Assembly (NCBI GenBank): GCA_011526085.1
Contig: WYBC01000039.1
Span: forward strand, 124,001 to 188,000
DNA: 64,000 nucleotides
DNA from: Lysobacter sp.
GTDB lineage: Bacteria > Pseudomonadota > Gammaproteobacteria > Xanthomonadales > Xanthomonadaceae
Direction: 5' to 3'
The position numbers and the translations under genes were made by a program. This document shows, in pieces, positions 1-64,000 of the stretch (position 1 is the stretch's first letter; each line of letters starts with the position of its first letter). The notes below the pieces were generated by a model, which worked only from the letters and a program-made list of their open reading frames with translations, was not told the origin of the DNA and ran no database searches.

Positions 1-198
1 CCATTCGTGGCCATGATCGCACCTGTACATTTTGTAGATTCTCATTGCTTTCTCAGTAGAACAAATGGATTCATATTCCGCCGATTTCGGTATTGAAATA
101 CAGACATAAACAGAGCTTTTGGTGATGAAATTTCTCAAAAAAGAAATTTACTTCGACTCATCAAAAATTTTCATCAGGAGAAAATTCTCGAAAGGAAA
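1..198. other. AT-rich gene-free left edge
   Basis: No convincing gene is seen here. The stretch is clearly richer in A and T than the rest of the window and lies just downstream of the small gene ending at 199. Short A/T palindromes occur, for example near 127-150 and 178-190, and could help end transcription from the minus-strand rhs locus, but none has a GC-rich stem. The composition fits the exchangeable tail of an Rhs locus, where orphan tips and immunity genes often lie; any such gene would lie left of the window. Confidence 0.5.
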
Positions 199-606
199 TC
201 AATTTCTGTAGTGCTCGTAAAATTCCCGATCCTGCCAGTCGTCCTTATATGCCTCTTGGAGGCGATGGGCAACGTCGCCGATGGCGAGCATTGCGTCGCC
301 GCCAAAGACAGTATTGATGCGCTGTTGCGCAAGCACTTGCAGTTCGGGCCAACGAAACTCATGAGCGACCAGTTCAATAAGCTCTGTTGGCACAGTTCCA
401 GGATCGAGGCTGCCTGGAGACGACATGGCAAATGTGGTGCGAACTCTCTCGAGAAAGTACTCCTTCAAGACTTCTTCTTTCTTCAGAAGACGAACAATGT
501 CGAAGAATGAAGATTCGGCCCAGTTCACCCCAAATCCTGCTGCCAATATTCGCAGTGCGTTTTCGATGAGCACATCAAGAAGTTTTTGGGAAAAGTTGGC
601 GTCCAT
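199..606 (-). CDS. Small protein, probable immunity protein to the Rhs toxin tip
   Basis: Encodes 135 aa with no signal peptide or membrane segment, so probably cytoplasmic. I do not recognise the family. The identification is positional: its ATG (606-604) shares one base with the rhs stop codon (TAA at 608-606, giving TAATG), so the two are translationally coupled, as is usual for polymorphic toxin/immunity pairs in which the gene right after the toxin neutralises the C-terminal tip. The protein is acidic, rich in E and D, and mainly helical by eye. The gene is AT-richer than the Rhs core, as is the coding sequence for the toxin tip, suggesting the two arrived together. No catalytic motif was seen. 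An alternative is an unrelated small cytoplasmic protein. Confidence 0.7.
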   Translation of the reverse strand: MDANFSQKLLDVLIENALRILAAGFGVNWAESSFFDIVRLLKKEEVLKEYFLERVRTTFAMSSPGSLDPGTVPTELIELVAHEFRWPELQVLAQQRINTVFGGDAMLAIGDVAHRLQEAYKDDWQDREFYEHYRN

Positions 607-3600
607 TAGAAGGTCCTTTCGATGTACTTGTTGGCCGAATCAAATCCTGCGCGTTGAAATGCCGACTCAGCAGCACTTTGAGCCATCGTCCCGCTTGGAC
701 GATAATGGCCCGATGCATTGTCAATGGAACGAAGTGCACCGTTCACAAAGCGTGCCTCGCCTGCCGCGAGTACGTCGGCGCCCCGGGACAGGCTCGTGTG
801 CGGCGTCCGTCCAATGATCAACTCTCCTGATTCCTTAACCACGTATGTCAAGCGTCCGCTATAGCCAACTTTCTGAATTTGACTCGCAGGGAACAGAACA
901 GCAGGAATGATTTCGTCTGTAGGTGCAAGGTTGTGGAACCGCTTCGCTATATCATCACACCCCTGCGGCACCTCATCCGTTCCGCGCTTCCCGCCCCGTC
1001 CGATCCTGCCCCAGATGCCCTGCATCCGTTCCAGCAGCTTCTGCGCGCGCCGCATGTCGGCGCCCTGCTTCGCGGCCTGACCCGCGGCTCTCGCCAGCAG
1101 GCCGCCGCCCATCCGTTCCACGAGCGGTCGGGCGATCATCGCGCCGATGCGCTGGCCCCAGCCGCTGCCTGGGCCGCGGCCCTGAAGTCCCAGCGGGTCG
1201 CTGAACCCCAGCGGCGCGCCATTGCCGTAGGCGTAGGTGCTGATGCCGCCGGCCAGTCCGATCGGATCGCTCTGCACGTAGCGGCCGATGGCCGGATCGT
1301 AATCCCGGAAGTAGTTGTGATACAGCCCGGTCGCGGCGTCGTAGCGCTGACGGGGAAAGCGCATGTCCAGTACGAAGGCGATACCGTCGCCGTCCGGGTC
1401 TTCGTTCGGGAGCGTTTCGCCGAAGGCTTCGCCGGTGAGATCCCAGCGCCACACGGCCACGTCGCGGACCGGATCGATGGCGACGCGCGGGCTGCCCAGC
1501 GCATCGGGTTCGAGGTAATACAGCGTCTGGTTCGCGCCGGCGCCGACCAGCAGGCCGACCGGGAGGTCGTCGAGCCAGATCGCCTGCTGGATCGGCTGGC
1601 CGCTGCCGTCGTAGTCGCCCAGCCAGCGGCCTGCCTCGTCGTGCACGGCGGTGACCGATTGCCCGACGCTGCTGCGATGGACGCGTTCGCCGCGGGCGTT
1701 GTAGAGGTAGTCCACCGCCACGACGCCGTCGTGCCGGACCTGACGCATGCGACCGGTGGCGTCGTAGATGAAGTCGCGGACGATGTGGGTCGGGAAGGTT
1801 TTGGTGGCGGTCGAAGTCGCAGCAGGTCCCCTGACTGCGGCTCGGGATGTCGGCCGCGGACGGTCGTGCTTCTCGTCCCTGCGGGCGCGCGCCGGTGTCT
1901 GCAGACCCTGGTGCAAGTTGCGGGTCGGTTTTGCGCGCGTGCCGGAGGCGACCGGCGCCGCCATTTGCGCGGCGCTCGTCGCGGGGGCAATGCGCGTGGT
2001 GTTGCCGGCATCGTCGTACTGTCGCGATAGACCGCCCGCGCTGGCCAACCGATGGGTGTCGGCGACATACGCGTAGTCGCGCACCGCGCTGCCCTCGGTT
2101 TCGCGCGTGCGGTTGCCGGTCCTGTCGTATTCGTATCCCTGCAACAGCGTGGCGGTGGCGCCGTCGCGAACGCCGGTGAGCCGGTCCAGGCCGTCATAGC
2201 CGTAGGTGCGCTTCGAGGGCGCGCTCTGGTCGGCGCGCTGCAGCGACTGCAGATTGCCGACGGCATCGAACCAGTAGCCTTCGCTCAATCCGCCCGGGCG
2301 GGTGTCTTCGACGAAACCGGGCAGATAGTTCTGGTTGAGCGACCGCGCCAGCGTGCGACCGTTGCCGTAGGTCCAGCGCGAGACCGGGCCGAACGGGTAG
2401 TACTGCGCGTTGCGCAGCAGCGTCTCGGTCTGACCATTGGCCAGGGTCACGGTGAGGCTGGTGACCTCGCGCAATGGATTGCGGTCGATGCGAACCTGGG
2501 CGCCGTCCGGATAGGTCAGGCCCATCAGGTGCCCGGCGGGCGGGCGTGGGCGCAACAGCACGCCGTTGCCGCTGCCGGCCCGCGGCGTGTAGTCGTAGCG
2601 CACGGTGAAGGTGCGGCCCTGCGTGGCCTGCAGCTTGCGGGTGAGGTGGCCGAAGCGGTCGTAGCAGAACGCGGTCGCGCCGCTGGCGTCGGTCATGCGC
2701 GCGAGGCGACCGATGTGGAAGCGTTCGGCCGTCGGGCATTCGACGGGCGCAGCGTCGTACACGAAACCGAGATTGCGGCTGTCGTCGGGATAGGCGACCG
2801 ACGTTACCCGGTCCAGCGTGTCGTAAGCGTAGGTCGCGGTGATGCCACGGGCATCGGTGGTGGTGTGGACGCGGCCGGCGCCGTCGTAGGTCGACGTCGT
2901 GGTGCCGGTGTCCGGGCTGGTCGTGGAGACGACATCGCCGAAGCCGTTGTAGACGGTGTCGGTGTGCAGGCCGTTGGGATCGGTGACGCGCACCACGCGG
3001 TCGAGCGCGTCGTAATGCAACTGCGTCTGCGCGGCAAGGCCGTCCACGTCCTGCAGACTGCTGCGCAGCCGGCCGAGCGCGTCGTAACCGTGCGTGATCC
3101 TGCGGCCGAGGGCGTCGGTCTCCAGCGTGAGGTTGTCGACAGCGTCGTAGGCGAAGGTGGTCGCACGCAGCTCGGCATCCTTCACTGCCTGCAGCCGGCC
3201 GAGGGTGTCGTACGTGCGCGAGAGCGTGCGCAGCAGCGCGCCGCCGGTGTCGCGCGCGTATTCGCCCACCACCTCACCGGCCGGGTTGAGTGTGAAGTCG
3301 AGGGTGTTGCCGACGCCATCGACGATGCGGGTCAGACGTTGCGCGGCGTCGTATTCGAACCTCGTCTCCACGCCGTCTGGCAAGGTCACGCGTCGGACGG
3401 CGCCGGTGGGGTGATAGTCGATCCAGGTCAACTGATCGTCGGTCTCGCTGCCGTCGTCGGTGCCGCGGACCTTGATCGCGATCGGCCGTCCTCGGGCGTC
3501 GCGGACGAGATCGGTCACAACGCCGTTCGCGTCGCGCATCGACAAGGTGCGGCCGGCGCCGTCGGAAGCGAGGACTTCGCGCGTATGGCCCAGCGCGTCG

Positions 3601-5753
3601 ATGGTCTTCCACGGATCGCCCTTGCGATACGCGCAGCTGCCCGGCGCGGTCGCGCAGCCGGGCGCGTCGGTCATCCGGTATTCGAAGCGAACGATGTCGG
3701 TTGCGCCGGGCAGCGGACCGTCGATCGACTTCAGCAGGCCGACGACCGGGCAGGCGCTGTCGATGGTGTCGCAATAGGCGATGCTGGTCGTACGGCTCGT
3801 CCCGGTGACCGGATCGATCACGGACTCGCTCGTCGTCTGACGACGCGTGTTGTAGGCCCAGGTCGTGCGCGCCACGAGCCTGCCGGCCTTGTCGCGTACC
3901 TGTAGTGCGGTGGTCATCCCGGTGACGGGGTCGCGGTCGACTTCGTGTCGCCGTTCCTCATCGGTGCCGACCGCTTCGGTGGTGGCGGTGAGATGGACGC
4001 TGTCGTAGGCGTAGTCGGTGATCGTGCCGGCCTTGTCGACAACGCGGGTCAATCGGCCTTCGGCGTCGTAGCTCAGCTGCGACGAGTGGTTACCGTCGTT
4101 GTTGCCCAGAATGCGGCGGTAGGTGCCGGACTGGATCGTGTAGGCGTCGCTGCCGCCGTCGGCGGTCTGGAGGGTGGCGTGGTCTTCGTCCGGATAGGAC
4201 ACGGTCGCGACTTCGTTGGGCGAACCTAGCACGCGGCTGGAGATCGCCCGGCCGCGCGCGTCGTAGGCGAACGACGCGTAGCGGCGCCCGTCCTCGGCGG
4301 TGATGCCGGTGAGATGGTGCCGGCGATCGGTGGTGCCGGCGAGTCCGGCTTCGTTGTAGTGGTACTGACGCACGGTACCGCCCGGTTGCACGACCGTGAC
4401 GAGGTTCAGCTTGTCGTCGTAGCCGTACGCGAACACCGTATCGTCGGGCAGGACGATGCGGCGCAGCAGCCGGTCCGCGTACTCGAAGCGAAGTTTCCGA
4501 CCCTGCGCGTCGGTCACGCTGGAGATCGCCTTGTCGGCGTAGGCGATCGACACGTCCGCCAGCGGGTCGTCGGGATGACGGACCGCGATCAGATAGCCGT
4601 CGGTATCGAACTCGCGCAGTTCGCCGTCGGGCATGCGCAGGCGCCAGCCGATGCCGTTGGCGTTGATCCGTTCGAGGATGCGGTCGGTCGAATTCTCGCC
4701 CCGGTGGCGATTGCCGCCGACCGCGCGATAGCCTTCGTAATCGCCCGCCTCGCCGATGTGCAGATACGGCACCGTGCTGCTGGTGCCGACGAGAATGCGG
4801 TCGCTCCAGGTATGCGTCCACGCCACCGCGAACTGCCGGTTGTTGCGGAACTGGCGCAGCGAGCGGTAATGGCGTACGAAGTCCTGACCGGCGAACGTGA
4901 AATCCGCTTCCGCGCGACGCTTCTCCCCGGTCGCCGGATAAATCGGATTCGGGCTGCCCGCGCAGCTGCCGCATTGATGGATGGGCGATTCGATGAAGAC
5001 GACGCGGTCTTCCTGCGCCGTGCACAGGAAGTCCTGGGTCAGCAGTTCGTCCAGGACCGCGCCCGAAATCGTCTCGAACCCCGTGCGGCAGTACGCCGGA
5101 CGTTGCTTGAGTACGGAAAAGTCCTTGGTGTAGGGACCGTCGACGCACAGCATCTCGACCTGATATCGCCGCTGACCGTAGCTGATGCGGCCGCGGGTGG
5201 TGTTGGCGACCGGATTGAGGCTCGGCAGGCTGTACTCGCCGACCACGGTGACGCTGCCGGGAATGCATTCCGGGAACTGCCGGCGGACCGCGGCCTTGCC
5301 GAGCTCGACGACCTGCGATTCGCTGGCGCACCAGCCGGGCAGCCCGGTCTGGTCCTCGCTGAGCGTGCAGTCGCCGTTGCTGTTGCCGAATGCGCCGAAA
5401 TCGCCGAAGTAGGCCGGCACGCCGATGCTTTCGGCCCGGCGATCCATGACCGCGTACTGCTGTCGGATCGTGTTGGGATTCACCGGAGCGGTGGCGAAGT
5501 GTTCGACGACATCGCCGGCGCCCTTCAGCAACGGGTCGGCGCGCATCACGGCTTCGGCCTGGTCGAGGGTCGGCCGGCAGACCTGGGGATCGGAATTGTT
5601 GCCGTAACAGAAATTCGGCGCGGGCGTGGGTCCGGCCACCTGCGCCACCGCCCCCGGGCCGCCGAGGATGAGAAGCGCCAGCAGAAGGCTGCGCCAATCC
5701 CGCAGCCGACCGAGGAGGCGCGAACGGTTTCCAGCGTCGGTCGAGAGAGGCAT
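606..5753 (-). CDS. Rhs-family polymorphic toxin with C-terminal toxin tip
   Basis: A 1715-aa Rhs/YD-repeat protein. Residues about 19-38 form a hydrophobic stretch ending in AVAQ, probably a signal peptide. Near residues 258-275 is the NPIYPATGEK-like element that begins the Rhs part (DUF6531-like). Many YD repeats (YDALGRL, YDTLDRV, YDGLDRL) follow and would build the hollow beta shell. The core ends with the hallmark SDPIGL...YAYGN...SDPLGL around residues 1488-1523. The last 192 residues are variable; the final 110-120 (about 609-960) are encoded by AT-richer DNA and carry PHTSL, AAGE and SGHYRP motifs of a toxin module I cannot name. An atypical segment of about 60 residues encoded near 1786-1970 interrupts the YD repeats. 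The chosen ATG precedes the signal peptide. No vgrG or T6SS gene is in view, so the delivery route is unknown; the N-terminal signal suggests Sec export rather than a PAAR-Rhs T6SS effector. Confidence 0.85.
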   Translation of the reverse strand: MPLSTDAGNRSRLLGRLRDWRSLLLALLILGGPGAVAQVAGPTPAPNFCYGNNSDPQVCRPTLDQAEAVMRADPLLKGAGDVVEHFATAPVNPNTIRQQYAVMDRRAESIGVPAYFGDFGAFGNSNGDCTLSEDQTGLPGWCASESQVVELGKAAVRRQFPECIPGSVTVVGEYSLPSLNPVANTTRGRISYGQRRYQVEMLCVDGPYTKDFSVLKQRPAYCRTGFETISGAVLDELLTQDFLCTAQEDRVVFIESPIHQCGSCAGSPNPIYPATGEKRRAEADFTFAGQDFVRHYRSLRQFRNNRQFAVAWTHTWSDRILVGTSSTVPYLHIGEAGDYEGYRAVGGNRHRGENSTDRILERINANGIGWRLRMPDGELREFDTDGYLIAVRHPDDPLADVSIAYADKAISSVTDAQGRKLRFEYADRLLRRIVLPDDTVFAYGYDDKLNLVTVVQPGGTVRQYHYNEAGLAGTTDRRHHLTGITAEDGRRYASFAYDARGRAISSRVLGSPNEVATVSYPDEDHATLQTADGGSDAYTIQSGTYRRILGNNDGNHSSQLSYDAEGRLTRVVDKAGTITDYAYDSVHLTATTEAVGTDEERRHEVDRDPVTGMTTALQVRDKAGRLVARTTWAYNTRRQTTSESVIDPVTGTSRTTSIAYCDTIDSACPVVGLLKSIDGPLPGATDIVRFEYRMTDAPGCATAPGSCAYRKGDPWKTIDALGHTREVLASDGAGRTLSMRDANGVVTDLVRDARGRPIAIKVRGTDDGSETDDQLTWIDYHPTGAVRRVTLPDGVETRFEYDAAQRLTRIVDGVGNTLDFTLNPAGEVVGEYARDTGGALLRTLSRTYDTLGRLQAVKDAELRATTFAYDAVDNLTLETDALGRRITHGYDALGRLRSSLQDVDGLAAQTQLHYDALDRVVRVTDPNGLHTDTVYNGFGDVVSTTSPDTGTTTSTYDGAGRVHTTTDARGITATYAYDTLDRVTSVAYPDDSRNLGFVYDAAPVECPTAERFHIGRLARMTDASGATAFCYDRFGHLTRKLQATQGRTFTVRYDYTPRAGSGNGVLLRPRPPAGHLMGLTYPDGAQVRIDRNPLREVTSLTVTLANGQTETLLRNAQYYPFGPVSRWTYGNGRTLARSLNQNYLPGFVEDTRPGGLSEGYWFDAVGNLQSLQRADQSAPSKRTYGYDGLDRLTGVRDGATATLLQGYEYDRTGNRTRETEGSAVRDYAYVADTHRLASAGGLSRQYDDAGNTTRIAPATSAAQMAAPVASGTRAKPTRNLHQGLQTPARARRDEKHDRPRPTSRAAVRGPAATSTATKTFPTHIVRDFIYDATGRMRQVRHDGVVAVDYLYNARGERVHRSSVGQSVTAVHDEAGRWLGDYDGSGQPIQQAIWLDDLPVGLLVGAGANQTLYYLEPDALGSPRVAIDPVRDVAVWRWDLTGEAFGETLPNEDPDGDGIAFVLDMRFPRQRYDAATGLYHNYFRDYDPAIGRYVQSDPIGLAGGISTYAYGNGAPLGFSDPLGLQGRGPGSGWGQRIGAMIARPLVERMGGGLLARAAGQAAKQGADMRRAQKLLERMQGIWGRIGRGGKRGTDEVPQGCDDIAKRFHNLAPTDEIIPAVLFPASQIQKVGYSGRLTYVVKESGELIIGRTPHTSLSRGADVLAAGEARFVNGALRSIDNASGHYRPSGTMAQSAAESAFQRAGFDSANKYIERTF

Positions 5754-5902
5754 CGTAGTGGCCGTCCTTGTGTGTCTTGTCGTCGTGACGTTGCGGAATC
5801 GTATCGCCGATGCGATTCCGCACATTCCTGTGTCGATCCATTGCGCCGCATCCTCGCGGATGCATCCAGCCTGCCGCGGCAGGCCTTCCGCGCGAAACCG
5901 GC
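5754..5902 (-). other. Intergenic hairpins between plsB and rhs
   Basis: This gap holds two inverted repeats: a 9-bp stem at 5793-5801/5813-5821 (GCGGAATCG with CGATTCCGC) and a GC-rich palindrome at 5868-5886. Neither is followed by a T-run on the minus strand, so neither is a clear intrinsic terminator. They might reduce readthrough from plsB into rhs. No rhs promoter could be picked with confidence. Confidence 0.3.
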
Positions 5903-8758
5903 TCAGCCGACGGCGTCGGGCGTCGGTTCCGGCGTCGCCGCTTCCGGGCTGACCTTCTCGATCGTGTGTCGCAGTTCGCGGCCGAGGATGGTCTTGGCGT
6001 CCTTCGCCCAGTTGTCGAGGCGCTGGTCGAAGACCAGTTTGCTGTTCTCGTCGGGCCACACCAGTTTCAGTTCGCGCAGTTTGCGGATGAAGCTGCGGAA
6101 CAGGGTCTTGTCGAAGAATTCCGGGGCGGCGGGCGCGTACAGCAGGCTGAGGCGCTGCGCGGCGAGATGGCAGAGGCTTTCGAGTTCGCCGGCGCCGAGT
6201 TTGCCGGGGCCGTTCTTGGCCAGCACCGAGATCGCGATGTAGTAGCGCTCGAACGCCTGCTGCAGCGGGTGGCCGAGCGCGCGCAGCCGGAACACTTCGT
6301 CGGACTGGCCGGCGTTGCGGGCGAGGATGCCGCCGTCGTCGTCGCTGACCTGCTGCAGCAGGCCTTCGCGCACGAACACCGCGATGGTGCGTTGCAGCTG
6401 GTCGGCGAACCCGTCTTCGTCCCAGGGCAGGAACAGCTCGGCCTGCATGAACGGATACAGCGAGCGGCCGATGCGCAGCAGGGTGTTGCGGCTCATCCGG
6501 CGGTTGTGCTGGAAGCAGCAGGCGATCCATGCGGTCGCCACGAACAGATGCAGCACGTTGTTGCGGAAATAACTCAGCAGCACCGCGGTGTCGCCGCTCA
6601 CGTGGACCACGTCGCCGAGCGGATGCGCGGTGCGCGCGAGCACGCCGATGTCTTCGCCGTGGGCGACGATCTGTTCCGGCGTGTGCGGGGTGACGGTGAT
6701 GCGGTCGGAGTACGGCACTTCGGCCAGCAGCATTTTCGACAGCGCGATCTGCGCCAGCAGGTCGGTCTCGCCCATCGCGTGCTTCGGCGTGGACAGCACG
6801 GCCAGCGCCAGCAGGTTGATCGGATTGACGTCGGCGGCGCGGTTGATGTTGATCTGCACGCGATCGGCGAGGGTGTCGATCGCGCCCGCCAGCCACGCCG
6901 GTTTTTCGTCCTCGCCCACCGACTGGCCGTCCCACTCCGGCGCCTGTTCGGCGAGCACGTCGCCGAGCCGGATCGGCTCGCCGAAGTTCACCACCACCTG
7001 GCCGTAGTTCTGGCGCAGCACCTTGGGAATGCCCCACAGCAGCGACCAGATCGATTCCTTCTCCTTGGGCTTGCCGGAGAGTTCGTCGAGATAGCTGTTG
7101 CCTTCCATCAGCTTCTCGTAGCCGATGTACACCGGCTGGAACAGCACCGGGCGCGTGGGTTGGCGCAGGTAGGCGCGGATGGTCATCGCCAGCATGCCGC
7201 CCTTGGGCTGCAGCAGCCGTCCGGTGCGCGAACGCCCGCCTTCGATGAAGTATTCGATCGAATAGCCGCCCGCGACCAGCTGCGCGACGTATTCGGAGAA
7301 CACCGCCGAGTACAGCGCGTTGCCGCGGAAACTGCGGCGCAGGAAGAACGCGCCGCCCTTGCGCAGGATCGTGCCGATCACCGGCAGGTTGAGATTGATG
7401 CCGGCGGCGATGTGCGGCGGCACGATGCCCTGGGTGTAGAGCAGATAGCTCAGCAGCAGGTAGTCCATGTGGCTGCGATGGCAGGGCACATAGACCACTT
7501 CGTAACCCGGGGCGTCCTGTTTGAGGCGGTCGAGGTGATGCACCAGCACGCCGCGGTAGATGCGGTTCCACACCGTGGTGAGCAGGAACGAGGCCGAGCG
7601 CACCACCGGCGGCGAGTAGTCGGCCGCGATCTCGTAGGCGTAGGCGTGCGCCTTCTTCCAGGCGTCCTCTTCCTTGCCGTTCTCGCGCCGCGCGGTGTCG
7701 GCGATGGCCTGCTTCACCGGCTCGGCGGACAGCACCTTGTCGATCAGCAGGCGGCGGGTGGAGAGATCCGGCCCGATCACCGCTTCGCGGATGCGGTTGA
7801 AGTGGGTGCGCAGCACGCGCGAGAGCTTGCGCACGGTGCGCTCGGGCGGCAGCGCTTCGGCGACGACGCCGCGCACTTCGACCGGCGCGGCGAACTGGAC
7901 TCGGGTGTCGCGGCCGTTGAGCAGGATCGCCAGCAGCCGGCGCGAGCGGCCGACCAGGGTCCAGTTTTCCGAGAACAGCACCGAGAACCAGCCGTTGTTC
8001 CGGTCCGGCGCGCGGCCGACGAAGATCGACACCGGCACCAGCCGCACGTCGAGCGAAGGATCGGCGCGATGCGCGTCGAGCAGGCGCGCCAGCGCTTCGG
8101 AATGACGGCGCGCGGGACGCGCCATCTTCGGCGGCTTGCCGGTGGCGATGTCCACGGCCATGTCCGCGGCCAGCCCGAGGGTGCTGTTGGCGCTGCGCCG
8201 CGACAGCGCGACGTAGGCGCGCTTGCGCTTCAGCGGATCGCCCGGCAGCGGCCGCAGCGCCGACGGCAGGCCGGCTTCGCGGCAGGCGCGTTCGAGGATC
8301 AGCGCGTTGGACAGGCCGTAATCCTCGAGGACGTAGCAGATCGGGCGCGGGTCGTCGGCCAGCGGCTCCGGCAGCGGATCGATGCGCAGCTCGATCCACG
8401 GCTCCAGCAGGCGACCTAGCAGGCCGGCCCACCATGGCCGACGACCGCGGGCCGGCGGCGGGCTGGCCGTTGGCGGTTCCTCGGACGACGGTGCGGGCAT
8501 CGCCAGTTCGGGCTGCGCGGGCGCTTCGTCTCCTGACGGCGGCGGCGTTTCGGCCGGCGCTTCAGCCGGGACTTCGACCGGTATTGCGGCCGGCGCTTCG
8601 GCCGGGACTTCGATGGGCACGTCGACCGGCGCCTGGGCGGGTGCGGTCCCGGCATCGCCGGTCGCGCCCGGGGCGTCGGACGCGGGCGTCGGGACGGGGC
8701 CGGAGTCGGCTTCGAAGAGCGTGGGTTGGTTCGGGGATGTCGGCATGATCGCCGTCAT
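5903..8758 (-). CDS. plsB: Glycerol-3-phosphate 1-O-acyltransferase PlsB
   Basis: Catalyses the first step of phospholipid synthesis, acylation of sn-glycerol-3-phosphate at position 1, at the inner face of the cytoplasmic membrane. All four glycerolipid acyltransferase blocks are visible: block I with HRSHMDY (H-x4-D) near residue 428, block II GGAFFLRRSFRG, block III FIEGGRSRTGR near residue 509, and block IV PVYIGYEKL. The protein is 951 aa, longer than typical PlsB (about 800-880 aa), because of an N-terminal extension of about 110 residues rich in Pro, Ala and Glu with repeated PAEAP/VPVEVP units. The ATG at 8758 overlaps the stop of the upstream lipoprotein gene by one base (TAATG); an in-frame ATG at 8746 is an alternative start. 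Confidence 0.95.
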   Translation of the reverse strand: MTAIMPTSPNQPTLFEADSGPVPTPASDAPGATGDAGTAPAQAPVDVPIEVPAEAPAAIPVEVPAEAPAETPPPSGDEAPAQPELAMPAPSSEEPPTASPPPARGRRPWWAGLLGRLLEPWIELRIDPLPEPLADDPRPICYVLEDYGLSNALILERACREAGLPSALRPLPGDPLKRKRAYVALSRRSANSTLGLAADMAVDIATGKPPKMARPARRHSEALARLLDAHRADPSLDVRLVPVSIFVGRAPDRNNGWFSVLFSENWTLVGRSRRLLAILLNGRDTRVQFAAPVEVRGVVAEALPPERTVRKLSRVLRTHFNRIREAVIGPDLSTRRLLIDKVLSAEPVKQAIADTARRENGKEEDAWKKAHAYAYEIAADYSPPVVRSASFLLTTVWNRIYRGVLVHHLDRLKQDAPGYEVVYVPCHRSHMDYLLLSYLLYTQGIVPPHIAAGINLNLPVIGTILRKGGAFFLRRSFRGNALYSAVFSEYVAQLVAGGYSIEYFIEGGRSRTGRLLQPKGGMLAMTIRAYLRQPTRPVLFQPVYIGYEKLMEGNSYLDELSGKPKEKESIWSLLWGIPKVLRQNYGQVVVNFGEPIRLGDVLAEQAPEWDGQSVGEDEKPAWLAGAIDTLADRVQININRAADVNPINLLALAVLSTPKHAMGETDLLAQIALSKMLLAEVPYSDRITVTPHTPEQIVAHGEDIGVLARTAHPLGDVVHVSGDTAVLLSYFRNNVLHLFVATAWIACCFQHNRRMSRNTLLRIGRSLYPFMQAELFLPWDEDGFADQLQRTIAVFVREGLLQQVSDDDGGILARNAGQSDEVFRLRALGHPLQQAFERYYIAISVLAKNGPGKLGAGELESLCHLAAQRLSLLYAPAAPEFFDKTLFRSFIRKLRELKLVWPDENSKLVFDQRLDNWAKDAKTILGRELRHTIEKVSPEAATPEPTPDAVG

Positions 8759-9711
8759 TATGACGAAGTCGGTTTCGCCGTCGCGGTCTCCGCGGGCGGA
8801 GCGACCGGCGGAAGCGGCGCCGCCGGTGTCGGTGCGGCCGCCGCGGCCCGGGCGTGGCGCAGAAAATCGCTGATGTACCAGCGGCCGTCGACGCGTTCCA
8901 CCGCGACCACGGTGTCGATGGTGCGTCCCCCCAGCGGATAGCGCATCCGCACCCGCGCGCGGTCGCCGTCCCGGCTTTCCAGCGACAGGCTCATGGCGTC
9001 GAGGCTCTCGTCCAGATCCAGGCCGTAGCCGGCCAGCGACGCCTTCAGCGCCGCGGCCATCGGGCCGAGCTGGCGCAGGCTCTCGTCCATGCCCAGCCGG
9101 CGGAAATCCGCCTCGTCGCGCAGTTCGGTCCGGCGCGCGGCCAGGCTCAGCCTGGCGATCGCGGCGCGCGCGCGCTTCGGGTCGCCCAGCCGCGCCTTCC
9201 CGCCCCAGTCGGCCATGGCTTCCACCACCTGCACGTAATGCGCGCGCTCCTCCGGGCTCAGGGCCTGGTCGCTCTGCAGATACTTGGCGCCGAACAGGCC
9301 CAGTGCCCGGGCCGCGGCGCGCAGCTCGCTGTGGGCGTTCGCGAACTGGCGGTCGAAGTTCCTGCGCAGGCGGGCTTCGGCGCCGTCGGCCGCCAGCGTG
9401 GCCAGCATGCCCGGGATGCGGTGATCGAACGGCAGCTCTTCCAGCGGCCAGCGGGTGCGGCCGGCCTGCCACGCCGCCGCCAGCGCCGGTTGCAGCGCCG
9501 GTGGCACCGCGTCGCGGGCGAAGGCCTGCAGGTCGTTGTCGCGCAGATGCCCGCTGAGCAGGGCGACGGCCTGCACCGGCTCGGTCGCCGCGCCGGCGAC
9601 GGGCCTGCGCTCTTCGCCGCAGCTCGTCGCCGCCAACGCCAGCGCGACCGCGAGCAGGGCCGCGAGCGGTGCCGGGAGGTGGCGGGGCGGGGTGGCGAGG
9701 GTGGAGGCCAT
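8758..9711 (-). CDS. Conserved hypothetical lipoprotein upstream of plsB
   Basis: Encodes 317 aa. The start at 9711 was chosen because it places a signal peptide right at the N-terminus: a hydrophobic LAALLAVALALAA stretch followed by a lipobox-like TSC, predicting a lipid-anchored protein facing the periplasm. An upstream in-frame start at 9831 would put 40 basic, unlikely residues before the signal. The rest is mainly helical and charged, with a C-terminal beta-rich part (residues about 235-285) and a Pro/Ala tail. I recognise no enzyme motif. The stop is coupled to the plsB start (TAATG), so the two are probably co-translated and the protein may act in envelope lipid metabolism; that is inference from position only. 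Confidence 0.75.
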   Translation of the reverse strand: MASTLATPPRHLPAPLAALLAVALALAATSCGEERRPVAGAATEPVQAVALLSGHLRDNDLQAFARDAVPPALQPALAAAWQAGRTRWPLEELPFDHRIPGMLATLAADGAEARLRRNFDRQFANAHSELRAAARALGLFGAKYLQSDQALSPEERAHYVQVVEAMADWGGKARLGDPKRARAAIARLSLAARRTELRDEADFRRLGMDESLRQLGPMAAALKASLAGYGLDLDESLDAMSLSLESRDGDRARVRMRYPLGGRTIDTVVAVERVDGRWYISDFLRHARAAAAAPTPAAPLPPVAPPAETATAKPTSS

Positions 9712-9811
9712 GGTGGCCGCATCTTGGCCGGCCCGGGCGCGGCCGACAAGCGACCGCCAGGAAGGCGGCCCGACAACGCGGCCGTACTGGCGGCCCAATC
9801 GGGCGGCGCCG

Positions 9812-9903
9812 GAAAAAGAAAGGGAGACCACCTGGGTCTCCCGAAATGTCCGGCCAGAGGCCGGCAGGTCACGGTTGTGGCACGGTTCCGGGCGAACCCG
9901 GAT
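9812..9903 (-). ncRNA. Candidate small RNA with three hairpins
   Basis: Read on the minus strand, a sigma70-like promoter is followed by about 92 nt containing three perfect hairpins: CCGGG-UUCG-CCCGG (9901-9888), CCGGCC-UCU-GGCCGG (9864-9850) and GGGAGACC...GGUCUCCC (9842-9822), the last leading straight into UUUCUUUUU (9821-9813). Between hairpins 1 and 2 is an unpaired stretch of about 23 nt containing ACCGUG twice. No reading frame of note is contained. It sits between the acid phosphatase gene and the plsB operon, and its terminator could also serve the upstream gene. I cannot assign it to a known RNA family. The alternative is merely a 3' untranslated region of the acid phosphatase mRNA with a chance promoter match. 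Confidence 0.5.
9813..9842 (-). terminator. Rho-independent terminator
   Basis: An 8-bp perfect stem (GGGAGACC with GGTCTCCC, 9842-9835 and 9829-9822) with a 5-nt loop is followed on the minus strand by TTTCTTTTT. It ends minus-strand transcription from the candidate sRNA and/or the acid phosphatase gene. There is no T-run on the plus-strand side. Confidence 0.8.
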
Positions 9904-9909
9904 GGTCAG

Positions 9910-9938
9910 AGCCTAACCGCGCCCGATTTTTAATGCAA
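9910..9938 (-). promoter_or_regulatory. Sigma70-like promoter for the candidate sRNA
   Basis: On the minus strand TTGCAT (9938-9933), a 17-bp spacer and TAGGCT (9915-9910) give reasonable -35 and -10 boxes. The expected start is about seven bases downstream, near A9903, immediately before the first hairpin. Confidence 0.45.
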
Positions 9939-10080
9939 CACTTCAAGAAATATGGATCAAGTGATTGATATCGCTTGCATTTCATCAATCGGATGCCGAT
10001 CCGACAGGCGTTCCGTGATCGACGAGACAGGCATCGTGCAGCGTTCGACGATGAACGCTGCGGATTCGCCGGTGTTCGGA

Positions 10081-11001
10081 TCAGTTGGCGGTATCGAGCG
10101 CGGCCCGCTTGGCCTCGCGGCGCTGTTCGCGCGGCTGCCGCCACTCGTTGTTGAACACCGCCGGCTCCCACGAGCCGTAGGTCGGGTTCGGCAACATCCA
10201 CCAGCGTTCGCCGAACCAGCCGCGATGGCGTGCCTGCAGTTCATCACGGGCCTCGGGGGTGTTGACGACGATCTGGGCGAAATCGCCGAGCTGGTCGCCG
10301 AACTGCATCAGCACGCGGTAGCTCCGCCCGGCGAACTGGCGGCGGCAGAGTTTCTCCGAGCCTTCCTGCTCGCAGTCCGGCACGAAGGTGCCCAGGCCGA
10401 GGAACACGCTGTCGTCCTTCACCGGCAGGCCGACCGCGCGCAGGTTTTCCAGGGTCGGCGCGATCAGGTGTTCGGCGCGGTTGGAGATGTACAGCACGGT
10501 CACGCCCCGGGCCTGCGCCGCGCGGGCGAATTCGACGACCCCGGGCACCGGTTTGGCGCGCTTCTCGCGCACCCACGCGTCCCAGGTCGCTTCGTTGTAT
10601 TCGCCGCCCTCGCGCACCAGCCGCGCCTGGTAGGGCGAGTTGTCCAGCACGGTCTCGTCGATGTCCATCACCACCGCCGGCGGCAGCCCGGTCGCGGGCG
10701 CGGCGCGCTCCTCCGGCACCAGCGCGTCCCAGCGCGAGTCCTTCAGCGCGGCGTCGAGCTTGTCGGTGGCGGCGCGGTAGACGGTTTCCGCGGCGGCGCG
10801 GTATTCGGCCGAACGCTGCACCCACAGCACCGCGTTCAGATTGTCGTCCGCGGCGACGGCCGCGGTGGGCGCTGCGACCGGTGCGGTCGCCGACGGGGCG
10901 GCCGGCGCTGCGTCCGCCACTGCCGAGGCGGGCAGGCTGCGGCAGCCGCCCAGGGCGAACAACGAAGACAACACGGCGACGAACAGCAGCGACTGGCGCA
11001 T
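10081..11001 (-). CDS. Acid phosphatase / 5'-nucleotidase, lipoprotein e(P4) family
   Basis: A HAD-superfamily phosphatase of the lipoprotein e(P4)/class B-like type, expected to dephosphorylate nucleotides and other phosphomonoesters at the outer membrane. The start at 11001 gives a signal peptide (LLFVAVLSSLFALGGC) with lipobox LGGC at residues 17-20 and has GGGAG six bases upstream; the longer start at 11022 is less likely. The key motif VMDIDETVLDN (first Asp at about residue 113) carries the DxD nucleophile pair. YISNR provides the motif II Ser, and the QFGDQLGDF stretch the later acidic motif. An Ala/Pro-rich linker follows the lipidated Cys. At 306 aa the length suits the family. The gene is the third of a minus-strand run after rep and the permease gene, 69 bp from the latter. 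Confidence 0.9.
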   Translation of the reverse strand: MRQSLLFVAVLSSLFALGGCRSLPASAVADAAPAAPSATAPVAAPTAAVAADDNLNAVLWVQRSAEYRAAAETVYRAATDKLDAALKDSRWDALVPEERAAPATGLPPAVVMDIDETVLDNSPYQARLVREGGEYNEATWDAWVREKRAKPVPGVVEFARAAQARGVTVLYISNRAEHLIAPTLENLRAVGLPVKDDSVFLGLGTFVPDCEQEGSEKLCRRQFAGRSYRVLMQFGDQLGDFAQIVVNTPEARDELQARHRGWFGERWWMLPNPTYGSWEPAVFNNEWRQPREQRREAKRAALDTAN

Positions 11002-11070
11002 GGCGACTCCCATGGAATGCAATCGCCCGAGTTTAGCCGAAGCCCGTGAATCGCCGTCGGCGGACGTTCA

Positions 11071-11844
11071 TCACAACGCCCCGGCGATGAGCCCCAGCGC
11101 GAACGCGAACAACATCGCGGCCACGATCCGTTGCAGCACCTGCAGCGTGGTCTTCTTCAGCAGCCGGTTGCCGATCCAGGCGCCGGCGAACGCGGCGAGC
11201 ACGGCGCAGGCGAGCAGGCGGTGGTCGAGGCGTCCGAACACCGCCGCGAGGGTGCCGGCATAAACGGCGAGGCGCGACAGATCGATCAGCGTCGAGATCG
11301 CCGAACCGGTGGCGACGAACGCCTGCTTCTGCAGCCCGCTGCGGGCCAGGAAGGCGCTGCGCAGCGCGCCCTGCATCCCGGAGAGGCCGCCGAAGAAACC
11401 GCTGAGCGCGCCGCCGAGCGGCAGCCAGCGGCGATCGAATTCGAGGTCGCGCAGCGCCGGCACGATTTCCACCAGCGCGAAGCACAGCAGCAACAGGCCG
11501 ATGGTCAGCTTGATCGGCGTGATCGCGAACGCATGGCCGAATGCGGTGTAGGCGTGCAGCGGCGGCAGTGCGCCCAGTGTGGACAGCAGCCAGGCGCCCA
11601 GCAGCGCCGCGGCCATCGCCGGCGCGCCGAAGCGCAGCAGCACGCCGCGGTCGATGTGGCGATAGAGCAGGCCCAGCTTGAACAGGCCGTTGAGCAGATG
11701 CACCACCGCGGTCGCGGCCACCGCCTGCTCCAGCGGCATGAATAGCGCGAACGCCGGCAGCAGCAGGGTGCCCAGACCGAAGCCGGAGAAGAACGTCAGC
11801 CCGGAGGCGAGCAGGGCGACGATGCAGACGACGAGGATGTCCAT
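11071..11844 (-). CDS. TauE/SafE (TSUP) family membrane transporter
   Basis: A 257-aa integral membrane protein with about seven or eight hydrophobic segments and the repeated Gly-rich halves typical of TSUP permeases (GFGLGTLLLPAFALF in the first half, GGALSGFFGGLSGMQGALRS in the second). Members move sulfite, sulfonates or other small organic anions across the inner membrane, usually outward; the substrate here cannot be read from sequence. It lies 10 bp downstream of rep on the same strand, which may be only co-transcription without shared function. The ATG at 11844 directly precedes the first hydrophobic segment. Confidence 0.85.
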   Translation of the reverse strand: MDILVVCIVALLASGLTFFSGFGLGTLLLPAFALFMPLEQAVAATAVVHLLNGLFKLGLLYRHIDRGVLLRFGAPAMAAALLGAWLLSTLGALPPLHAYTAFGHAFAITPIKLTIGLLLLCFALVEIVPALRDLEFDRRWLPLGGALSGFFGGLSGMQGALRSAFLARSGLQKQAFVATGSAISTLIDLSRLAVYAGTLAAVFGRLDHRLLACAVLAAFAGAWIGNRLLKKTTLQVLQRIVAAMLFAFALGLIAGAL

Positions 11845-11854
11845 GCGGCAGCGC

Positions 11855-13834
11855 TCAGCCTTCCAGCATCGCCTTGATCGCCGCGAAGCCGGCGCTGGCG
11901 CGCTCCTGCTTGCGCGCGGCGTCGGCGACCGGGTCGGCGCCGTCGCGCTGCAGTTCGTCGGCGGGGAGTTCGTCGAGGAAGCGGCTGGGCGTCAGCCGCA
12001 GCTTCGTGCCCCAGCGCTGCGCCTCGCGCGAATACGACAGCCACAGCTGTTCCTTCGCGCGGGTGATGCCGACGTAGAGCAGCCGGCGTTCTTCGTCGAG
12101 CCGGCCTTCTTCGAGACTGGCCTCGTGCGGCAGCGTGCCGTCCTCCATGCCGATGATGAAAACGTAGCGGAATTCCAGGCCCTTGGCCGCGTGCAGGCTC
12201 ATCAGCCGCACCTGATTGCCGGGCTCGCCCTTGTCGGCGTGGCTGAGCAGGGCCAGCGAGGCCGCGAGTTCGCCGGGACCGGCGCCGCCGCGCGCGCCGT
12301 CGAACCAGTCGGCGAGTTCGTCGAGGTTGCCGCGGCGCAGCGCGAACATCTGTTCGTTCTTGCACTGCGCGCGCAGCGCCGCGAGCAGACCGCTGCGCTC
12401 GTTGAGCTTGCGCACCAGTTCCGCTGGCGTCAGCGTGCGCGCGTCGTTGCGCAGCCCCCGGACGATGTCGACGAAGCCGCTGAGCGCGTTCGCGGCGCGC
12501 GGCTGCAGATGCTTGAGCAGGCCGACGGATTCGGCCGCCCGCGACATCGGCTGTCCGGCCTGCTGCGCCAGTTCCGCGAGCTTCGCCAGCGTGGTCGTGC
12601 CGACCTCGCGCTTGGGCGACTGCACCGCGCGCAGGAAGGCGGCATCGTCTTCGGGATTGGCGATCAGCCGCAGCCACGACAGCGCGTCCTTCACTTCGCC
12701 GCGATCGAGGAAGGCGGTGCCGCCGCTGAGGTGATACGGCACGCGCAGCAGCTGCATCGCCTTTTCCAGCGGCCGCGACTGGTGGTTGCCGCGGAACAGG
12801 ATGCAGAACTCCCCCCACTCCGCCTTGCGCGATTGGTTGAGGAAATGGATCTCCGACGCGATCCGCTCCGCCTCGTGCTCGCCGTCGCGGCATTCGAGGA
12901 TGCGGATGCGCTCGCCGTCGGCCTGCTGGCTCCACAGCTTCTTCAGGTGCTCGTGCGGGTTGTTGGCGATCAGCGCGTTCGCCGCGCGCAGCACGCGGTT
13001 GCTGCAGCGGTAGTTCTGTTCCAGCTTGACGATCCGCAGCGCCGGATAATCCTTGCCCAGTTGCGAGAGATTCTCCGGATTCGCGCCGCGCCAGGCGTAG
13101 ATGCTCTGGTCGTCGTCGCCCACGCAGGTGAAATGGCCCTTCTCGCCGGCGATCGCCTTCAGCAGCCGGTACTGCGCGTCGTTGGTGTCTTGGCATTCGT
13201 CCACCAGCAGATAGCCGATGCGTTCGCGCCAGCCCAGCCGGCACTCCTCGTCGCTTTCCAGCAACTGCACCGGCAATCGGATCAGGTCGTCGAAGTCGAC
13301 CGCGTTGAAGGTGGTCAACCGCTGCTGGTATTTGGCGTAGAGCTGCGCGGCCTCGCGTTCGCGCGGGCTCTGCGCGGCGGCGACGGCTTCTTCCGGCGAC
13401 AGCCCGGCGTTCTTCGCGCGCGAGACCAGGCCCTGCATCGCCTGCACCGCATCGGGCTTGGCGCCCGGCATCAGGTCCTTCATCTGCGCGTGCGAGTCGT
13501 CGCTGTCGAACACCGAGAAGCCGCGCTTCAGACCGAGCTTGGCATGTTCGATCTGCAGCAGCTTCAGGCCCAGTGCGTGGAAGGTGCAGATGGTCAGGCC
13601 GTCCGCCGCATCGCCCTTGATCCGCTTGGCGACGCGCTCGCGCATTTCCTTCGCCGCCTTGTTGGTGAAGGTGATCGCGGCGATGCGCTTGGCCGGATAG
13701 TGCTTCGACTGGATCAGGTGCGCGATCTTCTCGACGATCACCCGGGTCTTGCCGCTGCCGGCGCCGGCCAGCACCAGCAGCGGGCCCTGGGCGTGGAGCA
13801 CCGCTTCGCGTTGGGGAGGATTGAGGCCTTGCAT
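11855..13834 (-). CDS. rep: ATP-dependent DNA helicase Rep (UvrD/PcrA family)
   Basis: A superfamily 1 3'-to-5' DNA helicase that displaces proteins and helps restart forks. Visible motifs in order: Q-motif LNPPQREAV at the N-terminus, Walker A LAGAGSGKT, ITFTNKAAKEM, LLVDECQDTN (Walker B), GDDDQSIYAWRGA, LEQNYR, and near the C-terminus LMSLHAAKGLEF and YVGITRAKEQLWL. The chosen start at 13834 gives MQGLNPPQ, matching the usual N-terminus close to the Q-motif, and 659 aa. An in-frame ATG at 13870 would add 12 residues; neither has a strong ribosome-binding site. The gene is divergent from the Sel1-like gene starting at 13960. Confidence 0.93.
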   Translation of the reverse strand: MQGLNPPQREAVLHAQGPLLVLAGAGSGKTRVIVEKIAHLIQSKHYPAKRIAAITFTNKAAKEMRERVAKRIKGDAADGLTICTFHALGLKLLQIEHAKLGLKRGFSVFDSDDSHAQMKDLMPGAKPDAVQAMQGLVSRAKNAGLSPEEAVAAAQSPREREAAQLYAKYQQRLTTFNAVDFDDLIRLPVQLLESDEECRLGWRERIGYLLVDECQDTNDAQYRLLKAIAGEKGHFTCVGDDDQSIYAWRGANPENLSQLGKDYPALRIVKLEQNYRCSNRVLRAANALIANNPHEHLKKLWSQQADGERIRILECRDGEHEAERIASEIHFLNQSRKAEWGEFCILFRGNHQSRPLEKAMQLLRVPYHLSGGTAFLDRGEVKDALSWLRLIANPEDDAAFLRAVQSPKREVGTTTLAKLAELAQQAGQPMSRAAESVGLLKHLQPRAANALSGFVDIVRGLRNDARTLTPAELVRKLNERSGLLAALRAQCKNEQMFALRRGNLDELADWFDGARGGAGPGELAASLALLSHADKGEPGNQVRLMSLHAAKGLEFRYVFIIGMEDGTLPHEASLEEGRLDEERRLLYVGITRAKEQLWLSYSREAQRWGTKLRLTPSRFLDELPADELQRDGADPVADAARKQERASAGFAAIKAMLEG

Positions 13835-13959
13835 GAAGGAAGCGGGAATGACCGGTGGCGGATAGGTCATCAGTTTACCCGCCGGGGCGCGACGATTCGG
13901 CTACTGTGCGCATCCAGATGGACACATCCCCGGCGACACCGCCCCACGGAACCGCACGC

Positions 13960-14736
13960 ATGATCCGCCCCCTGCTGCTCGCAGCCGCCCTGTCCACCGC
14001 GACCGCCCTGCCGTCCGCCCGCGCCACCGACGCGCCGCCGCCGGATCCCGAGTCGCAGCCGCTGCTGATCACCGCCGGCTTCCTCGATCATCACCAGGAC
14101 CTGAAGTACCGCAAGTTCGGGATGGAGGCGTACAAGCAGGGCCGCTACGAAGACGCGCTGCGTTTCTTCCGCCGCGCCGGCTTTTTCGCCGACAAGCCTT
14201 CGCAGGGCATGGTCGCGGAGATGTACTGGAACGGCCAGGGCACGCCGCGCGATCCGGTGCAGGCCTACATCTGGATGGACCTCGCCGCCGAGCGCGGCTA
14301 TCGCGGCTTCCTGATCCTGCGCGAGCAGTACTGGAAGGCGCTGAGCCCCGCCGAACGCGAACGCGCCATCGCCGAAGGCCAGGCCGCGTACGCGCGCTTC
14401 GGCGACGCCGCGGCCAAGCCGCGTTACGAACACCAACTGCGCATCGGCCGCAGCCAGATGACCGGCAGCCGCACCGGTTTCAATCGCGGCGTGCAGATCG
14501 AGATTCCCGGCCCCGAGGGCGGGCAGATGATCGAAGGCTCGAAGTTCTACGACGAGCGCTACTGGGATGCGAAGAAGTACTGGGCGTGGCAGGACAAACT
14601 GTGGATGAAGCCGAAGATCGGCCGCGTCACCATCGGCGAGATCGAGGAGACCGGCCCCTCGCGCATCCCCGGCACCGCGCCGGAGATCGACGCACCGGCG
14701 CCGGTCGTGGACGACGTCCCGGCACCGACGCCGTGA
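13960..14736 (+). CDS. Secreted Sel1-like repeat protein
   Basis: Encodes 258 aa. The start at 13960 begins a signal peptide (MIRPLLLAAALSTATALPSARA); an in-frame ATG at 13918 would add 14 unlikely residues. After the signal is an alpha-helical Sel1/TPR-like region: EAYKQGRYEDALRFFRRAG, then GMVAEMYWNGQGTPRDPVQAYIWMDLAAERGY, a near-consensus Sel1 repeat. A GSRTGFNRGVQIE segment follows and is shared with the next gene. Sel1 repeats generally bind protein partners; a periplasmic scaffold or envelope role is likely but unproved. The stop overlaps the GTG start of the next gene (GTGA), and the two proteins are clearly paralogous, so this is a duplicated, co-translated pair. Confidence 0.8.
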   Translation: MIRPLLLAAALSTATALPSARATDAPPPDPESQPLLITAGFLDHHQDLKYRKFGMEAYKQGRYEDALRFFRRAGFFADKPSQGMVAEMYWNGQGTPRDPVQAYIWMDLAAERGYRGFLILREQYWKALSPAERERAIAEGQAAYARFGDAAAKPRYEHQLRIGRSQMTGSRTGFNRGVQIEIPGPEGGQMIEGSKFYDERYWDAKKYWAWQDKLWMKPKIGRVTIGEIEETGPSRIPGTAPEIDAPAPVVDDVPAPTP

Positions 14737-15569
14737 ACGTGCGCGCGCTGCTGTCGCCGGTGCTGTCGCTGACCCTGACGCTGGGCGTCGGTCTGGCGTC
14801 GCCGGCCGCGTCCGCGGCCGAAGGCCAAGCCGTCGATGTCGTGCAGGCCGAGACCGCGGTCGCCATCGACACCGATGCCCAGGCGCTCGCGCGCTTCGAT
14901 CTGCTCTACGCGCTCAGCGCGCATCATCCGAACGAACGCCATCGCCTCTACGGCCAGAAGGCCGCCGCCACCGGCAACTGGCGCGATGCCGCCAAGGCCT
15001 TCCGCATGGCCGCGCGTTACGCCGACAAATATTCGCAGCACCGCCTGAGCCTGCTGTACTGGCACGGCGTCGGCGTGCGCGAGGATCGGGTGCTCGGCTA
15101 TCTGTGGGCGGACATCGCCGCCGAACGCGGTTATCCGCAGTTCCTCGCGATCCGCGAACGCATGTGGCGCGAACTCGCGCCCGCGCAGCAGGCCGACGTG
15201 ATCCGTCGCGGCCCCGCGCTGTACGCCGAATACGGCGATCCGGCATCGAAGCGTCGCTTCGAGCTGGCGCTGACCCAGAGCCGGTTGAACGTCACCGGTT
15301 CGCGCACCGGCTTCGACGGCGGTGTCGGCATTACCTCCGGCGACAAACTCCGCGGCACGATGGCGAACGTCAACGACGCCCTGATCCTGGCGACCGTGCA
15401 CGCGCCGTCGCGCACCGACCCGCAGCGCTACTGGGAGGCGGAAGACCGCGCCTGGAAGAACGGCATCGTGCGGGTGGGCGAGATCGGCGATGCCGAGGCC
15501 GGCGCACCGCATCCCGCGCCAGCGGACAGGCCCGATGACGCGCCTGCGGCCGCGCCGCCGCAACCGTGA
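14733..15569 (+). CDS. Second secreted Sel1-like repeat protein (paralogue)
   Basis: Encodes 278 aa starting at a GTG whose last two bases belong to the TGA of the preceding gene. This start is supported because it yields a clean signal peptide (NVRALLSPVLSLTLTLGVGLASPAASA). The body repeats the architecture of its neighbour: AATGNWRDAAKAFRMAARYADKYS, HRLSLLYWHGVGVREDRVLGYLWADIAAERGY (Sel1 repeat), then SRLNVTGSRTGFDGGVGIT. It ends in an Ala/Pro-rich tail. Partner and function are unknown; the coupling suggests the two paralogues act together, perhaps as a heteromer. Confidence 0.8.
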   Translation: MNVRALLSPVLSLTLTLGVGLASPAASAAEGQAVDVVQAETAVAIDTDAQALARFDLLYALSAHHPNERHRLYGQKAAATGNWRDAAKAFRMAARYADKYSQHRLSLLYWHGVGVREDRVLGYLWADIAAERGYPQFLAIRERMWRELAPAQQADVIRRGPALYAEYGDPASKRRFELALTQSRLNVTGSRTGFDGGVGITSGDKLRGTMANVNDALILATVHAPSRTDPQRYWEAEDRAWKNGIVRVGEIGDAEAGAPHPAPADRPDDAPAAAPPQP

Positions 15570-15579
15570 CCGTGACCGC

Positions 15580-15597
15580 GGCCCGCCGTCGCGGGCC
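15580..15597 (+). terminator. GC-rich hairpin after the Sel1 pair
   Basis: A perfect 7-bp stem GGCCCGC/GCGGGCC with a CGTC loop lies 10 bp after the stop. There is no T-run, so it may be only a weak or Rho-assisted end of transcription before thymidine kinase. Confidence 0.35.
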
Positions 15598-15633
15598 CTG
15601 ATGATCCGCGGCGACGTGATTTAAACTGGCGGC

Positions 15634-16260
15634 ATGGCCAAGCTCTATTTCTACTATTCGGCGATGAACGCCGGAAAGACCACCACCCTGTTGCAATCCG
15701 CGCACAACTATCGCGAGCGCGGCATGCGCGTGGCGATCTTCACGCCGAAGCTCGACTTCCGCGGCGGTTCCGGCACGGTCGCCTCGCGGATCGGGCTCAG
15801 CGCCGAGGGTCACGCCTTCGAGCGCGACGACGATCTCGAAGCGCTGGTGCGCAACGACATCGCGACCCGCGGCAAGCTCGACTGCGTGCTGGTCGACGAA
15901 GCCCAGTTCCTGAGCAAGGCGCAGGTGTGGCAGCTGAGCGAGATCGTCGACCGCCTGCGCATCCCGGTGCTGTGCTACGGCCTGCGCACCGATTTCCGCG
16001 GCGAGTTGTTCGAAGGCAGCCAGTATCTGCTGGCCTGGGCCGACGAACTCAGCGAGATCAAGACCATCTGCCACAGCGGCAAGAAGGCGACCATGACCGT
16101 GCGCGTGGATGAGCAGGGCCACGCGGTGCAGGACGGGCCGCAGGTGGAGATCGGCGGCAACGAGCGCTACATCTCGGTCAGCCGCGCTGAATTCAAGAAG
16201 GTCATGCGCGGCGAAGGCCGGATCGATCCGCTGCAGCATCCGTTGCCGTTGTCGCAGTAG
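15634..16260 (+). CDS. tdk: Thymidine kinase (type II)
   Basis: Phosphorylates thymidine (and deoxyuridine) to dTMP in the salvage pathway. The 208-aa protein has the P-loop SAMNAGKTT at residues 9-17, the Walker B/catalytic Glu in LVDEAQFL (about 86-93), the CYGLRTDF segment and the nucleoside-binding lasso near [14 protein letters not shown]. Start and length match the family. The structural zinc site seems degenerate: TICHSG carries Ser at residue 148 where related enzymes often have Cys, and the C-terminal signature usually reading SVCRKH is SVSRAE. A -10-like TTTAAACT lies just upstream at about 15621-15628. Monocistronic by appearance. Confidence 0.95.
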
Positions 16261-16289
16261 CGTGTCCCGGAGCCCATTCCGATCAAGTC

Positions 16290-16382
16290 GGTAGAGCGGC
16301 CTTCAGGCCGCTACTCCAGTCGCCTTGCGGAGCTTCAGCGGCCTGGTTTTCAACAGCCGAAGGCTGGTCAGGCCGCTCTACC
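16290..16382. repeat. Intergenic palindromic repeat, GGTAGAGCGGCC type
   Basis: Two inverted arms (GGTAGAGCGGCCTTCAGGCC at 16290-16309 and its degraded complement ending GGCCGCTCTACC at 16382) flank a middle with a second imperfect palindrome (CAACAGCCGAAGGCTGG). The same arms occur at 25914-25980. It resembles the REP/MITE-like dispersed palindromes of Xanthomonadaceae and sits in a short convergent intergenic space, where it may act as a bidirectional transcription end. Confidence 0.8.
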
Positions 16383-16403
16383 GTATGCGCTGCCGTGCGC
16401 GCT

Positions 16404-16880
16404 TTACTCCGGCGGCAGCGCCGGGAAATCGTCGCGGCGGTCGTAGAAGCCGTTCAGATCGATGCCGTCGACCGCCGTGCCGGGCGCCACCGTCACGGAC
16501 TTCGGCATCTCCGGGCACGGCGCGCGGATGCATTGCACCTGCTGCATGTGGCCGCCGACGCGGTACAGCGCCGTGCCGTCGCTGGTTTCGGCGATGACGA
16601 CGTAATCGTCCGCCGGCAACCCGTCGATGCGATAGCGTCCCTGGCCGCGCTGCGTGCGCACGCAGATCCGCGTCGCCTCCGCGGGCGCGCCGCTGCCGAT
16701 CGCGCAGATCCGCATCGCCGGGATCGCGTGGGCGGGATGCAGGATGTGGCCGGCGATGCTGCCCGCTGTCGCATTGCCGGTCGCAGGCGCGTCGACGCGG
16801 CTTCCGGATTGCGCGCAACCGCTGCAGGACAATCCGGCGACGAGTGCGACGGCGATGGCGGCGCTGCGGAGCGTGGGCAT
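16404..16880 (-). CDS. Small lipoprotein with beta-sandwich-like domain
   Basis: Encodes 158 aa. The N-terminus is a lipoprotein signal (AAIAVALVAGLSCSGC) with the likely lipidated Cys at about residue 22. The mature part reads as a beta-rich domain with phrases like ICAIGSG, GRYRIDGLPADDYVVIAE and VTVAPGTAVDGIDLNGFYDRRDDFP, which recall carboxypeptidase-regulatory-like or transthyretin-like domains that decorate exported proteins. It lies 51 bp downstream of the Ser/Thr kinase gene on the same strand and is probably the last gene of that operon. It has no catalytic motif. Confidence 0.7.
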   Translation of the reverse strand: MPTLRSAAIAVALVAGLSCSGCAQSGSRVDAPATGNATAGSIAGHILHPAHAIPAMRICAIGSGAPAEATRICVRTQRGQGRYRIDGLPADDYVVIAETSDGTALYRVGGHMQQVQCIRAPCPEMPKSVTVAPGTAVDGIDLNGFYDRRDDFPALPPE

Positions 16881-16931
16881 GGCGGAGTCCTCGGATTGAC
16901 GGGTGATGGGTGGCGGGTGATTCGTGGCGGC

Positions 16932-19745
16932 TCAGTGGCAGCGCTGGCGTTCGCGTTCGAACGTGCGCGCGATGCTGCCGCCTTCGGGTTGGGCCGCGGC
17001 GATCTCGGCGCCGATCGCATCCAGCAGCGCCGGGCCGTCGCCGAAGCCCGGCTCGCGGCAGCGCTCCAGGGCGATGGCGGTCCCCGCCAGCCATGCGACC
17101 TTGCGCAGTTCCGGATCGGATTTCGGCAGTTCCGACAGCGCCTGCAGCTGGTTCGCCACCGAAGGCGCGGGCGGATCGGCATGCGCCAGATCGAACAGCG
17201 CCAGCGACAGTTCGGCGCGGCGCGTGTTCGGATGCGAGGGGCCATAGCCGCCGCGGGTGAGTTTCACCGCGGTCGCGAAATGCACGCGCGCCTTCTCGTC
17301 CTGGCCGAGCGCGGCCTGCACCTCGCCGAGCATGCGCTCGGTATCCCCGACGCGCCGGTTGTTGGCGCCGAGCTGCGCGGCGCGCAGTCGCCGCACCTGC
17401 AGCAGCAGCGGCAGCGCTTCCCGGCTGCGGCCGGCGTCGTGCAGCACCATCGCCTTGTTGAACAGCACGCCGTGGTACAGCGACGACGTCGGGTCCTTGC
17501 GCAGCACCGCCAGGGCGCGGTCGAGATGGCGTAGCGCGGTGTCGAACTGGCCCTGTTCCCAGGCCACGATGCCGAGACTCGCGTCGTTGCGCGCCACGTC
17601 CTCGTGATTGCGGCCGAGCCGCGCGACCAGCCACTGGTGGCTCTCGCCGAACGCCGCGCCGGCTTCGCGGAAGCGGCCCAGATCGACGTGGATCGCGGCC
17701 AGCTGGCGGCGCGCGTCGACGCTGGCCGGATGCTCCGGGCCGTGCAGATCCAGCGCCAGGGTCAACGCGTCGTAGCAGTCGCGCTCGGCGATCACCGGCT
17801 GCCCGGCGCTGCGCTCCAGATCGCACAGGCGGCGCTGCAGATCGATCGCCAGCGGATGGCGGTTGCCGACGCTGGCCTGCAACTGCGCCAGCGCGTTGCG
17901 GAAGCCCTGCAGCGCGGCCTCGGTCTTGCCCTCGTCGCTGTCGAGGTCGGCCAGATCGGCGAGGTTCTCGACCACCCCGGCGGTGTCTTCCAGGGTGTTG
18001 CGCCGCAGTTCCAGCGAGCGCTGGAACAACAGCCGCGCCACCTCCGGCCGGTTCTCCTGGCGCTGGCAGCGACCCAGTTCCGAATAGAAATCGGCGACCT
18101 GCGCCGGCAGGCTCCGCTGCAGGCCGCGCGCGTCGCTTTCCAGCGGCTTCATCCGCGCCACGCATTCGGGCGAACGATCGAGCAGGCGCATGGTGCGGCC
18201 GAAATCGGTCGCCGAAGACAGCCGCAGGCTGTCGGGCGCATCTTCGAGTCCGGCGATGATGCCGCCCTGGATTTTCAACAGGCGCTCTGCGTCGCGGTAA
18301 TCGCCCAGTCCCAAGCGCAGCCGCGCGATGACGCCGAACAGCTCCGCCTTCGCCAGCGGCTGCCGCGCGAGCTCGCGATTGCCGCGCTGTTCGCCGGCTT
18401 CCAGCAGCTTGCGCACGTCCAGCGGGCCCGGGGTGTCGCGGCCGCCGGCCTGTTCGAACAGGCCGGTCACGAAATCCTGCAGCGCCTGCGCCCGGCTGGC
18501 CTCGCGCACCGCCTGTCGCGCCTTCCACGTCACCAGCACCAGCGCGGTGGTCAGTACCAGCAGCACCAGCGCGGTCGTGGCCAGCGCCCAGCGGTGCCGC
18601 TGCACGAACTTGTGGCTGCGGTAGGCCATGCTCTGCGGCCGCGCCAGCACAGGCTTGCCTTCGAGATAGCGGTGCAGATCCAGCGCCATCGCCTCCACCG
18701 AGGGATAGCGGTGTTCCGGACGTTTCGACAGCGCCTTCAGCGCGATGTTGTCCAGGTCGCCGGCGATCTCCTTCGCGCGCCGGCGCAGCGCGATCATCCG
18801 CGACGGATCGCTGTCGACTTCGCGCAGCAGGTTCGCCGAGGGTTTCTGCGGGTCGGCGACCAGGATCGCTTCTTCCCACTCGGCGTCGGTCTGCCGCTTC
18901 AGCCGGTAGGGCTTGGTTTCGGCCAGCAGTTCGTACAGCACCACGCCCAGCGAATACACGTCGGTCATGGTGGTGACCGGTTCGCCGCGGATCTGCTCCG
19001 GCGCGGCGTAGTGCAGGGTGAACGCGCGTACCTCGGTGCGCGTGTTGTCGCGGCCCGGCTCGGGGCCGTCCAGCAGCTTGGCGATGCCGAAGTCCAGCAG
19101 CCGCACTTCGTCCAGCGGCGTGACCATGATGTTCGACGGCTTCAGATCGCGGTGCACGATCAGGTTGGCATGCGCATGGCTCACCGCCTCGCACACCTGC
19201 AGGAACAGCTTGATCCGCGCCTCGACGTTGAGGTCGCGGCTGCGGCACCAGTCGGTGATCGGTTCGCCCTCGACGTATTCCAGCGCCAGGTAGGGCTGGT
19301 TGTCGGTGCTGATGCCGGCGTCCAGCAGCCGCGCGATGTGCGGATGGCCGAGACGGGCGAGGATCTGGCGCTCGCGGGTGAAGCGCTGGCGCAGGTTGGG
19401 ATCGGCCAGGCCGGGGCGCAGCAGCTTCAGCGCGACCCGGCGCTGGTAGAGGCCGTCGGCGCGGCGCGCCAGCCAGACCTGGCCCATGCCGCCCTCGCCC
19501 AGCAGCCGGTCGAGCTTGTACGGCCCGATCAGCGTCTCGGGTTTGGCCATCGGCGGCGGCGCCACCAGCGGTTCGGCGAGGAAATCCTCGTTCTCGTCCT
19601 CCAGCGCCAGCAGCGCTTCGAGTTCGCCGGCCAGCGCCGGATCCTCCTCGCGCAGCGTGTCGAGCCGCGCCCTGCGGGCATCGGCATCGAGCTCGATCAG
19701 CGCATCGAGCAGCGGCGACAGGCGCTGCCAGCGTTCGGCGTCCAT
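16932..19745 (-). CDS. Membrane Ser/Thr protein kinase with TPR extracytoplasmic region
   Basis: A 937-aa Hanks-type kinase. Visible kinase features: Gly-rich loop GEGGMG at 83-88, catalytic Lys in VALKLL (107), HRDLKPSN at 198-205, DFG at 218-220, and APE at 248-250, with TDVYSLGVVLYEL in subdomain IX. An approximately 20-residue transmembrane segment (ALATTALVLLVLTTALVLVTW) lies at about 387-407. The remaining 500 or so residues are helical and repetitive, consistent with tetratricopeptide repeats outside the cytoplasm acting as a sensor or docking platform. It lies 75 bp downstream of an ECF-type sigma factor on the same strand, a pairing known in Xanthomonadaceae and Planctomycetes, suggesting that the kinase signals to the sigma factor or that both control the same response. 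Confidence 0.92.
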   Translation of the reverse strand: MDAERWQRLSPLLDALIELDADARRARLDTLREEDPALAGELEALLALEDENEDFLAEPLVAPPPMAKPETLIGPYKLDRLLGEGGMGQVWLARRADGLYQRRVALKLLRPGLADPNLRQRFTRERQILARLGHPHIARLLDAGISTDNQPYLALEYVEGEPITDWCRSRDLNVEARIKLFLQVCEAVSHAHANLIVHRDLKPSNIMVTPLDEVRLLDFGIAKLLDGPEPGRDNTRTEVRAFTLHYAAPEQIRGEPVTTMTDVYSLGVVLYELLAETKPYRLKRQTDAEWEEAILVADPQKPSANLLREVDSDPSRMIALRRRAKEIAGDLDNIALKALSKRPEHRYPSVEAMALDLHRYLEGKPVLARPQSMAYRSHKFVQRHRWALATTALVLLVLTTALVLVTWKARQAVREASRAQALQDFVTGLFEQAGGRDTPGPLDVRKLLEAGEQRGNRELARQPLAKAELFGVIARLRLGLGDYRDAERLLKIQGGIIAGLEDAPDSLRLSSATDFGRTMRLLDRSPECVARMKPLESDARGLQRSLPAQVADFYSELGRCQRQENRPEVARLLFQRSLELRRNTLEDTAGVVENLADLADLDSDEGKTEAALQGFRNALAQLQASVGNRHPLAIDLQRRLCDLERSAGQPVIAERDCYDALTLALDLHGPEHPASVDARRQLAAIHVDLGRFREAGAAFGESHQWLVARLGRNHEDVARNDASLGIVAWEQGQFDTALRHLDRALAVLRKDPTSSLYHGVLFNKAMVLHDAGRSREALPLLLQVRRLRAAQLGANNRRVGDTERMLGEVQAALGQDEKARVHFATAVKLTRGGYGPSHPNTRRAELSLALFDLAHADPPAPSVANQLQALSELPKSDPELRKVAWLAGTAIALERCREPGFGDGPALLDAIGAEIAAAQPEGGSIARTFERERQRCH

Positions 19746-19820
19746 GGGCTCGGGAGTTCTGCTCAGGCGTCGCGTGAGGTCGGCATCATCGTCGCCGCTG
19801 CGGGCCGCGCCCGCAAGCCG

Positions 19821-20408
19821 TCAGCGCTGGCCGTTCTCGTCGCCCAGCGAGGCCAGCAGGAACAGCCGCGCCTTCTGCCAGTCGCGACGGATGCTGCGCT
19901 CGGAGCGGTGCAGCAGTTCGGCGATCTCCTGCTCGGAGAGGCCGGCAAAATAGCGCAGCTCCACCACCTGGGCCAGCTTGGCGTCGACCCCGGCCAGCTT
20001 GGTCAGCGCGGTGTCCAGACCGAGCATGTCCTCGTCCAGACGCAGGCCGCCTTCGACATCGTCCGGCAGCTCGGTGACGCGATGCAGGTCGCCGCCGCGC
20101 TTCTGCGCCAAGCGCTGGCGGGCGTAGTCCACCACCACGCTGCGCATCGCCGAGGCGGCGTAGGCGAAGAAGTGCGCGCGATCGTCGAACTGCACGTCGC
20201 GGCGGCCGATCAGTTTCAGGTAGGCCTCGTGCACCAGCGCGGTGGCGTCGAGCGTCTGCCCGTACTGCCCGGCCAGCTGGCGCCGCGCCATCGCGTGCAG
20301 CTCGTGATACAGGGTGCCCAGCACGCGGTCCAGCGCGGCGCGATCGCCGTCGCGGGCGGCATCCAGCCACTGGGTGATGTCGGCGGATTCGCTGGGGTGG
20401 TCGCTCAT
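19821..20408 (-). CDS. ECF-type sigma factor (TIGR02999-like)
   Basis: Encodes 195 aa. Sigma region 2 is seen in LDAARDGDRAALDRVLGTLYHELHAMARRQL and ATALVHEAYLKLIG, and region 4 in VVELRYFAGLSEQEIAELLHRSERSIRRDWQKARLFL, a helix-turn-helix for -35 recognition. The start at 20408 (MSDHPSES) is favoured over an in-frame ATG at 20471, which would add a low-complexity leader. No anti-sigma factor gene is adjacent; instead a Ser/Thr kinase follows, and phosphorylation may take the role of an anti-sigma switch (inference from the gene pair). A -10-like TATAGT lies 34 nt upstream. Confidence 0.88.
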   Translation of the reverse strand: MSDHPSESADITQWLDAARDGDRAALDRVLGTLYHELHAMARRQLAGQYGQTLDATALVHEAYLKLIGRRDVQFDDRAHFFAYAASAMRSVVVDYARQRLAQKRGGDLHRVTELPDDVEGGLRLDEDMLGLDTALTKLAGVDAKLAQVVELRYFAGLSEQEIAELLHRSERSIRRDWQKARLFLLASLGDENGQR

Positions 20409-20441
20409 GGACGGGTCGGGGGCACCATCGGTCGGAAACCG

Positions 20442-20447
20442 ACTATA
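20442..20447 (-). promoter_or_regulatory. -10-like box upstream of the sigma factor gene
   Basis: Minus-strand TATAGT (20447-20442) lies 34 nt before the ATG at 20408. No good -35 TTGACA match is seen at the expected distance, so an activator or alternative sigma factor may be needed. A short palindrome GTCGG-AAA-CCGAC (20431-20443) overlaps the start region and could be an operator. Confidence 0.35.
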
Positions 20448-20498
20448 CCGCGCCCCGGCGACGGCCGGCATCGCGGGAGTGCCGCGGACCGGGCCGCG

Positions 20499-21326
20499 TC
20501 AGCGCTGGCAGTGCCCGCACCAGACCGTGGCCCGCTGCGCCAGCATCGCCTGCTTCAGCGGCCGCCCGCAGCGCGGGCAGGGTTCGCCGCCGCGGCCGTA
20601 GGCGGACAGTTCCTGCTCGAAATACCCGGGCGCGCCGTCCGGGCTGAGGAAATCGCGCAGGGTGGTGCCGCCGCGCTGGATCGCATACGCCAGAATGCGG
20701 CGGATCTCGGTCGCGATCGCGTCGTAGCGTTCGCGCGAGACCTTGCCCGCCGCGCGCAGCGGCGACACGCCCGCGGCGAACAGCGCCTCGGCGGCGTAGA
20801 TGTTGCCCACGCCGACCACGATCTTCTGATCCATCAGGAACGCCTTCACCGGCGCCTTGCGCCCGCGGCTGCGTTCGAACAGCAGTTCGCCGCTGAAATC
20901 GTCCGACAGCGGCTCCGGCCCGAGATCGCGCAGCAATTCGTGGGTCTCGCCCGGCGCCTGCCACAGCAGACAACCGAAACGCCGCGGATCGTTGAAGCGC
21001 AACACGCGCGGTTTCGCGCGACCGGCGCCTTCGATCAGCAGATCCACATGATCGTGCGCCTGCACCGGCGTCTCCGCGGGGAGCACGCGTATGCTGCCCG
21101 ACATGCCCAGATGCCAGAGCGCTGAACCGGCGTCGGTGTCCATCAACAGATACTTCGCCCGCCGCCGGATCGCCGTGATCGTTCGCGACGGCAACAGCGC
21201 CTCGATCTCGCGCGGAATCGGCCAGCGCAGATCCGGCCGCCGCAGCGTCACGCCGACGATGCGCCTGCCTTCCAGATGCGGCGCCAGGCCGCGGCGCGTG
21301 GTTTCGACTTCGGGGAGTTCGGGCAT
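20499..21326 (-). CDS. mutM: Formamidopyrimidine-DNA glycosylase (Fpg/MutM)
   Basis: A bifunctional base-excision repair enzyme that removes 8-oxoguanine and formamidopyrimidines and nicks abasic sites. The N-terminus MPELPEVETTRRGL contains the catalytic Pro (after Met removal) and Glu. The H2TH region includes QKIVVGVGNIYAAEALF. The C-terminal zinc finger is complete: CPRCGRPLKQ...VWCGHCQR with four Cys and the final catalytic Arg region. Length 275 aa is typical. It lies upstream of the sigma factor gene on the same strand with a 90-bp gap and is probably separately transcribed. Confidence 0.97.
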   Translation of the reverse strand: MPELPEVETTRRGLAPHLEGRRIVGVTLRRPDLRWPIPREIEALLPSRTITAIRRRAKYLLMDTDAGSALWHLGMSGSIRVLPAETPVQAHDHVDLLIEGAGRAKPRVLRFNDPRRFGCLLWQAPGETHELLRDLGPEPLSDDFSGELLFERSRGRKAPVKAFLMDQKIVVGVGNIYAAEALFAAGVSPLRAAGKVSRERYDAIATEIRRILAYAIQRGGTTLRDFLSPDGAPGYFEQELSAYGRGGEPCPRCGRPLKQAMLAQRATVWCGHCQR

Positions 21327-21551
21327 GGGGGATCAATGGCACTGAGACGGCGGAATCATACGGCCATGAACGCGAGCGCGCTGGCGGCAGTGCTGGCGGA
21401 AAATGAAGGGCCTGCTCCAGGCCGCCGTCAGCACCACCGGATCGGATTTCCGGTTTCGATCGCGGCTTCGCACAGTTCGGTCAATGGTTCGACGATATAG
21501 TCGAAATCGCCCGGGGTAACAGCGCGCAGCAGATGTGATGCATGAAAATCC

Positions 21552-21569
21552 GGTGCGCCGAGGCGCACC
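21552..21569 (-). terminator. Hairpin terminator after the phospholipid operon
   Basis: A perfect palindrome GGTGCGCC-GA-GGCGCACC is followed on the minus strand by GGATTTTC, a modest T-run. It lies about 50 nt after the stop of the cytidylyltransferase gene. The rest of 21327-21620 holds no convincing gene; a 71-codon minus-strand frame at 21428-21643 overlaps the end of the operon and looks random in its first half. Confidence 0.5.
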
Positions 21570-21620
21570 CTATTCTCATGTTCACGGGTTTTGGGTGGAG
21601 TTCGTTTCGCCCGCCGCCAT

Positions 21621-22571
21621 CTACTGCCACCCATACCGCACAAGATGGAAAAAGATCGGCGCCGCGAACACGACGGAGTCGAGGCGGTCGAGGATGCCGC
21701 CGTGGCCTTCGATCATGTGGCCCCAGTCCTTCACGCCGCGGTCGCGCTTGATCGCGGACATCACGAGGCCGCCGAAGAAGCCCATCAGGCAGATGACGAG
21801 GGCGACGAGCGCGGCCTCGACCGGGGTGAACGGGGTGATGCCGTGCAGCGCGGCGCCGAGCACGGTGGCGCTGGCGACGCCGCCGATCAGGCCTTCCCAC
21901 GTCTTGGATGGCGACAGCGCGGGGGCGACCTTGTGCTTGCCCAGCAGCTTGCCCCAGACGTACTGCAGCACATCGCTGCCCTGGACCACGATCACCAGGA
22001 AGGCGATCAGCAGCAGATTGCGGCCTTCGAAGCCCGGGATGTTCAGCGTCATCAGCGCCGGCACGTGAGACAGGCAGAACACGCAGATCATCAGCCCCCA
22101 CTGCACCTTCGAGGCGCGTTCGAGGAAGCGGGTGGTGTCGGCCGAGAGCGCGGCGAAGATCGGCAGCAGCAGGAAGGCGTAGACCGGGATGAAGATCGCG
22201 TACAGCCCGTACCATTCGATCCACACCAGCGCGTACTGCACCGGCAGCGCGATGAAGAACGCCAGCAGCAGCACCAGATGGTCGCCGCGGCGGGTGTAGC
22301 ACAGGGTGATGTATTCGCGCAGCGCGAAGAACGACAGCAGGCCGAACAGCACGATCACGCCGCCCTTCCCGAACCAGAACGCGGCCGCGAGCACGCCGAC
22401 CATCCACCACCAGGCGCGGATGCGGCTGTTGAGGTTGTCGATCACGCCGTGCGGTTCCTCGGGCGCGAAGCGCAGCTTCAGCACCCAGCCGATGATCGAC
22501 GCCACCGTGAGCACGGCGACCGCGCCTGCGAAAATCGGCAATGCGTACATCGAGGGAAACGGGTTGTGCAT
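21621..22571 (-). CDS. Phosphatidate cytidylyltransferase (CdsA family, YnbB-like)
   Basis: Makes CDP-diacylglycerol from phosphatidic acid and CTP in the inner membrane. The 316-aa protein has about eight hydrophobic segments and carries the full CDP-diglyceride synthase signature near the C-terminus: SAIKRDRGVKD, GHGGILDRLDS, fitting PROSITE pattern PS01315 residue by residue. SKTWEG upstream is also typical. The ATG at 22571 shares one base with the stop of the acyltransferase gene (TGATG). It is the last gene of a three-gene minus-strand set (CDP-alcohol phosphatidyltransferase, acyltransferase, cytidylyltransferase) reminiscent of E. coli ynbA-ynbB. Since a housekeeping cdsA is expected elsewhere, this is probably a second, specialised copy. 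Confidence 0.88.
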   Translation of the reverse strand: MHNPFPSMYALPIFAGAVAVLTVASIIGWVLKLRFAPEEPHGVIDNLNSRIRAWWWMVGVLAAAFWFGKGGVIVLFGLLSFFALREYITLCYTRRGDHLVLLLAFFIALPVQYALVWIEWYGLYAIFIPVYAFLLLPIFAALSADTTRFLERASKVQWGLMICVFCLSHVPALMTLNIPGFEGRNLLLIAFLVIVVQGSDVLQYVWGKLLGKHKVAPALSPSKTWEGLIGGVASATVLGAALHGITPFTPVEAALVALVICLMGFFGGLVMSAIKRDRGVKDWGHMIEGHGGILDRLDSVVFAAPIFFHLVRYGWQ

Positions 22572-23293
22572 CAGGCGGGCTCCACGGGCGCGGGTGGGAT
22601 GGTGTCGTCGTTGTCGCTGGGCGTCGCGTCGTCGGGATCCTCGGGGCGCAGCGCCAGCATCGCCGCGCGCGCGCGTTCGAGGAAGGCGGCCTTGTCTTCG
22701 CCGTCGATGCGCGCCAGCGGCGGGCCGAACACGACCGTGCACAGCAGCGGGATCGGGATCAGCTGCCCTTTCGGCATCACCCGCGCGAGATTGTTGATCC
22801 ACACCGGCACCAGTTCGGCCTGCGGCGCTTTCGCGGCGAGGTGGAACAGGCCGCTCTTGAACGGCAGCAGCACCGCGTCGGTGGTGTTGCGGGTGCCTTC
22901 CGGGAAGATGATCAGCGAATCGCCGCCGGCCAGCGCGTCGGCCATCAGCGCGATCGGATCCGGACTATCACTTTTATCGGGAGCCGCCTTGCGCTCGCGA
23001 TCGATCAGCACAGCGCGGAACACCTTGCCGCCGAGGAAGCGGCGCAGCGGATCGCGGTTCCAGTAGTCGGCGCCGGCCACCGGGCGCGTGCGCCGGCGCA
23101 GCCACGGCGGCAGCGACGCCCACAGCAGCACGAAGTCGCCGTGGCTGGCGTGGTTGGCGAAGTAGATGCGCTGCGCGGCGTTGGGCCGGATGCCGCGCCA
23201 GAACGCCTGCGCGCCGGTGAGCAGGCGGATGAAAGCGATGATGAGCCGCGCGGTCAGGGATTCGATCGGCCCGGTGTCCCGGCGTGCGCTCAT
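22571..23293 (-). CDS. 1-acyl-glycerol-3-phosphate acyltransferase-like (PlsC family)
   Basis: A 240-aa acyltransferase of the PlsC/LPLAT family, probably adding the second acyl chain to lysophosphatidic acid. Motif I is NHASHGD (H-x4-D), motif III is FPEGTRN, and VPVWINNL is the last conserved block. One hydrophobic N-terminal segment (LTARLIIAFIRLLTG) can anchor it to the membrane. The start at 23293 overlaps the preceding gene by four bases (ATGA) and its stop overlaps the next start, so the three proteins are translationally coupled and may form a pathway-specific complex. Acyl donor is not deducible. Confidence 0.88.
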   Translation of the reverse strand: MSARRDTGPIESLTARLIIAFIRLLTGAQAFWRGIRPNAAQRIYFANHASHGDFVLLWASLPPWLRRRTRPVAGADYWNRDPLRRFLGGKVFRAVLIDRERKAAPDKSDSPDPIALMADALAGGDSLIIFPEGTRNTTDAVLLPFKSGLFHLAAKAPQAELVPVWINNLARVMPKGQLIPIPLLCTVVFGPPLARIDGEDKAAFLERARAAMLALRPEDPDDATPSDNDDTIPPAPVEPA

Positions 23294-23913
23294 GGCGCGA
23301 CCGCCGCTTCGCGCAGACCGTTGCGCACGCGCCGCACGACCGTCCACGCGGTCAGCGCGCACAGCGCCGGGAACAGCCAGAAGGCCCACGCCGGCAGCAG
23401 CCCGGCGATGCCGATCCACAGCGCGATCGCGCCGAGCACGAAGGCGCGGTCGCTCTTGCCCATCGGGCCGTCGTAGCGACGGCTCGCCCCGACCGTCGGC
23501 CCCAGCGCGCCGGCGAATTCGCTCAGCCCGGCCAGCACGACGAAGACCGCCACCCACACCGGCCCGTGCGCGGTCGCGAACGGCGCCACCGCGGCGAACG
23601 GCAGCGCCAGCGCGGCGTCGGCGATCACGTCGGTGAGTTCGTTGAGATAGGCGCCGAGCTTCGACTGCTGGCCGAACTCGCGCGCCAGCATGCCGTCGAT
23701 GGCGTTGAAGGCCATGCGCAGGAACATCCACAGCGGGATCGCCAGGAACGCCGGCGGACCGGGTGCGTGGAAGTACAGCCACAGGCCGAGCGCGATCGAC
23801 AGCGTGCAGGCAGCGAGGGTGACCTGGTTGGCGGTGACGCCGAGCGCGTGCAGGCGACGGACGAACGGGCGCAGCAGCGCCTGGAATTTCGGTTTGAGTG
23901 CGTAGATCGACAT
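23290..23913 (-). CDS. CDP-alcohol phosphatidyltransferase family protein (YnbA-like)
   Basis: A 207-aa membrane protein with five to six hydrophobic segments. Members transfer a phosphatidyl group from CDP-diacylglycerol to an alcohol. The signature region NAIDGMLAREFGQQSKLGAYLNELTD aligns with D-x2-D-G-x2-A-R-x8-G-x3-D-x3-D, but the first and third Asp are Asn here while the second and the fourth (catalytic base) are kept. The alcohol acceptor is unknown. The gene leads an operon with a PlsC-type and a CdsA-type enzyme, which together could make the CDP-diacylglycerol and use it. The ATG at 23913 is favoured because it directly precedes the first conserved helix. Divergent from a fatty acid desaturase gene. 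Confidence 0.85.
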   Translation of the reverse strand: MSIYALKPKFQALLRPFVRRLHALGVTANQVTLAACTLSIALGLWLYFHAPGPPAFLAIPLWMFLRMAFNAIDGMLAREFGQQSKLGAYLNELTDVIADAALALPFAAVAPFATAHGPVWVAVFVVLAGLSEFAGALGPTVGASRRYDGPMGKSDRAFVLGAIALWIGIAGLLPAWAFWLFPALCALTAWTVVRRVRNGLREAAVAP

Positions 23914-24098
23914 GGCCGCGCCATCATTCCATACCGCCCCGTCCGTTGTCCGCAATGTGAACGGTTCGCGATTTTTCGCCGCCATGGTCCGAATTGCGAC
24001 GCCCATCGCCCAACGCGGGTGAACCATACGCATTCGAACGGATGGCAATCGGCCATGGTCGGCCCCATCATGCAGGGGTTCTCCACGAGTCCGCGCGC

Positions 24099-25307
24099 AT
24101 GTCCCTGTCCCTGTTCGATTTTCTCTCCGGCGGCCTGCTTCAGGCCAGTTGGGTCACGATGCTGATCTATCTGCTGATCGCGACCCAGCTCACGATCTTC
24201 GCGGTGACCCTGTATCTGCATCGCAGCCAGGCGCATCGCGGCGTCGATTTCCATCCCTTGCTGAATCACTTCTTCCGCTTCTGGACGTGGCTGACCACGT
24301 CGATGATCACCCGCGAGTGGGTGGCGATCCATCGCAAGCATCATGCGAAGTGCGAGACCGAAGAGGATCCGCACAGCCCGATGACCAAGGGCATCTCCAC
24401 GGTGTTCTGGCGCGGCGTCGAGCTGTACCGCGAAGCGCGCCGCGACCGCGCCTCGATCGAGCAGTACGGCAAAGGCGCGCCGAACGATTGGATCGAACGC
24501 CATCTCTACACCGCGCACGCCACCTTCGGCCCGACCCTGCTGCTGTTCCTCAGCTTCGCGCTGTTCGGCTTCAAGGGCATCGCGGTGTGGGCGATCCAGA
24601 TGGCGTGGATTCCGTTCTGGGCCGCCGGCGTCGTCAATGGCCTCGGCCACTGGTGGGGCTATCGCAACTTCGAGACCACCGACACCGCGACCAACCTCAC
24701 CCCGTGGGCGGTGTGGATCGGCGGCGAGGAGCTGCACAACAACCATCACGCCTTCCCGAGTTCGGCCAAGTTCGCCCTGCGCAAGTGGGAGTTCGACATC
24801 GGCTGGGCCGCGATCAAGGCGCTGGAAACCGTCGGCCTGGCGAAGGTGCTGCGGGTCGCGCCGAGCCTCGACATCCGCCCGAACATCCCGGTGCCGGACA
24901 CCGACACCCTGAAGGCGCTGCTGGCGCTGCGCTTCCAGGCGATGACCGATTACCAGCGCAACGTCGTCAAGCCGGCGCTGCGCGAGGAAGCGCGGATCGC
25001 CGGCGAGAAGCTGCGCGCGCTGCTGCCGCGCAAGCTGCGCAAGGGCATCGTCGACGACGGCCGCTGGCTGCAGCCCGACGCCCGCGAACAGCTGCGGGAA
25101 TGGGTCGCGCAGCGTCCGCGCATCGGCACCCTGATCGAATACCGCGCGCGCCTGTCGGCGGTGCTGGAAACCCGCAGCCAGAGCGCGACCGAGACCCTGC
25201 AGCAGTTGCAGCAGTGGTGTCGCGAGGCCGAAGCCAGCGGCATCCAGGCGCTGCAGGAGTTCTCGCTGCGCATGAAGGGCTATTCGCTGCAGCCCGTGCG
25301 CGCCTGA
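24099..25307 (+). CDS. Acyl-CoA/acyl-lipid delta-9-type fatty acid desaturase
   Basis: A 402-aa membrane di-iron desaturase that introduces a double bond in acyl chains. The three His boxes are present: HRSQAH, HRKHH and HNNHH, between four hydrophobic segments. The C-terminal 120 residues are charged and helical (after WEFDIGWAAIKALE), an extension seen in Pseudomonas DesA-like proteins. Start at 24099 (MSLSLFDFLSG) is preferred over an ATG-less upstream extension in frame from 23994. It diverges from the phospholipid operon across a 185-bp gap containing an imperfect palindrome (CATTCGAACGGATG, 24031-24044) that could bind a regulator. Membrane-lipid remodelling seems the shared theme of 21621-25307. 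Confidence 0.92.
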   Translation: MSLSLFDFLSGGLLQASWVTMLIYLLIATQLTIFAVTLYLHRSQAHRGVDFHPLLNHFFRFWTWLTTSMITREWVAIHRKHHAKCETEEDPHSPMTKGISTVFWRGVELYREARRDRASIEQYGKGAPNDWIERHLYTAHATFGPTLLLFLSFALFGFKGIAVWAIQMAWIPFWAAGVVNGLGHWWGYRNFETTDTATNLTPWAVWIGGEELHNNHHAFPSSAKFALRKWEFDIGWAAIKALETVGLAKVLRVAPSLDIRPNIPVPDTDTLKALLALRFQAMTDYQRNVVKPALREEARIAGEKLRALLPRKLRKGIVDDGRWLQPDAREQLREWVAQRPRIGTLIEYRARLSAVLETRSQSATETLQQLQQWCREAEASGIQALQEFSLRMKGYSLQPVRA

Positions 25308-25354
25308 GTTTCGCCGCGCACCGCCGCCGCGCCGTGACCGCCGCCGTCGCCCGC

Positions 25355-25768
25355 ATGGTGTTCGCGCTCGCGGCACTCGTCCTGGCGCCGGCGGTGTCGG
25401 CGCAGCGGGTCTGGACCTCTCCCGCACCCGCACCGGCCGCACCGACGACGGTGCCATTGCCCGGTCCGCCCGCGGTGTCGGGCGGCACGCCGCAGGGCAC
25501 CGGCGACTACCTCTCGCGCATGGACGCGGACCGCGATGGCAAGGTCGCGCTGGTCGAATATCAGGATTGGCTGAGTTACGCCTTCGACGGCATGGATCGC
25601 AACCGCGACGGCACGCTGACGCCGGACGAACAGCCGGGCGGCCGCGGGCAGACGCTCACCCGCGAGGCCCACCGCGCGCGCCTGGCCGAACGCTTCCGCC
25701 GCCAGGATATCGACCACAGCGGATTCCTCGACGCGAAGGAACTGGCGGCACCGCCGCAGGGGCGCTGA
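25355..25768 (+). CDS. Secreted EF-hand protein
   Basis: Encodes 137 aa with signal peptide MVFALAALVLAPAVSA. After a Pro-rich linker come three EF-hand calcium loops: DADRDGKVALVE, DRNRDGTLTPDE and DIDHSGFLDAKE, each with acidic residues at positions 1, 3, 5 and 12. The protein probably binds calcium in the periplasm or outside. A GTG at 25334 is an alternative start adding seven residues. It follows the desaturase gene by 47 bp on the same strand and may be co-transcribed. A second EF-hand gene with similar design is at 29795. Confidence 0.82.
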   Translation: MVFALAALVLAPAVSAQRVWTSPAPAPAAPTTVPLPGPPAVSGGTPQGTGDYLSRMDADRDGKVALVEYQDWLSYAFDGMDRNRDGTLTPDEQPGGRGQTLTREAHRARLAERFRRQDIDHSGFLDAKELAAPPQGR

Positions 25769-25808
25769 GCGCGCGATCGCATTGGCAAAGATCTGTAGGA
25801 GCGCCCAT

Positions 25809-25885
25809 CTGTAGGAGCGCCGGAAGGCGCGACAGGCTGCGGAAACTCTTTCCGTCATCGGTCGCGCCTTCCGGCGCTCCTACAG
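25809..25885. repeat. Palindromic repeat, CTGTAGGAGCGCC type
   Basis: Inverted arms of 25 bp (beginning CTGTAGGAGCGCCGGAAGGC at 25809 and ending GCCTTCCGGCGCTCCTACAG at 25885) flank a 27-bp loop. A partial extra copy of the arm start lies at 25793-25805. This is a REP-like dispersed element; the arms could form a long stem in RNA. Confidence 0.85.
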
Positions 25886-25913
25886 GGGCTGCGGCCACAT
25901 GCCCGGCGGGGCC

Positions 25914-25980
25914 GGTAGAGCGGCCTTCAGGCCGCTGACCCATCTCGCGCAAAATCCAGCGGCCTGAAGGCCGCTCTACC
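25914..25980. repeat. Palindromic repeat, GGTAGAGCGGCC type (second copy)
   Basis: Arms GGTAGAGCGGCCTTCAGGCC and its complement ending GGCCGCTCTACC surround a loop of about 21 bp. It is the same family as 16290-16382, here better preserved, and stands beside the other palindrome between two convergent genes. Confidence 0.85.
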
Positions 25981-26009
25981 GATGCGGCCGGTCGATTTTG
26001 CTCAGCCGC

Positions 26010-26879
26010 TCACATCGCCACGCCCGGCGGCTCGCCCGGTGCGGCCACGTCCGCGGCGCCCAGCATCTGCTTCCAGGCGAAATACATCGCGCCGGCGATG
26101 AAGCAGATGAAGAAGCCGTTCATCAGCGCATTGCCGACCAGCGTCGCGGTCTGGCCGAAGACCAGCTGGGCGATGCCGATCACGATGCCGGCGCCGATGC
26201 CGGCGGCGAACAGGATCACGAACGCGAGCACCATGAACACGATCAGCGCCGGCAGGTTGCGCACGCACGCGGTGAAGCTGCGCTTCATCGCGGGCACCAG
26301 GCGCACGTCGTTGAACAGCATGTCCGGCACCACCGTGAGGGTGAGCAACAGCGACAGGAAGCCGATGCCCAGCGCCAGCACCATCCACAGGAACAAGCGG
26401 CCCGCCGGCAGATCGAGGAACAACTGCGGATCGACCTGGCCGCCGGTCTGGGCTTCCGTCTGGATCTTCAGCATCAGCGCCGACAGCTTGTCGAGGTTCT
26501 CCTGGCCCACCATGACGTACAGCAGTCCGAAGATGAGGAACAGCACCGCGAACTGCGGGATCAGCGTGGTCAGCAGGCGCGCGGCCTTGCCGGTGCGGAT
26601 CGACGCCAGCAGATGCGCCGGCGCCGCGCTGCGGCCTTCGGCGACTTCATGGGCGGCGAAGATCATGCCGGCCATCAGCAGCGGGCCGAGCACGATGAAC
26701 ACCAGTTGCAGCGCCTTCGCCATCGGCGGCGCCGCGCCGGAGACCAGCACCACGATCAGCCAGAGCACGGCGTAGATCACCGCCAGCAGGCCGAAGCCCA
26801 TCGGCGATTTCTTCAGCAGCCGGAACGCGTCCAGCAGCCATTCCGCGCCGGCGGCCGCCGGTACCTTGCGAATCTCCAT
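26010..26879 (-). CDS. BPSS1780-like multi-pass membrane protein
   Basis: Encodes 289 aa with about six hydrophobic segments (for example [75 protein letters not shown]). The N-terminus [29 protein letters not shown] is characteristic of a family often annotated BPSS1780. No transport or enzyme motif is visible. The gene lies 50 bp downstream of the glutamine amidotransferase gene on the same strand and may be co-transcribed with it. Function unknown. Confidence 0.7.
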
Positions 26880-26929
26880 GCCTCTCCTCGTCGTGTCGTG
26901 TGGGTGCGGAAAAAAAGGGTGCGGGGACG

Positions 26930-27667
26930 TCAGTGGCCGCGCAGCGTCGCCGCGTGGCGGACGAAGCGGCGCAGCACGCCGCGGGCCGCCGGCGTCGGTT
27001 TCACGTCCTGCGCCATGCGCCGGTGGCACCGGCCTTCGCGCTGCAGCGCGTCGCGCCGCGCGTGCACGTAGCCGCGCATGTGCGCGGCGCTGAATTCGGG
27101 GTGGAACTGCACGCCCCAGGCATGATCGCGCCAGCGAAAGGCCTGGCAGGCGTCCTGCTCGGACTTCGCCAGCACCGCGGCGTCGGCCGGCGGCCGCAGC
27201 ACGGTCTGCAGATGAGTGACCTGCGCCGCGAACCGCGTCGGCAGCCGCGCGAACAGGACGTCCTGCGCCGCTTCCGGGTGCAGTTCCACCGGCACCGTGC
27301 CCATCTCGCGGCCGGTCGGGTTGTCGCCGACCTCGCCGCCGAGGGCATGCGCGATCAGCTGGTGGCCGTAGCAGATGCCGAACACCGGCAACCCCGCGTC
27401 AAGGCCGTCCCGCAGCCAGTCGGCGGTGCGTTCGCTCCAGCCGTGGCGGTCGGTGACCATCGCCCCGGAGCCGGTGATCAGCACACCGGCGTATCCGGCG
27501 TGCCCGGGCAGCGGGTCCCCGGCTTCGACGTTGACCACCGTGGCCTGGTCGGCGCGCAGGCCGGCGGCGACGCGGATCCAGTGCGGAAAGCGCCCGTGCC
27601 GACGCATGCTGGCGACGGGCTGGCCGGTTTCGATGATCAGGAACTGCGGGTCGGTCTTCGTGTTCAC
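26930..27667 (-). CDS. Class I glutamine amidotransferase
   Basis: A 245-aa stand-alone GATase1 domain related to the GuaA amidotransferase half. The nucleophile elbow is GICYGHQ, the catalytic His lies in GVQFHPEF, and the oxyanion part in ITGSGAMV. Such stand-alone proteins release ammonia from glutamine or act as gamma-glutamyl hydrolases; the acceptor is unknown. The start is a GTG at 27667 because no ATG precedes the conserved PQFLIIETG strand. It is divergent from glyQ with about 80 bp between starts. Confidence 0.85.
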
Positions 27668-27712
27668 GGCGGGCTCGCGGCGGGCGCGGCATGGGCGGCG
27701 GGACGTGGCCCT

Positions 27713-27718
27713 TATACT
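27713..27718 (+). promoter_or_regulatory. -10 box for glyQ
   Basis: TATACT, a strong -10 match, lies 31 bp before the glyQ ATG (27749) in the divergent region. No matching -35 is seen 17 bp upstream. Confidence 0.45.
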
Positions 27719-27748
27719 ACCCAGTCCCCACACCGCCAGCGCCTTTCC

Positions 27749-28689
<941 letters not shown>

Positions 28690-28693
<4 letters not shown>

Positions 28694-29361
28694 CGACCGG
28701 CGGCGGCGACACGATCCTCATCGGCATGTACGACTCGCCGTTCGTGCGCCGGGTCGCGATCAGCCTGGATCTGCTGGGCATGCCGTTCGAACACCGCGAC
28801 TGGTCGGTGGGCCGCGATTTCGACCGCATCCGCGCATACAGCCCGCTCGGCCGCGTGCCGGTGCTGGTGCCGGTGGACGGCGAGCCGCTGACGGAGTCGG
28901 CGATGATCCTCGAACACCTCGACGATCTGGTCGGCCCGGAACGCGCGCTGATGCCGCCGCCCGGCCCCGACCGTCGCGCCGCGCTGCGTCTGCTCGCCTT
29001 CGCCACCGGTGCCGCCGAGAAGGCGATCCAGATCGTCGGCGAACGCGTGTTCCGGCCGGAAGAGAAATGGCATCCGCCGTATCTCGAACGCTGTCGCACG
29101 CAGATGCGCGGCGCGCTGGCCGAGCTGGACAAGGCCTGCGCCGCAGCGGCGGATCGCGAATGGCTGATCGGAGACCGCATCGGCACCGCCGACATCACCG
29201 TCGCCTGCTTCTCCACCTATGCCCGCGAAGCCGTGCCCGAGCCGCTGGACGCCTTCCCGGCGCTGCAGGCGCGGGTCGCGCGCTGCGAAGCGATGCCGGT
29301 GTTCCGCCGCTACTACGCGCCGTTCTTCCAGCCCTCGGCCACCGGAGCGCCGGCGGCGTGA
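28690..29361 (+). CDS. Glutathione S-transferase family protein
   Basis: A 223-aa protein with an N-terminal thioredoxin-like domain ([30 protein letters not shown], then GRVPVLV and the glutathione gamma-Glu contact LTESAMI) and a C-terminal all-helical domain ([17 protein letters not shown]). Probable detoxification or thiol transferase in the cytoplasm; substrate unknown. The ATG at 28690 overlaps glyQ and the stop overlaps the cupin gene's GTG (GTGA), so glyQ, this gene and the cupin gene are translationally coupled. Confidence 0.9.
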
Positions 29362-29693
29362 ATCCGCTGCCGTCGCGGCTGACCCCGGATCTGGTCGACC
29401 ATCTCGGCGACCACCCGAGATTCGCGGCGGTCTTCGCGCACGGCAGCCTGGAAGTCGAACTCTACGCCCCGCGCGGTCACGACCCGCAGACGCCGCACGC
29501 GCGCGACGAGGTCTACGTGGTCGTCGCCGGCCACGGCAGATTCTTCTGCGACGGCGAGACCCGCGATTTCGCGCCGGGCGAACTGCTGTTCGTGCCGGCC
29601 GGCATGGCGCACCACTTCCTCGACTTCAGCGACGATTTCGTCACCTGGGTGCTGTTCTACGGCCCCGAGGGCGGCGAGGCCGGCCAGGGCTGA
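29358..29693 (+). CDS. Single-domain cupin protein
   Basis: An 111-aa cupin starting at a GTG that overlaps the GST stop. Cupin motif 1 is seen around HARDEVYVVVAGHGRFFCDGE (metal ligands H and E) and motif 2 in PAGMAHHFLDF. The small beta barrel probably binds a metal and a small ligand; without further domains its reaction cannot be named. Position suggests a role linked to the GST rather than to tRNA charging. Confidence 0.85.
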   Translation: MNPLPSRLTPDLVDHLGDHPRFAAVFAHGSLEVELYAPRGHDPQTPHARDEVYVVVAGHGRFFCDGETRDFAPGELLFVPAGMAHHFLDFSDDFVTWVLFYGPEGGEAGQG

Positions 29694-29794
29694 GTCCGTG
29701 CTGGCAAGCGCGCCGGCACAGGAGTAGCGTTGGCCCCGCGGGGCTGTGGGAACGGCCCGTCTTCGGGTCGTCGGCTTCGCTGGGAGGCACCGTC

Positions 29795-30196
29795 ATGAAA
29801 CCCGTGTTCGCATTGGCCGCGGCGACGGCCGCGGTGTTGCTGGGGTCGGTCGCGCCCGTGGGCGCGAAAGGACCGCCGCCGATCGGCAGCATTCCGCTGG
29901 GCGAGGTCATCGCGACCCTCGACCGCAACGGCAACGGTTGCATCGATCTGGAAGAAGGCCGCAACTACGTCAGCCGCCGTTTCCACGCGCTGGATCGCAA
30001 CGACGACGACAGCATCGACGCCGTCGAAGCCCCGCCGATGGCCGGCGAAACCAGCGAGTCCCGACCGATCGCCCTCACCGACTGGCAGGACGCCTATCAC
30101 GCGCGGTTCGACGCCTTCGACGCCGACCGCAGCGGCTGCCTCAGCCTCGACGAAATCAAGGCCGGCCGCAGCGCCGCCGACGCAGGAGGACGCTGA
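29795..30196 (+). CDS. Secreted EF-hand protein (second)
   Basis: Encodes 133 aa; start at 29795 is supported by GGGAGG nine bases upstream and a signal peptide (MKPVFALAAATAAVLLGSVAPVGAKG). Three EF-hand loops follow: DRNGNGCIDLEE, DRNDDDSIDAVE and DADRSGCLSLDE. Two loops contain a Cys, which might form a disulfide. Probably a periplasmic calcium-binding protein similar in design to the one at 25355. The next gene starts two bases after its stop. Confidence 0.85.
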   Translation: MKPVFALAAATAAVLLGSVAPVGAKGPPPIGSIPLGEVIATLDRNGNGCIDLEEGRNYVSRRFHALDRNDDDSIDAVEAPPMAGETSESRPIALTDWQDAYHARFDAFDADRSGCLSLDEIKAGRSAADAGGR

Positions 30197-30197
30197 C

Positions 30198-30863
30198 ATG
30201 CGCATCGATCGCTTCCGCTTCCACACGCTCGGCGCGCTCGCGGCCCTGCTGCTGCTCGCCGCCGGCAGTGCCGCCGCGCAGAGCACGATCCGCTGCGAAT
30301 CGCAGGACGGCCGCTACCAGTCCTGCGCCGCCAACACCTCGGGCGGCGTCTATCTCTCGCGCCAGCTCAGCCAGCAGGGCTGCTGGCAGAACGACACCTG
30401 GGGCTACGATCGCAACCGCGTCTGGGTCACCCGCGGCTGCCGCGCCGAATTCCGGGTCGGGTCCAGCTACACCGGCAGCCGTTCCGGCAGCAGCGACGGC
30501 GCCAAGGTCGCCGGCGTCGTGATCCTCGGCGCCATCGCCGCCGCGGCCATCGCCAACCGGAACCGCGACGACCACCACGACCGATACGACCGCGACGATT
30601 ACCGTCACGACTACCGCAACGATTACGACTACGGCTATGGCGACGGCTACTACGGCGGCGGCAACCGCAACGGCCGCGAGTTCACCTGCGCCTCGAAGGA
30701 CGGCCGCATGGCCTGGTGCGGCCAGCAGGTCGGCCGCCGCGATCAGGTCGAGGTCCGCCGCCAGCTCAGCAATTCGCCCTGCAACTACGGGCGCAGCTGG
30801 GGCGTCGACAACGGCCGGGTCTGGGTCGACGACGGTTGTCGCGCGATCTTCGTCGTCTACTGA
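30198..30863 (+). CDS. DUF3011-type secreted protein
   Basis: Encodes 221 aa with signal peptide (ALAALLLLAAGSAAAQ). Two copies of a DUF3011-like motif frame the protein: CESQDGRYQSCAANT...QLSQQGCWQNDTWGY...WVTRGCRAEF and CASKDGRMAWCGQQV...QLSNSPCNYGRSWGV...WVDDGCRAIF; the paired Cys suggest disulfides outside the cytoplasm. Between them lies a hydrophobic stretch (AGVVILGAIAAAAIA) and a low-complexity D/Y/R/H/G region (about 124-154). Function unknown; these proteins are common in Xanthomonadaceae. Starts two bases after the EF-hand gene and so is in its operon. Confidence 0.85.
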   Translation: MRIDRFRFHTLGALAALLLLAAGSAAAQSTIRCESQDGRYQSCAANTSGGVYLSRQLSQQGCWQNDTWGYDRNRVWVTRGCRAEFRVGSSYTGSRSGSSDGAKVAGVVILGAIAAAAIANRNRDDHHDRYDRDDYRHDYRNDYDYGYGDGYYGGGNRNGREFTCASKDGRMAWCGQQVGRRDQVEVRRQLSNSPCNYGRSWGVDNGRVWVDDGCRAIFVVY

Positions 30864-30905
30864 GGCCGGGGGCCTGGGCCCGGACCGGGGTTCGTCCATC
30901 CCGCG

Positions 30906-30928
30906 GGGTCGGTTAAAGTAGCCGACCC
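30906..30928 (+). promoter_or_regulatory. Hairpin with embedded -10-like box before glyS
   Basis: GGGTCGG/CCGACCC form a 7-bp stem around TTAAAGTAG. TAAAGT could be a -10 box for glyS, whose start is about 80 bp on; alternatively the hairpin ends the upstream operon. There is no T-run. Confidence 0.3.
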
Positions 30929-31006
30929 GCGGAAACGCCGGGCAGTGCGCCGTCGCAGGCCGCTGCCCCCGCGTTCGCGGCGCCCCCGTAGCCATTGGAT
31001 TCCAGC

Positions 31007-33343
31007 GTGAGCGGTCTGACCCCACTTCTGATCGAACTCGGCACCGAAGAACTGCCGGTCAAAGCCCTTCCCGGACTGGCCCAGGCGCTGTTCGACGGCA
31101 TCATCGACGCGCTGACCAGGCGCGGCATCGCCTTCGACCGCGACGGCGCCAAACCGCTGTACACCCCGCGCCGGCTCGCCGTGCGGCTGCCGGGCGTCGC
31201 CGCCGAACAGCCCGAACAGCACAGCGAAGTGCTGGGCCCCTACCTCAACATCGCGCTCGACGCCGAAGGCAAGCCGACCCGGGCGCTGGACGGCTTCGCC
31301 GCGAAGGCCGGCGTCGACTGGACCGCGCTGGAGAAGACCATCGACAACAAGGGCGAGCGCTTCGTCCATCGCGCGGTGAAACCCGGCGCGAAGACCGCCG
31401 CGCTGCTGCCGGAGATCCTGGCCGAAGCCCTCGCCGGCATGCCGATTCCCAAGCCCATGCGCTGGGGCTCCCACGAATACGGCTTCGCCCGCCCCGCGCA
31501 CTGGCTGGTGCTGCTGCTGGGCGATCAGGTCGTCGACGCCGAAGTGATGGGCATCAAGGCCGACCGCATGAGCCGCGGCCACCGCTTCCATCACGAGAAG
31601 ACCGTGTGGATCTCCTCGGCCGACGACTACGTCGACGCGCTGCGCGCCGCGAAAGTGCTGGTCGATCCCGAAGAACGCCGCGCCCGCGTCGTCGCCGAGG
31701 TCGAAGCCGCCGCGGCGACGGTCGGCGGCCGCGCGCGAGTGACGGACGACAACCTCGAACAGGTGCAGTGTCTGGTCGAATGGCCCAAGGCCGTGCTGTG
31801 CGCGTTCGAACGCGAATTCCTCGCGGTGCCGCAGGAAGCGCTGATCGCGACGATGGAAGCCAACCAGAAGTTCTTCCCGGTGCTCGACGCCGAGGGCCGG
31901 CTCACCGAACACTTCATCGGCATCGCCAACATCGAATCGAAGGACGAAAGCGAAGTCCGCAAGGGCTACGAACGCGTGATCCGTCCGCGCTTCGCCGACG
32001 CCAAGTTCTTCTTCGACGAGGATCTGAAGCAGGGCCTCGCGTCGATGAACGAAGGCCTGAAGACCGTGACTTACCAAGCCAAGCTCGGCACCGTCGCCGA
32101 CAAGGTCGCGCGCGTCGCCGCGCTCGCGGAAAGCATCGCTGCGGGAGTCGGCGTCGATCCGAAGCTCGCGAAGCGTGCGGCCAAGCTGGCCAAGGCCGAT
32201 CTGCAGTCGCGCATGGTCAACGAATTTCCGGAACTGCAGGGCATCGCGGGGCGTTACTACGCGATGCACGACGAGTCGCTGGTCGATCTGTCCGCCGACC
32301 AGCGGAGGCAGCTGGCGGATGCGATCGACGAAGCTTACATGCCGCGCTTCGCGGGCGACGACATCGCGCCGAGCAAGCTGGGGCAGGTGCTGGCGATCGC
32401 GGAACGGCTGGATACGTTGGCGGGTGGGTTCGCTGCGGGCCTGCAGCCGACGGGCAACAAGGATCCGTTCTCGCTGCGGCGAAACGCTTTAGGCCTCGCC
32501 CGCACGCTGATCGAAGGTGGAAATGACAATAGCCTCTGGGACTTGATCGCTGGAGCTGACGATATTGTTTCCTTTGCACCTACGCTCACGGAACATCGGA
32601 GACGAGAAGCTGCAAAAGTCGAAGCGGAGGGGCGTGGCGTTGTCGTCGCCGGCACGATCCCTGTTGTTGGCGGATACACCTTGGAAGAGTTGCGTACGCT
32701 CTACGACTTCATCCTCGACCGCCTCCGCGCCTACTACGCCGATCAGGGCGTCACCCCGCAGCAGTTCGAGGCCGTGGCCGCGCTGATGGGTCCGGTCGCG
32801 ACTCGCGTCGCTCCCACAGGGGAAGCGCAGGCTGTTGTGGGAGCGACGCAAGTCGCGACGGCTCTTGCGCCGCAAGACTCCCAGCCGCACGCGCGGCCCA
32901 CGCACTCCGGGGCCTCATCTTTGTCGGGGGCGGGCTCCCTGCTCGACTTCGACCGCCGCCTCAAGGCCATCGGCGAATTCGCGAAGCTGCCGGAGGCCGA
33001 AGCCCTGGCCGCGGCGAACAAGCGCATCCGCAACATCCTCAGGAAGGCCGACATCGCGATCCCCGCGACGGTCGACACCGCGCTGTTCGCCGAAGACGCC
33101 GAACGCGATCTGCACGCCGCGGTCGAGCAGGCCATCGCCGACACCGATGCGGCGCTGAAGACCCGCGACTATGTCGCGGTGCTCGGCCGCCTCGCGCGCC
33201 TGCGTCCGGCGGTCGACACCTTCTTCGACAAGGTGATGGTCAACGCCGACGACGCGGCCGTGCGCGGCAACCGCCTCGCCCTGCTGCAGCGCCTCGCCGA
33301 CCGCCTCGGCAGCGTCGCCGCGATCGAGCATCTGTCGGTCTGA
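31007..33343 (+). CDS. glyS: Glycyl-tRNA synthetase beta subunit with in-frame insertions
   Basis: The tRNA-binding beta subunit of glycyl-tRNA synthetase. Start chosen at a GTG giving [23 protein letters not shown], the family N-terminus; a TTG at 30995 is an alternative. Conserved blocks include [27 protein letters not shown]-like [27 protein letters not shown] and the C-terminal [11 protein letters not shown] and NRLALL. At 778 aa it is some 80 longer than related proteins as I remember them. Two extra stretches explain this: an AT-richer one at about 32515-32695 (about 20 extra residues before YDFILDRL), and one of about 46 residues at 32791-32935 containing a palindromic repeat. The reading frame remains open through both. 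Confidence 0.95.
32795..32859 (+). repeat. Palindromic GTGGGAGCGAC repeat inside glyS
   Basis: Inverted arms GTCGCGACTCGCGTCGCTCC...CACAG (32795-32819) and TGTGGGAGCGACGCAAGTCG...CGAC (32836-32859) lie in the reading frame and encode the atypical peptide [23 protein letters not shown] single arm of the same family lies intergenically at 33437-33460. Confidence 0.85.
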
Positions 33344-33807
33344 GCCGATCGGTCACGACTCGACCCGCCGGCTGTTGAAAGCCGGCGCTCCGTCGGGCAT
33401 TGCATCAGCCGTTGCCGCGACCTGTCCGTCAGCCCTTGTGGGAGCGACGGAAGTCGCGACGAACGGCGCGGCGAACGCTCCGCGCCGGGATGCGGTCGGG
33501 ACCGCCGTTCCTCCGCCCGGTCAGGCATCCGCCTCCCGGGCCCGGGACGCGGAGCCGGCACTCCATCGTCGCAATCGATCGATCTTTCATCGGTGATCGT
33601 CGCTGTCGATATCGACGACATGCGTTCTGCATGATCGACGGGCCTGCGTCACGGCCCGGCATCGCGCGTCCGCCTACGCGTCGGGGCGCTGGTTAGGATC
33701 GGCCTGCCGCGTCGCGCACGTGGCGCTCCGCGCAGGCGTTCCGGCGCGATCATCCGCCCGGAATGCGGCGTCGGGGCATCCCCGAACCGATCACAGGAGT
33801 GACCACC
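33344..33807. other. Intergenic region with repeat remnants
   Basis: No gene is supported in this 464-bp gap. It holds a GCCGGC...GCCGGC hairpin around TGTTGAAA (33367-33386), one TTGTGGGAGCGAC arm (33437-33460) of the repeat family found in glyS, and a small GTCGATATCGAC palindrome near 33606-33617. The next gene has a clear ribosome-binding site (AGGAG) at 33795-33799. Confidence 0.5.
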
Positions 33808-34212
33808 ATGAAGCGCCTGCTGCCCACCGCCCTCGTCGTCAAACTCTCGGCCCTGCTGCTCGCGCTCGGCGCGTCCGGCGCGGCATCCGCCGCCACCGAG
33901 GCCTACATCGATTGTTCGCTGCAGAGCAATGCCTGCTTCGGCGACGCCTACAGCGATGCCGGACCGGTCACCTTCATGTACCAGTTCGATTACGTCGGCA
34001 TCGACGCCATCTTCCCCGCCGACTGCACCAACCAGACGCACTGCGGCTTCTACTGTCCGCGCTATCCGGGTCCGCTGCAGGCGCGGCTGCTGGTGTTCGA
34101 CGCGAACTTCAACCTCGTGAAGACCACCGAGTGGATGGCGGGCCTGTGCACGCAGCAGGACATCCTCCTGCCCGGCGGTCTGTTGCGGATGCAGCCCGCG
34201 CCCGTGCGCTGA
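33808..34212 (+). CDS. Secreted hypothetical protein, Cys-rich
   Basis: Encodes 134 aa preceded by CAGGAGTGACCACC. A signal peptide (LSALLLALGASGAASA) is followed by a mature part of about 105 residues containing six Cys in pairs (DCSLQSNACFG, DCTNQTHCGFYC, GLC), suggesting disulfide bonds in the periplasm or outside. I recognise no family. Strand-rich phrases such as PVTFMYQFDYVGIDAIF and QARLLVFDANFNLVKTTEWM suggest a small beta domain. It is not clearly linked to its neighbours. Confidence 0.75.
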   Translation: MKRLLPTALVVKLSALLLALGASGAASAATEAYIDCSLQSNACFGDAYSDAGPVTFMYQFDYVGIDAIFPADCTNQTHCGFYCPRYPGPLQARLLVFDANFNLVKTTEWMAGLCTQQDILLPGGLLRMQPAPVR

Positions 34213-34231
34213 GCCATCGCCGGCGCCGGCC

Positions 34232-34261
34232 GCATGCCCGTCGCGGATGCGGCGGGCATGC
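34232..34261 (+). terminator. Hairpin after the Cys-rich secreted gene
   Basis: GCATGCCCG (34232-34240) pairs with CGGGCATGC (34253-34261) across a 12-nt loop, 20 bp after the stop at 34212. No T-run follows, so it is only a possible transcription end. Confidence 0.35.
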
Positions 34262-34401
34262 CGCGCCGTGATTGGCATCAAGGTTTGCGCGCCATGCGAT
34301 GACGCATGATCGGGGTCGAGGGGGAACGACACGGCGATGACCGCCGATTGTCATCTTCTTCGGTTCAAATCCGCCCGGCCGATCCTTTGGAGTACGCGGA
34401 C

Positions 34402-34854
34402 ATGCGCATCGCCACCCTTCTTTCGACGCTCTGCCTCGCCGTCGCGGCGGGGCTTCCCTGCGTGCCCGCGCTCGCCGATGAGCCCGCGCCCTGGGCCGAG
34501 ATCAAGGTCGGCAGCATGGCCGACAAGGATCTGCAGCAGTACGACGTGGTGCTGATGGCCATCAACGGATCGATGGATTTCCGCGACAGCACCCGCTACG
34601 AACTCGCGCCGGGCCGCCACCACTTCCGGCTGGCCAGCACCAAGCGCGGCCGCAGCGGCGAGATGACCGCACGGCCCTTCACCCTCGAGATGAAGCCCTG
34701 CGTGCGCTACGACCTGGTGGCGGACCATGCGCCGGCCGAGTCCGAGGGGGGCTGGCGGATCGTGGTCCGAGCGGAAAGCACCATCAAATCGTGCGCGAAG
34801 AAGTTCGGCGTGCTGCCGGCGACCGTGGAACAGGCGGTCGCCGCCGGCTCCTGA
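34402..34854 (+). CDS. Secreted hypothetical protein, tandem paralogue A
   Basis: Encodes 150 aa with signal peptide ending PALADEP. The mature domain is beta-rich and positively charged: WAEIKVGSMADKD, VVLMAINGSMDFRDS, YELAPGRHHFRLASTKRGRSGEM, CVRYDLVADHA, and ends with IKSCAKKFGVLP. Two Cys could form a disulfide. The phrase YELAPGRHHFRLAST recalls small periplasmic domains of the DUF2846 type, without certainty. The start gives the same length as its paralogue at 35120, about 80 % identical by eye. Function unknown; duplication suggests dosage or specialisation. Confidence 0.75.
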   Translation: MRIATLLSTLCLAVAAGLPCVPALADEPAPWAEIKVGSMADKDLQQYDVVLMAINGSMDFRDSTRYELAPGRHHFRLASTKRGRSGEMTARPFTLEMKPCVRYDLVADHAPAESEGGWRIVVRAESTIKSCAKKFGVLPATVEQAVAAGS

Positions 34855-34875
34855 GGCGATCTCCCGAGGCGATGC

Positions 34876-34921
34876 CGCGCCTGCGTCCGGTGGTCGACAC
34901 CTTTTTCGACAAGGCGATGGT
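34876..34921 (+). pseudogene. Fragment of glyS 3' end
   Basis: These 46 bp match 33195-33240 in glyS with only three differences, all third-position or silent-like transitions, and would encode LRPVVDTFFDKAMV. The fragment is directly followed by GAAGTCGCGACGAACG (34922-34937), which is identical to 33450-33465 just after glyS. So the fragment looks like a deleted copy of the glyS-to-repeat region carried between the two tandem genes. Confidence 0.8.
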
Positions 34922-35119
34922 GAAGTCGCGACGAACGACGTGGCGACACGTCCTTGCGGGGAAACCGGTGGGGGGGTCGCATTCGGCGCCGTGATTGGCA
35001 TCAAGGTTTGCGCACCGCGCGATGCACGCATGGTCGGGGCGACACGACACGGCGGTGACCGCCGGCTATCATCTTCGTCGAGTCGAATCCGCCTGACCGA
35101 GCCTCTGGAGCATATGGAT

Positions 35120-35572
35120 ATGCGCATCGTCACCTTCCTGTCGACGTTCTGCCTCGCCGCTGCGGCAGCATTGCCCTGCGCGCCCGCGCGGGCCGACGAC
35201 CCCGCGCCCTGGGCCGAGATCCGGGTCGGCAGCCTGGCCGACAAGGATCGGCAGCAGTACGACGTGATGCTGATGGCCATTAACGGTTCGATGGATTTCC
35301 AGGACAGCAACCGCTACGAACTGGCGCCCGGCCGCTACCAGCTGCGCGTCGCCAGCACCAAACGCAGCCGCAGCGGCGAGATGACCGCGCGACCCTTCAC
35401 GCTCGAGATGAAACCCTGCGTGCGCTACGACCTGGTGGCGGACCACGCGCTGGCCGAATCGGAAGGCGGATGGAAGATCGTGGTTCGTGCGGAAAGCCCG
35501 ATCAAATCGTGCGCGAAGAAGTTCGGGCTGCTGCCGGCGGCCGGCGAACAGGCGGTCGCCGCCGGTTCCTGA
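35120..35572 (+). CDS. Secreted hypothetical protein, tandem paralogue B
   Basis: Encodes 150 aa and is a close paralogue of 34402-34854, with the same signal peptide layout (MRIVTFLSTFCLAAAAALPCAPARADD) and conserved GEMTARPFTLEMKPCVRYDLVADH core. An ATG six bases earlier (35114) is possible; 35120 is chosen to match the paralogue. CTGGAG lies 9-14 bases upstream of it. Both copies keep open frames and the same two C-terminal features, so both are probably functional. Role unknown. Confidence 0.75.
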   Translation: MRIVTFLSTFCLAAAAALPCAPARADDPAPWAEIRVGSLADKDRQQYDVMLMAINGSMDFQDSNRYELAPGRYQLRVASTKRSRSGEMTARPFTLEMKPCVRYDLVADHALAESEGGWKIVVRAESPIKSCAKKFGLLPAAGEQAVAAGS

Positions 35573-35700
35573 GTCGATCCCGGGGTGATTTGGCCGCGTG
35601 ATGCCGCGCGGACGCGCCTGCATCGCGGCCATCGAAGCCACGATGAACGGAAACGCGGTGCCGCGCGCGCAGGCGCGGGGCCGCCGGGTATCCTTCCGCC

Positions 35701-37503
35701 ATGTCGCCGCCCCCACGCCCCGCCATCGCCGCCGCGCTGTTGATGTTCTGCGCCGGCGCGCAGGCCGCGCAGATCGCCGGGGTGCGCATCGACGGCCTCG
35801 ATCCGCTCATGGAAACCAACGTGCGCACCGCGCTGTCGCTGGAAGACGCGGTCGGCAAGCGCGTGTCCGATGCCCGGCTGGACTATCTGCTGCGCGTGGC
35901 CGAGGACGAAACCCGCGAGGCGCTGGAACCGTTCGGTTATTACTCGCCCGACATCGCCATCGCCGACAGCGCCGCAGGCGCCGCGGTGGCCGACGATGCG
36001 CCGGTGTCGGTGACCATCAGCGTGCGCATCGGCGAGCCGGTGCGGGTCCGCAGCGCCGCCCTGGCGATCGAAGGCGACGGCGACGACGACCGCTATCTGA
36101 AGGAAGAGCTGGATGCGTTCACGCCGAAGGTCGGCGACGTGTTCGAGCACGCGCGCTACGAGCAGAGCAAGGCCTTCATCACCCGCCGCCTCGCCGAGCG
36201 CGGCTATTTCGATGCCGACTTCGCCGCGCGCCGGGTCGAAGTGACCCGTGCCGAGCGTGCGGCCGACATCGATCTGCGCTGGAACAGCGGCGACCGCTAC
36301 GACATGGGCGAGATGATCTTCGATCAGGGGCCCAAACCCATCATCCGCGAATCGCTGCTGCGCGAGTTCATCTACTGGGAAGAGGGCGACTACTACCACC
36401 AGGGCCGTCTCGACCGCCTGCGCAAATCGCTGACCGGGCTGGACTACTTCAGCCGCATCGACATCGAACCCTCGCCCGAGGACGCGGTGGACGGCCGCGT
36501 GCCGGTGACGGTGCGGCTCACGCCGGCGAAGCGCAGCATCTACAGCGTCGGCGGCAGCTTCGGCACCGACAGTGGTTTCGGCGTATCGCTGGGGCTGGAG
36601 CGGCGCTATCTCAATTCGCGCGGGCACAAGGCGCTGGCGCAGCTGGACTACGCCGAGAAGCGCAAGACCCTGACCCTGCAGCACCGCATTCCCGCGTTCG
36701 CGTGGCGCGACGGCTGGTACACCACCAGCCTGCAGGCCTACGACGAACAGACCGAATACATCGACACCCGCCGCTACGAAGCGGTGTTCAGCCGCAGCGG
36801 GCAATACAACCGCGAACTCAATCTGGTCGCGTCCGTGCATGCATTGCAGGAGCGCTGGGCCTACGCCATCGACGACCGCCTGCGCCCGGTGCGGCTGTAC
36901 CGGCAATCGACCTATCTGTATCCGTCGCTCGTCGCCGAATACGTGAAGGCCGACGATCGCATCCACCCGCGCAACGGCTTCGGCGGCACCGCGACCCTGC
37001 GCGGCGGGCTGGAAGGCGCGGGCTCGGACGCGAACTTCCTGCAGCTGCACGTGCGCGGCAGCTGGTTCCGCGGGCTGGGCGAACGCAGCCGGCTGATCGC
37101 GCGCGGCGAAGTCGGCGCGACCTTCACCGATGCGCTGGCCGAAATCCCGCCGACCCTGCGCTTCTACGCCGGCGGCGACCGCAGCGTGCGCGGCTACGAC
37201 TATCGCGAGATCGGCCCGCGCATCCGTCCGGTCGCCGGCGGCAAGGCGTTCGCGGTCGGCGCGAAGAACGTGGCCACCGCCAGCCTCGAATACGAGCAGT
37301 ACTTCAACGACGCCTGGGGTTTCGCCGCGTTCGTCGACGGCGGCAGCGCGTTCGACGACCAGCTCGACCGCTGGCGCAAGGGCATCGGCCTGGGCCTGCG
37401 CTGGAAATCGCCGGTCGGGCCGCTGCGCGTCGACATCGGCCACGGCCTGGACGATCCGGACGCGTCCTTCACCCTGCACATCAATCTCGGCGCGGACCTC
37501 TGA
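35701..37503 (+). CDS. tamA: Outer membrane translocation/assembly protein TamA
   Basis: An Omp85-family outer membrane protein of 600 aa that works with TamB in inserting some outer membrane proteins or in phospholipid transport. After a signal peptide (AAALLMFCAGAQA) come periplasmic POTRA-like domains to about residue 270 (VRIDGL, LRVAEDETREALEPFGYY, FITRRLAERGYFDADF, FDQGPKPIIRESLL). The remainder is a 16-strand-type beta barrel, with the Omp85 lid-loop motif GGDRSVRGYDYREIGPR and the C-terminal strand VRVDIGHGL...FTLHINLGADL. tamB begins 3 bp after its stop, the usual operon. Confidence 0.95.
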   Translation: MSPPPRPAIAAALLMFCAGAQAAQIAGVRIDGLDPLMETNVRTALSLEDAVGKRVSDARLDYLLRVAEDETREALEPFGYYSPDIAIADSAAGAAVADDAPVSVTISVRIGEPVRVRSAALAIEGDGDDDRYLKEELDAFTPKVGDVFEHARYEQSKAFITRRLAERGYFDADFAARRVEVTRAERAADIDLRWNSGDRYDMGEMIFDQGPKPIIRESLLREFIYWEEGDYYHQGRLDRLRKSLTGLDYFSRIDIEPSPEDAVDGRVPVTVRLTPAKRSIYSVGGSFGTDSGFGVSLGLERRYLNSRGHKALAQLDYAEKRKTLTLQHRIPAFAWRDGWYTTSLQAYDEQTEYIDTRRYEAVFSRSGQYNRELNLVASVHALQERWAYAIDDRLRPVRLYRQSTYLYPSLVAEYVKADDRIHPRNGFGGTATLRGGLEGAGSDANFLQLHVRGSWFRGLGERSRLIARGEVGATFTDALAEIPPTLRFYAGGDRSVRGYDYREIGPRIRPVAGGKAFAVGAKNVATASLEYEQYFNDAWGFAAFVDGGSAFDDQLDRWRKGIGLGLRWKSPVGPLRVDIGHGLDDPDASFTLHINLGADL

Positions 37504-37506
37504 CCG

Positions 37507-40500
37507 ATGCGCAAGGACGCCGAAACTGCGGACCAGCGCGAGGCGCGCATCGCCGAACTGCGCCAGCGGCGTCGCGCGCGCATGCGCTGGCTGGCGATCC
37601 GCAGCCTGCTGCTGATGCTGGCGCTGGTGGTCGTTGCGATCGCGCTGGGCTATTTCCTGTTCAACACCTTCCGCGGTCGCGACGTGCTGCTGGGCCAGAT
37701 CGTGTCGCGCCTGCCCGCAGGCAGCACGCTGACCTGGTCGCGCGCCGAGGGCCCGGCGTCCGGGCCGATGGTGCTGCACGATGTCGAATTCGTGCATCGC
37801 GGTTGTCCAGATGTCGACGGCGAACCGGTGGCCTGGCCCGGTTGCGCAACGCCGCTGCTCACCGTGTTCGCGGCGAAGCGCGTCGAACTCGACCCGACCC
37901 TGCAGCCGCTGCTCGGCCGTCGCCTGCGCCTGGAGGCGCTGCGGATCGACGACGCCACGCTGACGCTGCCCGAGAGCGACGAACCGTTCGAGCTGCCGCG
38001 CTGGCCGGAATCGCTGCCGGCGATCGCGCCGCCGCTGGCGCTGGACGCCGGATCGATCGCGGTCGATCGATTGCGCGTGGTGCAGGGCGGCGACACCGTG
38101 ATCGACGTGCGCGCGCTGCGCGGCGGCCTGCTTGCCGAAGACGGTCGCCTGCATCTCGAACGCCTGCAGGCCGCGACCGACCGCGGCCGTTTCGCGCTGC
38201 ACGGCGATTACGCGCCGGGCGACCGCTATCGCATGGATCTCACCGCGAGCGCCCTGCTGCCCGCGGCGGCGGGCAACACGCCCGCGCGCCTCGGGCTGAT
38301 CGCGCGCGGCGATCTGCGCCGGCTCGATGTCGCGCTCGCCGGCCGCGCGCCGGCGCCGCTGCGCGCACGCTTGCGACTCGACGGCGAGGTGCGGCCGCGC
38401 TGGACGTTCGCAGCGAAGAGCGATGCGCTGACGCTGTCCGCATTGCTCGGCAACGATGACGACGAAGCCGTGCCGTATGCGTTCGATCTGCGCGCCCACG
38501 GCATCGGCGGCGCGGCGAACCTGCAGGGCCGCGTCGCGCAGGGCGGCATCGCTCAGGACGGCATCGAGGCGACGATCCTGCCGTCGAAGCTCACCGTCGA
38601 GAACCAGAAGCTGCTGCTCGCGCCGCTGTCGCTCGAACTGCTCGGCGGCACGCTGTCGGCGAACGGTCGCGCGGATTTCACCGAGCCCGCGGACGCGCGT
38701 TTCGACGGCCGCGTCATCGCGCGCCAGCTGCGTTGGCAGGGCGACACGGCGGATGCGGTGGCGGTGGTCGGCGACGGCGATTTCAAACTCTCCGGCCGGC
38801 TGCGCGCGTGGATCGCCGAAGGCGACGCGACGCTGCTGCGCGGCAGGGAGCGCGCGGTGGTGTCGCTGAAGGCGAAGGGCGACGACCGCAGTGCGCGAAT
38901 CGACACGCTGCGCGCGACGATGCCGAGCGGCCGCCTCGACGGCCGCGGCACCGTGACCTGGGCGCCGTCGCTTGGCTGGCAGGCCGAAGCGACGCTCGCG
39001 GGCTTCGACCCCGGTTATCTGCTGCCCGATTGGCGCGGCGCGGTGAACGGCGCGCTGCGCAGCACCGGCGAGACCCGTCGCGACGGCGGGCTCGACGTGC
39101 GCGTCGATGCCGATCGCCTCGGCGGCCGTCTGCGTGGCCGTGCGCTCGGCGGTCGCGCGAACGTACTCGCCCGACTGCCCGCGCGCGACGACGGCCGCAC
39201 CGATTATTCCGGCGAGGTCGCGCTCACCCTCGGCGCCAGCCGCGTCGATGCGAAGGGCCGCGTCGCCGACACGCTCGACATCGACGCGAATCTCGCGCCG
39301 CTGCAGTTGAACGATCTGCTGCCCACGGCGCAGGGCGTGCTGCGCGGCACGCTGCGCCTCACCGGCCCGCGCGCGCAGCCGGACATCGCGGTCGATCTCG
39401 CTGGCCAGTCGCTGGCCCATGAAGACTGGACCGCCGATGCGCTGCGCGTGCGCGGTCGCCTGCCGTGGCGCGCGGGCGCGGCCGGCGCGCTGGCCATCGA
39501 CGGCGAGCAGGTCGAAGCCGGGCTCGCGTTCGCGCGCCTGCATCTGGACGCGCGCGGCGCGGTGGAAAATCTCCGCGTCGAAGGCGACGCCGATACCGAC
39601 ATCGGTCGCATCGATCTCGCCGGTGATGTCGCGAAGCGCGGCGCGCAGTGGGCCGGCACGCTCGCCGCGCTGCGCCTGGCGCCGACCACCGGTCCGGCCT
39701 GGGCGCTGCGCGCGCCGGCCGCCTTCGCCGCGACGCCTTCGCCTGCCGGGTTGCGCCTGCGCATCGCATCGAGCTGCTTCGCCACCGTGAGCGCGAACGC
39801 GGCCGGCGAACTCTGCGCCGACATCGATTGGCCGACCCGCGCCGACGTGCGCGGCGAAGCGCTACCGCTGGCGCTGGTCGTGCCGTATCTGCCGGAACGC
39901 GAGCGCGGCCAGGCCTGGCATCTGCGCGGTGCGGTCGATCTCGATGCGCAGGTGCGCCCGCGCGCCGGCAGTTGGGCCGGCACCGCGCGCGTGCGTTCCG
40001 CCGAGGGCGGGCTGTCGATCGACGCCCGCGGCCGTCGCGAAATCCTCGCCTATCGCGATCTCACCCTCGACGCGCGCTTCGACCCGCAGCGGATCGAAGC
40101 CGACCTCGCCAGCGCGCTGGCGCCCGACGGCCGCGTCGCCGCGCGCATCGCCACCGGCTGGGACGCCTACGCGCCGCTGCAGGGCACGATCGACATCGAC
40201 ACCCGCGAACTCACCTGGCTGGAACTGTTCTCGCCCGACATCGTCGATCCGCAGGGCCGCTTGAACGGCCGCATCGCATTGGCCGGCACCCGCGCGCAGC
40301 CGGCGCTGGGCGGGCAGGCGCGGCTCAGCGATTTTCGCGCCGAATTCCCGGCGCTCGCGCTGGCCCTGCGCGAAGGCGACGTACGCATGGACGCGCAGTC
40401 CGACGGCAGCGCACGCATCGTCGGCAGCGTGCGCAGCGGCGACGGCACGCTGCGCGTCGACGGCACGCTGGGCTGGCGCGACGACGACACGCCCCTGCGG

Positions 40501-41427
40501 CTCGCGCTGCGCGGCGAGAACGTGCTGGTCTCCGACACCCGCGAACTGCGCGCGGTGGTCGATCCCGATGTCGAAGTGCGCTACGCCGCCGGCCAGCCGA
40601 TCGCGGTGACCGGCCGCGTGCGGATTCCCAGCGCGAAGATCGATCTCGAAGGCCTCGATGCCGGCGTCTCGGCGTCGGAAGACGTGGTCGTGCTCGATCC
40701 CGCCAATCCCGAGCGCAGCGGCAGCACACCGCTGGATCTCGATCTCACCCTCGCGATGGGCGACGACGTGCGCCTCTCCGGCTTCGGCCTGCAGGGCACG
40801 CTCGGCGGCAGCGTGCGCATGCGCGCGCGCCCGGGCCGCGAGACCGTGGCCACCGGTTCGCTGGACGTGGACGGCCGCTACACCGCCTACGGTCAGAAAC
40901 TGCAGATCACCCGCGGCCGTCTGCTGTGGTCGAACAGCGCCTTCGGCGATCCGGTGATCGACATCCGCGCCGAACGCGAGGTCGGCGACGTCACCGCCGG
41001 CCTCGATGTCACCGGCCGCGCCTCCGCGCCGGTCGCGCAGGTGTGGAGCAATCCCGCGACCAGCGAATCCGAAGCCCTGGCCTATCTCGCCCTGGGCCGC
41101 CCGCTGTCCAGCGCCAGCGCCGACGAAAACCGACAGCTCAGCGGCGCCGCAGCCGCGCTGTCCGCCGGCAACCTGCTGGCCTCGCAGCTCGGCGCGAAGA
41201 TCGGCCTCGACGACGCCGGCGTCAGCGAATCCCGCGCCCTCGGCGGCAGCGTCGTCGGCATCGGCAAATACCTTTCGCCACGGTTGTATGTGAGCTACGG
41301 CGTGTCCCTGCTCGGCACCGGCCAGGTGATCACCCTGAAATACCTGCTGCGCAAGGGCTTCGACATCGAGATCGAATCCAGCACCGTCGAAAACCGCGGC
41401 TCGGTGAACTGGCGGAAGGAAAAATAG
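37507..41427 (+). CDS. tamB: TamB, inner-membrane-anchored translocation/lipid-transport protein
   Basis: A 1306-aa protein of the AsmA-like/RBG superfamily. It has one N-terminal transmembrane helix (LLLMLALVVVAIALGYFLF, about residues 38-56) and then a very long beta-rich periplasmic region expected to form a hydrophobic groove spanning to TamA. The C-terminal DUF490 domain is recognisable: GSVRMRARPGRETVATGSLDVDGRYTAYGQKLQI, then VWSNPATSESEALAYLALGRP and the ending GTGQVITLKYLLRKGFDIEIES. Three bp after tamA, thus an operon. Length is usual for the family. Confidence 0.95.
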   Translation: MRKDAETADQREARIAELRQRRRARMRWLAIRSLLLMLALVVVAIALGYFLFNTFRGRDVLLGQIVSRLPAGSTLTWSRAEGPASGPMVLHDVEFVHRGCPDVDGEPVAWPGCATPLLTVFAAKRVELDPTLQPLLGRRLRLEALRIDDATLTLPESDEPFELPRWPESLPAIAPPLALDAGSIAVDRLRVVQGGDTVIDVRALRGGLLAEDGRLHLERLQAATDRGRFALHGDYAPGDRYRMDLTASALLPAAAGNTPARLGLIARGDLRRLDVALAGRAPAPLRARLRLDGEVRPRWTFAAKSDALTLSALLGNDDDEAVPYAFDLRAHGIGGAANLQGRVAQGGIAQDGIEATILPSKLTVENQKLLLAPLSLELLGGTLSANGRADFTEPADARFDGRVIARQLRWQGDTADAVAVVGDGDFKLSGRLRAWIAEGDATLLRGRERAVVSLKAKGDDRSARIDTLRATMPSGRLDGRGTVTWAPSLGWQAEATLAGFDPGYLLPDWRGAVNGALRSTGETRRDGGLDVRVDADRLGGRLRGRALGGRANVLARLPARDDGRTDYSGEVALTLGASRVDAKGRVADTLDIDANLAPLQLNDLLPTAQGVLRGTLRLTGPRAQPDIAVDLAGQSLAHEDWTADALRVRGRLPWRAGAAGALAIDGEQVEAGLAFARLHLDARGAVENLRVEGDADTDIGRIDLAGDVAKRGAQWAGTLAALRLAPTTGPAWALRAPAAFAATPSPAGLRLRIASSCFATVSANAAGELCADIDWPTRADVRGEALPLALVVPYLPERERGQAWHLRGAVDLDAQVRPRAGSWAGTARVRSAEGGLSIDARGRREILAYRDLTLDARFDPQRIEADLASALAPDGRVAARIATGWDAYAPLQGTIDIDTRELTWLELFSPDIVDPQGRLNGRIALAGTRAQPALGGQARLSDFRAEFPALALALREGDVRMDAQSDGSARIVGSVRSGDGTLRVDGTLGWRDDDTPLRLALRGENVLVSDTRELRAVVDPDVEVRYAAGQPIAVTGRVRIPSAKIDLEGLDAGVSASEDVVVLDPANPERSGSTPLDLDLTLAMGDDVRLSGFGLQGTLGGSVRMRARPGRETVATGSLDVDGRYTAYGQKLQITRGRLLWSNSAFGDPVIDIRAEREVGDVTAGLDVTGRASAPVAQVWSNPATSESEALAYLALGRPLSSASADENRQLSGAAAALSAGNLLASQLGAKIGLDDAGVSESRALGGSVVGIGKYLSPRLYVSYGVSLLGTGQVITLKYLLRKGFDIEIESSTVENRGSVNWRKEK

Positions 41428-41486
41428 CGGGCGGGGATCGCCGAAGTGTCTCGCCCAACGAACGCGCAGACCTCTTCGCTCCCGTC

Positions 41487-41518
41487 ATCCCGGCGAAGGC
41501 CGGGATCGCGCTTTTATC
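41487..41518 (+). terminator. Terminator after tamB
   Basis: ATCCCGGC-GAAG-GCCGGGAT, a perfect 8-bp stem with a tetraloop (41487-41506), is followed by CGCGCTTTTATC. The core CATCCCGGCGAAGGCCGGGA is also a widespread dispersed motif in proteobacteria, so it may be a repeat doing duty as a terminator. Confidence 0.65.
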
Positions 41519-41693
41519 GTTTGCGTGGCTGCAACAACTGAAGATGTCATGCGTCAATGACGCATCGCGGGCGTGTATCGACGGCCGATGCAACCCGCGA
41601 TTCGTTGCCGGATCTTGCGATTGACAGTCTGCTTGTGGCGGTGGCAGCGTAGGGGTTATGCCCCGGGTTGGGGTCGAATGGTAATTGAGCCAC

Positions 41694-42185
41694 ATGTGGA
41701 AGATCATCGCGACATCGGCCCTCTTCTTGGCATTTTCCTCGGCAAACGCGCACGAGGATCGGATGCTTCCTGTTCTCTCCGATGGCACGATTTCCGGCCT
41801 CCCCGCCACTTTCGGCAAGGTCAAGCTCAGCATTTCCCGCGCATCGAATTCCGGAAGGATCGATGGCGTTCAACTGTCCGGTCCAAGCTTCAGAACCACA
41901 CTCAATCCCTGTTTGCTGGATAGATTCGCTTCTGCAAGCCATGTAGTAGCAAGCGGCTCCTGGTACCACGACCTTCGCCGGTATCCCCCTTATGTATCGC
42001 TTTACTTCCATATCGGCGAGCACGATTTTCGCAGGTACGACAACGAGTACTATTCCGTGACGTTTTCGCTCATAGACGGCCGCATTCTTTCCGGACTTCG
42101 TGCCTGGGATCCCTGGTGGGGCCAGTGGCGCGCCCAATACATCAGGCCCGCGGATAAATGTTCCCACTGGGATAGTGTTTCGTGA
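41694..42185 (+). CDS. Secreted hypothetical protein in an AT-richer patch
   Basis: Encodes 163 aa with signal peptide (MWKIIATSALFLAFSSANAH). The mature part is beta-rich and aromatic (GSWYHDLRRYPPYVSLYFHIGEHDFRRYDNEYYSVTFSLIDGR, RAWDPWWGQWRAQYI). I do not recognise a family. The gene is AT-richer than tamB and the genes further on, and it sits between tamB and a transposable element, so it may be acquired. The ATG at 41694 is chosen over a TTG at 41685. Confidence 0.7.
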   Translation: MWKIIATSALFLAFSSANAHEDRMLPVLSDGTISGLPATFGKVKLSISRASNSGRIDGVQLSGPSFRTTLNPCLLDRFASASHVVASGSWYHDLRRYPPYVSLYFHIGEHDFRRYDNEYYSVTFSLIDGRILSGLRAWDPWWGQWRAQYIRPADKCSHWDSVS

Positions 42186-42251
42186 TGTGGCCTACAATTC
42201 ATTCAAGCCCAAGTCGTTTCGCGGGTTAGCTTGATTCAGGCATCAGGAAAC

Positions 42252-42725
42252 ATGAGAAACGGCTACCGCATCTCGGACTATGAAAACGCCAATGCAAGTG
42301 ATGGCGCTGCGGAAACGCCCGTGCATGGAAATGCGTGGGTCGGCAATCACCGGGCTGTTCGGAGGCTCCTGCGCAAGGGCTGGAGCGTAAACGTCCTGGA
42401 TAGCACGGGAGAATCTCCATTGCATGGAGCGTGCGCTTCGGGCCGAGCCACCGTGGTGAGTGTACTTCTGGCAAACGGTGCAGACCCCAACATTCAAGCG
42501 ATGGATACGGGCAACACGCCGTTGCACTGGGCATGTGGTTGGGACGGGACTCTCGGCATCGTGAGATCTCTCCTGAAAGCGGGAGCGAGCCAGGATCTGA
42601 CCAATGCCAGCGGTGAAAAGCCCATCGATATTGCAAGAAGATTCGGCCGGGGAAAGATCGTGGATCTGCTTGATCGGCCTGTGAAAGACTGGGAAGCGAA
42701 AGACTGGGACACCCAAAAATCCTAG
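42252..42725 (+). CDS. Ankyrin-repeat protein with repeat-derived C-terminus
   Basis: A 157-aa cytoplasmic protein (no signal) preceded by AGGAAAC. Ankyrin repeats are evident: ETPVHGNAWVGNHRAVRRLLRKGWSVNVLD, ESPLHGACASGRATVVSVLLANGADPNIQ, NTPLHWACGWDGTLGIVRSLLKAGASQDL, and EKPIDIARRFGRGKIVDLL. It presumably binds a partner protein. The last 10-16 residues (KDWEAKDWDTQKS) are encoded by DNA related to the flank of the neighbouring mobile element (AAGACTGGGACACCC at 42700-42714), so the original C-terminus may have been replaced by the insertion. AT-richer than the surroundings. Confidence 0.8.
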   Translation: MRNGYRISDYENANASDGAAETPVHGNAWVGNHRAVRRLLRKGWSVNVLDSTGESPLHGACASGRATVVSVLLANGADPNIQAMDTGNTPLHWACGWDGTLGIVRSLLKAGASQDLTNASGEKPIDIARRFGRGKIVDLLDRPVKDWEAKDWDTQKS

Positions 42726-42745
42726 GAGAAAGCTAGGAGAAAGAA

Positions 42746-43148
42746 TGGGACACCCACAAATCCCAGATGCCTCCAGATGAAGCGATCTCGCGACGCACAG
42801 TCGCGTAGAAACAGCATCATGATGTCCATCCGGAAATCCTTCGATCACGGCTGATCCTCCCTTGCGGGCCGCGATGTGGTCTGCATCCGATCTCAGCTCA
42901 GCCGGATCGCCAACCGAATCCCCTTCAACCACTGCTGACCGAGGAAAGACTGGGACACCCACAAATCCCAGATTCCTCAAGATGAAGCGATCTCGCGACG
43001 CACAGTCGCGTAGAAACAGCATCATGATGTCCATCCGGAAATCCTTCGACCACGGCCGATCCTCCCTTGCGGGCCGCAATGTGGTCTGCATCCGATCTCA
43101 GCTCAGCCGGATCGCCAACCGAATTCCCTTCAACCACTGCTGACCGAG
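42746..43148. repeat. 198-bp tandem direct repeat
   Basis: Copies 42746-42943 and 42951-43148, nearly identical, separated by 7 bp. The second copy contains the last 17 codons of the transposase gene and its downstream region; the first is therefore a duplicated, gene-less element end. No other gene is seen in 42726-43097. Confidence 0.92.
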
Positions 43149-44054
43149 ACGTTCGGCCAACGCGAACAAATCCTGGGCCGAACCCGCCGCACGCGCCCAA
43201 CCGCCTCCGAAGGCGGCAACGCGGGTCGTCCAGCGGCGCGCATCGTGGTCGATCGCAGTGACGATCGCGGGTGCGCCCTCCGGGATTCGACCGCGCTTGC
43301 CCGGTACGCATGCCCGGCCGGTCCAATCCAGCAGTTGCAGGTAATCCGCGGTGCTCAGATCGAAGCCTGGGCGCAGCCCGCCCGCGATCGGACGCATCGG
43401 CCTTGTCAGCGATTCCGGGTCCACCCGGACGGTCCGGATGCGTTCGGCAACGCTCGTATGCGTGGAGGTGTCCAGTCGATCGGCCGTCCCGGCTCGGATC
43501 GGGTTGAGGTCGACGTAAGCCATGGCCGCGAGCAGCGAGCGCTGGTCGCACAAGGCCTGGCACTTGAAGCGACCTTCCCAGAATCGGCCCTTGCAGCCGT
43601 CTTCGCGATTCGCGCGGCGAGCGATCGGTTCGACGAGGCATCGCATGAACCACGAGAGACTTCCCAGCCGCCTGCGGACCAGGTCGAGCCGCAGCGGGTC
43701 GGCCAGAAGACGCATGCGCTTGTGTTCCATCGCTGCTTTGGAATCTTCGCGCGGCGGGAACAGGCGTACCCAGCGTGCCGCGACGGCTTCATCGCCCCAT
43801 CCGGATACCGCAGCGGGATCGATACCGAGCACCAGATGCAGATGATTGCTCATGATGGCGTAAGCGTGGATCTCCACGGCGAAGCATTCGGCGACGAGGC
43901 GGATCCGTGTCTCGACCCAGGCCTTGCGGTGCTCGTAATTCCGCCCCGAATATTCATCCATGCCGCAGAGAAATGCCCGCCGCACGCAGCGCTGGACACA
44001 GTGATAAGTGCCGGCAAGATCGGACGGAGCGATGTGCGAACGTGGGCGGGTCAT
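43098..44054 (-). CDS. REP-associated tyrosine transposase (RAYT, IS200-like Y1 fold)
   Basis: A 318-aa HUH single-strand transposase. The metal-binding HUH motif is SNHLHLVLG (H-L-H) and the nucleophilic Tyr lies in AAMAYVDLNPIRAG, both typical of RAYT enzymes that process REP-like hairpins. The N-terminus (PSDLAGTYHCVQRCVRRAFLCG) also fits the family. C-terminal 100 residues form an accessory part. The frame is intact and could be active; its likely substrate are the terminal repeats around it or the genome's dispersed palindromes. C-terminus and downstream sequence are duplicated at 42746-42943. Confidence 0.88.
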   Translation of the reverse strand: MTRPRSHIAPSDLAGTYHCVQRCVRRAFLCGMDEYSGRNYEHRKAWVETRIRLVAECFAVEIHAYAIMSNHLHLVLGIDPAAVSGWGDEAVAARWVRLFPPREDSKAAMEHKRMRLLADPLRLDLVRRRLGSLSWFMRCLVEPIARRANREDGCKGRFWEGRFKCQALCDQRSLLAAMAYVDLNPIRAGTADRLDTSTHTSVAERIRTVRVDPESLTRPMRPIAGGLRPGFDLSTADYLQLLDWTGRACVPGKRGRIPEGAPAIVTAIDHDARRWTTRVAAFGGGWARAAGSAQDLFALAERLGQQWLKGIRLAIRLS

Positions 44055-44110
44055 GGAACAAGCGTGACATTGATCAACGCGGGGCGCGGTCCGGATTTAC
44101 CGCGTGTGCG

Positions 44111-44187
44111 CGTCGGAGTAGTCTGATTCGTGGGTGTCCTTGTTCTCTCCCGTCGGAGTAGTCTGATTCGTGGGTGTCCTTGTTCTC
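44111..44187. repeat. 37-bp tandem direct repeat at right end of the element
   Basis: CGTCGGAGTAGTCTGATTCG followed by TGGGTGTCCTTGTTCTC occurs at 44111-44147 and again at 44151-44187, a period of 40 bp. It contains the inverted counterpart of the left-end GGACACCCAC motif. The rest of 44055-44246 holds no gene. Confidence 0.92.
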
Positions 44188-44246
44188 CCACTCTTGCTCC
44201 CAAGCATGTCCGTCAACGCGGGCATGCGGTCTGATCGAGGCTTTGG

Positions 44247-44756
44247 ATGTCGATGACGCGGAATGTTCGTCTTCTGTTTGGCACTGTGTCCGCGATCGGC
44301 TTCGTCGCCGCGTTGCTGGTGCATCTTGCCGCGCTGCGCGGCGTGGATGTCGCCGCCCGGATTCCGGGAGTCTGGCTATTGCATCTTGGCGTCTTCGCGC
44401 TTTTCGTTCCGTTGGTCCTCATGTTGCGGCAGAGTGCCGGCCCTCGCACGTCCCTGTTGCGGATCGCCCGGAGGCTGCCGCTGCCGGCGGCGATCCTGGG
44501 GGGCGTGATGCTTGCCTATGCGATCGTCAACTTCATGTTGTTCGTCCAGGCCTCGGAAGGCGGCAGCCCGGCGATGCGGGACGGGACATATTTTCTGATG
44601 GATCACGCCAGGGTCGTGCGTGAAATCACGTCGGCCGAGTACATCGCCTTCAGGGCGAACGAGGTGCGCGGATTTTCCGGGCACTGGCTCTTTTTCTACT
44701 ATGTTTCGACGATCTTCGGTTTTTTCCGGAAATCCGGGGCGTCATCGTCGTCGTGA
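44247..44756 (+). CDS. Small four-helix membrane protein
   Basis: Encodes 169 aa with about four hydrophobic segments (LLFGTVSAIGFVAALLVHL, WLLHLGVFALFVPLVLML, AAILGGVMLAYAIVNFMLF, HWLFFYYVSTIFGFF). A stretch DGTYFLMDHARVVREITSAEYIAFRANEVRGFSGHW lies between helices 3 and 4. Not recognised as a known transporter or enzyme. It starts right after the mobile element and has a Ser-rich C-terminus. Confidence 0.65.
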   Translation: MSMTRNVRLLFGTVSAIGFVAALLVHLAALRGVDVAARIPGVWLLHLGVFALFVPLVLMLRQSAGPRTSLLRIARRLPLPAAILGGVMLAYAIVNFMLFVQASEGGSPAMRDGTYFLMDHARVVREITSAEYIAFRANEVRGFSGHWLFFYYVSTIFGFFRKSGASSSS

Positions 44757-44888
44757 CCGGCATGGCCGCGCAATGAACGCCGCCCGGCGCTGACCCCGCG
44801 CCTCGAACGTGCGGATCGCCGTGCGGGCAATCCGTCGTCGTCGTCCGTGGCAAAATCGCGCACCGTCCATGGTCACCGGAAACCGACG

Positions 44889-45431
44889 ATGTCAGACACC
44901 GATACGCTGCGGGCCGAATTCAATCCGCTGGTCCGCCCGTACATGGTGCTGTACGTGGCCTGGATCCTGCTGCTGACGATCGTGCTGAGCCCGCTGATCG
45001 TGATCTGGGTGCTCGGGCTGGGCCAGTGGTGGGCGGGGCACTACTACCGCAAGCTGCGATGCGAGCTCGACGACCGGCACCTCAATTTCCGCAAGGGGAT
45101 CCTGTTCCAGGTCGAGAAGACGATTCCGCTGGACAACATCCAGGACGTCACCTTCATCGAAGGCCCGCTGATGCGCCAGTTCAACCTCAGCATCCTGCGG
45201 ATCGAAACCGCGGGACAGAGTCCCGGCCAGGCGCACAACATGCAGCTGGTGGGCATCATCGATGCGCATCGGGTGCGCGACGAGATCCTGCGTCGCCGCG
45301 AACTGGCGCGCAGGCAGTCGCCGGGCGCCGGCGATGCGGGAGCCGAGGATCGGCATCTGCAGGCGCTGCATGCGATCCGCGAGCGGCTGGACGACATCGC
45401 GGCGCTGCTGCGCGATCGCGGCAACGCCTGA
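44889..45431 (+). CDS. PH-domain membrane protein (YdbS/bPH2-like)
   Basis: A 180-aa protein. After an N-terminal leader, residues about 18-45 hold one or two hydrophobic segments (VLYVAWILLLTIVLSPLIVIWVLGLGQWW), followed by a bacterial PH domain: YRKLRCELDDRHLNFRKGILFQVEKTIPLDNIQDVTFIEGPLMRQFNLSILRIETAGQS. The C-terminal 45 residues are charged and helical. Such proteins sit in the inner membrane and may sense or bind lipids or partners. The start at 44889 (MSDTDTL) is chosen over an upstream GTG at 44847. Convergent with the serine hydrolase gene. Confidence 0.85.
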   Translation: MSDTDTLRAEFNPLVRPYMVLYVAWILLLTIVLSPLIVIWVLGLGQWWAGHYYRKLRCELDDRHLNFRKGILFQVEKTIPLDNIQDVTFIEGPLMRQFNLSILRIETAGQSPGQAHNMQLVGIIDAHRVRDEILRRRELARRQSPGAGDAGAEDRHLQALHAIRERLDDIAALLRDRGNA

Positions 45432-45449
45432 GCGACGCCGCTGCGCCGG

Positions 45450-46550
45450 TCACAGCGCCGGCAGGATCTTCTCCATCAACAGCTTCGCGGTGATCCGGTG
45501 CGGTTGCTGCACGTCGAAGTTGTTGGTGGTGATCACGACGACGACGCGGTGATCCGGGAAAACCTGCACGGTGTTGCCGCCGGCGCCGTTCATCGCGTAC
45601 GACGACCAGACCTTGTCCGCGACCGGGAACTGCATGCGCCACCACAGATAGCCGTATTCGACGCCCTCGTCGACGCGGGCGTGCGGCGCGATCGATGTGT
45701 TGACCCAATCGGCGGGGACGATCTGCCTGCCGTCGTGGCGGCCGCCGTCGAGGTAAAGCTGCCCGAGCGCGAGCAGGTCGCGGCTGCGCAGGCCGAGGCC
45801 GCCGCCGGCCTGCGGCAGGCCGAGCGGCGAAAACTGCCATTCGGGTTTTTCGATGCCCAGCGGCGCGAACAGCCGGCGTTGCGCATAGGCGTCGAGGCGC
45901 TCGCCGACCGCGCCCTGGATCGCGGCGCCGAGCGTGGTCACGCCCGCGGTGCAGTAGCGGAAGTTGCGGCCGTAGGGCGAATCCGCGGGCTTCGGCATCC
46001 ATGCCGGAAAGCCCTGGATCGGCAGGTCGAGATAGAAGCCGACCCAGTCTTCGACCAGATACATGCGTTCCTCGTTGCCGCGCGAGTACTGGTTCTCGTC
46101 GTGGCATTCCAGCAGCGAGGACATCGTCGCCAGATCCTCGAAGCTGATCTTCGCCTTGCGCGGATCGGGATGGGCGATCGCGGGCCGTGCGCCGAGATAC
46201 GGCAGCACCGGCGCCTGCGCGTTCGGCAGCTTGCCGTCGGCGATGGCGAGGCCGAGCAGCATGCCGGCGACGGTCTTGGTCGCGGAGCGGGTGTTGCGCC
46301 GCGCTTCGGCGCCGCCATCGTCGAAATAGCGTTCGTAGACGATGCGGCCGTCGCGGGCGACCACGACGCTGGTGATCTGTTTGTAGTCGCCGGCCTCGAT
46401 GGCGCGGGTCGTGGCGTCGAAACCGGTGGCCGCGGCGGATGTCGATGCGGACGCGGGTGCGGACGCGGGTGAGTGACCGGCCGCGAAGGCGGCGGTGCAG
46501 GCGAGCGCGCCGGCAAGGGTGCAGGCGGTGAGCGGCGGAAGGCGGCGCAT
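45450..46550 (-). CDS. Exported serine hydrolase, beta-lactamase/PBP4 (class C-like) family
   Basis: A 366-aa protein with a signal peptide ([16 protein letters not shown]) and a Ser/Ala-rich linker. The S-x-x-K motif is RSATKTVAG (catalytic Ser), the second box is in [11 protein letters not shown] (Tyr), and the third region near [15 protein letters not shown] replaces KTG. These features fit the class C beta-lactamase-like serine hydrolases, which are often esterases or D-amino-acid peptidases rather than true beta-lactamases. Located in the periplasm. It is followed upstream by an AraC-type regulator on the same strand, which may control it. Confidence 0.88.
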
Positions 46551-46640
46551 GGTGGTGTCTCCGGGGCGAGCGACTACGCTAACAGCCGCGCGGCCTGTCG
46601 CGTTGTACGCAGCGAACCATGCGGACCTTGCCGTGCGGCC

Positions 46641-47435
46641 TCAGTCGATGCGACGCCAGGCGGCCGGCGTGCAGCCGAAGGCCTCGCGGAACGTGCGGCT
46701 GAAGTGGCTGGCGTCGGTGAAGCCGGCCTGTGCCGCGATGTCGGCGAGCGAACGTTTGCGCTCGCGCAGCAGGGCCGCGGCGCGCTGCAGCCGGCATTCG
46801 CGCAGGTATTCGCCGGGCGAGCGGCCGTAGCGGCGGCGGAAGGTGCGCGCGAAGGCCACCGGATGCACGCCGGCGATCCGCGCCAGTTCGTCGATGCGCG
46901 GCGGATGCGCGCAGTCGTCGCGCAGCCGGTCGCGGGCGCGCGCCAGCCATGCCGGGCCGTCGTCGCGTGTCATCCGCTGCCGCTGCCGCAGGGTGTCGAA
47001 CAGATGTTCGATCCCTGCTTCCGCCGCCAGCGGCGAACTCGCATCCCAGCGATGCAGTTCGCGGCGCAATGCGAAGGCCGCGCGCTCGCCGAACGCGTCC
47101 GCGCGCACCGGATCCTCGGGCAGCGTGCGACCCGCGAGCGCCGTGGCGGGCATCGAGACGGTGAGGAAGCGTCCTTCCAGGCCGCGGAAACAGTCGCGAT
47201 GGGTGGTGCCCGGCGGGTTGTAGATCAGCGCCGGCGTCGCGCAGACCGCGGGCATGCCGCGCGCGCGGCTGAGATAGCGTCCGCCCAGGACCAGCACGAA
47301 ATGCGCGTCGGTGTGGGTATGCGTTTCGATCTCGTGCTCGGGCACCGTCGGCTGCAGTTCCGCCAGCGCGATGTCGTGCACGCGCTGCCGGCGTTCGACA
47401 TCGCCATAGAACATGCCGGGGTGGAACGTCTTCAT
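46641..47435 (-). CDS. AraC-family transcriptional regulator
   Basis: A 264-aa regulator. The N-terminal part (residues 1-110) looks like a cupin ligand-binding domain (ELQPTVPEHEIETHTHTDAHFVLVLGGRYLS, YNPPGTTHRDCF). The C-terminal part has the two AraC helix-turn-helix motifs: IDELARIAGVHPVAFARTFRRRYGRSPGEYLRECRL and SLADIAAQAGFTDASHFSRTFREAFGCTPAAWR. The signal sensed is unknown. Divergent from the patatin gene and upstream of the serine hydrolase gene; it could regulate either. Confidence 0.93.
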   Translation of the reverse strand: MKTFHPGMFYGDVERRQRVHDIALAELQPTVPEHEIETHTHTDAHFVLVLGGRYLSRARGMPAVCATPALIYNPPGTTHRDCFRGLEGRFLTVSMPATALAGRTLPEDPVRADAFGERAAFALRRELHRWDASSPLAAEAGIEHLFDTLRQRQRMTRDDGPAWLARARDRLRDDCAHPPRIDELARIAGVHPVAFARTFRRRYGRSPGEYLRECRLQRAAALLRERKRSLADIAAQAGFTDASHFSRTFREAFGCTPAAWRRID

Positions 47436-47557
47436 GCGCGGGCGGTGGCCGGTGCGGGCGTTGCGCCGAGTCTGCGCCGCCCCGCGCCGACGCTCGCGTG
47501 TCGTTGGTCACGCGGACCCGTGCTAGCGTTGCCCGGGTCTGCGGGGAGGAGGCGCGC

Positions 47558-49048
47558 ATGCGGCGATACAGGTCCGGTCCGGGGAACATCCGTCCGCTGG
47601 CGGCGCTGTCCGCTGCGCTGCTGCTGTCGGCCTGCGCGGGCCTGCAGCCCGCGCGCAATCCGCCCGCCGCGCCCGCGGCCGATCGCGCGGCGCAGTATCG
47701 GGTGCAGAACATGGCGCGCGGCGAGGGCAATTCCGACACGCTGCTGCTGAGCCTGACCTTCTCCGGCGGCGGCATGCGTTCGGCCGCGGCCTCGTATCAC
47801 CTGCTGGATGCGCTGCGGCGGCAGCCGGTGCGCATCGACGGCCGCGACACCACGCTGCTGCGGGAGGTCGATTTCATCTCCGCGATCTCCGGCGGCAGTT
47901 TCACCGCGGCCTACTACGCGCTGCATCGCGAGCGTTTTTTCGAGGACTATCCGGCGCGCGTGCTGCGGCGCGACCTGCAGGGCGAGGTGCTGGGCGCGGT
48001 GCTGCGGCCGCGGCGCGCGTGGGCGCTGTCGAGCCCGTTCTTCGGCCGTGGCGATCATCTGGCCGCCGTGCTCGACGACACGCTGTTCGCCGGGGCGACC
48101 TTCGCCGACATGCCGCGCGAGCGGCCGTTCGTGCGCATCGGCGCCACCGACATGCTCGACGGCCGCCGGGTGGAATTCACCCAGGAGAATTTCGACGATC
48201 TGTGCAGCGATCTCGCGCCGGTGCCGGTGGCGCGCGCGGTTGCCGCGTCGGCCGCGGTGCCCGGGATCTTCAGCCCGGTCAACGTGGCCGATTACAGCGA
48301 TACCGGCCAGTGTCCCGACAGCGTCGAGCCCCGGCGCTATCGTCATCTGATCGATGGCGGCGTGGCCGACAATCTCGGCATCACCGGGCCGCTGCAGGCG
48401 ATCGGCCGCTACAACGGGCTGGTGAACACGCTGCGCCGCTTCGGCTATCGCGGCATCCGCAGCTACGCGATCGTGGTGCTCAACGTCGAAAGCAATCCCT
48501 CCGATCCGCGGGACGGCGATCCGCGGGTGCCGGGCCTGTGGCGCACCGTCAACGCCGCGATCAACGGCAACATGCGCATGGATTCGGAAGAACTCGCGGC
48601 CACCCTGCGCCAGCGCATCGTGCAATGGCAGGACCAGATCGCGCGCGATCCGGACGCGGTGCGCAGCCGCGTGTTCGCGACCGCGCAGCCGCGCGTGTTC
48701 CTGATCGAGATCGGCTTCGACAAGGTCGCCGATCCGGTGTTGCGGCGGCGCCTGCAGTCGATGCCCACCGCGCTGCGGCTCGGTAAGGAGGACGAGGCCC
48801 TGATCGCGCGGTTCGTGCGCGATGCGCTGCGCGACTCGGTGGAATATCAGGCGATGTTGCGTGCGCTGGCGGAAGAGGACGCGGCGTTCGCGGCGCGTGG
48901 CGAGGTCGCGATGCCTGCGCCGTCCGTCGATGGCGACACGTCGCGACGCGCGCTGCGCCAGGCCTACGATGCCGCGGCGGCGTTGCCGGCGGAGGCGCCG
49001 GTGCCGGACGCCGGGGCCGCGCCGGGCGAGCCCGAACGCAGGCCCTGA
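47558..49048 (+). CDS. Patatin-like phospholipase lipoprotein
   Basis: Encodes 496 aa. The start at 47558 gives a lipoprotein signal (LAALSAALLLSAC, lipobox LSAC). The patatin domain shows the oxyanion hole LTFSGGGMRSAAASY, the Ser elbow in ISAISGGSFTAAY and the Asp of the dyad in LIDGGVADN. Probable lipid acyl hydrolase anchored in the envelope. The region after about residue 300 is helical. Its stop lies only 6 bp from the stop of the convergent 524-aa gene, leaving no room for separate terminators. Confidence 0.88.
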   Translation: MRRYRSGPGNIRPLAALSAALLLSACAGLQPARNPPAAPAADRAAQYRVQNMARGEGNSDTLLLSLTFSGGGMRSAAASYHLLDALRRQPVRIDGRDTTLLREVDFISAISGGSFTAAYYALHRERFFEDYPARVLRRDLQGEVLGAVLRPRRAWALSSPFFGRGDHLAAVLDDTLFAGATFADMPRERPFVRIGATDMLDGRRVEFTQENFDDLCSDLAPVPVARAVAASAAVPGIFSPVNVADYSDTGQCPDSVEPRRYRHLIDGGVADNLGITGPLQAIGRYNGLVNTLRRFGYRGIRSYAIVVLNVESNPSDPRDGDPRVPGLWRTVNAAINGNMRMDSEELAATLRQRIVQWQDQIARDPDAVRSRVFATAQPRVFLIEIGFDKVADPVLRRRLQSMPTALRLGKEDEALIARFVRDALRDSVEYQAMLRALAEEDAAFAARGEVAMPAPSVDGDTSRRALRQAYDAAAALPAEAPVPDAGAAPGEPERRP

Positions 49049-49054
49049 CCGGCG

Positions 49055-50629
49055 CTAGTCGCGCACCACCGGGGCGATGGCGTCGTATCGCAGGCCGCTG
49101 GCGACGCCGCCGCGTCCGGCGCTGCGGCGGATCCGCGCCCAGCTCGCGGTGCTGCCGTCGCTGCCGCGGGCGAGCACGTATTCGATGCGCAGGCGCACGC
49201 CTTCGCGGCCGACTTCCTCGTCGTGCACCCATTCGCCGGCCGGCAGCAGCCGGGCCAGGGCGTCGTCGCCCACGGCGCGGCGCAGCCGGCGGCCGGCGGC
49301 GTCGCTTTCCAGCACCAGCGGCGACCAGCCGGCGGGAACATCGGTGGCCAGCCGGTAGCGGTCATCGGCGGCGGTGTCCGCTTGCGGCGATGGCGTCGCC
49401 GGCGGCTCCGGCGCGCGGCGGCGACCGTCGGCACCGGTGACGGTCTGCGCGATGGCCCAGACCCGGTTCGCCATTTCGTCGCGGACGAGCACGGCCTCTT
49501 CGACCGCGTCGCCGACCAGCGGCGTCGCCAGCGCCGGCGGCAGGAACAACCACGGCTGCGGCACGCCCGCGGCGGCCGGCGCCCACAGCGCCCAGCCGCG
49601 GCCCGGCCCGGCCCCGGGACGGGTGGCCGGATCGAGCGCGATGGCGCCGAACACGTCGCCGAAGGTGTCGGAGACCGTCATCGAGACGATCCCGGACAGA
49701 CCGCCGGCCGGCACCGTCACCGGGGCGAGGAACATGTCGTTGCCGTAGACCATCGCCAACTGCAGCATCGCGGTGCGGCCGAGCTCCGCCGCCGGCGCGT
49801 CGACCGCGCCCAGATCGATGCTGGCGTCCTCGCATTCCCAGTAGCGCGCCTGCGGCATGCCGCGGAAGCGCAGGGCGGTGGGCGTGCAGCGATGGCTTCG
49901 CCGCTGCGGTGGCGTGCCGGACGGCGCGGCGTCGAGATCGCACGACAGCCAGCCGAGGCCGCCGCCGTGGTGGTCGACGATGCGCAGCGGCGTGCCGAGC
50001 CCGGCGCAGTGCAGTTCGGCTTCGTATTCCAGACGCTGCGGCCGCCAGGCCCCGACCGGGCCGTCGCCGGCCGGGCCGCCCAGCGTTTCGGCGATCAGCG
50101 CCTGCCAGACGGCCACGACCGGCGCGCTGTCGGGTGCGCCCAGCCGGTCGGGCAGGCGGCCGTCGACCGCGGCGTCGTACAGCGCCTGGCCGTCACCGGC
50201 GCGATGCGCCTGCACCGCGTCGCCGGCCGCGGCGGCGGCTTCGGCGGGCAGCGGGAATTCCCGGGCGACGCGGCCGGCGGCGTCGTCGAAGCCCTCGTCG
50301 TGGAGCATCCGCGCCAGCAGCGCGGCGGTCTCGGCGCGCTTGTGCGGGTTCCAGCCGCCCGGCGGGTCGGCCACCGCTTCGAGATGCGGTTCCAGCGGCG
50401 CGGCGCCGTCGATCGGGCGCTTGCCGTCGGGCCCGTACAGCGTCTCCAGCGGGTAGTGGGCCAAGGTGTAGTCCACGGTCACCGGCGTGCCGGCGTCCTC
50501 GCCGTCGAATTCGCCCAGCATCCACTGCCGGCCGAGCAGCCACAGCGGGTCCAGCAGGCGGGCGGCGAGGCCGGAACGCAAGTCCTCGGCGCGCTGCACC
50601 GGTTCGATCCGCAGGATCAGGTCGCTCAT
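49055..50629 (-). CDS. Conserved protein of unknown function (RQW-GEF-GEDAG motif)
   Basis: The last gene of the large right-hand operon, 524 aa. The N-terminus has the distinctive AARLLDPLWLLGRQWMLGEFDGEDAGTPV motif; I recall similar sequences in uncharacterised actinobacterial and cyanobacterial proteins but no function. Later strongly patterned parts are LRFRGMPQARYWECEDASIDLGAVD and MLQLAMVYGNDMFLAPVTVPAGGLSGIVSMTVSDTFGD. There is no signal peptide or transmembrane helix. The start overlaps the 1477-aa gene's stop (ATGA). The frame extends open far upstream only as an artefact of GC-rich codons. Role probably structural or partner to the upstream proteins. Confidence 0.75.
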   Translation of the reverse strand: MSDLILRIEPVQRAEDLRSGLAARLLDPLWLLGRQWMLGEFDGEDAGTPVTVDYTLAHYPLETLYGPDGKRPIDGAAPLEPHLEAVADPPGGWNPHKRAETAALLARMLHDEGFDDAAGRVAREFPLPAEAAAAAGDAVQAHRAGDGQALYDAAVDGRLPDRLGAPDSAPVVAVWQALIAETLGGPAGDGPVGAWRPQRLEYEAELHCAGLGTPLRIVDHHGGGLGWLSCDLDAAPSGTPPQRRSHRCTPTALRFRGMPQARYWECEDASIDLGAVDAPAAELGRTAMLQLAMVYGNDMFLAPVTVPAGGLSGIVSMTVSDTFGDVFGAIALDPATRPGAGPGRGWALWAPAAAGVPQPWLFLPPALATPLVGDAVEEAVLVRDEMANRVWAIAQTVTGADGRRRAPEPPATPSPQADTAADDRYRLATDVPAGWSPLVLESDAAGRRLRRAVGDDALARLLPAGEWVHDEEVGREGVRLRIEYVLARGSDGSTASWARIRRSAGRGGVASGLRYDAIAPVVRD

Positions 50630-53600
50630 GGCGCGGGGCCCTCCGATGCGAGCTGGCCGAAACTGGGCTGGTGGCGGCCGTCGTCGACCAGCGCCAGCGA
50701 CGCGAACTGGGCCAGGCCACCGAGCGCCTGCGGCTGCACGGTGCGCAGCTTCGCCAGTTCGAAGGCCTCGAGCACGTGCGCCAGCACCCCGGACTCGGAC
50801 CAGGTTTCCATGCCGGTCTCGGGCACGCACAGCAGGATCGCGTTGGGCGCCGCGGTCGACGGTGCGTCGACATGGAAGGCGATGGCGGCGTCGGTCTCGG
50901 CCGCCGGCACGAGTTCGCTCCACCGGTCCAGCAGCAGACCGCAGACCGGATCGCCCGCGTCCTGCAGCGCGCGGCCGTCGCGCCGCCGCCAGGCGACGAA
51001 CGCGGTGCGCCCGCGCGGCGGTGTGCCGGGGTCGCCGACCCAGCGGTCGCCGGCCTGGTACGGGGTCTGCGAGACCGCCAATCCGTGCAGGCCCGCGGTG
51101 TCTTCGCCGCGCTGGGTACGGGTTTCCAGCGCGGCCATCGCCGCCACCGCCGGTCGCACCCGCGCGGCGCGGGCCGCGAACGCGCGCAGCGCCGTGGCCG
51201 GCACGCCGAGCGCGCCGTGGAAGCGTTTGATCCAGTCGGGGTCGACGCCGGTGAAGCGCGGCAGCACCGGCTGCGCGTCGAACAGCGCGGCCAGCCGGTC
51301 GCGCGGCGGTCCGCCGGCGGTCGCCGCATCGATCCGTTGCTGCAGCGTGTCCCGGGTCTCCTGCCAGCCGGCCGTGGTGTCGGCGCCGACCGGCAGACCG
51401 AAGGCCCCGGCCCAGCGGCGCGCGCGCGGGCGCGCGTCGGGGTCGGTGCGGGCCGCGTCCAGCGCCTTCAGCGCGGCTTCGGCGGCCTTGCCGGTGGCGT
51501 CGAGGCGGGCGTCGAGATCGGCGGTGTCGACGACGACCGCGCCGGGCAGGTCGTCGGCCTGCAGCGCTCGCGCGTGACCCAGCAGCGCGCGCGCGGCCGC
51601 GGCCACGCCGGCGGCTTCGTCCAGCGCCGAGATCTCCGGGTCCCAGGCCGGATCGCGCGTCCAGTCGAAGCGTACGGCGGCATCGCCGGTCAGCCGTTCG
51701 CCCGCCGCGCGCAGGCGGTCTTCCAGCGGACCGCGTTCGATCCGCGCCGGTTCGGCGCCGGCGTAGGCCAGGTCCAGCGGACCCAGCGGCGGGTCGTCCT
51801 GCGGCAGCGCGTCGAGCAGTTCCTGCAGGCTGAAACGCTTGCCGGTGTCGCCGCCGTCGGCGTCGAGCAGGCGCACGAGAATGCGATCCGGCGCCGGCAG
51901 CAGGTGGGCGAGCCAGCTTTCGAGGTCCGGATCGGCGAGCCCACGCGGCGAACCGGCCGGCCAGCCCGCGCGTAGCGGCCGGTCGGGGTCGAGCGCCAGC
52001 AGCAGGCGATGGTTCACCGCGATGCCCCGCTCCGGCGGCTGCAGCACATCGAGATGGTCCGGCGGCGGGACCGCGCCGGAGAGGATGTCGGTGGCGCCGG
52101 CGGCGCGGTCGGGATTGCCGTTGGCGAGCTGGTACACGCTCTCGGCCAGCACCACGTCGGCGGTCGCGTCGATCGCGTCGCGGGCCTGCGCCAGCGCCTC
52201 GCGCAGCACGCGCTCCTGCACCGGGTCGAGGGCCCGTGGCTGCTGCAGCGCGCTGCCGAGCCGGCCGAGGTCGGGCGCTTCGGCCAGCTCGGCCGTGGCC
52301 AGGCGCACCAGCGCCAGTCCGTCGCACACCGCTTCGGCGGCGGTTTCCGGGAGCGCCGCGCCGCCCGGGCCGATCGGACGCGCGGCGGTGGAGGCGATCC
52401 CGCGCAGCCGTGCGATCAGCGCCGGCGCGGTGCCGCCGGCCTGGATCAGCGCGCGTTCGATGCGATAGCCCAGCAGCGCCGGCATCGCCTGGCCTTCGCG
52501 CAGGCCGTCGAGCAGCGCCCTGGCGGTGCGCGTGCGCCGCGAGGACAGCTCCACCGCGTAGTCGTCCGCGCGCGGGCCGCCGGGCGAGTCGATGCGGCGG
52601 GCGTGATCGGCCGACAGCAGCACGCCGGCGGCGATCGCATGCGGCACGCTGGGTGCGAGGACGTGGCCGGCGTTGCGCCCGGCGCGCGCGCGCGGGATCG
52701 CGCCGACCCAGCCGAAGGCGCCGACCTGCACGCCGCGCACGAAACCGTCCGGTCCCGTGCCCAGCAGGTTGTCGTTGCGCAGCAGCCGCAGGCGTTCGGC
52801 GGCGCGCGCGGTGTACAGCGCGTCGAGGCGATTGGCGTACAGCCCCAGCCCGGCGCCGAACAGCAGCTCCAGGCGGGCCTCGTCCACCGCCGCCAGCGCG
52901 CGCAGCGCGTCGTAGAGCAGGTGGGTGCCGCCGATCGGGGTGCGGCGGTCGGCCAGGATGTCGTCGAGCGACGCGTTCTGGCCCGGCATGACGTAGCGCG
53001 CCGGCGCCGGCATCGCGAGCCGGTCGGCCAGCCGATGCAAACGTCCGCCCGGCTCGAAATCGGCTTCGCCGGCCAGCCCCTCGGCCAGCAGGATCCGACG
53101 GGTGTCGTCGGCCGCGGCTTCCAGCAGCGCGATCCGTGCGACATGGAACAGCAGCGCGCGCGGGGTGGGGTCCGCGAGCACGTTCGCGAGCAGATCGTTC
53201 GGCGAGACCGTATCCGCCAGCCGCCGCAGATACTCCGACGGCCGTTCGCCGGGACCGGGTTCGGCCGGCGCCACCAGCGGCAGCGCGGCACCGGCTTCGG
53301 CCATCAGCACGCGCTCGGTGAGCGGCGGCTGCGCGGCGGGGTCGCCGCCGAGCTGCGCGTACAGGCTGCGCGCGGCCTCGCGCCGATCTTCGAGGCGCGT
53401 GCGCAGGGACGCGTCGGCGCTGGCGAAGACGTGCGCGGCGAGCGCATCGGACAGCAACAGGCGCAGATCGGCGGCCACCGCGACGCCTTCGGCCTGCAGC
53501 ACTTCGATCATGCGTTCGACCGGGTCGGGCGGGGTGTCGCCGGCGATGCGCGGCGTCTTCTCCACGGCCGACGCGAAGATCGTTTCGCGCAGCGCCGCGG

Positions 53601-55059
53601 CGCCCGCCCACAGCGCGTTCCAGTCCTCGTTGACATCGCGGTCGCGTCCCAGCGCCAGCGGCAGCACGCCGTAGGGCTGCGAACGCACCATCAGCGTCGG
53701 CAGCGGCCCGAGCGCGCTGCCGTTCGCCAGCAGGTCCAGGCCGAACGCGACCGGCATCGGCAGGGCCTTGCCGAAGGCCGCCTGCAGCCCGGATTCGAAC
53801 GCCGTGCGCAGCACGTTCGACAGCGTGCGCTCGGTCTGCAGGGTGTCGTCGGCGGCGCCGTCCAGCCAGCCGAAGGCCGTCGGCGAGAGGCCGAGCGCTT
53901 CGGCGAGCGTCACCGCCGGGGCGAAGCGGTCGTAGCGCTCGACGTCCCGGCGCAGTACCGGATCGAACACCGTGGTCAGGTAATGCGGCGGGCGCAGCGG
54001 CCGCGGGTCCTCGGCGGGGTCGAGCGGGCTGCGCACTGCGAACGCCAGCGCGCGCTCGTACAGCGTCGCCGGGTCCGGCTGCAGACTGAAACGGGTGCGT
54101 TCGCCGGGCAGGGCATTGGTCGCGCTGCCCGGCGGCGGCAGCGACAGGCCGCCGGTCGCGTGCTGACCCCGCAGATGCGCGTCCCAGGCGTCGGCCGTGG
54201 TCGCGGAGTCGTCGCTCGCGCGCACGCCCAGCACCACCAGCCGCGATACCCGCGCGCGGGTATCGGGCAGCTTCACCCGCAGCGCCATGCCGGCGGCCTC
54301 GGCCGCGGCGAAATCGACCATCCACAGGCTGTCGGCATCCAGCGAACCGTCGCCGGCGGCGCCGGCCTGCGCGGGGTCCGGCCCCAGCGCCAGCATTTCG
54401 CGCACCGGTTTTTCAGCTTCCGCGCGCAGTGTCGTGCCGTAGCCGTCGTCCAGCCAGGCATGGGCGACGAAGCGCTCCGGCAGCAACGCGGCGCGCGGCG
54501 CGCGGGCATAGCCCGGCGGCCGCGACGGCACGCCGTCCAGGTTGCGCTGCGCCGCGAGCCACAGCCCGCGCACGCTGCCGACGTCGCGCGCGAGCTGCAG
54601 CCAGGCGTCGCGCATCGGCGGGATGTCGAAACTCGTTTCGACCACCTTGCGGAACCGCATCCAGGCCGCGCGCTCGACATCGCTGACCCCGGGGTCGTGG
54701 GCGTCGGTGTGGATTTCGTCCGGATAGATGCGTACCAGCAGCGCGTCGTCGAGATAGCGCGTTTCCAGCCGCACCGGCAGCAGCGCCAGCGGCAGCCGCC
54801 GATCCAGCGCGTACACGCCGATGGCGTCGCCGACGCGCGCGCTTTCCCGCAGCAGGGCCTCGCGGTCCGCTTCGATCTTCATGCGCAGCGTGTCGCGTCC
54901 CGCCACGAGTCGCGCTTCGTCGTCGCGCATCGCCGCGGCATCGCCGTCGCCGCGCGCGCGGGCGGCGCGCAGCTCGCCGAGCTTGGCTTCGACGGCGGCG
55001 AGCTTGGTGCGCTGTCGCGCGATGCTGGCCTGCAGGGTGCGTTGGGTGGCGGTGGGCAT
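50626..55059 (-). CDS. Giant protein of unknown function (1477 aa)
   Basis: No domain I can name. The first 75 residues form a likely coiled coil (SIARQRTKLAAVEAKLGELRAAR, then EARLVAGRDTLRMKIEADREALLRE). A conserved-looking stretch follows (LALLPVRLETRY, LLVRIYPDEIHTDAHDPGVSDVE, residues about 91-130). Near residue 460 is LMVRSQPYGVLPLALGRD, a motif remembered from other uncharacterised large proteins. The middle part is Ala-rich and helical; the last part has CVPETGMETWSESGV and ALVDDGRH. There is no signal peptide, membrane helix or clear enzyme motif, so it is probably cytoplasmic. Gaps or overlaps to neighbours are 24 bp and 4 bp. Confidence 0.7.
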   Translation of the reverse strand: MPTATQRTLQASIARQRTKLAAVEAKLGELRAARARGDGDAAAMRDDEARLVAGRDTLRMKIEADREALLRESARVGDAIGVYALDRRLPLALLPVRLETRYLDDALLVRIYPDEIHTDAHDPGVSDVERAAWMRFRKVVETSFDIPPMRDAWLQLARDVGSVRGLWLAAQRNLDGVPSRPPGYARAPRAALLPERFVAHAWLDDGYGTTLRAEAEKPVREMLALGPDPAQAGAAGDGSLDADSLWMVDFAAAEAAGMALRVKLPDTRARVSRLVVLGVRASDDSATTADAWDAHLRGQHATGGLSLPPPGSATNALPGERTRFSLQPDPATLYERALAFAVRSPLDPAEDPRPLRPPHYLTTVFDPVLRRDVERYDRFAPAVTLAEALGLSPTAFGWLDGAADDTLQTERTLSNVLRTAFESGLQAAFGKALPMPVAFGLDLLANGSALGPLPTLMVRSQPYGVLPLALGRDRDVNEDWNALWAGAAALRETIFASAVEKTPRIAGDTPPDPVERMIEVLQAEGVAVAADLRLLLSDALAAHVFASADASLRTRLEDRREAARSLYAQLGGDPAAQPPLTERVLMAEAGAALPLVAPAEPGPGERPSEYLRRLADTVSPNDLLANVLADPTPRALLFHVARIALLEAAADDTRRILLAEGLAGEADFEPGGRLHRLADRLAMPAPARYVMPGQNASLDDILADRRTPIGGTHLLYDALRALAAVDEARLELLFGAGLGLYANRLDALYTARAAERLRLLRNDNLLGTGPDGFVRGVQVGAFGWVGAIPRARAGRNAGHVLAPSVPHAIAAGVLLSADHARRIDSPGGPRADDYAVELSSRRTRTARALLDGLREGQAMPALLGYRIERALIQAGGTAPALIARLRGIASTAARPIGPGGAALPETAAEAVCDGLALVRLATAELAEAPDLGRLGSALQQPRALDPVQERVLREALAQARDAIDATADVVLAESVYQLANGNPDRAAGATDILSGAVPPPDHLDVLQPPERGIAVNHRLLLALDPDRPLRAGWPAGSPRGLADPDLESWLAHLLPAPDRILVRLLDADGGDTGKRFSLQELLDALPQDDPPLGPLDLAYAGAEPARIERGPLEDRLRAAGERLTGDAAVRFDWTRDPAWDPEISALDEAAGVAAAARALLGHARALQADDLPGAVVVDTADLDARLDATGKAAEAALKALDAARTDPDARPRARRWAGAFGLPVGADTTAGWQETRDTLQQRIDAATAGGPPRDRLAALFDAQPVLPRFTGVDPDWIKRFHGALGVPATALRAFAARAARVRPAVAAMAALETRTQRGEDTAGLHGLAVSQTPYQAGDRWVGDPGTPPRGRTAFVAWRRRDGRALQDAGDPVCGLLLDRWSELVPAAETDAAIAFHVDAPSTAAPNAILLCVPETGMETWSESGVLAHVLEAFELAKLRTVQPQALGGLAQFASLALVDDGRHQPSFGQLASEGPAP

Positions 55060-55083
55060 GGAAAGTCCGTCGGATCGACCCGG

Positions 55084-57762
55084 TCAGGGCCGGCCGAGAA
55101 GGGTGGCGGCGTGGATGTAGACGCGCTGCTGCGGGCGCAGCGCGGTTTCGGCGAAGCGGTCGGAGCTGCCGTCGCCGGTGACCTGTTGGCCGGATGGCGT
55201 ATTGCCGGCAGGTCCGAAGCGCAGATCCACCGGTGGCTCCTGGAACACCAGATACCAGCCGGGCCCGTGTCCGCCGCCGCCGATCGCCTCCTCCGCGGTC
55301 AGGTCGAAGCCGAAGCAGGCGATGTTGCCGGGCAGGCGCAGGTCCACCAGCGGGTAGAGCGTGGACTGCGCGCCGCCCAGGTCGGGCAGCGGCGCCGGCG
55401 GCACGGTCGTCGAGGCCTTCTGCAGGAAGATCGCGGCGCGGTCGAAGCGCTGCAACAGCGTGCCGCGCACCGCCACCACCATCCGCGGCGTGGCCCCGGA
55501 CAGGCCGTGCCCGCCCAATGGGCCGGCCCAGGTGTCCAGCCCGGGCCATTCGGCGCGCGCGTCCGACCAGAAGCGGTCGAACACCGTGCCGCGCTGGTCG
55601 GTGGGGAAGCCCCGCCACAGCATCTCGCGGCCGATCTCTTCGTTGAGGCCGGCCATGTAGCTCTCGATGAAGGCCGGATTGGCGTCGATCAGCGCGATGT
55701 ACTGCTCCGGCGCGCCGCGCGCCTGCAGCGCCGGCGCCATCCACGCGCGGTCTAGCGCCAGCAGCGGGCGCAGCATCGGCCACGGCAGTGTCGGCGCCAG
55801 CAGGATCGGGTCGAGCGTGTCGGCGGTCGGGGTGGCCAGCGCCGGCGAACGGGGATCGGTGCCGATGCGGGCGCGGGTGCGGCGGGCGATGGTGAAGGCG
55901 GGATCGGCCGCCGCGCGCAGTCCTTCGAACAGCGCCTCGCGGTCGCCGCCGCCGGCGTGGCCCAGCGGCCGGCAGCCGCCGGCGCGCGGTTTGGCCCAGC
56001 GGGCGGCCAGTGCCCGTGCGGCCTCCAGCGAGGCCGGCGCCGTGGTCGCGGTCGTCGTCGTCGTGCGCCCGGGGAGACGCGGCCCGATGCGCGGGTCGAT
56101 CAGCACCGGCCTGTTGATTCGCGGATCGAGCACGCCGGGATCGATCCGGAACCGGTCGCCCGGCAGTCGCCGGCCCGGGAAGCCCAAGCTTCCCAGCTCC
56201 GCGGCGCTGAGCGTGGTCGCCTCCGGTGCGGCGGGTGTCGGCCGTCGCCCACCGCCGTCGGCCAGCCGCAGCAGCAGAGCGGCGCCCTGCGGCTGGTCGT
56301 CGTGCCGGCGGCGCAGCCGGCGCAGGATCGGGCCGTTCGGCCGCATCAGTTTCCGGAACGCGCCGCTAGTGGCCAGCCGCGGCAGGCAGCTGCGGACCAG
56401 CTCGGTGGCCGCGGTCAGCCCGCGCGGCGCCAGCGGCAGATGGCCCAGCATCGGCGCCAGCCACAGCAGCGCGCCGAGGTCGTCGCCGTCGCGGCCGCGC
56501 TGCAGGTCCGGCGCCAGCCGGCGCAGGAACAGGGCGGTCGCGGCCGCGCGCGCGCTCTGGCCGATGCGCAGCAGCTGGTTGGCGCGGTCGATCTCGCCGG
56601 CCTGCTCCCAGATCGCCGCCATCATCTCTTCCTGATGCCGGCGCACCACTTCGGCGCCCAGCCCGGCGGCGACCCGGCGCACCGGATCGAGGTTCAGCGT
56701 GCGCACCCAGGCCGGCGCCCCGGTGCCCGTAGGCACGGGGGCGCGGGCGTGGCGGCCGCCGTAGACCGGCGGCGCCAGCGGCGAGGGGTCGGCCAGCCGT
56801 GCGGCGAGGTGGCCGACCAGCGCGGCCGGCGGCGTCGAGCGGCTGGTCGGCCCCATGGCCGCATCCATGCCCAGGACCGCGTCGGCGAAAACCGGGCCGT
56901 CCCCGCCCTCGGGCGTGCCGGCGTCGAGCGACCGTCCCGGGGCCGAGCTCGGGTCGTAGGCCTCCAGTTGCGCCACCAGATCGGCGAAGCGGTCGGCGGC
57001 GCCGGTGCTGAAGCGCCAGTGGTCGTACACCGGCAGGTCCACCGCCTGGCCGACGGTCCATGCCGGGCCCAGCAGCGCCGGATCGTCGAGGTCGAGGGTT
57101 TCGCCCAGCCCGGCCAGCCGACCGCCCAGGAAGGTCGGGACCAGGCAGGCCAGATACTCGGTGTTTTCCCGCAGCGCCATCGGGCACAGCAGCCGCGACC
57201 GGAACCGCCGCGGCGTCTCCCGTGCACCGGCGATCACCGCGTCGCGCCCGGCGCCCGGCGCGGCGTCGCCTTCCTGCACGTGCGCCCATTCCGCGGCCCG
57301 GGCCGGATCCGGCAGCCGTGCGCTCGCGCTCGGGTCCAGGCGCACCAGCGCGCCGTGCGGACCGGGCAGGATTTCGGCGCCGGTCGCCGGCACCGCCACC
57401 AGGCACAGCCAGGGCGGCAGGGTGTCGTCGCGGCCCGGCGCGTAGGGCGTGAACAGCCAGGGCAGATCGGGGCGCTGGAATTCGATCGACGCGAACTGCG
57501 TCGGCGACACCGCGGTGGCGTCGGGCGCCGGCACCCGCGCCAAGATCTGATCGGCGGCCAGTCCCACCGCATCGGCCGGGCCCAGCACCGCGAGCGTCGC
57601 GCCCGGCGCGTTCCAGACAGCGGTGCCGCCGTCCTCGCCGGTGGTCGTCATCCGCAGCGACGTGTCCACCGTCGCGCGGATGCGCGCCTGCGGCGCGCCC
57701 GCGGCCTGCGAGATCGCTGCCGCCACCGCCGGGCGGGCATAACGGATGAAGCGCAGGCTCAT
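55084..57762 (-). CDS. Large protein of unknown function (892 aa)
   Basis: No recognised domain. The N-terminal half contains LPWLFTPYAPGRDDTLPPWLCLVAV and ALRENTEYLACLVPTFLGGRLAGLG, which look like conserved structural motifs. A low-complexity linker with GRTTTTTATTAP lies in the middle (about 620-640). The C-terminal third has ANPAFIESYMAGLNEEIGREMLWRGFPTDQRGTVFDRFW, a strongly patterned motif I recall from other operons of this kind, and ends with GPGWYLVFQEPPVDLRFGP. No export signal. The ATG overlaps the DUF6603-type gene's stop by four bases. Function unknown; probably a partner of the neighbouring proteins. Confidence 0.72.
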   Translation of the reverse strand: MSLRFIRYARPAVAAAISQAAGAPQARIRATVDTSLRMTTTGEDGGTAVWNAPGATLAVLGPADAVGLAADQILARVPAPDATAVSPTQFASIEFQRPDLPWLFTPYAPGRDDTLPPWLCLVAVPATGAEILPGPHGALVRLDPSASARLPDPARAAEWAHVQEGDAAPGAGRDAVIAGARETPRRFRSRLLCPMALRENTEYLACLVPTFLGGRLAGLGETLDLDDPALLGPAWTVGQAVDLPVYDHWRFSTGAADRFADLVAQLEAYDPSSAPGRSLDAGTPEGGDGPVFADAVLGMDAAMGPTSRSTPPAALVGHLAARLADPSPLAPPVYGGRHARAPVPTGTGAPAWVRTLNLDPVRRVAAGLGAEVVRRHQEEMMAAIWEQAGEIDRANQLLRIGQSARAAATALFLRRLAPDLQRGRDGDDLGALLWLAPMLGHLPLAPRGLTAATELVRSCLPRLATSGAFRKLMRPNGPILRRLRRRHDDQPQGAALLLRLADGGGRRPTPAAPEATTLSAAELGSLGFPGRRLPGDRFRIDPGVLDPRINRPVLIDPRIGPRLPGRTTTTTATTAPASLEAARALAARWAKPRAGGCRPLGHAGGGDREALFEGLRAAADPAFTIARRTRARIGTDPRSPALATPTADTLDPILLAPTLPWPMLRPLLALDRAWMAPALQARGAPEQYIALIDANPAFIESYMAGLNEEIGREMLWRGFPTDQRGTVFDRFWSDARAEWPGLDTWAGPLGGHGLSGATPRMVVAVRGTLLQRFDRAAIFLQKASTTVPPAPLPDLGGAQSTLYPLVDLRLPGNIACFGFDLTAEEAIGGGGHGPGWYLVFQEPPVDLRFGPAGNTPSGQQVTGDGSSDRFAETALRPQQRVYIHAATLLGRP

Positions 57763-60700
57763 GGGTCCACCACCACGATGGCTTCGTGCGCCGGCACCAG
57801 CACCTGGGCGCCGCCGGCGCCGCGGCGCCGCGCGTCGGTCAGCACCGCATGCGCGGCTTCGCCGCCGGGGAAGGTCTGCAGGGTGTCGGGTTCGGCCAGC
57901 ACGTAGCGCTCCGGCCGTACCGCGATCGCGGCGATGCCGGCATCGCCGAACCGCCGCGTGTCCGCCTGCATGAAGCCCAGGCCGGGGCGGGTCGACGACG
58001 CCTGTGCGGCGGTGCCGTCCGGATTCATCACCGTCTCCTCGAAACGACCGGTCACCGGCGCGCGCAGCGTCGGCGGCAGCCACAGCCCCGCCGGCGTGGC
58101 CTCGAGGCCCGCGGGCAGGCTTTCGAACGCCGGCCGCGTCAGCTTCTCGTCGTCGCTCAGCGGCTCGAACTCGCCCGGGGCGAAGTCGTCCTCCACCGGT
58201 CGTGCCGCGACCGCGCCGCCGCCCAGGGCCAGACCGTCGATCGCGAAAGCGCCCGGGTCGGACACCAGGGCGGTGCCGAACTTGCGCAGCACCTTGCCCA
58301 GCGGCAGCAGGCGCTGGCGGAAGCCCAGCCCGCCCAGCGGATGCACCAGCACCGTGCCCGGCAGCGGTTCCACGCGCCGCAGCGAAACCACCGCCTCGGC
58401 GTCGGCCCGCGGCAGTGCGGCCCAGTTCTCCGCGCGCAGGATCTCCGCCGCCAGCTGTCGCCGCAGCGCGTCGCGGAACAGGCCGGCGGGCGGCGTCTCC
58501 GCGGCGGGTTCGCCCAGCACGGCCTCGAACGGGATTCGCAGCGGCACGATGATCTGCACCTCGACGAAGCCGTTGATCCGCCACGGCTCCGGCCCGGTGA
58601 GCGAGGCTTCCAGCCGCGCCGCGAACAACACCGTGCCGTCGCGCTTGATCGCGATGCCGGCGCGCAGGTCGGCCGCGAAGAACGGCGGATCGAAGATCAG
58701 CAGCACGTCGAACTGCGCGTAGGCTTCGACGCTGAAGACGCCCAGCGCGGTTTCCACCGCCAGCCGGAAATCGGCGCCGGCGCCGAACTGCACCGCGTTG
58801 GAGGTCAGCGCGAAATACGAGGTCAGGGTGAACGTCGGGTTCTCGCCCGACGACAGCGCGATCCCCATCCGCGCCGGCGCGTGGAAATCCGGCGGCGGCA
58901 GGAAACGCGGATTGAAACCGCCCACCGACAGCGCGAAGGCCTTGGTCGCGCCCCAGGAAATCAGCATCGCCATGCCGCCGGTCACCGCGAACGCGGCGAT
59001 CCGCGAATCCACCAGGCGCGCTTCGATGGTGAGCCTGCCGCGGCCGAGATCGATCAGGCCCAGCACCTCCAGGCGCAGGTCGACCACCGGATCGTCCTTG
59101 CTCGGCAGCGCCATGCGCATCCGCCCGAGGATCGCGATCACGATCGGCGACGGCAGCGAGATCAGCACCGCCACGTCCATTTCCAGCAGCGCGTTCGCGC
59201 CCCAGCCGATCTTCACCATCGGCCCGAACACGTGGCGGTCGCGCTGCGGCGGGAACACCCGGCCGATGTCGTCGACGATCCGGCGCACGTTGGCGACCAC
59301 GTCGCGCGGGAACAGGATCGAACCCAGCCGGCCCTCGCGCAGGCACTGCGCCAGCGCGTCCTGGTCCATGTTGCGATGGATGCCCGCCAGCCCGCCGATG
59401 CCGATCAGGCTGAAGCCGAACCCCAGCTGGATCGGCGGAAACTCCGCGGTGATGATCAGCAGCATGCTGAAACCGTCGCCGCCGTCCGGCAGCCGCGTGG
59501 TCACCACGCCCACCGCGTTGAACGACAGCGCCTTCATCGACAACTGCACCGCGCCGGCGTACAGCGGCGTCTCCGGATCGAAGAACAAATAGCCGCCGCC
59601 CGAGACCGGGCCGGCGTCGATGCTGAGACCGACGCCGTTCGGCGGTTTGAAGCCGATCCCCAGTTGCGCCGGGCCGGCATTGCCGCCGCCGGGGGGGAAC
59701 GAGGCCTGGACCCGCAATCCCATGCGTTCGACCGTCGCGGCGATCGGTCCGATGACGACCCCTCCGGTCAGCGACACCTCCGCCGCCAGCGCGGGCGCGC
59801 CGCCATCGGATTTCGCGGACAGCTGCAGCCAGAGGCTCTCGATGACGATGACGCCGGCGAGACTGCGCTGGATGTTGAAACGCGCGCTGAGGCCCGCGTT
59901 TCCGCGGAACGACAGTCCCGCGGTGTTGGACCACGACAGGCCGAAGTCGAATCGCGTCGCGATGGCGTTCGGCGGCAGGATATTGGACAGGAAGCCGTCG
60001 CCGTCGCCCGCCGAGAAGATCAGGCCCGCCTGCGCGACGTCCAGATCGAAACCGAAGTCGCGCGTCGTCGGTGTCAGCGCCATGGATCCGGTGAGCGAGA
60101 GAGATCCGATCTCGAATCGGGTGCCGGTCGCGCTGCCCAGGCGCAATGGTGCGCCCGATCGGCCCAGGCGCAGACTCCCGTCGAAGCGGCTCGCGGCCGT
60201 GGACGGCAATTCCGTGCCGGTGGCGCGGAACACCAGGGCTTCCGTGGCGGCCTGGACATCGATCGTGCCGGTCCAGCCGGATGCGGAAGCGAGCGTGAAA
60301 GACGTGCCTCCGAACGGCGCCACCGACAGACCCGCCGGTCGCGACTGTTCCGGACCCGCCACGGCGAGGATCGCACCCAGCACGCCGGTGGCGCTCGCCG
60401 ATCCTGACGCGATCTCCGGCAGCGCCCATTCCAGCTTGAGCATCTGCGCGATGGCCAGCTCGTCTTCCGCCGTCAGCCGGCGCAGCGCCCCCGGCCCGCG
60501 TCCCAGCATGGCCCGGCCTCCCAGCGCCTGGGCCACGACGGCCAGCAGGGGAAAGACGCGCAGTGCGTATGCGGTGGCGGTCGAATCGTCGATCACCGAC
60601 GCCATGCCGAACTGCCGACGCGCCTGCTCTGCGGGACGCGCGATCCATTCGGACAGATTCTGCAATTGCAGGCGGTCGACGAAGATCGGCTCCCGGAGCG

Positions 60701-61178
60701 TACGCGACTGGTTGCTCTCCACGCGCAGCGCGCGCTGCGTCTCGATGATTCCCGTCGCGCGGAACAACGCGTCCAGGATCGGGCAACGCAGCGCCAGCCA
60801 ATCGAGCAACAGGACTTCCAGGATGTCCGCAGGAATCTGCGCCACCGCCTGAGCGGCCGTCGCCGGAGCGATCCCGGCCACGGTCGTGGCGATCCGCTCC
60901 AGGGCGCGGGGAACGTTTCCGGCGGAACGCAGGGCGGTCTCGAACGCGGCGAAATCCGGATTGCCGCCTTCCGCGATGCTGCGGATCGCGTCGATCGCGG
61001 CGCGTATGTCGGCGATCGCGCCGGCGAGCACGCTCACGTCGGGCAGGCTTTCCGCGAGCGTCCAGCCGGTCCGGCGCAGCAAGGCGAACAACCGGTCGGG
61101 GTTCTGGCCCGCATCCAGCAACGGCGCGAACATCGTTTCCAGTTCGCCCAGTACCGCCGTCAACGAGTCGTTCTGCAT
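57759..61178 (-). CDS. DUF6603-type giant beta-rich protein
   Basis: Encodes 1139 aa. The central region has the pattern I associate with DUF6603: FPPIQLGFGFSLIGIGGLAGIHR, ALAQCLREGRLGSILFPRD, RVFPPQRDRHVFGPMVKIGWG and LLEMDVAVLISLPSPIVIAILGRMRM. Residues from about 300 to 850 are long runs of alternating polar and nonpolar residues separated by Gly turns, as in extended beta sheets. The N-terminal 250 residues are helical. There is no signal peptide. The start at 61178 (MQNDSLTAVLGELE) lies 13 bp after the preceding stop; its ribosome-binding site is weak, so translation is probably coupled. No function is known to me for the family. Confidence 0.78.
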   Translation of the reverse strand: MQNDSLTAVLGELETMFAPLLDAGQNPDRLFALLRRTGWTLAESLPDVSVLAGAIADIRAAIDAIRSIAEGGNPDFAAFETALRSAGNVPRALERIATTVAGIAPATAAQAVAQIPADILEVLLLDWLALRCPILDALFRATGIIETQRALRVESNQSRTLREPIFVDRLQLQNLSEWIARPAEQARRQFGMASVIDDSTATAYALRVFPLLAVVAQALGGRAMLGRGPGALRRLTAEDELAIAQMLKLEWALPEIASGSASATGVLGAILAVAGPEQSRPAGLSVAPFGGTSFTLASASGWTGTIDVQAATEALVFRATGTELPSTAASRFDGSLRLGRSGAPLRLGSATGTRFEIGSLSLTGSMALTPTTRDFGFDLDVAQAGLIFSAGDGDGFLSNILPPNAIATRFDFGLSWSNTAGLSFRGNAGLSARFNIQRSLAGVIVIESLWLQLSAKSDGGAPALAAEVSLTGGVVIGPIAATVERMGLRVQASFPPGGGNAGPAQLGIGFKPPNGVGLSIDAGPVSGGGYLFFDPETPLYAGAVQLSMKALSFNAVGVVTTRLPDGGDGFSMLLIITAEFPPIQLGFGFSLIGIGGLAGIHRNMDQDALAQCLREGRLGSILFPRDVVANVRRIVDDIGRVFPPQRDRHVFGPMVKIGWGANALLEMDVAVLISLPSPIVIAILGRMRMALPSKDDPVVDLRLEVLGLIDLGRGRLTIEARLVDSRIAAFAVTGGMAMLISWGATKAFALSVGGFNPRFLPPPDFHAPARMGIALSSGENPTFTLTSYFALTSNAVQFGAGADFRLAVETALGVFSVEAYAQFDVLLIFDPPFFAADLRAGIAIKRDGTVLFAARLEASLTGPEPWRINGFVEVQIIVPLRIPFEAVLGEPAAETPPAGLFRDALRRQLAAEILRAENWAALPRADAEAVVSLRRVEPLPGTVLVHPLGGLGFRQRLLPLGKVLRKFGTALVSDPGAFAIDGLALGGGAVAARPVEDDFAPGEFEPLSDDEKLTRPAFESLPAGLEATPAGLWLPPTLRAPVTGRFEETVMNPDGTAAQASSTRPGLGFMQADTRRFGDAGIAAIAVRPERYVLAEPDTLQTFPGGEAAHAVLTDARRRGAGGAQVLVPAHEAIVVVDP

Positions 61179-61191
61179 GTTCGTGGCCGGG

Positions 61192-64000
61192 TCACTGTGG
61201 GTGGCGCGGGTGGAACCAGCCCATCGCCGCCCGCGACCAGGACACCCGGTGCTGTGCGGACCGCGTCGGTGCGGCCTGCCCGCCAAGCGAGACGATGAGG
61301 TTCGCCAGCTTCGCCGGAAAACTGTCCCAGGTGCGGTGCAGATCGGCCCAGCCCAGTTCGGGAAGTTCGATGGCGCCGGCGCTGCGATGCGCGCCGACCG
61401 TGAAGATCAACCACTGATCCGGGTTCGAGGCGGTCTGCATGCCGAACACACCGCGATTGCCGGCCAGCCCGATGCCTGTGCCGGAGCGCTCGGCGGACAG
61501 CACGAATCCGCTGTCGAGGACTTCGCAGGCGACCAGAGGCACCGGCGAGTCGATCGGCGTGCCGGAGAGCGATGCCCGCCGCAACACGTGCAGCATCAGG
61601 CGGCAGCCGATGGCATCCGCCGGGGTACCTTCCCAGCGCACCGAATCGGAGGCCGGAACGCAGGAAAAGCCCCCCAGTTCGGCATCAAACAGGACATCCT
61701 GCTGCAGCATCGCGCGACGGAGCGACGACATGAACTCCTGCAACCGGACGGTTCGCGATGCGGTTTCGCCGGGAAGACGGGTCGGGGCCGTCGTGACTTT
61801 GACGCCATAACAATCCAGACGGACCCACCCGGTCCCGCTTTCCACACCGGGCAGATCCAGTCCCATCGTCGGGTCCGGCTTGAACGAAAGGATGTCCATC
61901 CAGATCGACAGATCCTGCACCGCGTCGAGGACCGAATGGCCGGGCTCGGGCTCGTCGATGCCGGGAGACGCCAGCGGCAGGAGATGGGTCGTGACCGGAT
62001 AGCGCGTGCCGTCGATGCGCTCGAGGTCGTGTCGGACCCGCAGTTGACCACTCGAACCGAGAATGCGCACCCGACCGATGTTGCTTTGGCCGACGACGAG
62101 CCGATGCTGGGTCGAAGGCCCGCAGGTGATCAGTTCTTCCTTCAATCGCTGGCGCCTTTGAGCGCTGGTTTCCAGGCCGAACGCCACCGGTTCCGGGAGA
62201 CCCTGATCCGGGGAGAGGTCGGAACAGAAACGCACGCGATAACTCCACTCGGCAGGAGGCAGGCCGGTCGTCTCGACCGCCCCCTGGATCTTGATCACGG
62301 CCGGTCGGGTTTCCGGTTGGCGCAGCTTCGAGTCCCGGGGAACCCGGGGAATGATGGAGTCCCAGCCCAGATAATCGGTCTCGCCCGGCGGAGCGAGCGC
62401 GGGAGCGATCGCGGCGACCACGTCCGGTCCGACCTGCACGCCCACTTCGAGCAGTGTCCCCGCCGTCATGATCCACAGCTGCGCCTTGAGCAGAGGCCCC
62501 TGCAGTGCCAGCGGGGCGATGATCTGCAGTCGACCGCTGGTGACGAGCGTTTCCGCCAGGCGCCTCCGCGTGGAGGCCGTCGCATCGTTCAGGATGCGTG
62601 CCAGCAGCGGGCGGAATTCCCGTGACCCGAGGCTGCCGACGACCGACGTCTCGACCGACTCGTTTTTCAGCGCACTGGAGCACAACTGCACCATCGCTGC
62701 CCGGGTGTCCGAACCCTGGCGGCGATTCCAGTACCACGCGGCGGCCGAAAATCCGTAGTGCACATCGCCCGACAGGATCACCACCCGTCCCAGCCGACTC
62801 AGCTCCGCCAGCAACTGCTCGAACGCCGCCGGTGCGCCCGCCTGGCGCCAGGCTTCGTTGTCCAGGACGCTGCGCATGTGGCCTTTCGTGCCGATCTTCG
62901 GCAGTTCGCCCTCGTCGGGAATCTTCTCGAGGATGCCTTCGACGAGCTCCTCCACGAAGGGATGCCCGAATACCGGGGCCGGCGACACCACGAGCGTCAC
63001 TTCCGGAGCGGGAACGGCGGTGCGTGCCCGGATCTGCCGCACGAGATCGGACGCCTCGATCAGATCGGTCTGACCCGGTGCGGTCAGGTTGCGGTGCGTC
63101 CGGGTATCGAGGACGATCGCCTGCCAATCGCAACGCGCATCGGGCCTGAAAGCGTAATCCCACAGCATGCCCGTCGCATTGGACTGGGGAACGACCCGCA
63201 GCGCGCGCCGCAGTCCGTCATGATCGGATTGACCCGCGCGATACGTGTCGCCGTCGAGATTCCCGATCGCCGACAGGTGGGTCAGGAGATTGCCGCCGTC
63301 CGAGCCGGAAGCGAAGCTTTCGTGATCGTTCCCCCAGGCCTGGAACACCGCATAGGCCGCCAGCGCATTGCCGATCACCCGTTGTCCGATGCCTTCCGGC
63401 GCAGTGAGGACTTCCGTTTGCCACGCGGCGTTCAGATACCAGTCGTCGGTGACCTCATGGTCGTCGAACATCATGTAGCTGGGGATGTTCGCCAGCACCC
63501 GTCGCACTCTTTCCAGTCCGTCGCGGAATTCCATCGCCGTGCGCATCTGGTCCGCCCAATCCGTCTTGGCGAGATAGTCGCGGATCGCCGCGATGTCCTG
63601 ATCTTCGCCGCTGCCGTCCGGGTCGGCGGCGGCGAGCGCTGCGGCAGGCACGACCTTGTCGGCCGTGGGCAGGGCGAGCGGCCACAGCGCAGGCGACCAT
63701 GCCATCAGGTACATGGCATAGAACTCACCGAGCCCGAGCAGGTGACAGTGTCCTTTTTCGGAGGTCATGTCGCCGCGCAGGATGAAGCGACTCCGGCTGC
63801 CCGGCGGCAAACCGGTCAACAGGCTCGGGCCGCCCGCATCGGGCATTTTTTCCTGCCAGCCCAAGAGTTTGGACGCGAGTTCCGTGAGTATCGGCAGCAA
63901 GGGGCCGGCCACATCGTCGGCGTAGATCTGGTCGCCGGTCAGGAACAGCATCTGCGGCCGACGATCGACCCGGTCTCGATCCATGTCGATGTCGCGATCC
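61192..64000 (-). CDS. PhoD-like metallophosphatase with long C-terminal extension (5' end outside window)
   Basis: The reading frame is open to the right edge, so the N-terminus is missing; about 936 codons are seen. The visible part begins within a metallophosphatase: LFLTGDQIYADD (63950-63915), MMFDDHEVTDDW near 63440-63475, and ILSGDVHYGF near 62750-62780 are the Asp/His metal ligands of the PhoD/calcineurin-like group. Expected activity is hydrolysis of phosphodiesters or phosphomonoesters, substrate unknown. The roughly 520 residues after the catalytic domain are of no known family (for example HRLVVGQSNIGRVRILG, and GFVLSAERSGTGIGLAGNRGVFGMQ). First visible gene of the right-hand operon, 13 bp before the DUF6603-type gene. 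Confidence 0.82.
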   Translation of the reverse strand, partial: DRDIDMDRDRVDRRPQMLFLTGDQIYADDVAGPLLPILTELASKLLGWQEKMPDAGGPSLLTGLPPGSRSRFILRGDMTSEKGHCHLLGLGEFYAMYLMAWSPALWPLALPTADKVVPAAALAAADPDGSGEDQDIAAIRDYLAKTDWADQMRTAMEFRDGLERVRRVLANIPSYMMFDDHEVTDDWYLNAAWQTEVLTAPEGIGQRVIGNALAAYAVFQAWGNDHESFASGSDGGNLLTHLSAIGNLDGDTYRAGQSDHDGLRRALRVVPQSNATGMLWDYAFRPDARCDWQAIVLDTRTHRNLTAPGQTDLIEASDLVRQIRARTAVPAPEVTLVVSPAPVFGHPFVEELVEGILEKIPDEGELPKIGTKGHMRSVLDNEAWRQAGAPAAFEQLLAELSRLGRVVILSGDVHYGFSAAAWYWNRRQGSDTRAAMVQLCSSALKNESVETSVVGSLGSREFRPLLARILNDATASTRRRLAETLVTSGRLQIIAPLALQGPLLKAQLWIMTAGTLLEVGVQVGPDVVAAIAPALAPPGETDYLGWDSIIPRVPRDSKLRQPETRPAVIKIQGAVETTGLPPAEWSYRVRFCSDLSPDQGLPEPVAFGLETSAQRRQRLKEELITCGPSTQHRLVVGQSNIGRVRILGSSGQLRVRHDLERIDGTRYPVTTHLLPLASPGIDEPEPGHSVLDAVQDLSIWMDILSFKPDPTMGLDLPGVESGTGWVRLDCYGVKVTTAPTRLPGETASRTVRLQEFMSSLRRAMLQQDVLFDAELGGFSCVPASDSVRWEGTPADAIGCRLMLHVLRRASLSGTPIDSPVPLVACEVLDSGFVLSAERSGTGIGLAGNRGVFGMQTASNPDQWLIFTVGAHRSAGAIELPELGWADLHRTWDSFPAKLANLIVSLGGQAAPTRSAQHRVSWSRAAMGWFHPRHPQ

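What the first reader, a model, noticed from the sequence alone, without database searches (positions are those of the whole stretch)
49055..64000. Five-gene operon of giant proteins around a DUF6603-type protein and a PhoD-like phosphatase: candidate undescribed system
Five minus-strand genes fill 15 kb with 4-nt overlaps (57762/57759 and 50629/50626) or gaps of only 13 and 24 nt. All encode very large proteins (524, 1477, 892, 1139 and more than 936 aa) without obvious export signals in the four complete ones, and three show no domain I know. Only the phosphatase suggests chemistry. Translational coupling of several giant proteins is typical of multi-protein machines with fixed stoichiometry. 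Some motifs (GRQWMLGEFDGEDAG, LWRGFPTDQRGT, SQPYGVLPL) seem conserved across phyla from memory, which would suggest a mobile, modular system.
Basis: partly seen in the sequence, partly recalled or inferred. Interest (0 to 1): 0.85.

Follow-up and report, generated by a model that had tools for sequence, protein, structure and literature searches.

The report
Undescribed enzyme-carrying giant-protein operon
Very distant bacteria and salt-loving archaea share the same row of four giant genes of unknown kind, often headed by one enzyme gene that is swapped from species to species, which looks like an undescribed molecular machine with an exchangeable enzyme payload.

Summary
The five-gene operon is real and closes 500 nt beyond the window: PhoD-like E, DUF6603 protein A, then B, C, D. 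A-B-C-D is a conserved module: in 80 loci, C is found in 76 of 76 with room, B in 63 of 63; A is in 45 of 45 genomes tested. Loci span many bacterial phyla and haloarchaea. B, C, D have no match over cut-off in Pfam, NCBIfam, PADLOC, PHROGs or solved structures; no held paper names DUF6603. The gene before A varies: of 51 A genes, 28 have an adjacent enzyme and 2 carry one in frame. Unlike proteases share a C-terminal domain found, in 46 genomes, only at this operon. A's model is a beta-meander with one oily face; D's matches no solved fold. In one Chitinophaga an eCIS (contractile injection) cluster follows 845 nt after D. Best reading: a carrier complex with a swappable enzyme. Module, swapping and pairing are shown; assembly, export and target are inferred. 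A divergent DUF6603 operon also exists.

The parts
61192..64000 (-). E: PhoD-like metallophosphoesterase, the variable 'payload' gene (complete gene runs to the equivalent of 64500, 1102 aa)
   Evidence: Pfam PhoD 6e-9; full ORF in L002; motifs kept
63916..63936 (-). E motif GDQIYAD (aa 189-195)
   Evidence: all seven residues invariant in 11 aligned E proteins
63439..63465 (-). E motif DDHEVTDDW (aa 346-354)
   Evidence: DDH and TDDW invariant in 11 aligned E proteins
62758..62769 (-). E motif GDVH (aa 578-581)
   Evidence: G, D and H invariant in 11 aligned E proteins
57759..61178 (-). A: DUF6603 protein, 1139 aa
   Evidence: Pfam PF20248 1e-118; AlphaFold2 model pLDDT 77, pTM 0.53
60444..61178 (-). 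A N-terminal, mostly helical part (aa 1-245), proposed docking site for the enzyme
   Evidence: model; profile hits in 34 of 54 A rows; in 31 of 37 with a first gene and 3 of 12 without
58149..59855 (-). DUF6603 domain (aa 442-1010): amphipathic beta-meander
55084..57762 (-). B: 892 aa, new family
   Evidence: no Pfam, NCBIfam, PADLOC, PHROGs or PDB-sequence relative; present in 63 of 63 D loci with room
50626..55059 (-). C: 1477 aa, new family
   Evidence: as B; present in 76 of 76 D loci with room; one ORF with D in 13 of 80
49055..50629 (-). D: 524 aa, new family with an unmatched predicted fold
   Evidence: AlphaFold2 pLDDT 81, pTM 0.78; no PDB match at E <= 0.001
50483..50551 (-). D signature DPLWLLGRQWMLGEFDGEDAGTP (aa 27-49): among the most conserved parts, yet mostly low pLDDT when modelled alone, so a candidate partner-binding segment

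Best explanation
The operon encodes a multi-protein carrier (A-B-C-D), made in the cytoplasm without classic signal sequences, together with one exchangeable enzyme from its first gene (here a PhoD-like phosphoesterase). The enzyme docks on the DUF6603 protein beside which it is encoded, through that protein's N-terminal part and, in some proteases, through a shared C-terminal domain. The amphipathic beta-meander of DUF6603 gives an oily surface for lipid, membrane or partner proteins. B, C and D (C and D sometimes one protein) form the rest of the particle. The whole is released and lets the enzyme act outside, most likely on other organisms' envelopes or proteins. Shown: conserved module and order, swapped enzymes, gene pairing, shared domain, amphipathic strand pattern (in a model), C-D fusion. 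Inferred: physical assembly, docking, release and target.
For: Order A-B-C-D on one strand in 50 of 52 loci that show all four. Of 51 A genes with readable upstream DNA, from 43 genomes, window included, 28 have an adjacent enzyme gene and 2 more (L102, L103) carry an alpha/beta-hydrolase domain in the same open frame. In two Nitrospira genomes each of two tandem A genes has its own enzyme: PLD, then subtilase. A C-terminal domain of about 125 aa is shared by subtilase and trypsin-like proteins; a search of 46 operon genomes found it 6 times: 5 in the gene directly before a DUF6603 gene, 1 in the gene before that (4 of the 6 are the profile's own rows). A's N-terminal part goes with having a first gene: 31 of 37 against 3 of 12, Fisher p 3e-4, not corrected for relatedness. 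Strand faces of A differ in hydropathy by 2.63 against 1.39 (sd 0.18) in shuffles, none of 1000 as high. C and D are one ORF in 13 of 80 loci. An eCIS cluster directly follows the operon in one Chitinophaga.
Against: No export route, particle or target was shown. No immunity-type gene was seen to travel with the operon: no flanking ORF cluster recurred in more than 7 loci, and the commonest looked like a response regulator by eye. 12 of 51 A genes have no evident first gene, and a group with short A proteins has WD40, M23, ferritin-like or nothing there. Four first genes are not recognised enzymes by name (2 WD40, 1 ferritin-like, 1 DUF2515) and 5 are unassigned. For extra A copies in a genome I did not check that B-C-D follow. 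The shared domain is in only 5 of 46 genomes, and the PhoD family shows no similarity to it. The trypsin-like calls are below Pfam's cut-offs. Some A proteins reach hydropathy values that could mean membrane segments.
Confidence: 0.4

Rival explanations
1. A-D are accessory or cargo proteins of extracellular contractile injection systems (eCIS): the enzyme is the payload and A-D load, cap or aim it.
For: In Chitinophaga ginsengisoli a Pvc16-sheath-tube-tube-CIS_tube-spike-PAAR cluster starts 845 nt after D on the same strand. CIS genes lie about 34 kb upstream of the operon in Catalimonadaceae JC749 and about 22 kb downstream of D in Citricoccus. Three sheath loci within 40 kb against 0.57 expected, p 0.02, distance chosen afterwards. 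Sheath matches in 29 of 46 operon genomes; in an Actinomycetota sample, centre left out, 4 of 9 DUF6603 genomes against 27 of 286 others, p 0.009.
Against: 17 of 46 operon genomes have no sheath match (some are MAGs), and in 26 of the 29 with one it is not within 40 kb on the same contig. The window's genome has only a sub-cut-off match on another contig. Genome size is not controlled, sheath profiles also hit prophages, and I did not check that the 9 DUF6603 genomes hold B-C-D.
Confidence: 0.2
2. A conflict or anti-phage system: A-D sense infection and hold in check an enzyme that attacks the producing cell's own molecules.
For: Swapped effector-like enzymes (PLD, proteases, deaminase) and patchy spread.
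Against: No PADLOC match for any of the five proteins; no NTPase, TIR or nuclease family in the window's core proteins; M23, M64 and glycosidase-like enzymes suit outside substrates (established knowledge).
Confidence: 0.12
3. A released degradative complex for nutrient scavenging (for example phosphate from phosphodiesters), built on a scaffold as a cellulosome is.
For: Most recognised enzymes are hydrolases; FG-GAP, Kelch and lamin-tail repeats in some B and D.
Against: One enzyme per A, not many; no dockerin or cohesin match in the proteins scanned; no classic signal sequence seen in the five window proteins.
Confidence: 0.12
4. An intracellular lipid-handling machine: DUF6603 is a lipid-binding beta-groove or belt and the first gene trims the lipid or cargo.
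For: Amphipathic strand pattern; weak Foldseek matches to outer-membrane barrels and ApoB100; PhoD, PLD and alpha/beta-hydrolase partners.
Against: TM-scores only 0.11-0.16 in the 16 matches at E <= 0.001; many partners are proteases or peptidoglycan-type enzymes.
Confidence: 0.1

Closest known systems
DUF6603 (Pfam PF20248)
   Same: A is a clear member, E 1e-118
   Different: Function unknown; no paper in the held library names it. The operon with B, C, D and a swapped enzyme is not part of that family's definition.
PhoD-like phosphatases (Pfam PF09423)
   Same: E matches over the cut-off and keeps the aligned motifs
   Different: No classic signal peptide seen in E by eye, long extra C-terminal part, and one option in a variable first-gene slot
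Extracellular contractile injection systems (eCIS)
   Same: Multi-gene cluster with diverse enzyme payloads (recalled); adjacent to the operon in one Chitinophaga
   Different: No sheath, tube or baseplate match in A-E
Polymorphic toxin systems and Tc toxin complexes (recalled)
   Same: Large constant parts with an exchangeable enzymatic part
   Different: The exchange is of a whole upstream gene; no immunity candidate found; no Pfam match to RHS or other toxin-carrier families in A-D
Divergent DUF6603 operon A'-B'-X-C' of Pseudomonadota (found here)
   Same: DUF6603 followed by a protein whose N-terminal part is homologous to B's (hhalign 97.9%, E 6e-13)
   Different: C' shows no similarity to C or D; D absent from those genomes

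Membership tests
DUF6603 family | profile match over the curated cut-off | tested here: met
   397.5 bits against 27
PhoD-like phosphatase | profile match over cut-off and conserved metal-site motifs | tested here: met
   35.9 bits against 27; motifs aligned with 10 relatives; that these are the metal ligands is recalled
PhoD-like phosphatase | phosphoesterase activity | not testable with these tools
   needs an assay
eCIS / contractile injection system | sheath, tube and baseplate proteins in the cluster | tested here: not met
   no such match in A-E; the window's genome has only a sub-cut-off sheath match on another contig
Type VI secretion system | TssC/VipB sheath in the genome | tested here: not met
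   VipB not found in the window's genome; found in 6 of 46 operon genomes
Known anti-phage systems (PADLOC-DB 2.0.0) | match to a system protein model | tested here: not met
   0 families for all five at E <= 0.01
Phage structural proteins | PHROG match or occurrence in phage genomes | tested here: not met
   0 PHROGs at E <= 0.01; for D one 40-residue match in IMG/VR and one unverified 76% GC scaffold in the phage set
Polymorphic toxin system | exchangeable enzyme plus adjacent immunity gene | tested here: inconclusive
   exchangeable enzyme seen; no recurring immunity candidate in flanks
Bridge-like lipid transfer (repeating beta-groove) proteins | long hydrophobic groove of repeated beta-sheets | tested here: inconclusive

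The most novel reading that the evidence does not exclude
A categorically new class of protein-delivery particle, found in many bacterial phyla and haloarchaea: a carrier of giant proteins without a contractile sheath, in which each DUF6603 beta-carrier holds one enzyme from a genetically swappable slot, with a docking code that could in principle accept other cargo.
Probability: 0.3. Interest if true: 0.93.

Novelty: categorically new. Interest (0 to 1): 0.8.

Why it matters
Three giant protein families without any described relative in the searches made, conserved in order across bacteria and archaea and paired with an exchangeable enzyme, point to an overlooked molecular machine. 430 D-type stretches in a collection of 84,980 species genomes (a lower bound, since two short peptide patterns were used) mean it is sparse but widespread. 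If it delivers or displays enzymes it adds a kind of system beside eCIS, T6SS and Tc complexes, and its docking rules would be of practical use. DUF6603 would gain a testable role as enzyme partner and amphipathic beta-carrier.

Tried and rejected
Phage origin: not supported. Known defence system: no PADLOC hit. T6SS dependence: VipB in only 6 of 46. Operon extending further right: rejected. A fixed phosphatase function: rejected, since PhoD is one of several first genes. Conserved downstream partner: none found. Shared domain in PhoD proteins: not detected. C or D related to C' of the divergent operon: not detected; D related to B: not detected. A mixed C+D alignment (A7) misaligned D rows and was not used. 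Literature: 'DUF6603', 'PF20248' (114) and Bd3614 with deaminase (115) gave 0 papers; for eCIS toxins (134) and a mixed-term search (135) I saw listings; passages were searched in PMC12419801 and PMC8213781, where the terms looked for did not lead to this operon. Subscription papers and preprints were not searchable.

Full report
OBSERVATION. Overlaps of 4 nt (A/B, C/D) and gaps of 24 nt (C/B) and 13 nt (A/E) were read directly or follow from the ORF ends. The genome holding the window (G000, contig C35, 279,373 bases) continues to the right; E is 1102 aa and its start codon lies 500 nt beyond the window. Next come an Hsp90 and other genes that do not look related. On the left D faces a convergent patatin-like gene. 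So this is a closed five-gene operon: E (PhoD-like), A (DUF6603), B, C, D. Signal sequences were judged by eye only. B, C, D and the partial E show low maximal hydropathy; A reaches 2.04 in its strand region, and 18 of 62 A proteins exceed 1.8, so membrane contact of A is not excluded.

FAMILIES. Pfam finds DUF6603 in A and PhoD in E and nothing in B, C, D. NCBIfam has one match far below its cut-off (D, E 0.015); PADLOC and PHROGs have none. Profiles of A (38 rows), B (55), C (60) and D (69) find no credible relative among solved-structure sequences (best E 0.036, for D).

CONSERVATION. A scan of the collection of 84,980 species genomes with a five-row D alignment matched 540 stretches, 430 of which encode a relative; the best 80 were kept and read. 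In the nine misses the fetched flank ends at or just before B's start. For seven of the nine, DUF6603 was then found in the same genome; L057 and L058 were not tested. I gave 45 of the 80 loci; DUF6603 was found in 45 of 45 genomes. Where all four families are seen, 50 of 52 loci have order A-B-C-D on one strand; L061 and L090 are rearranged. C and D are one ORF in 13 of 80. The D tree has 13 phylum-level groups, among them Actinomycetota, Pseudomonadota, Nitrospirota, Acidobacteriota, Bacteroidota, Verrucomicrobiota, Bacillota and Cyanobacteriota; record titles add a Polyangium, a Caldilineaceae MAG and a haloarchaeon. Of four plasmid loci read, all carry the order A-B-C-D: two Streptomyces, one Rhizobium (B and C each split in two) and one haloarchaeon; by the session's E profile E is at the head in S. 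longwoodensis and Salinigranum. The tree of 86 D proteins needs 24 phylum changes where 12 is the minimum (shuffled mean 44), so transfer between phyla is likely, although the labels are clustered. DUF6603 is rare: 6 of 59 relatives of the window's genome, 9 of 397 Pseudomonadota, 10 of 296 Actinomycetota, centre genomes included. D was found in 3 of the 8 window-genus genomes searched, window included. One further genus member (G007) has A, B and C pieces at only about 29-36% identity on a short contig.

THE VARIABLE FIRST GENE. Upstream stretches were fetched for 40 A genes and 12 more places. After dropping two duplicates (second A of L149 and L150), one cut gene (L160) and one stretch without A (L152), 50 A genes remain, 51 with the window, from 43 genomes. 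For extra A copies in a genome I did not check that B-C-D follow. Tally: PhoD-like 13 by the session profile (10, 2, and the window; Pfam does not call L155 and scores L154 below its cut-off); subtilase 4 (L150 by likeness to L149); trypsin-like 2 (below Pfam cut-off, or by similarity); PLD 3 (L111 by likeness to L113); M23 2; M64 1; beta-lactamase-like 1; Rv2525c glycosidase-like 1; Bd3614-type deaminase 1; alpha/beta-hydrolase in the same open frame as A 2 (Micromonospora L102, Polyangium L103; true start codons unknown). That is 30 of 51 with an enzyme. Others: WD40 2, ferritin-like 1 (182 nt from the A frame), DUF2515 1, unassigned 5 (two look like a calpain-type protease and a lysozyme by eye only, no Pfam match), none evident 12. 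In two Nitrospira genomes two A genes stand in tandem, the first preceded by a PLD gene and the second by a subtilase gene, so enzyme and A go in pairs there.

A SHARED DOCKING-LIKE DOMAIN. About 100 residues near the C-terminus of a subtilase (L112) match those of trypsin-like proteins (L117 E 5e-9, L118 E 3e-7); a fourth copy lies in the gene before the first gene of L118. A four-row profile (A8) searched through 46 whole genomes with the operon found 6 matches in 5 genomes: five in the gene directly before a DUF6603 gene, one in the gene before that. Four of the six are the profile's own rows, so the new information is the two Nitrospira matches and the lack of any other copy at E <= 0.001. 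The PhoD family does not share it. The first ~245 residues of A are mostly helical in the model, and their profile hits 34 of 54 A rows. After dropping three cut or duplicate rows and setting aside the two fused ones, it is present in 31 of 37 A genes with a first gene and 3 of 12 without (Fisher p 3e-4). A clade effect is likely part of this, since the short-A group overlaps the C-D-fusion group.

STRUCTURES. A (34-row alignment): mean pLDDT 77, pTM 0.53, pLDDT above 85 in most of DUF6603. I took 33 strands of the model (mean 12.6 residues, shortest ones left out): their faces differ strongly in hydropathy (2.63 against 1.39, sd 0.18, in within-strand shuffles). The 16 Foldseek hits at E <= 0.001 are outer-membrane proteins (SlpA, LptD, ushers, siderophore receptors) and ApoB100, with query TM-scores of 0.11-0.16, so they share strand character and not a fold. 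Outer-membrane location is unlikely, because the family is common in Gram-positive bacteria and occurs in archaea (inference). D (65-row alignment): pLDDT 81, pTM 0.78, no PDB match at E <= 0.001. Its conserved N-terminal signature is modelled with low confidence, as expected of a segment that folds on a partner (inference). B and C were not modelled.

A DIVERGENT SISTER OPERON. The DUF6603 loci of eight other Pseudomonadota genomes lack D but hold a different giant-gene operon: A' (ORFs of 1453-3390 aa), B', a ~300-345-aa protein in 6 of 8, and C' (ORFs of 1234-1766 aa; starts uncertain). B' matches B's N-terminal part (hhalign 97.9%, E 6e-13); C' does not match C or D. The A-B pair may therefore be the ancestral core (inference).

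LINK TO CONTRACTILE INJECTION SYSTEMS. Sheath profile PF04984 hits 29 of 46 operon genomes, 25 over the cut-off. In Chitinophaga ginsengisoli a Pvc16_N gene starts 845 nt after D, followed on the same strand by sheath, two tubes, CIS_tube, spike and PAAR. CIS genes lie about 34 kb upstream in Catalimonadaceae JC749 and about 22 kb downstream of D in Citricoccus. The three cases within 40 kb exceed the 0.57 expected (p 0.02, threshold chosen after seeing the data); in Actinomycetota the co-occurrence is 4 of 9 against 27 of 286, centre left out (p 0.009; genome size not controlled and operon type of the nine not checked). This is a lead. 17 of 46 genomes show no sheath, and the window's own genome has only a weak match elsewhere.

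READING. The best-supported explanation is a carrier complex with one swappable enzyme. Module, order, swapping, pairing and (in a model) amphipathic strands are shown; assembly, docking, release and target are inferred. Against it stand the absence of any demonstrated route out of the cell, the lack of an immunity partner, and the sizeable minority of operons without an enzyme. Novelty is rated categorically new because no family, fold or paper found here describes B, C, D or their combination; it would drop to a new variant if A-D prove to be eCIS accessories.

Noticed in passing
L016 10492-17540 (same-genus genome G003): B and C homologues are split over several reading frames while A and D are open: decayed genes or sequencing errors. 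Described only, nothing mended.
   Followed up: partly
L161-L168: A divergent DUF6603 operon (A'-B'-X-C') of giant proteins in Pseudomonadota; its X and C' proteins had no Pfam match in the one locus scanned (L165).
   Followed up: partly
L084 12495-21585: eCIS cluster (Pvc16, sheath, tubes, spike, PAAR) begins 845 nt after the operon in Chitinophaga ginsengisoli.
   Followed up: partly
L056, L077, L085, L094 and L020: An extra gene of about 270-340 aa, coiled-coil-looking by eye, between B and C in Nitrospira-type operons and in the same-genus genome G007.
   Followed up: no
L022 and L011/L026 D proteins; L009 and L092 B proteins: D with C-terminal Kelch repeats or lamin-tail domains, B with FG-GAP repeats: accessory adhesive-type modules.
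   Followed up: partly
window 606-8435: A 2609-aa RHS-repeat protein (Pfam RHS_repeat, DUF6531) on the minus strand.
   Followed up: no
window 47498-49048: Patatin-like phospholipase gene converging on D, plus strand.
   Followed up: no
window 35701-41427: TamA/TamB-type pair (Omp85 with POTRA domains, then TamB).
   Followed up: no
L155 2199-6812: PhoD-like first gene in which Pfam does not call PhoD and the usual motifs look degenerate by eye: possibly an inactive enzyme kept in the slot.
   Followed up: no
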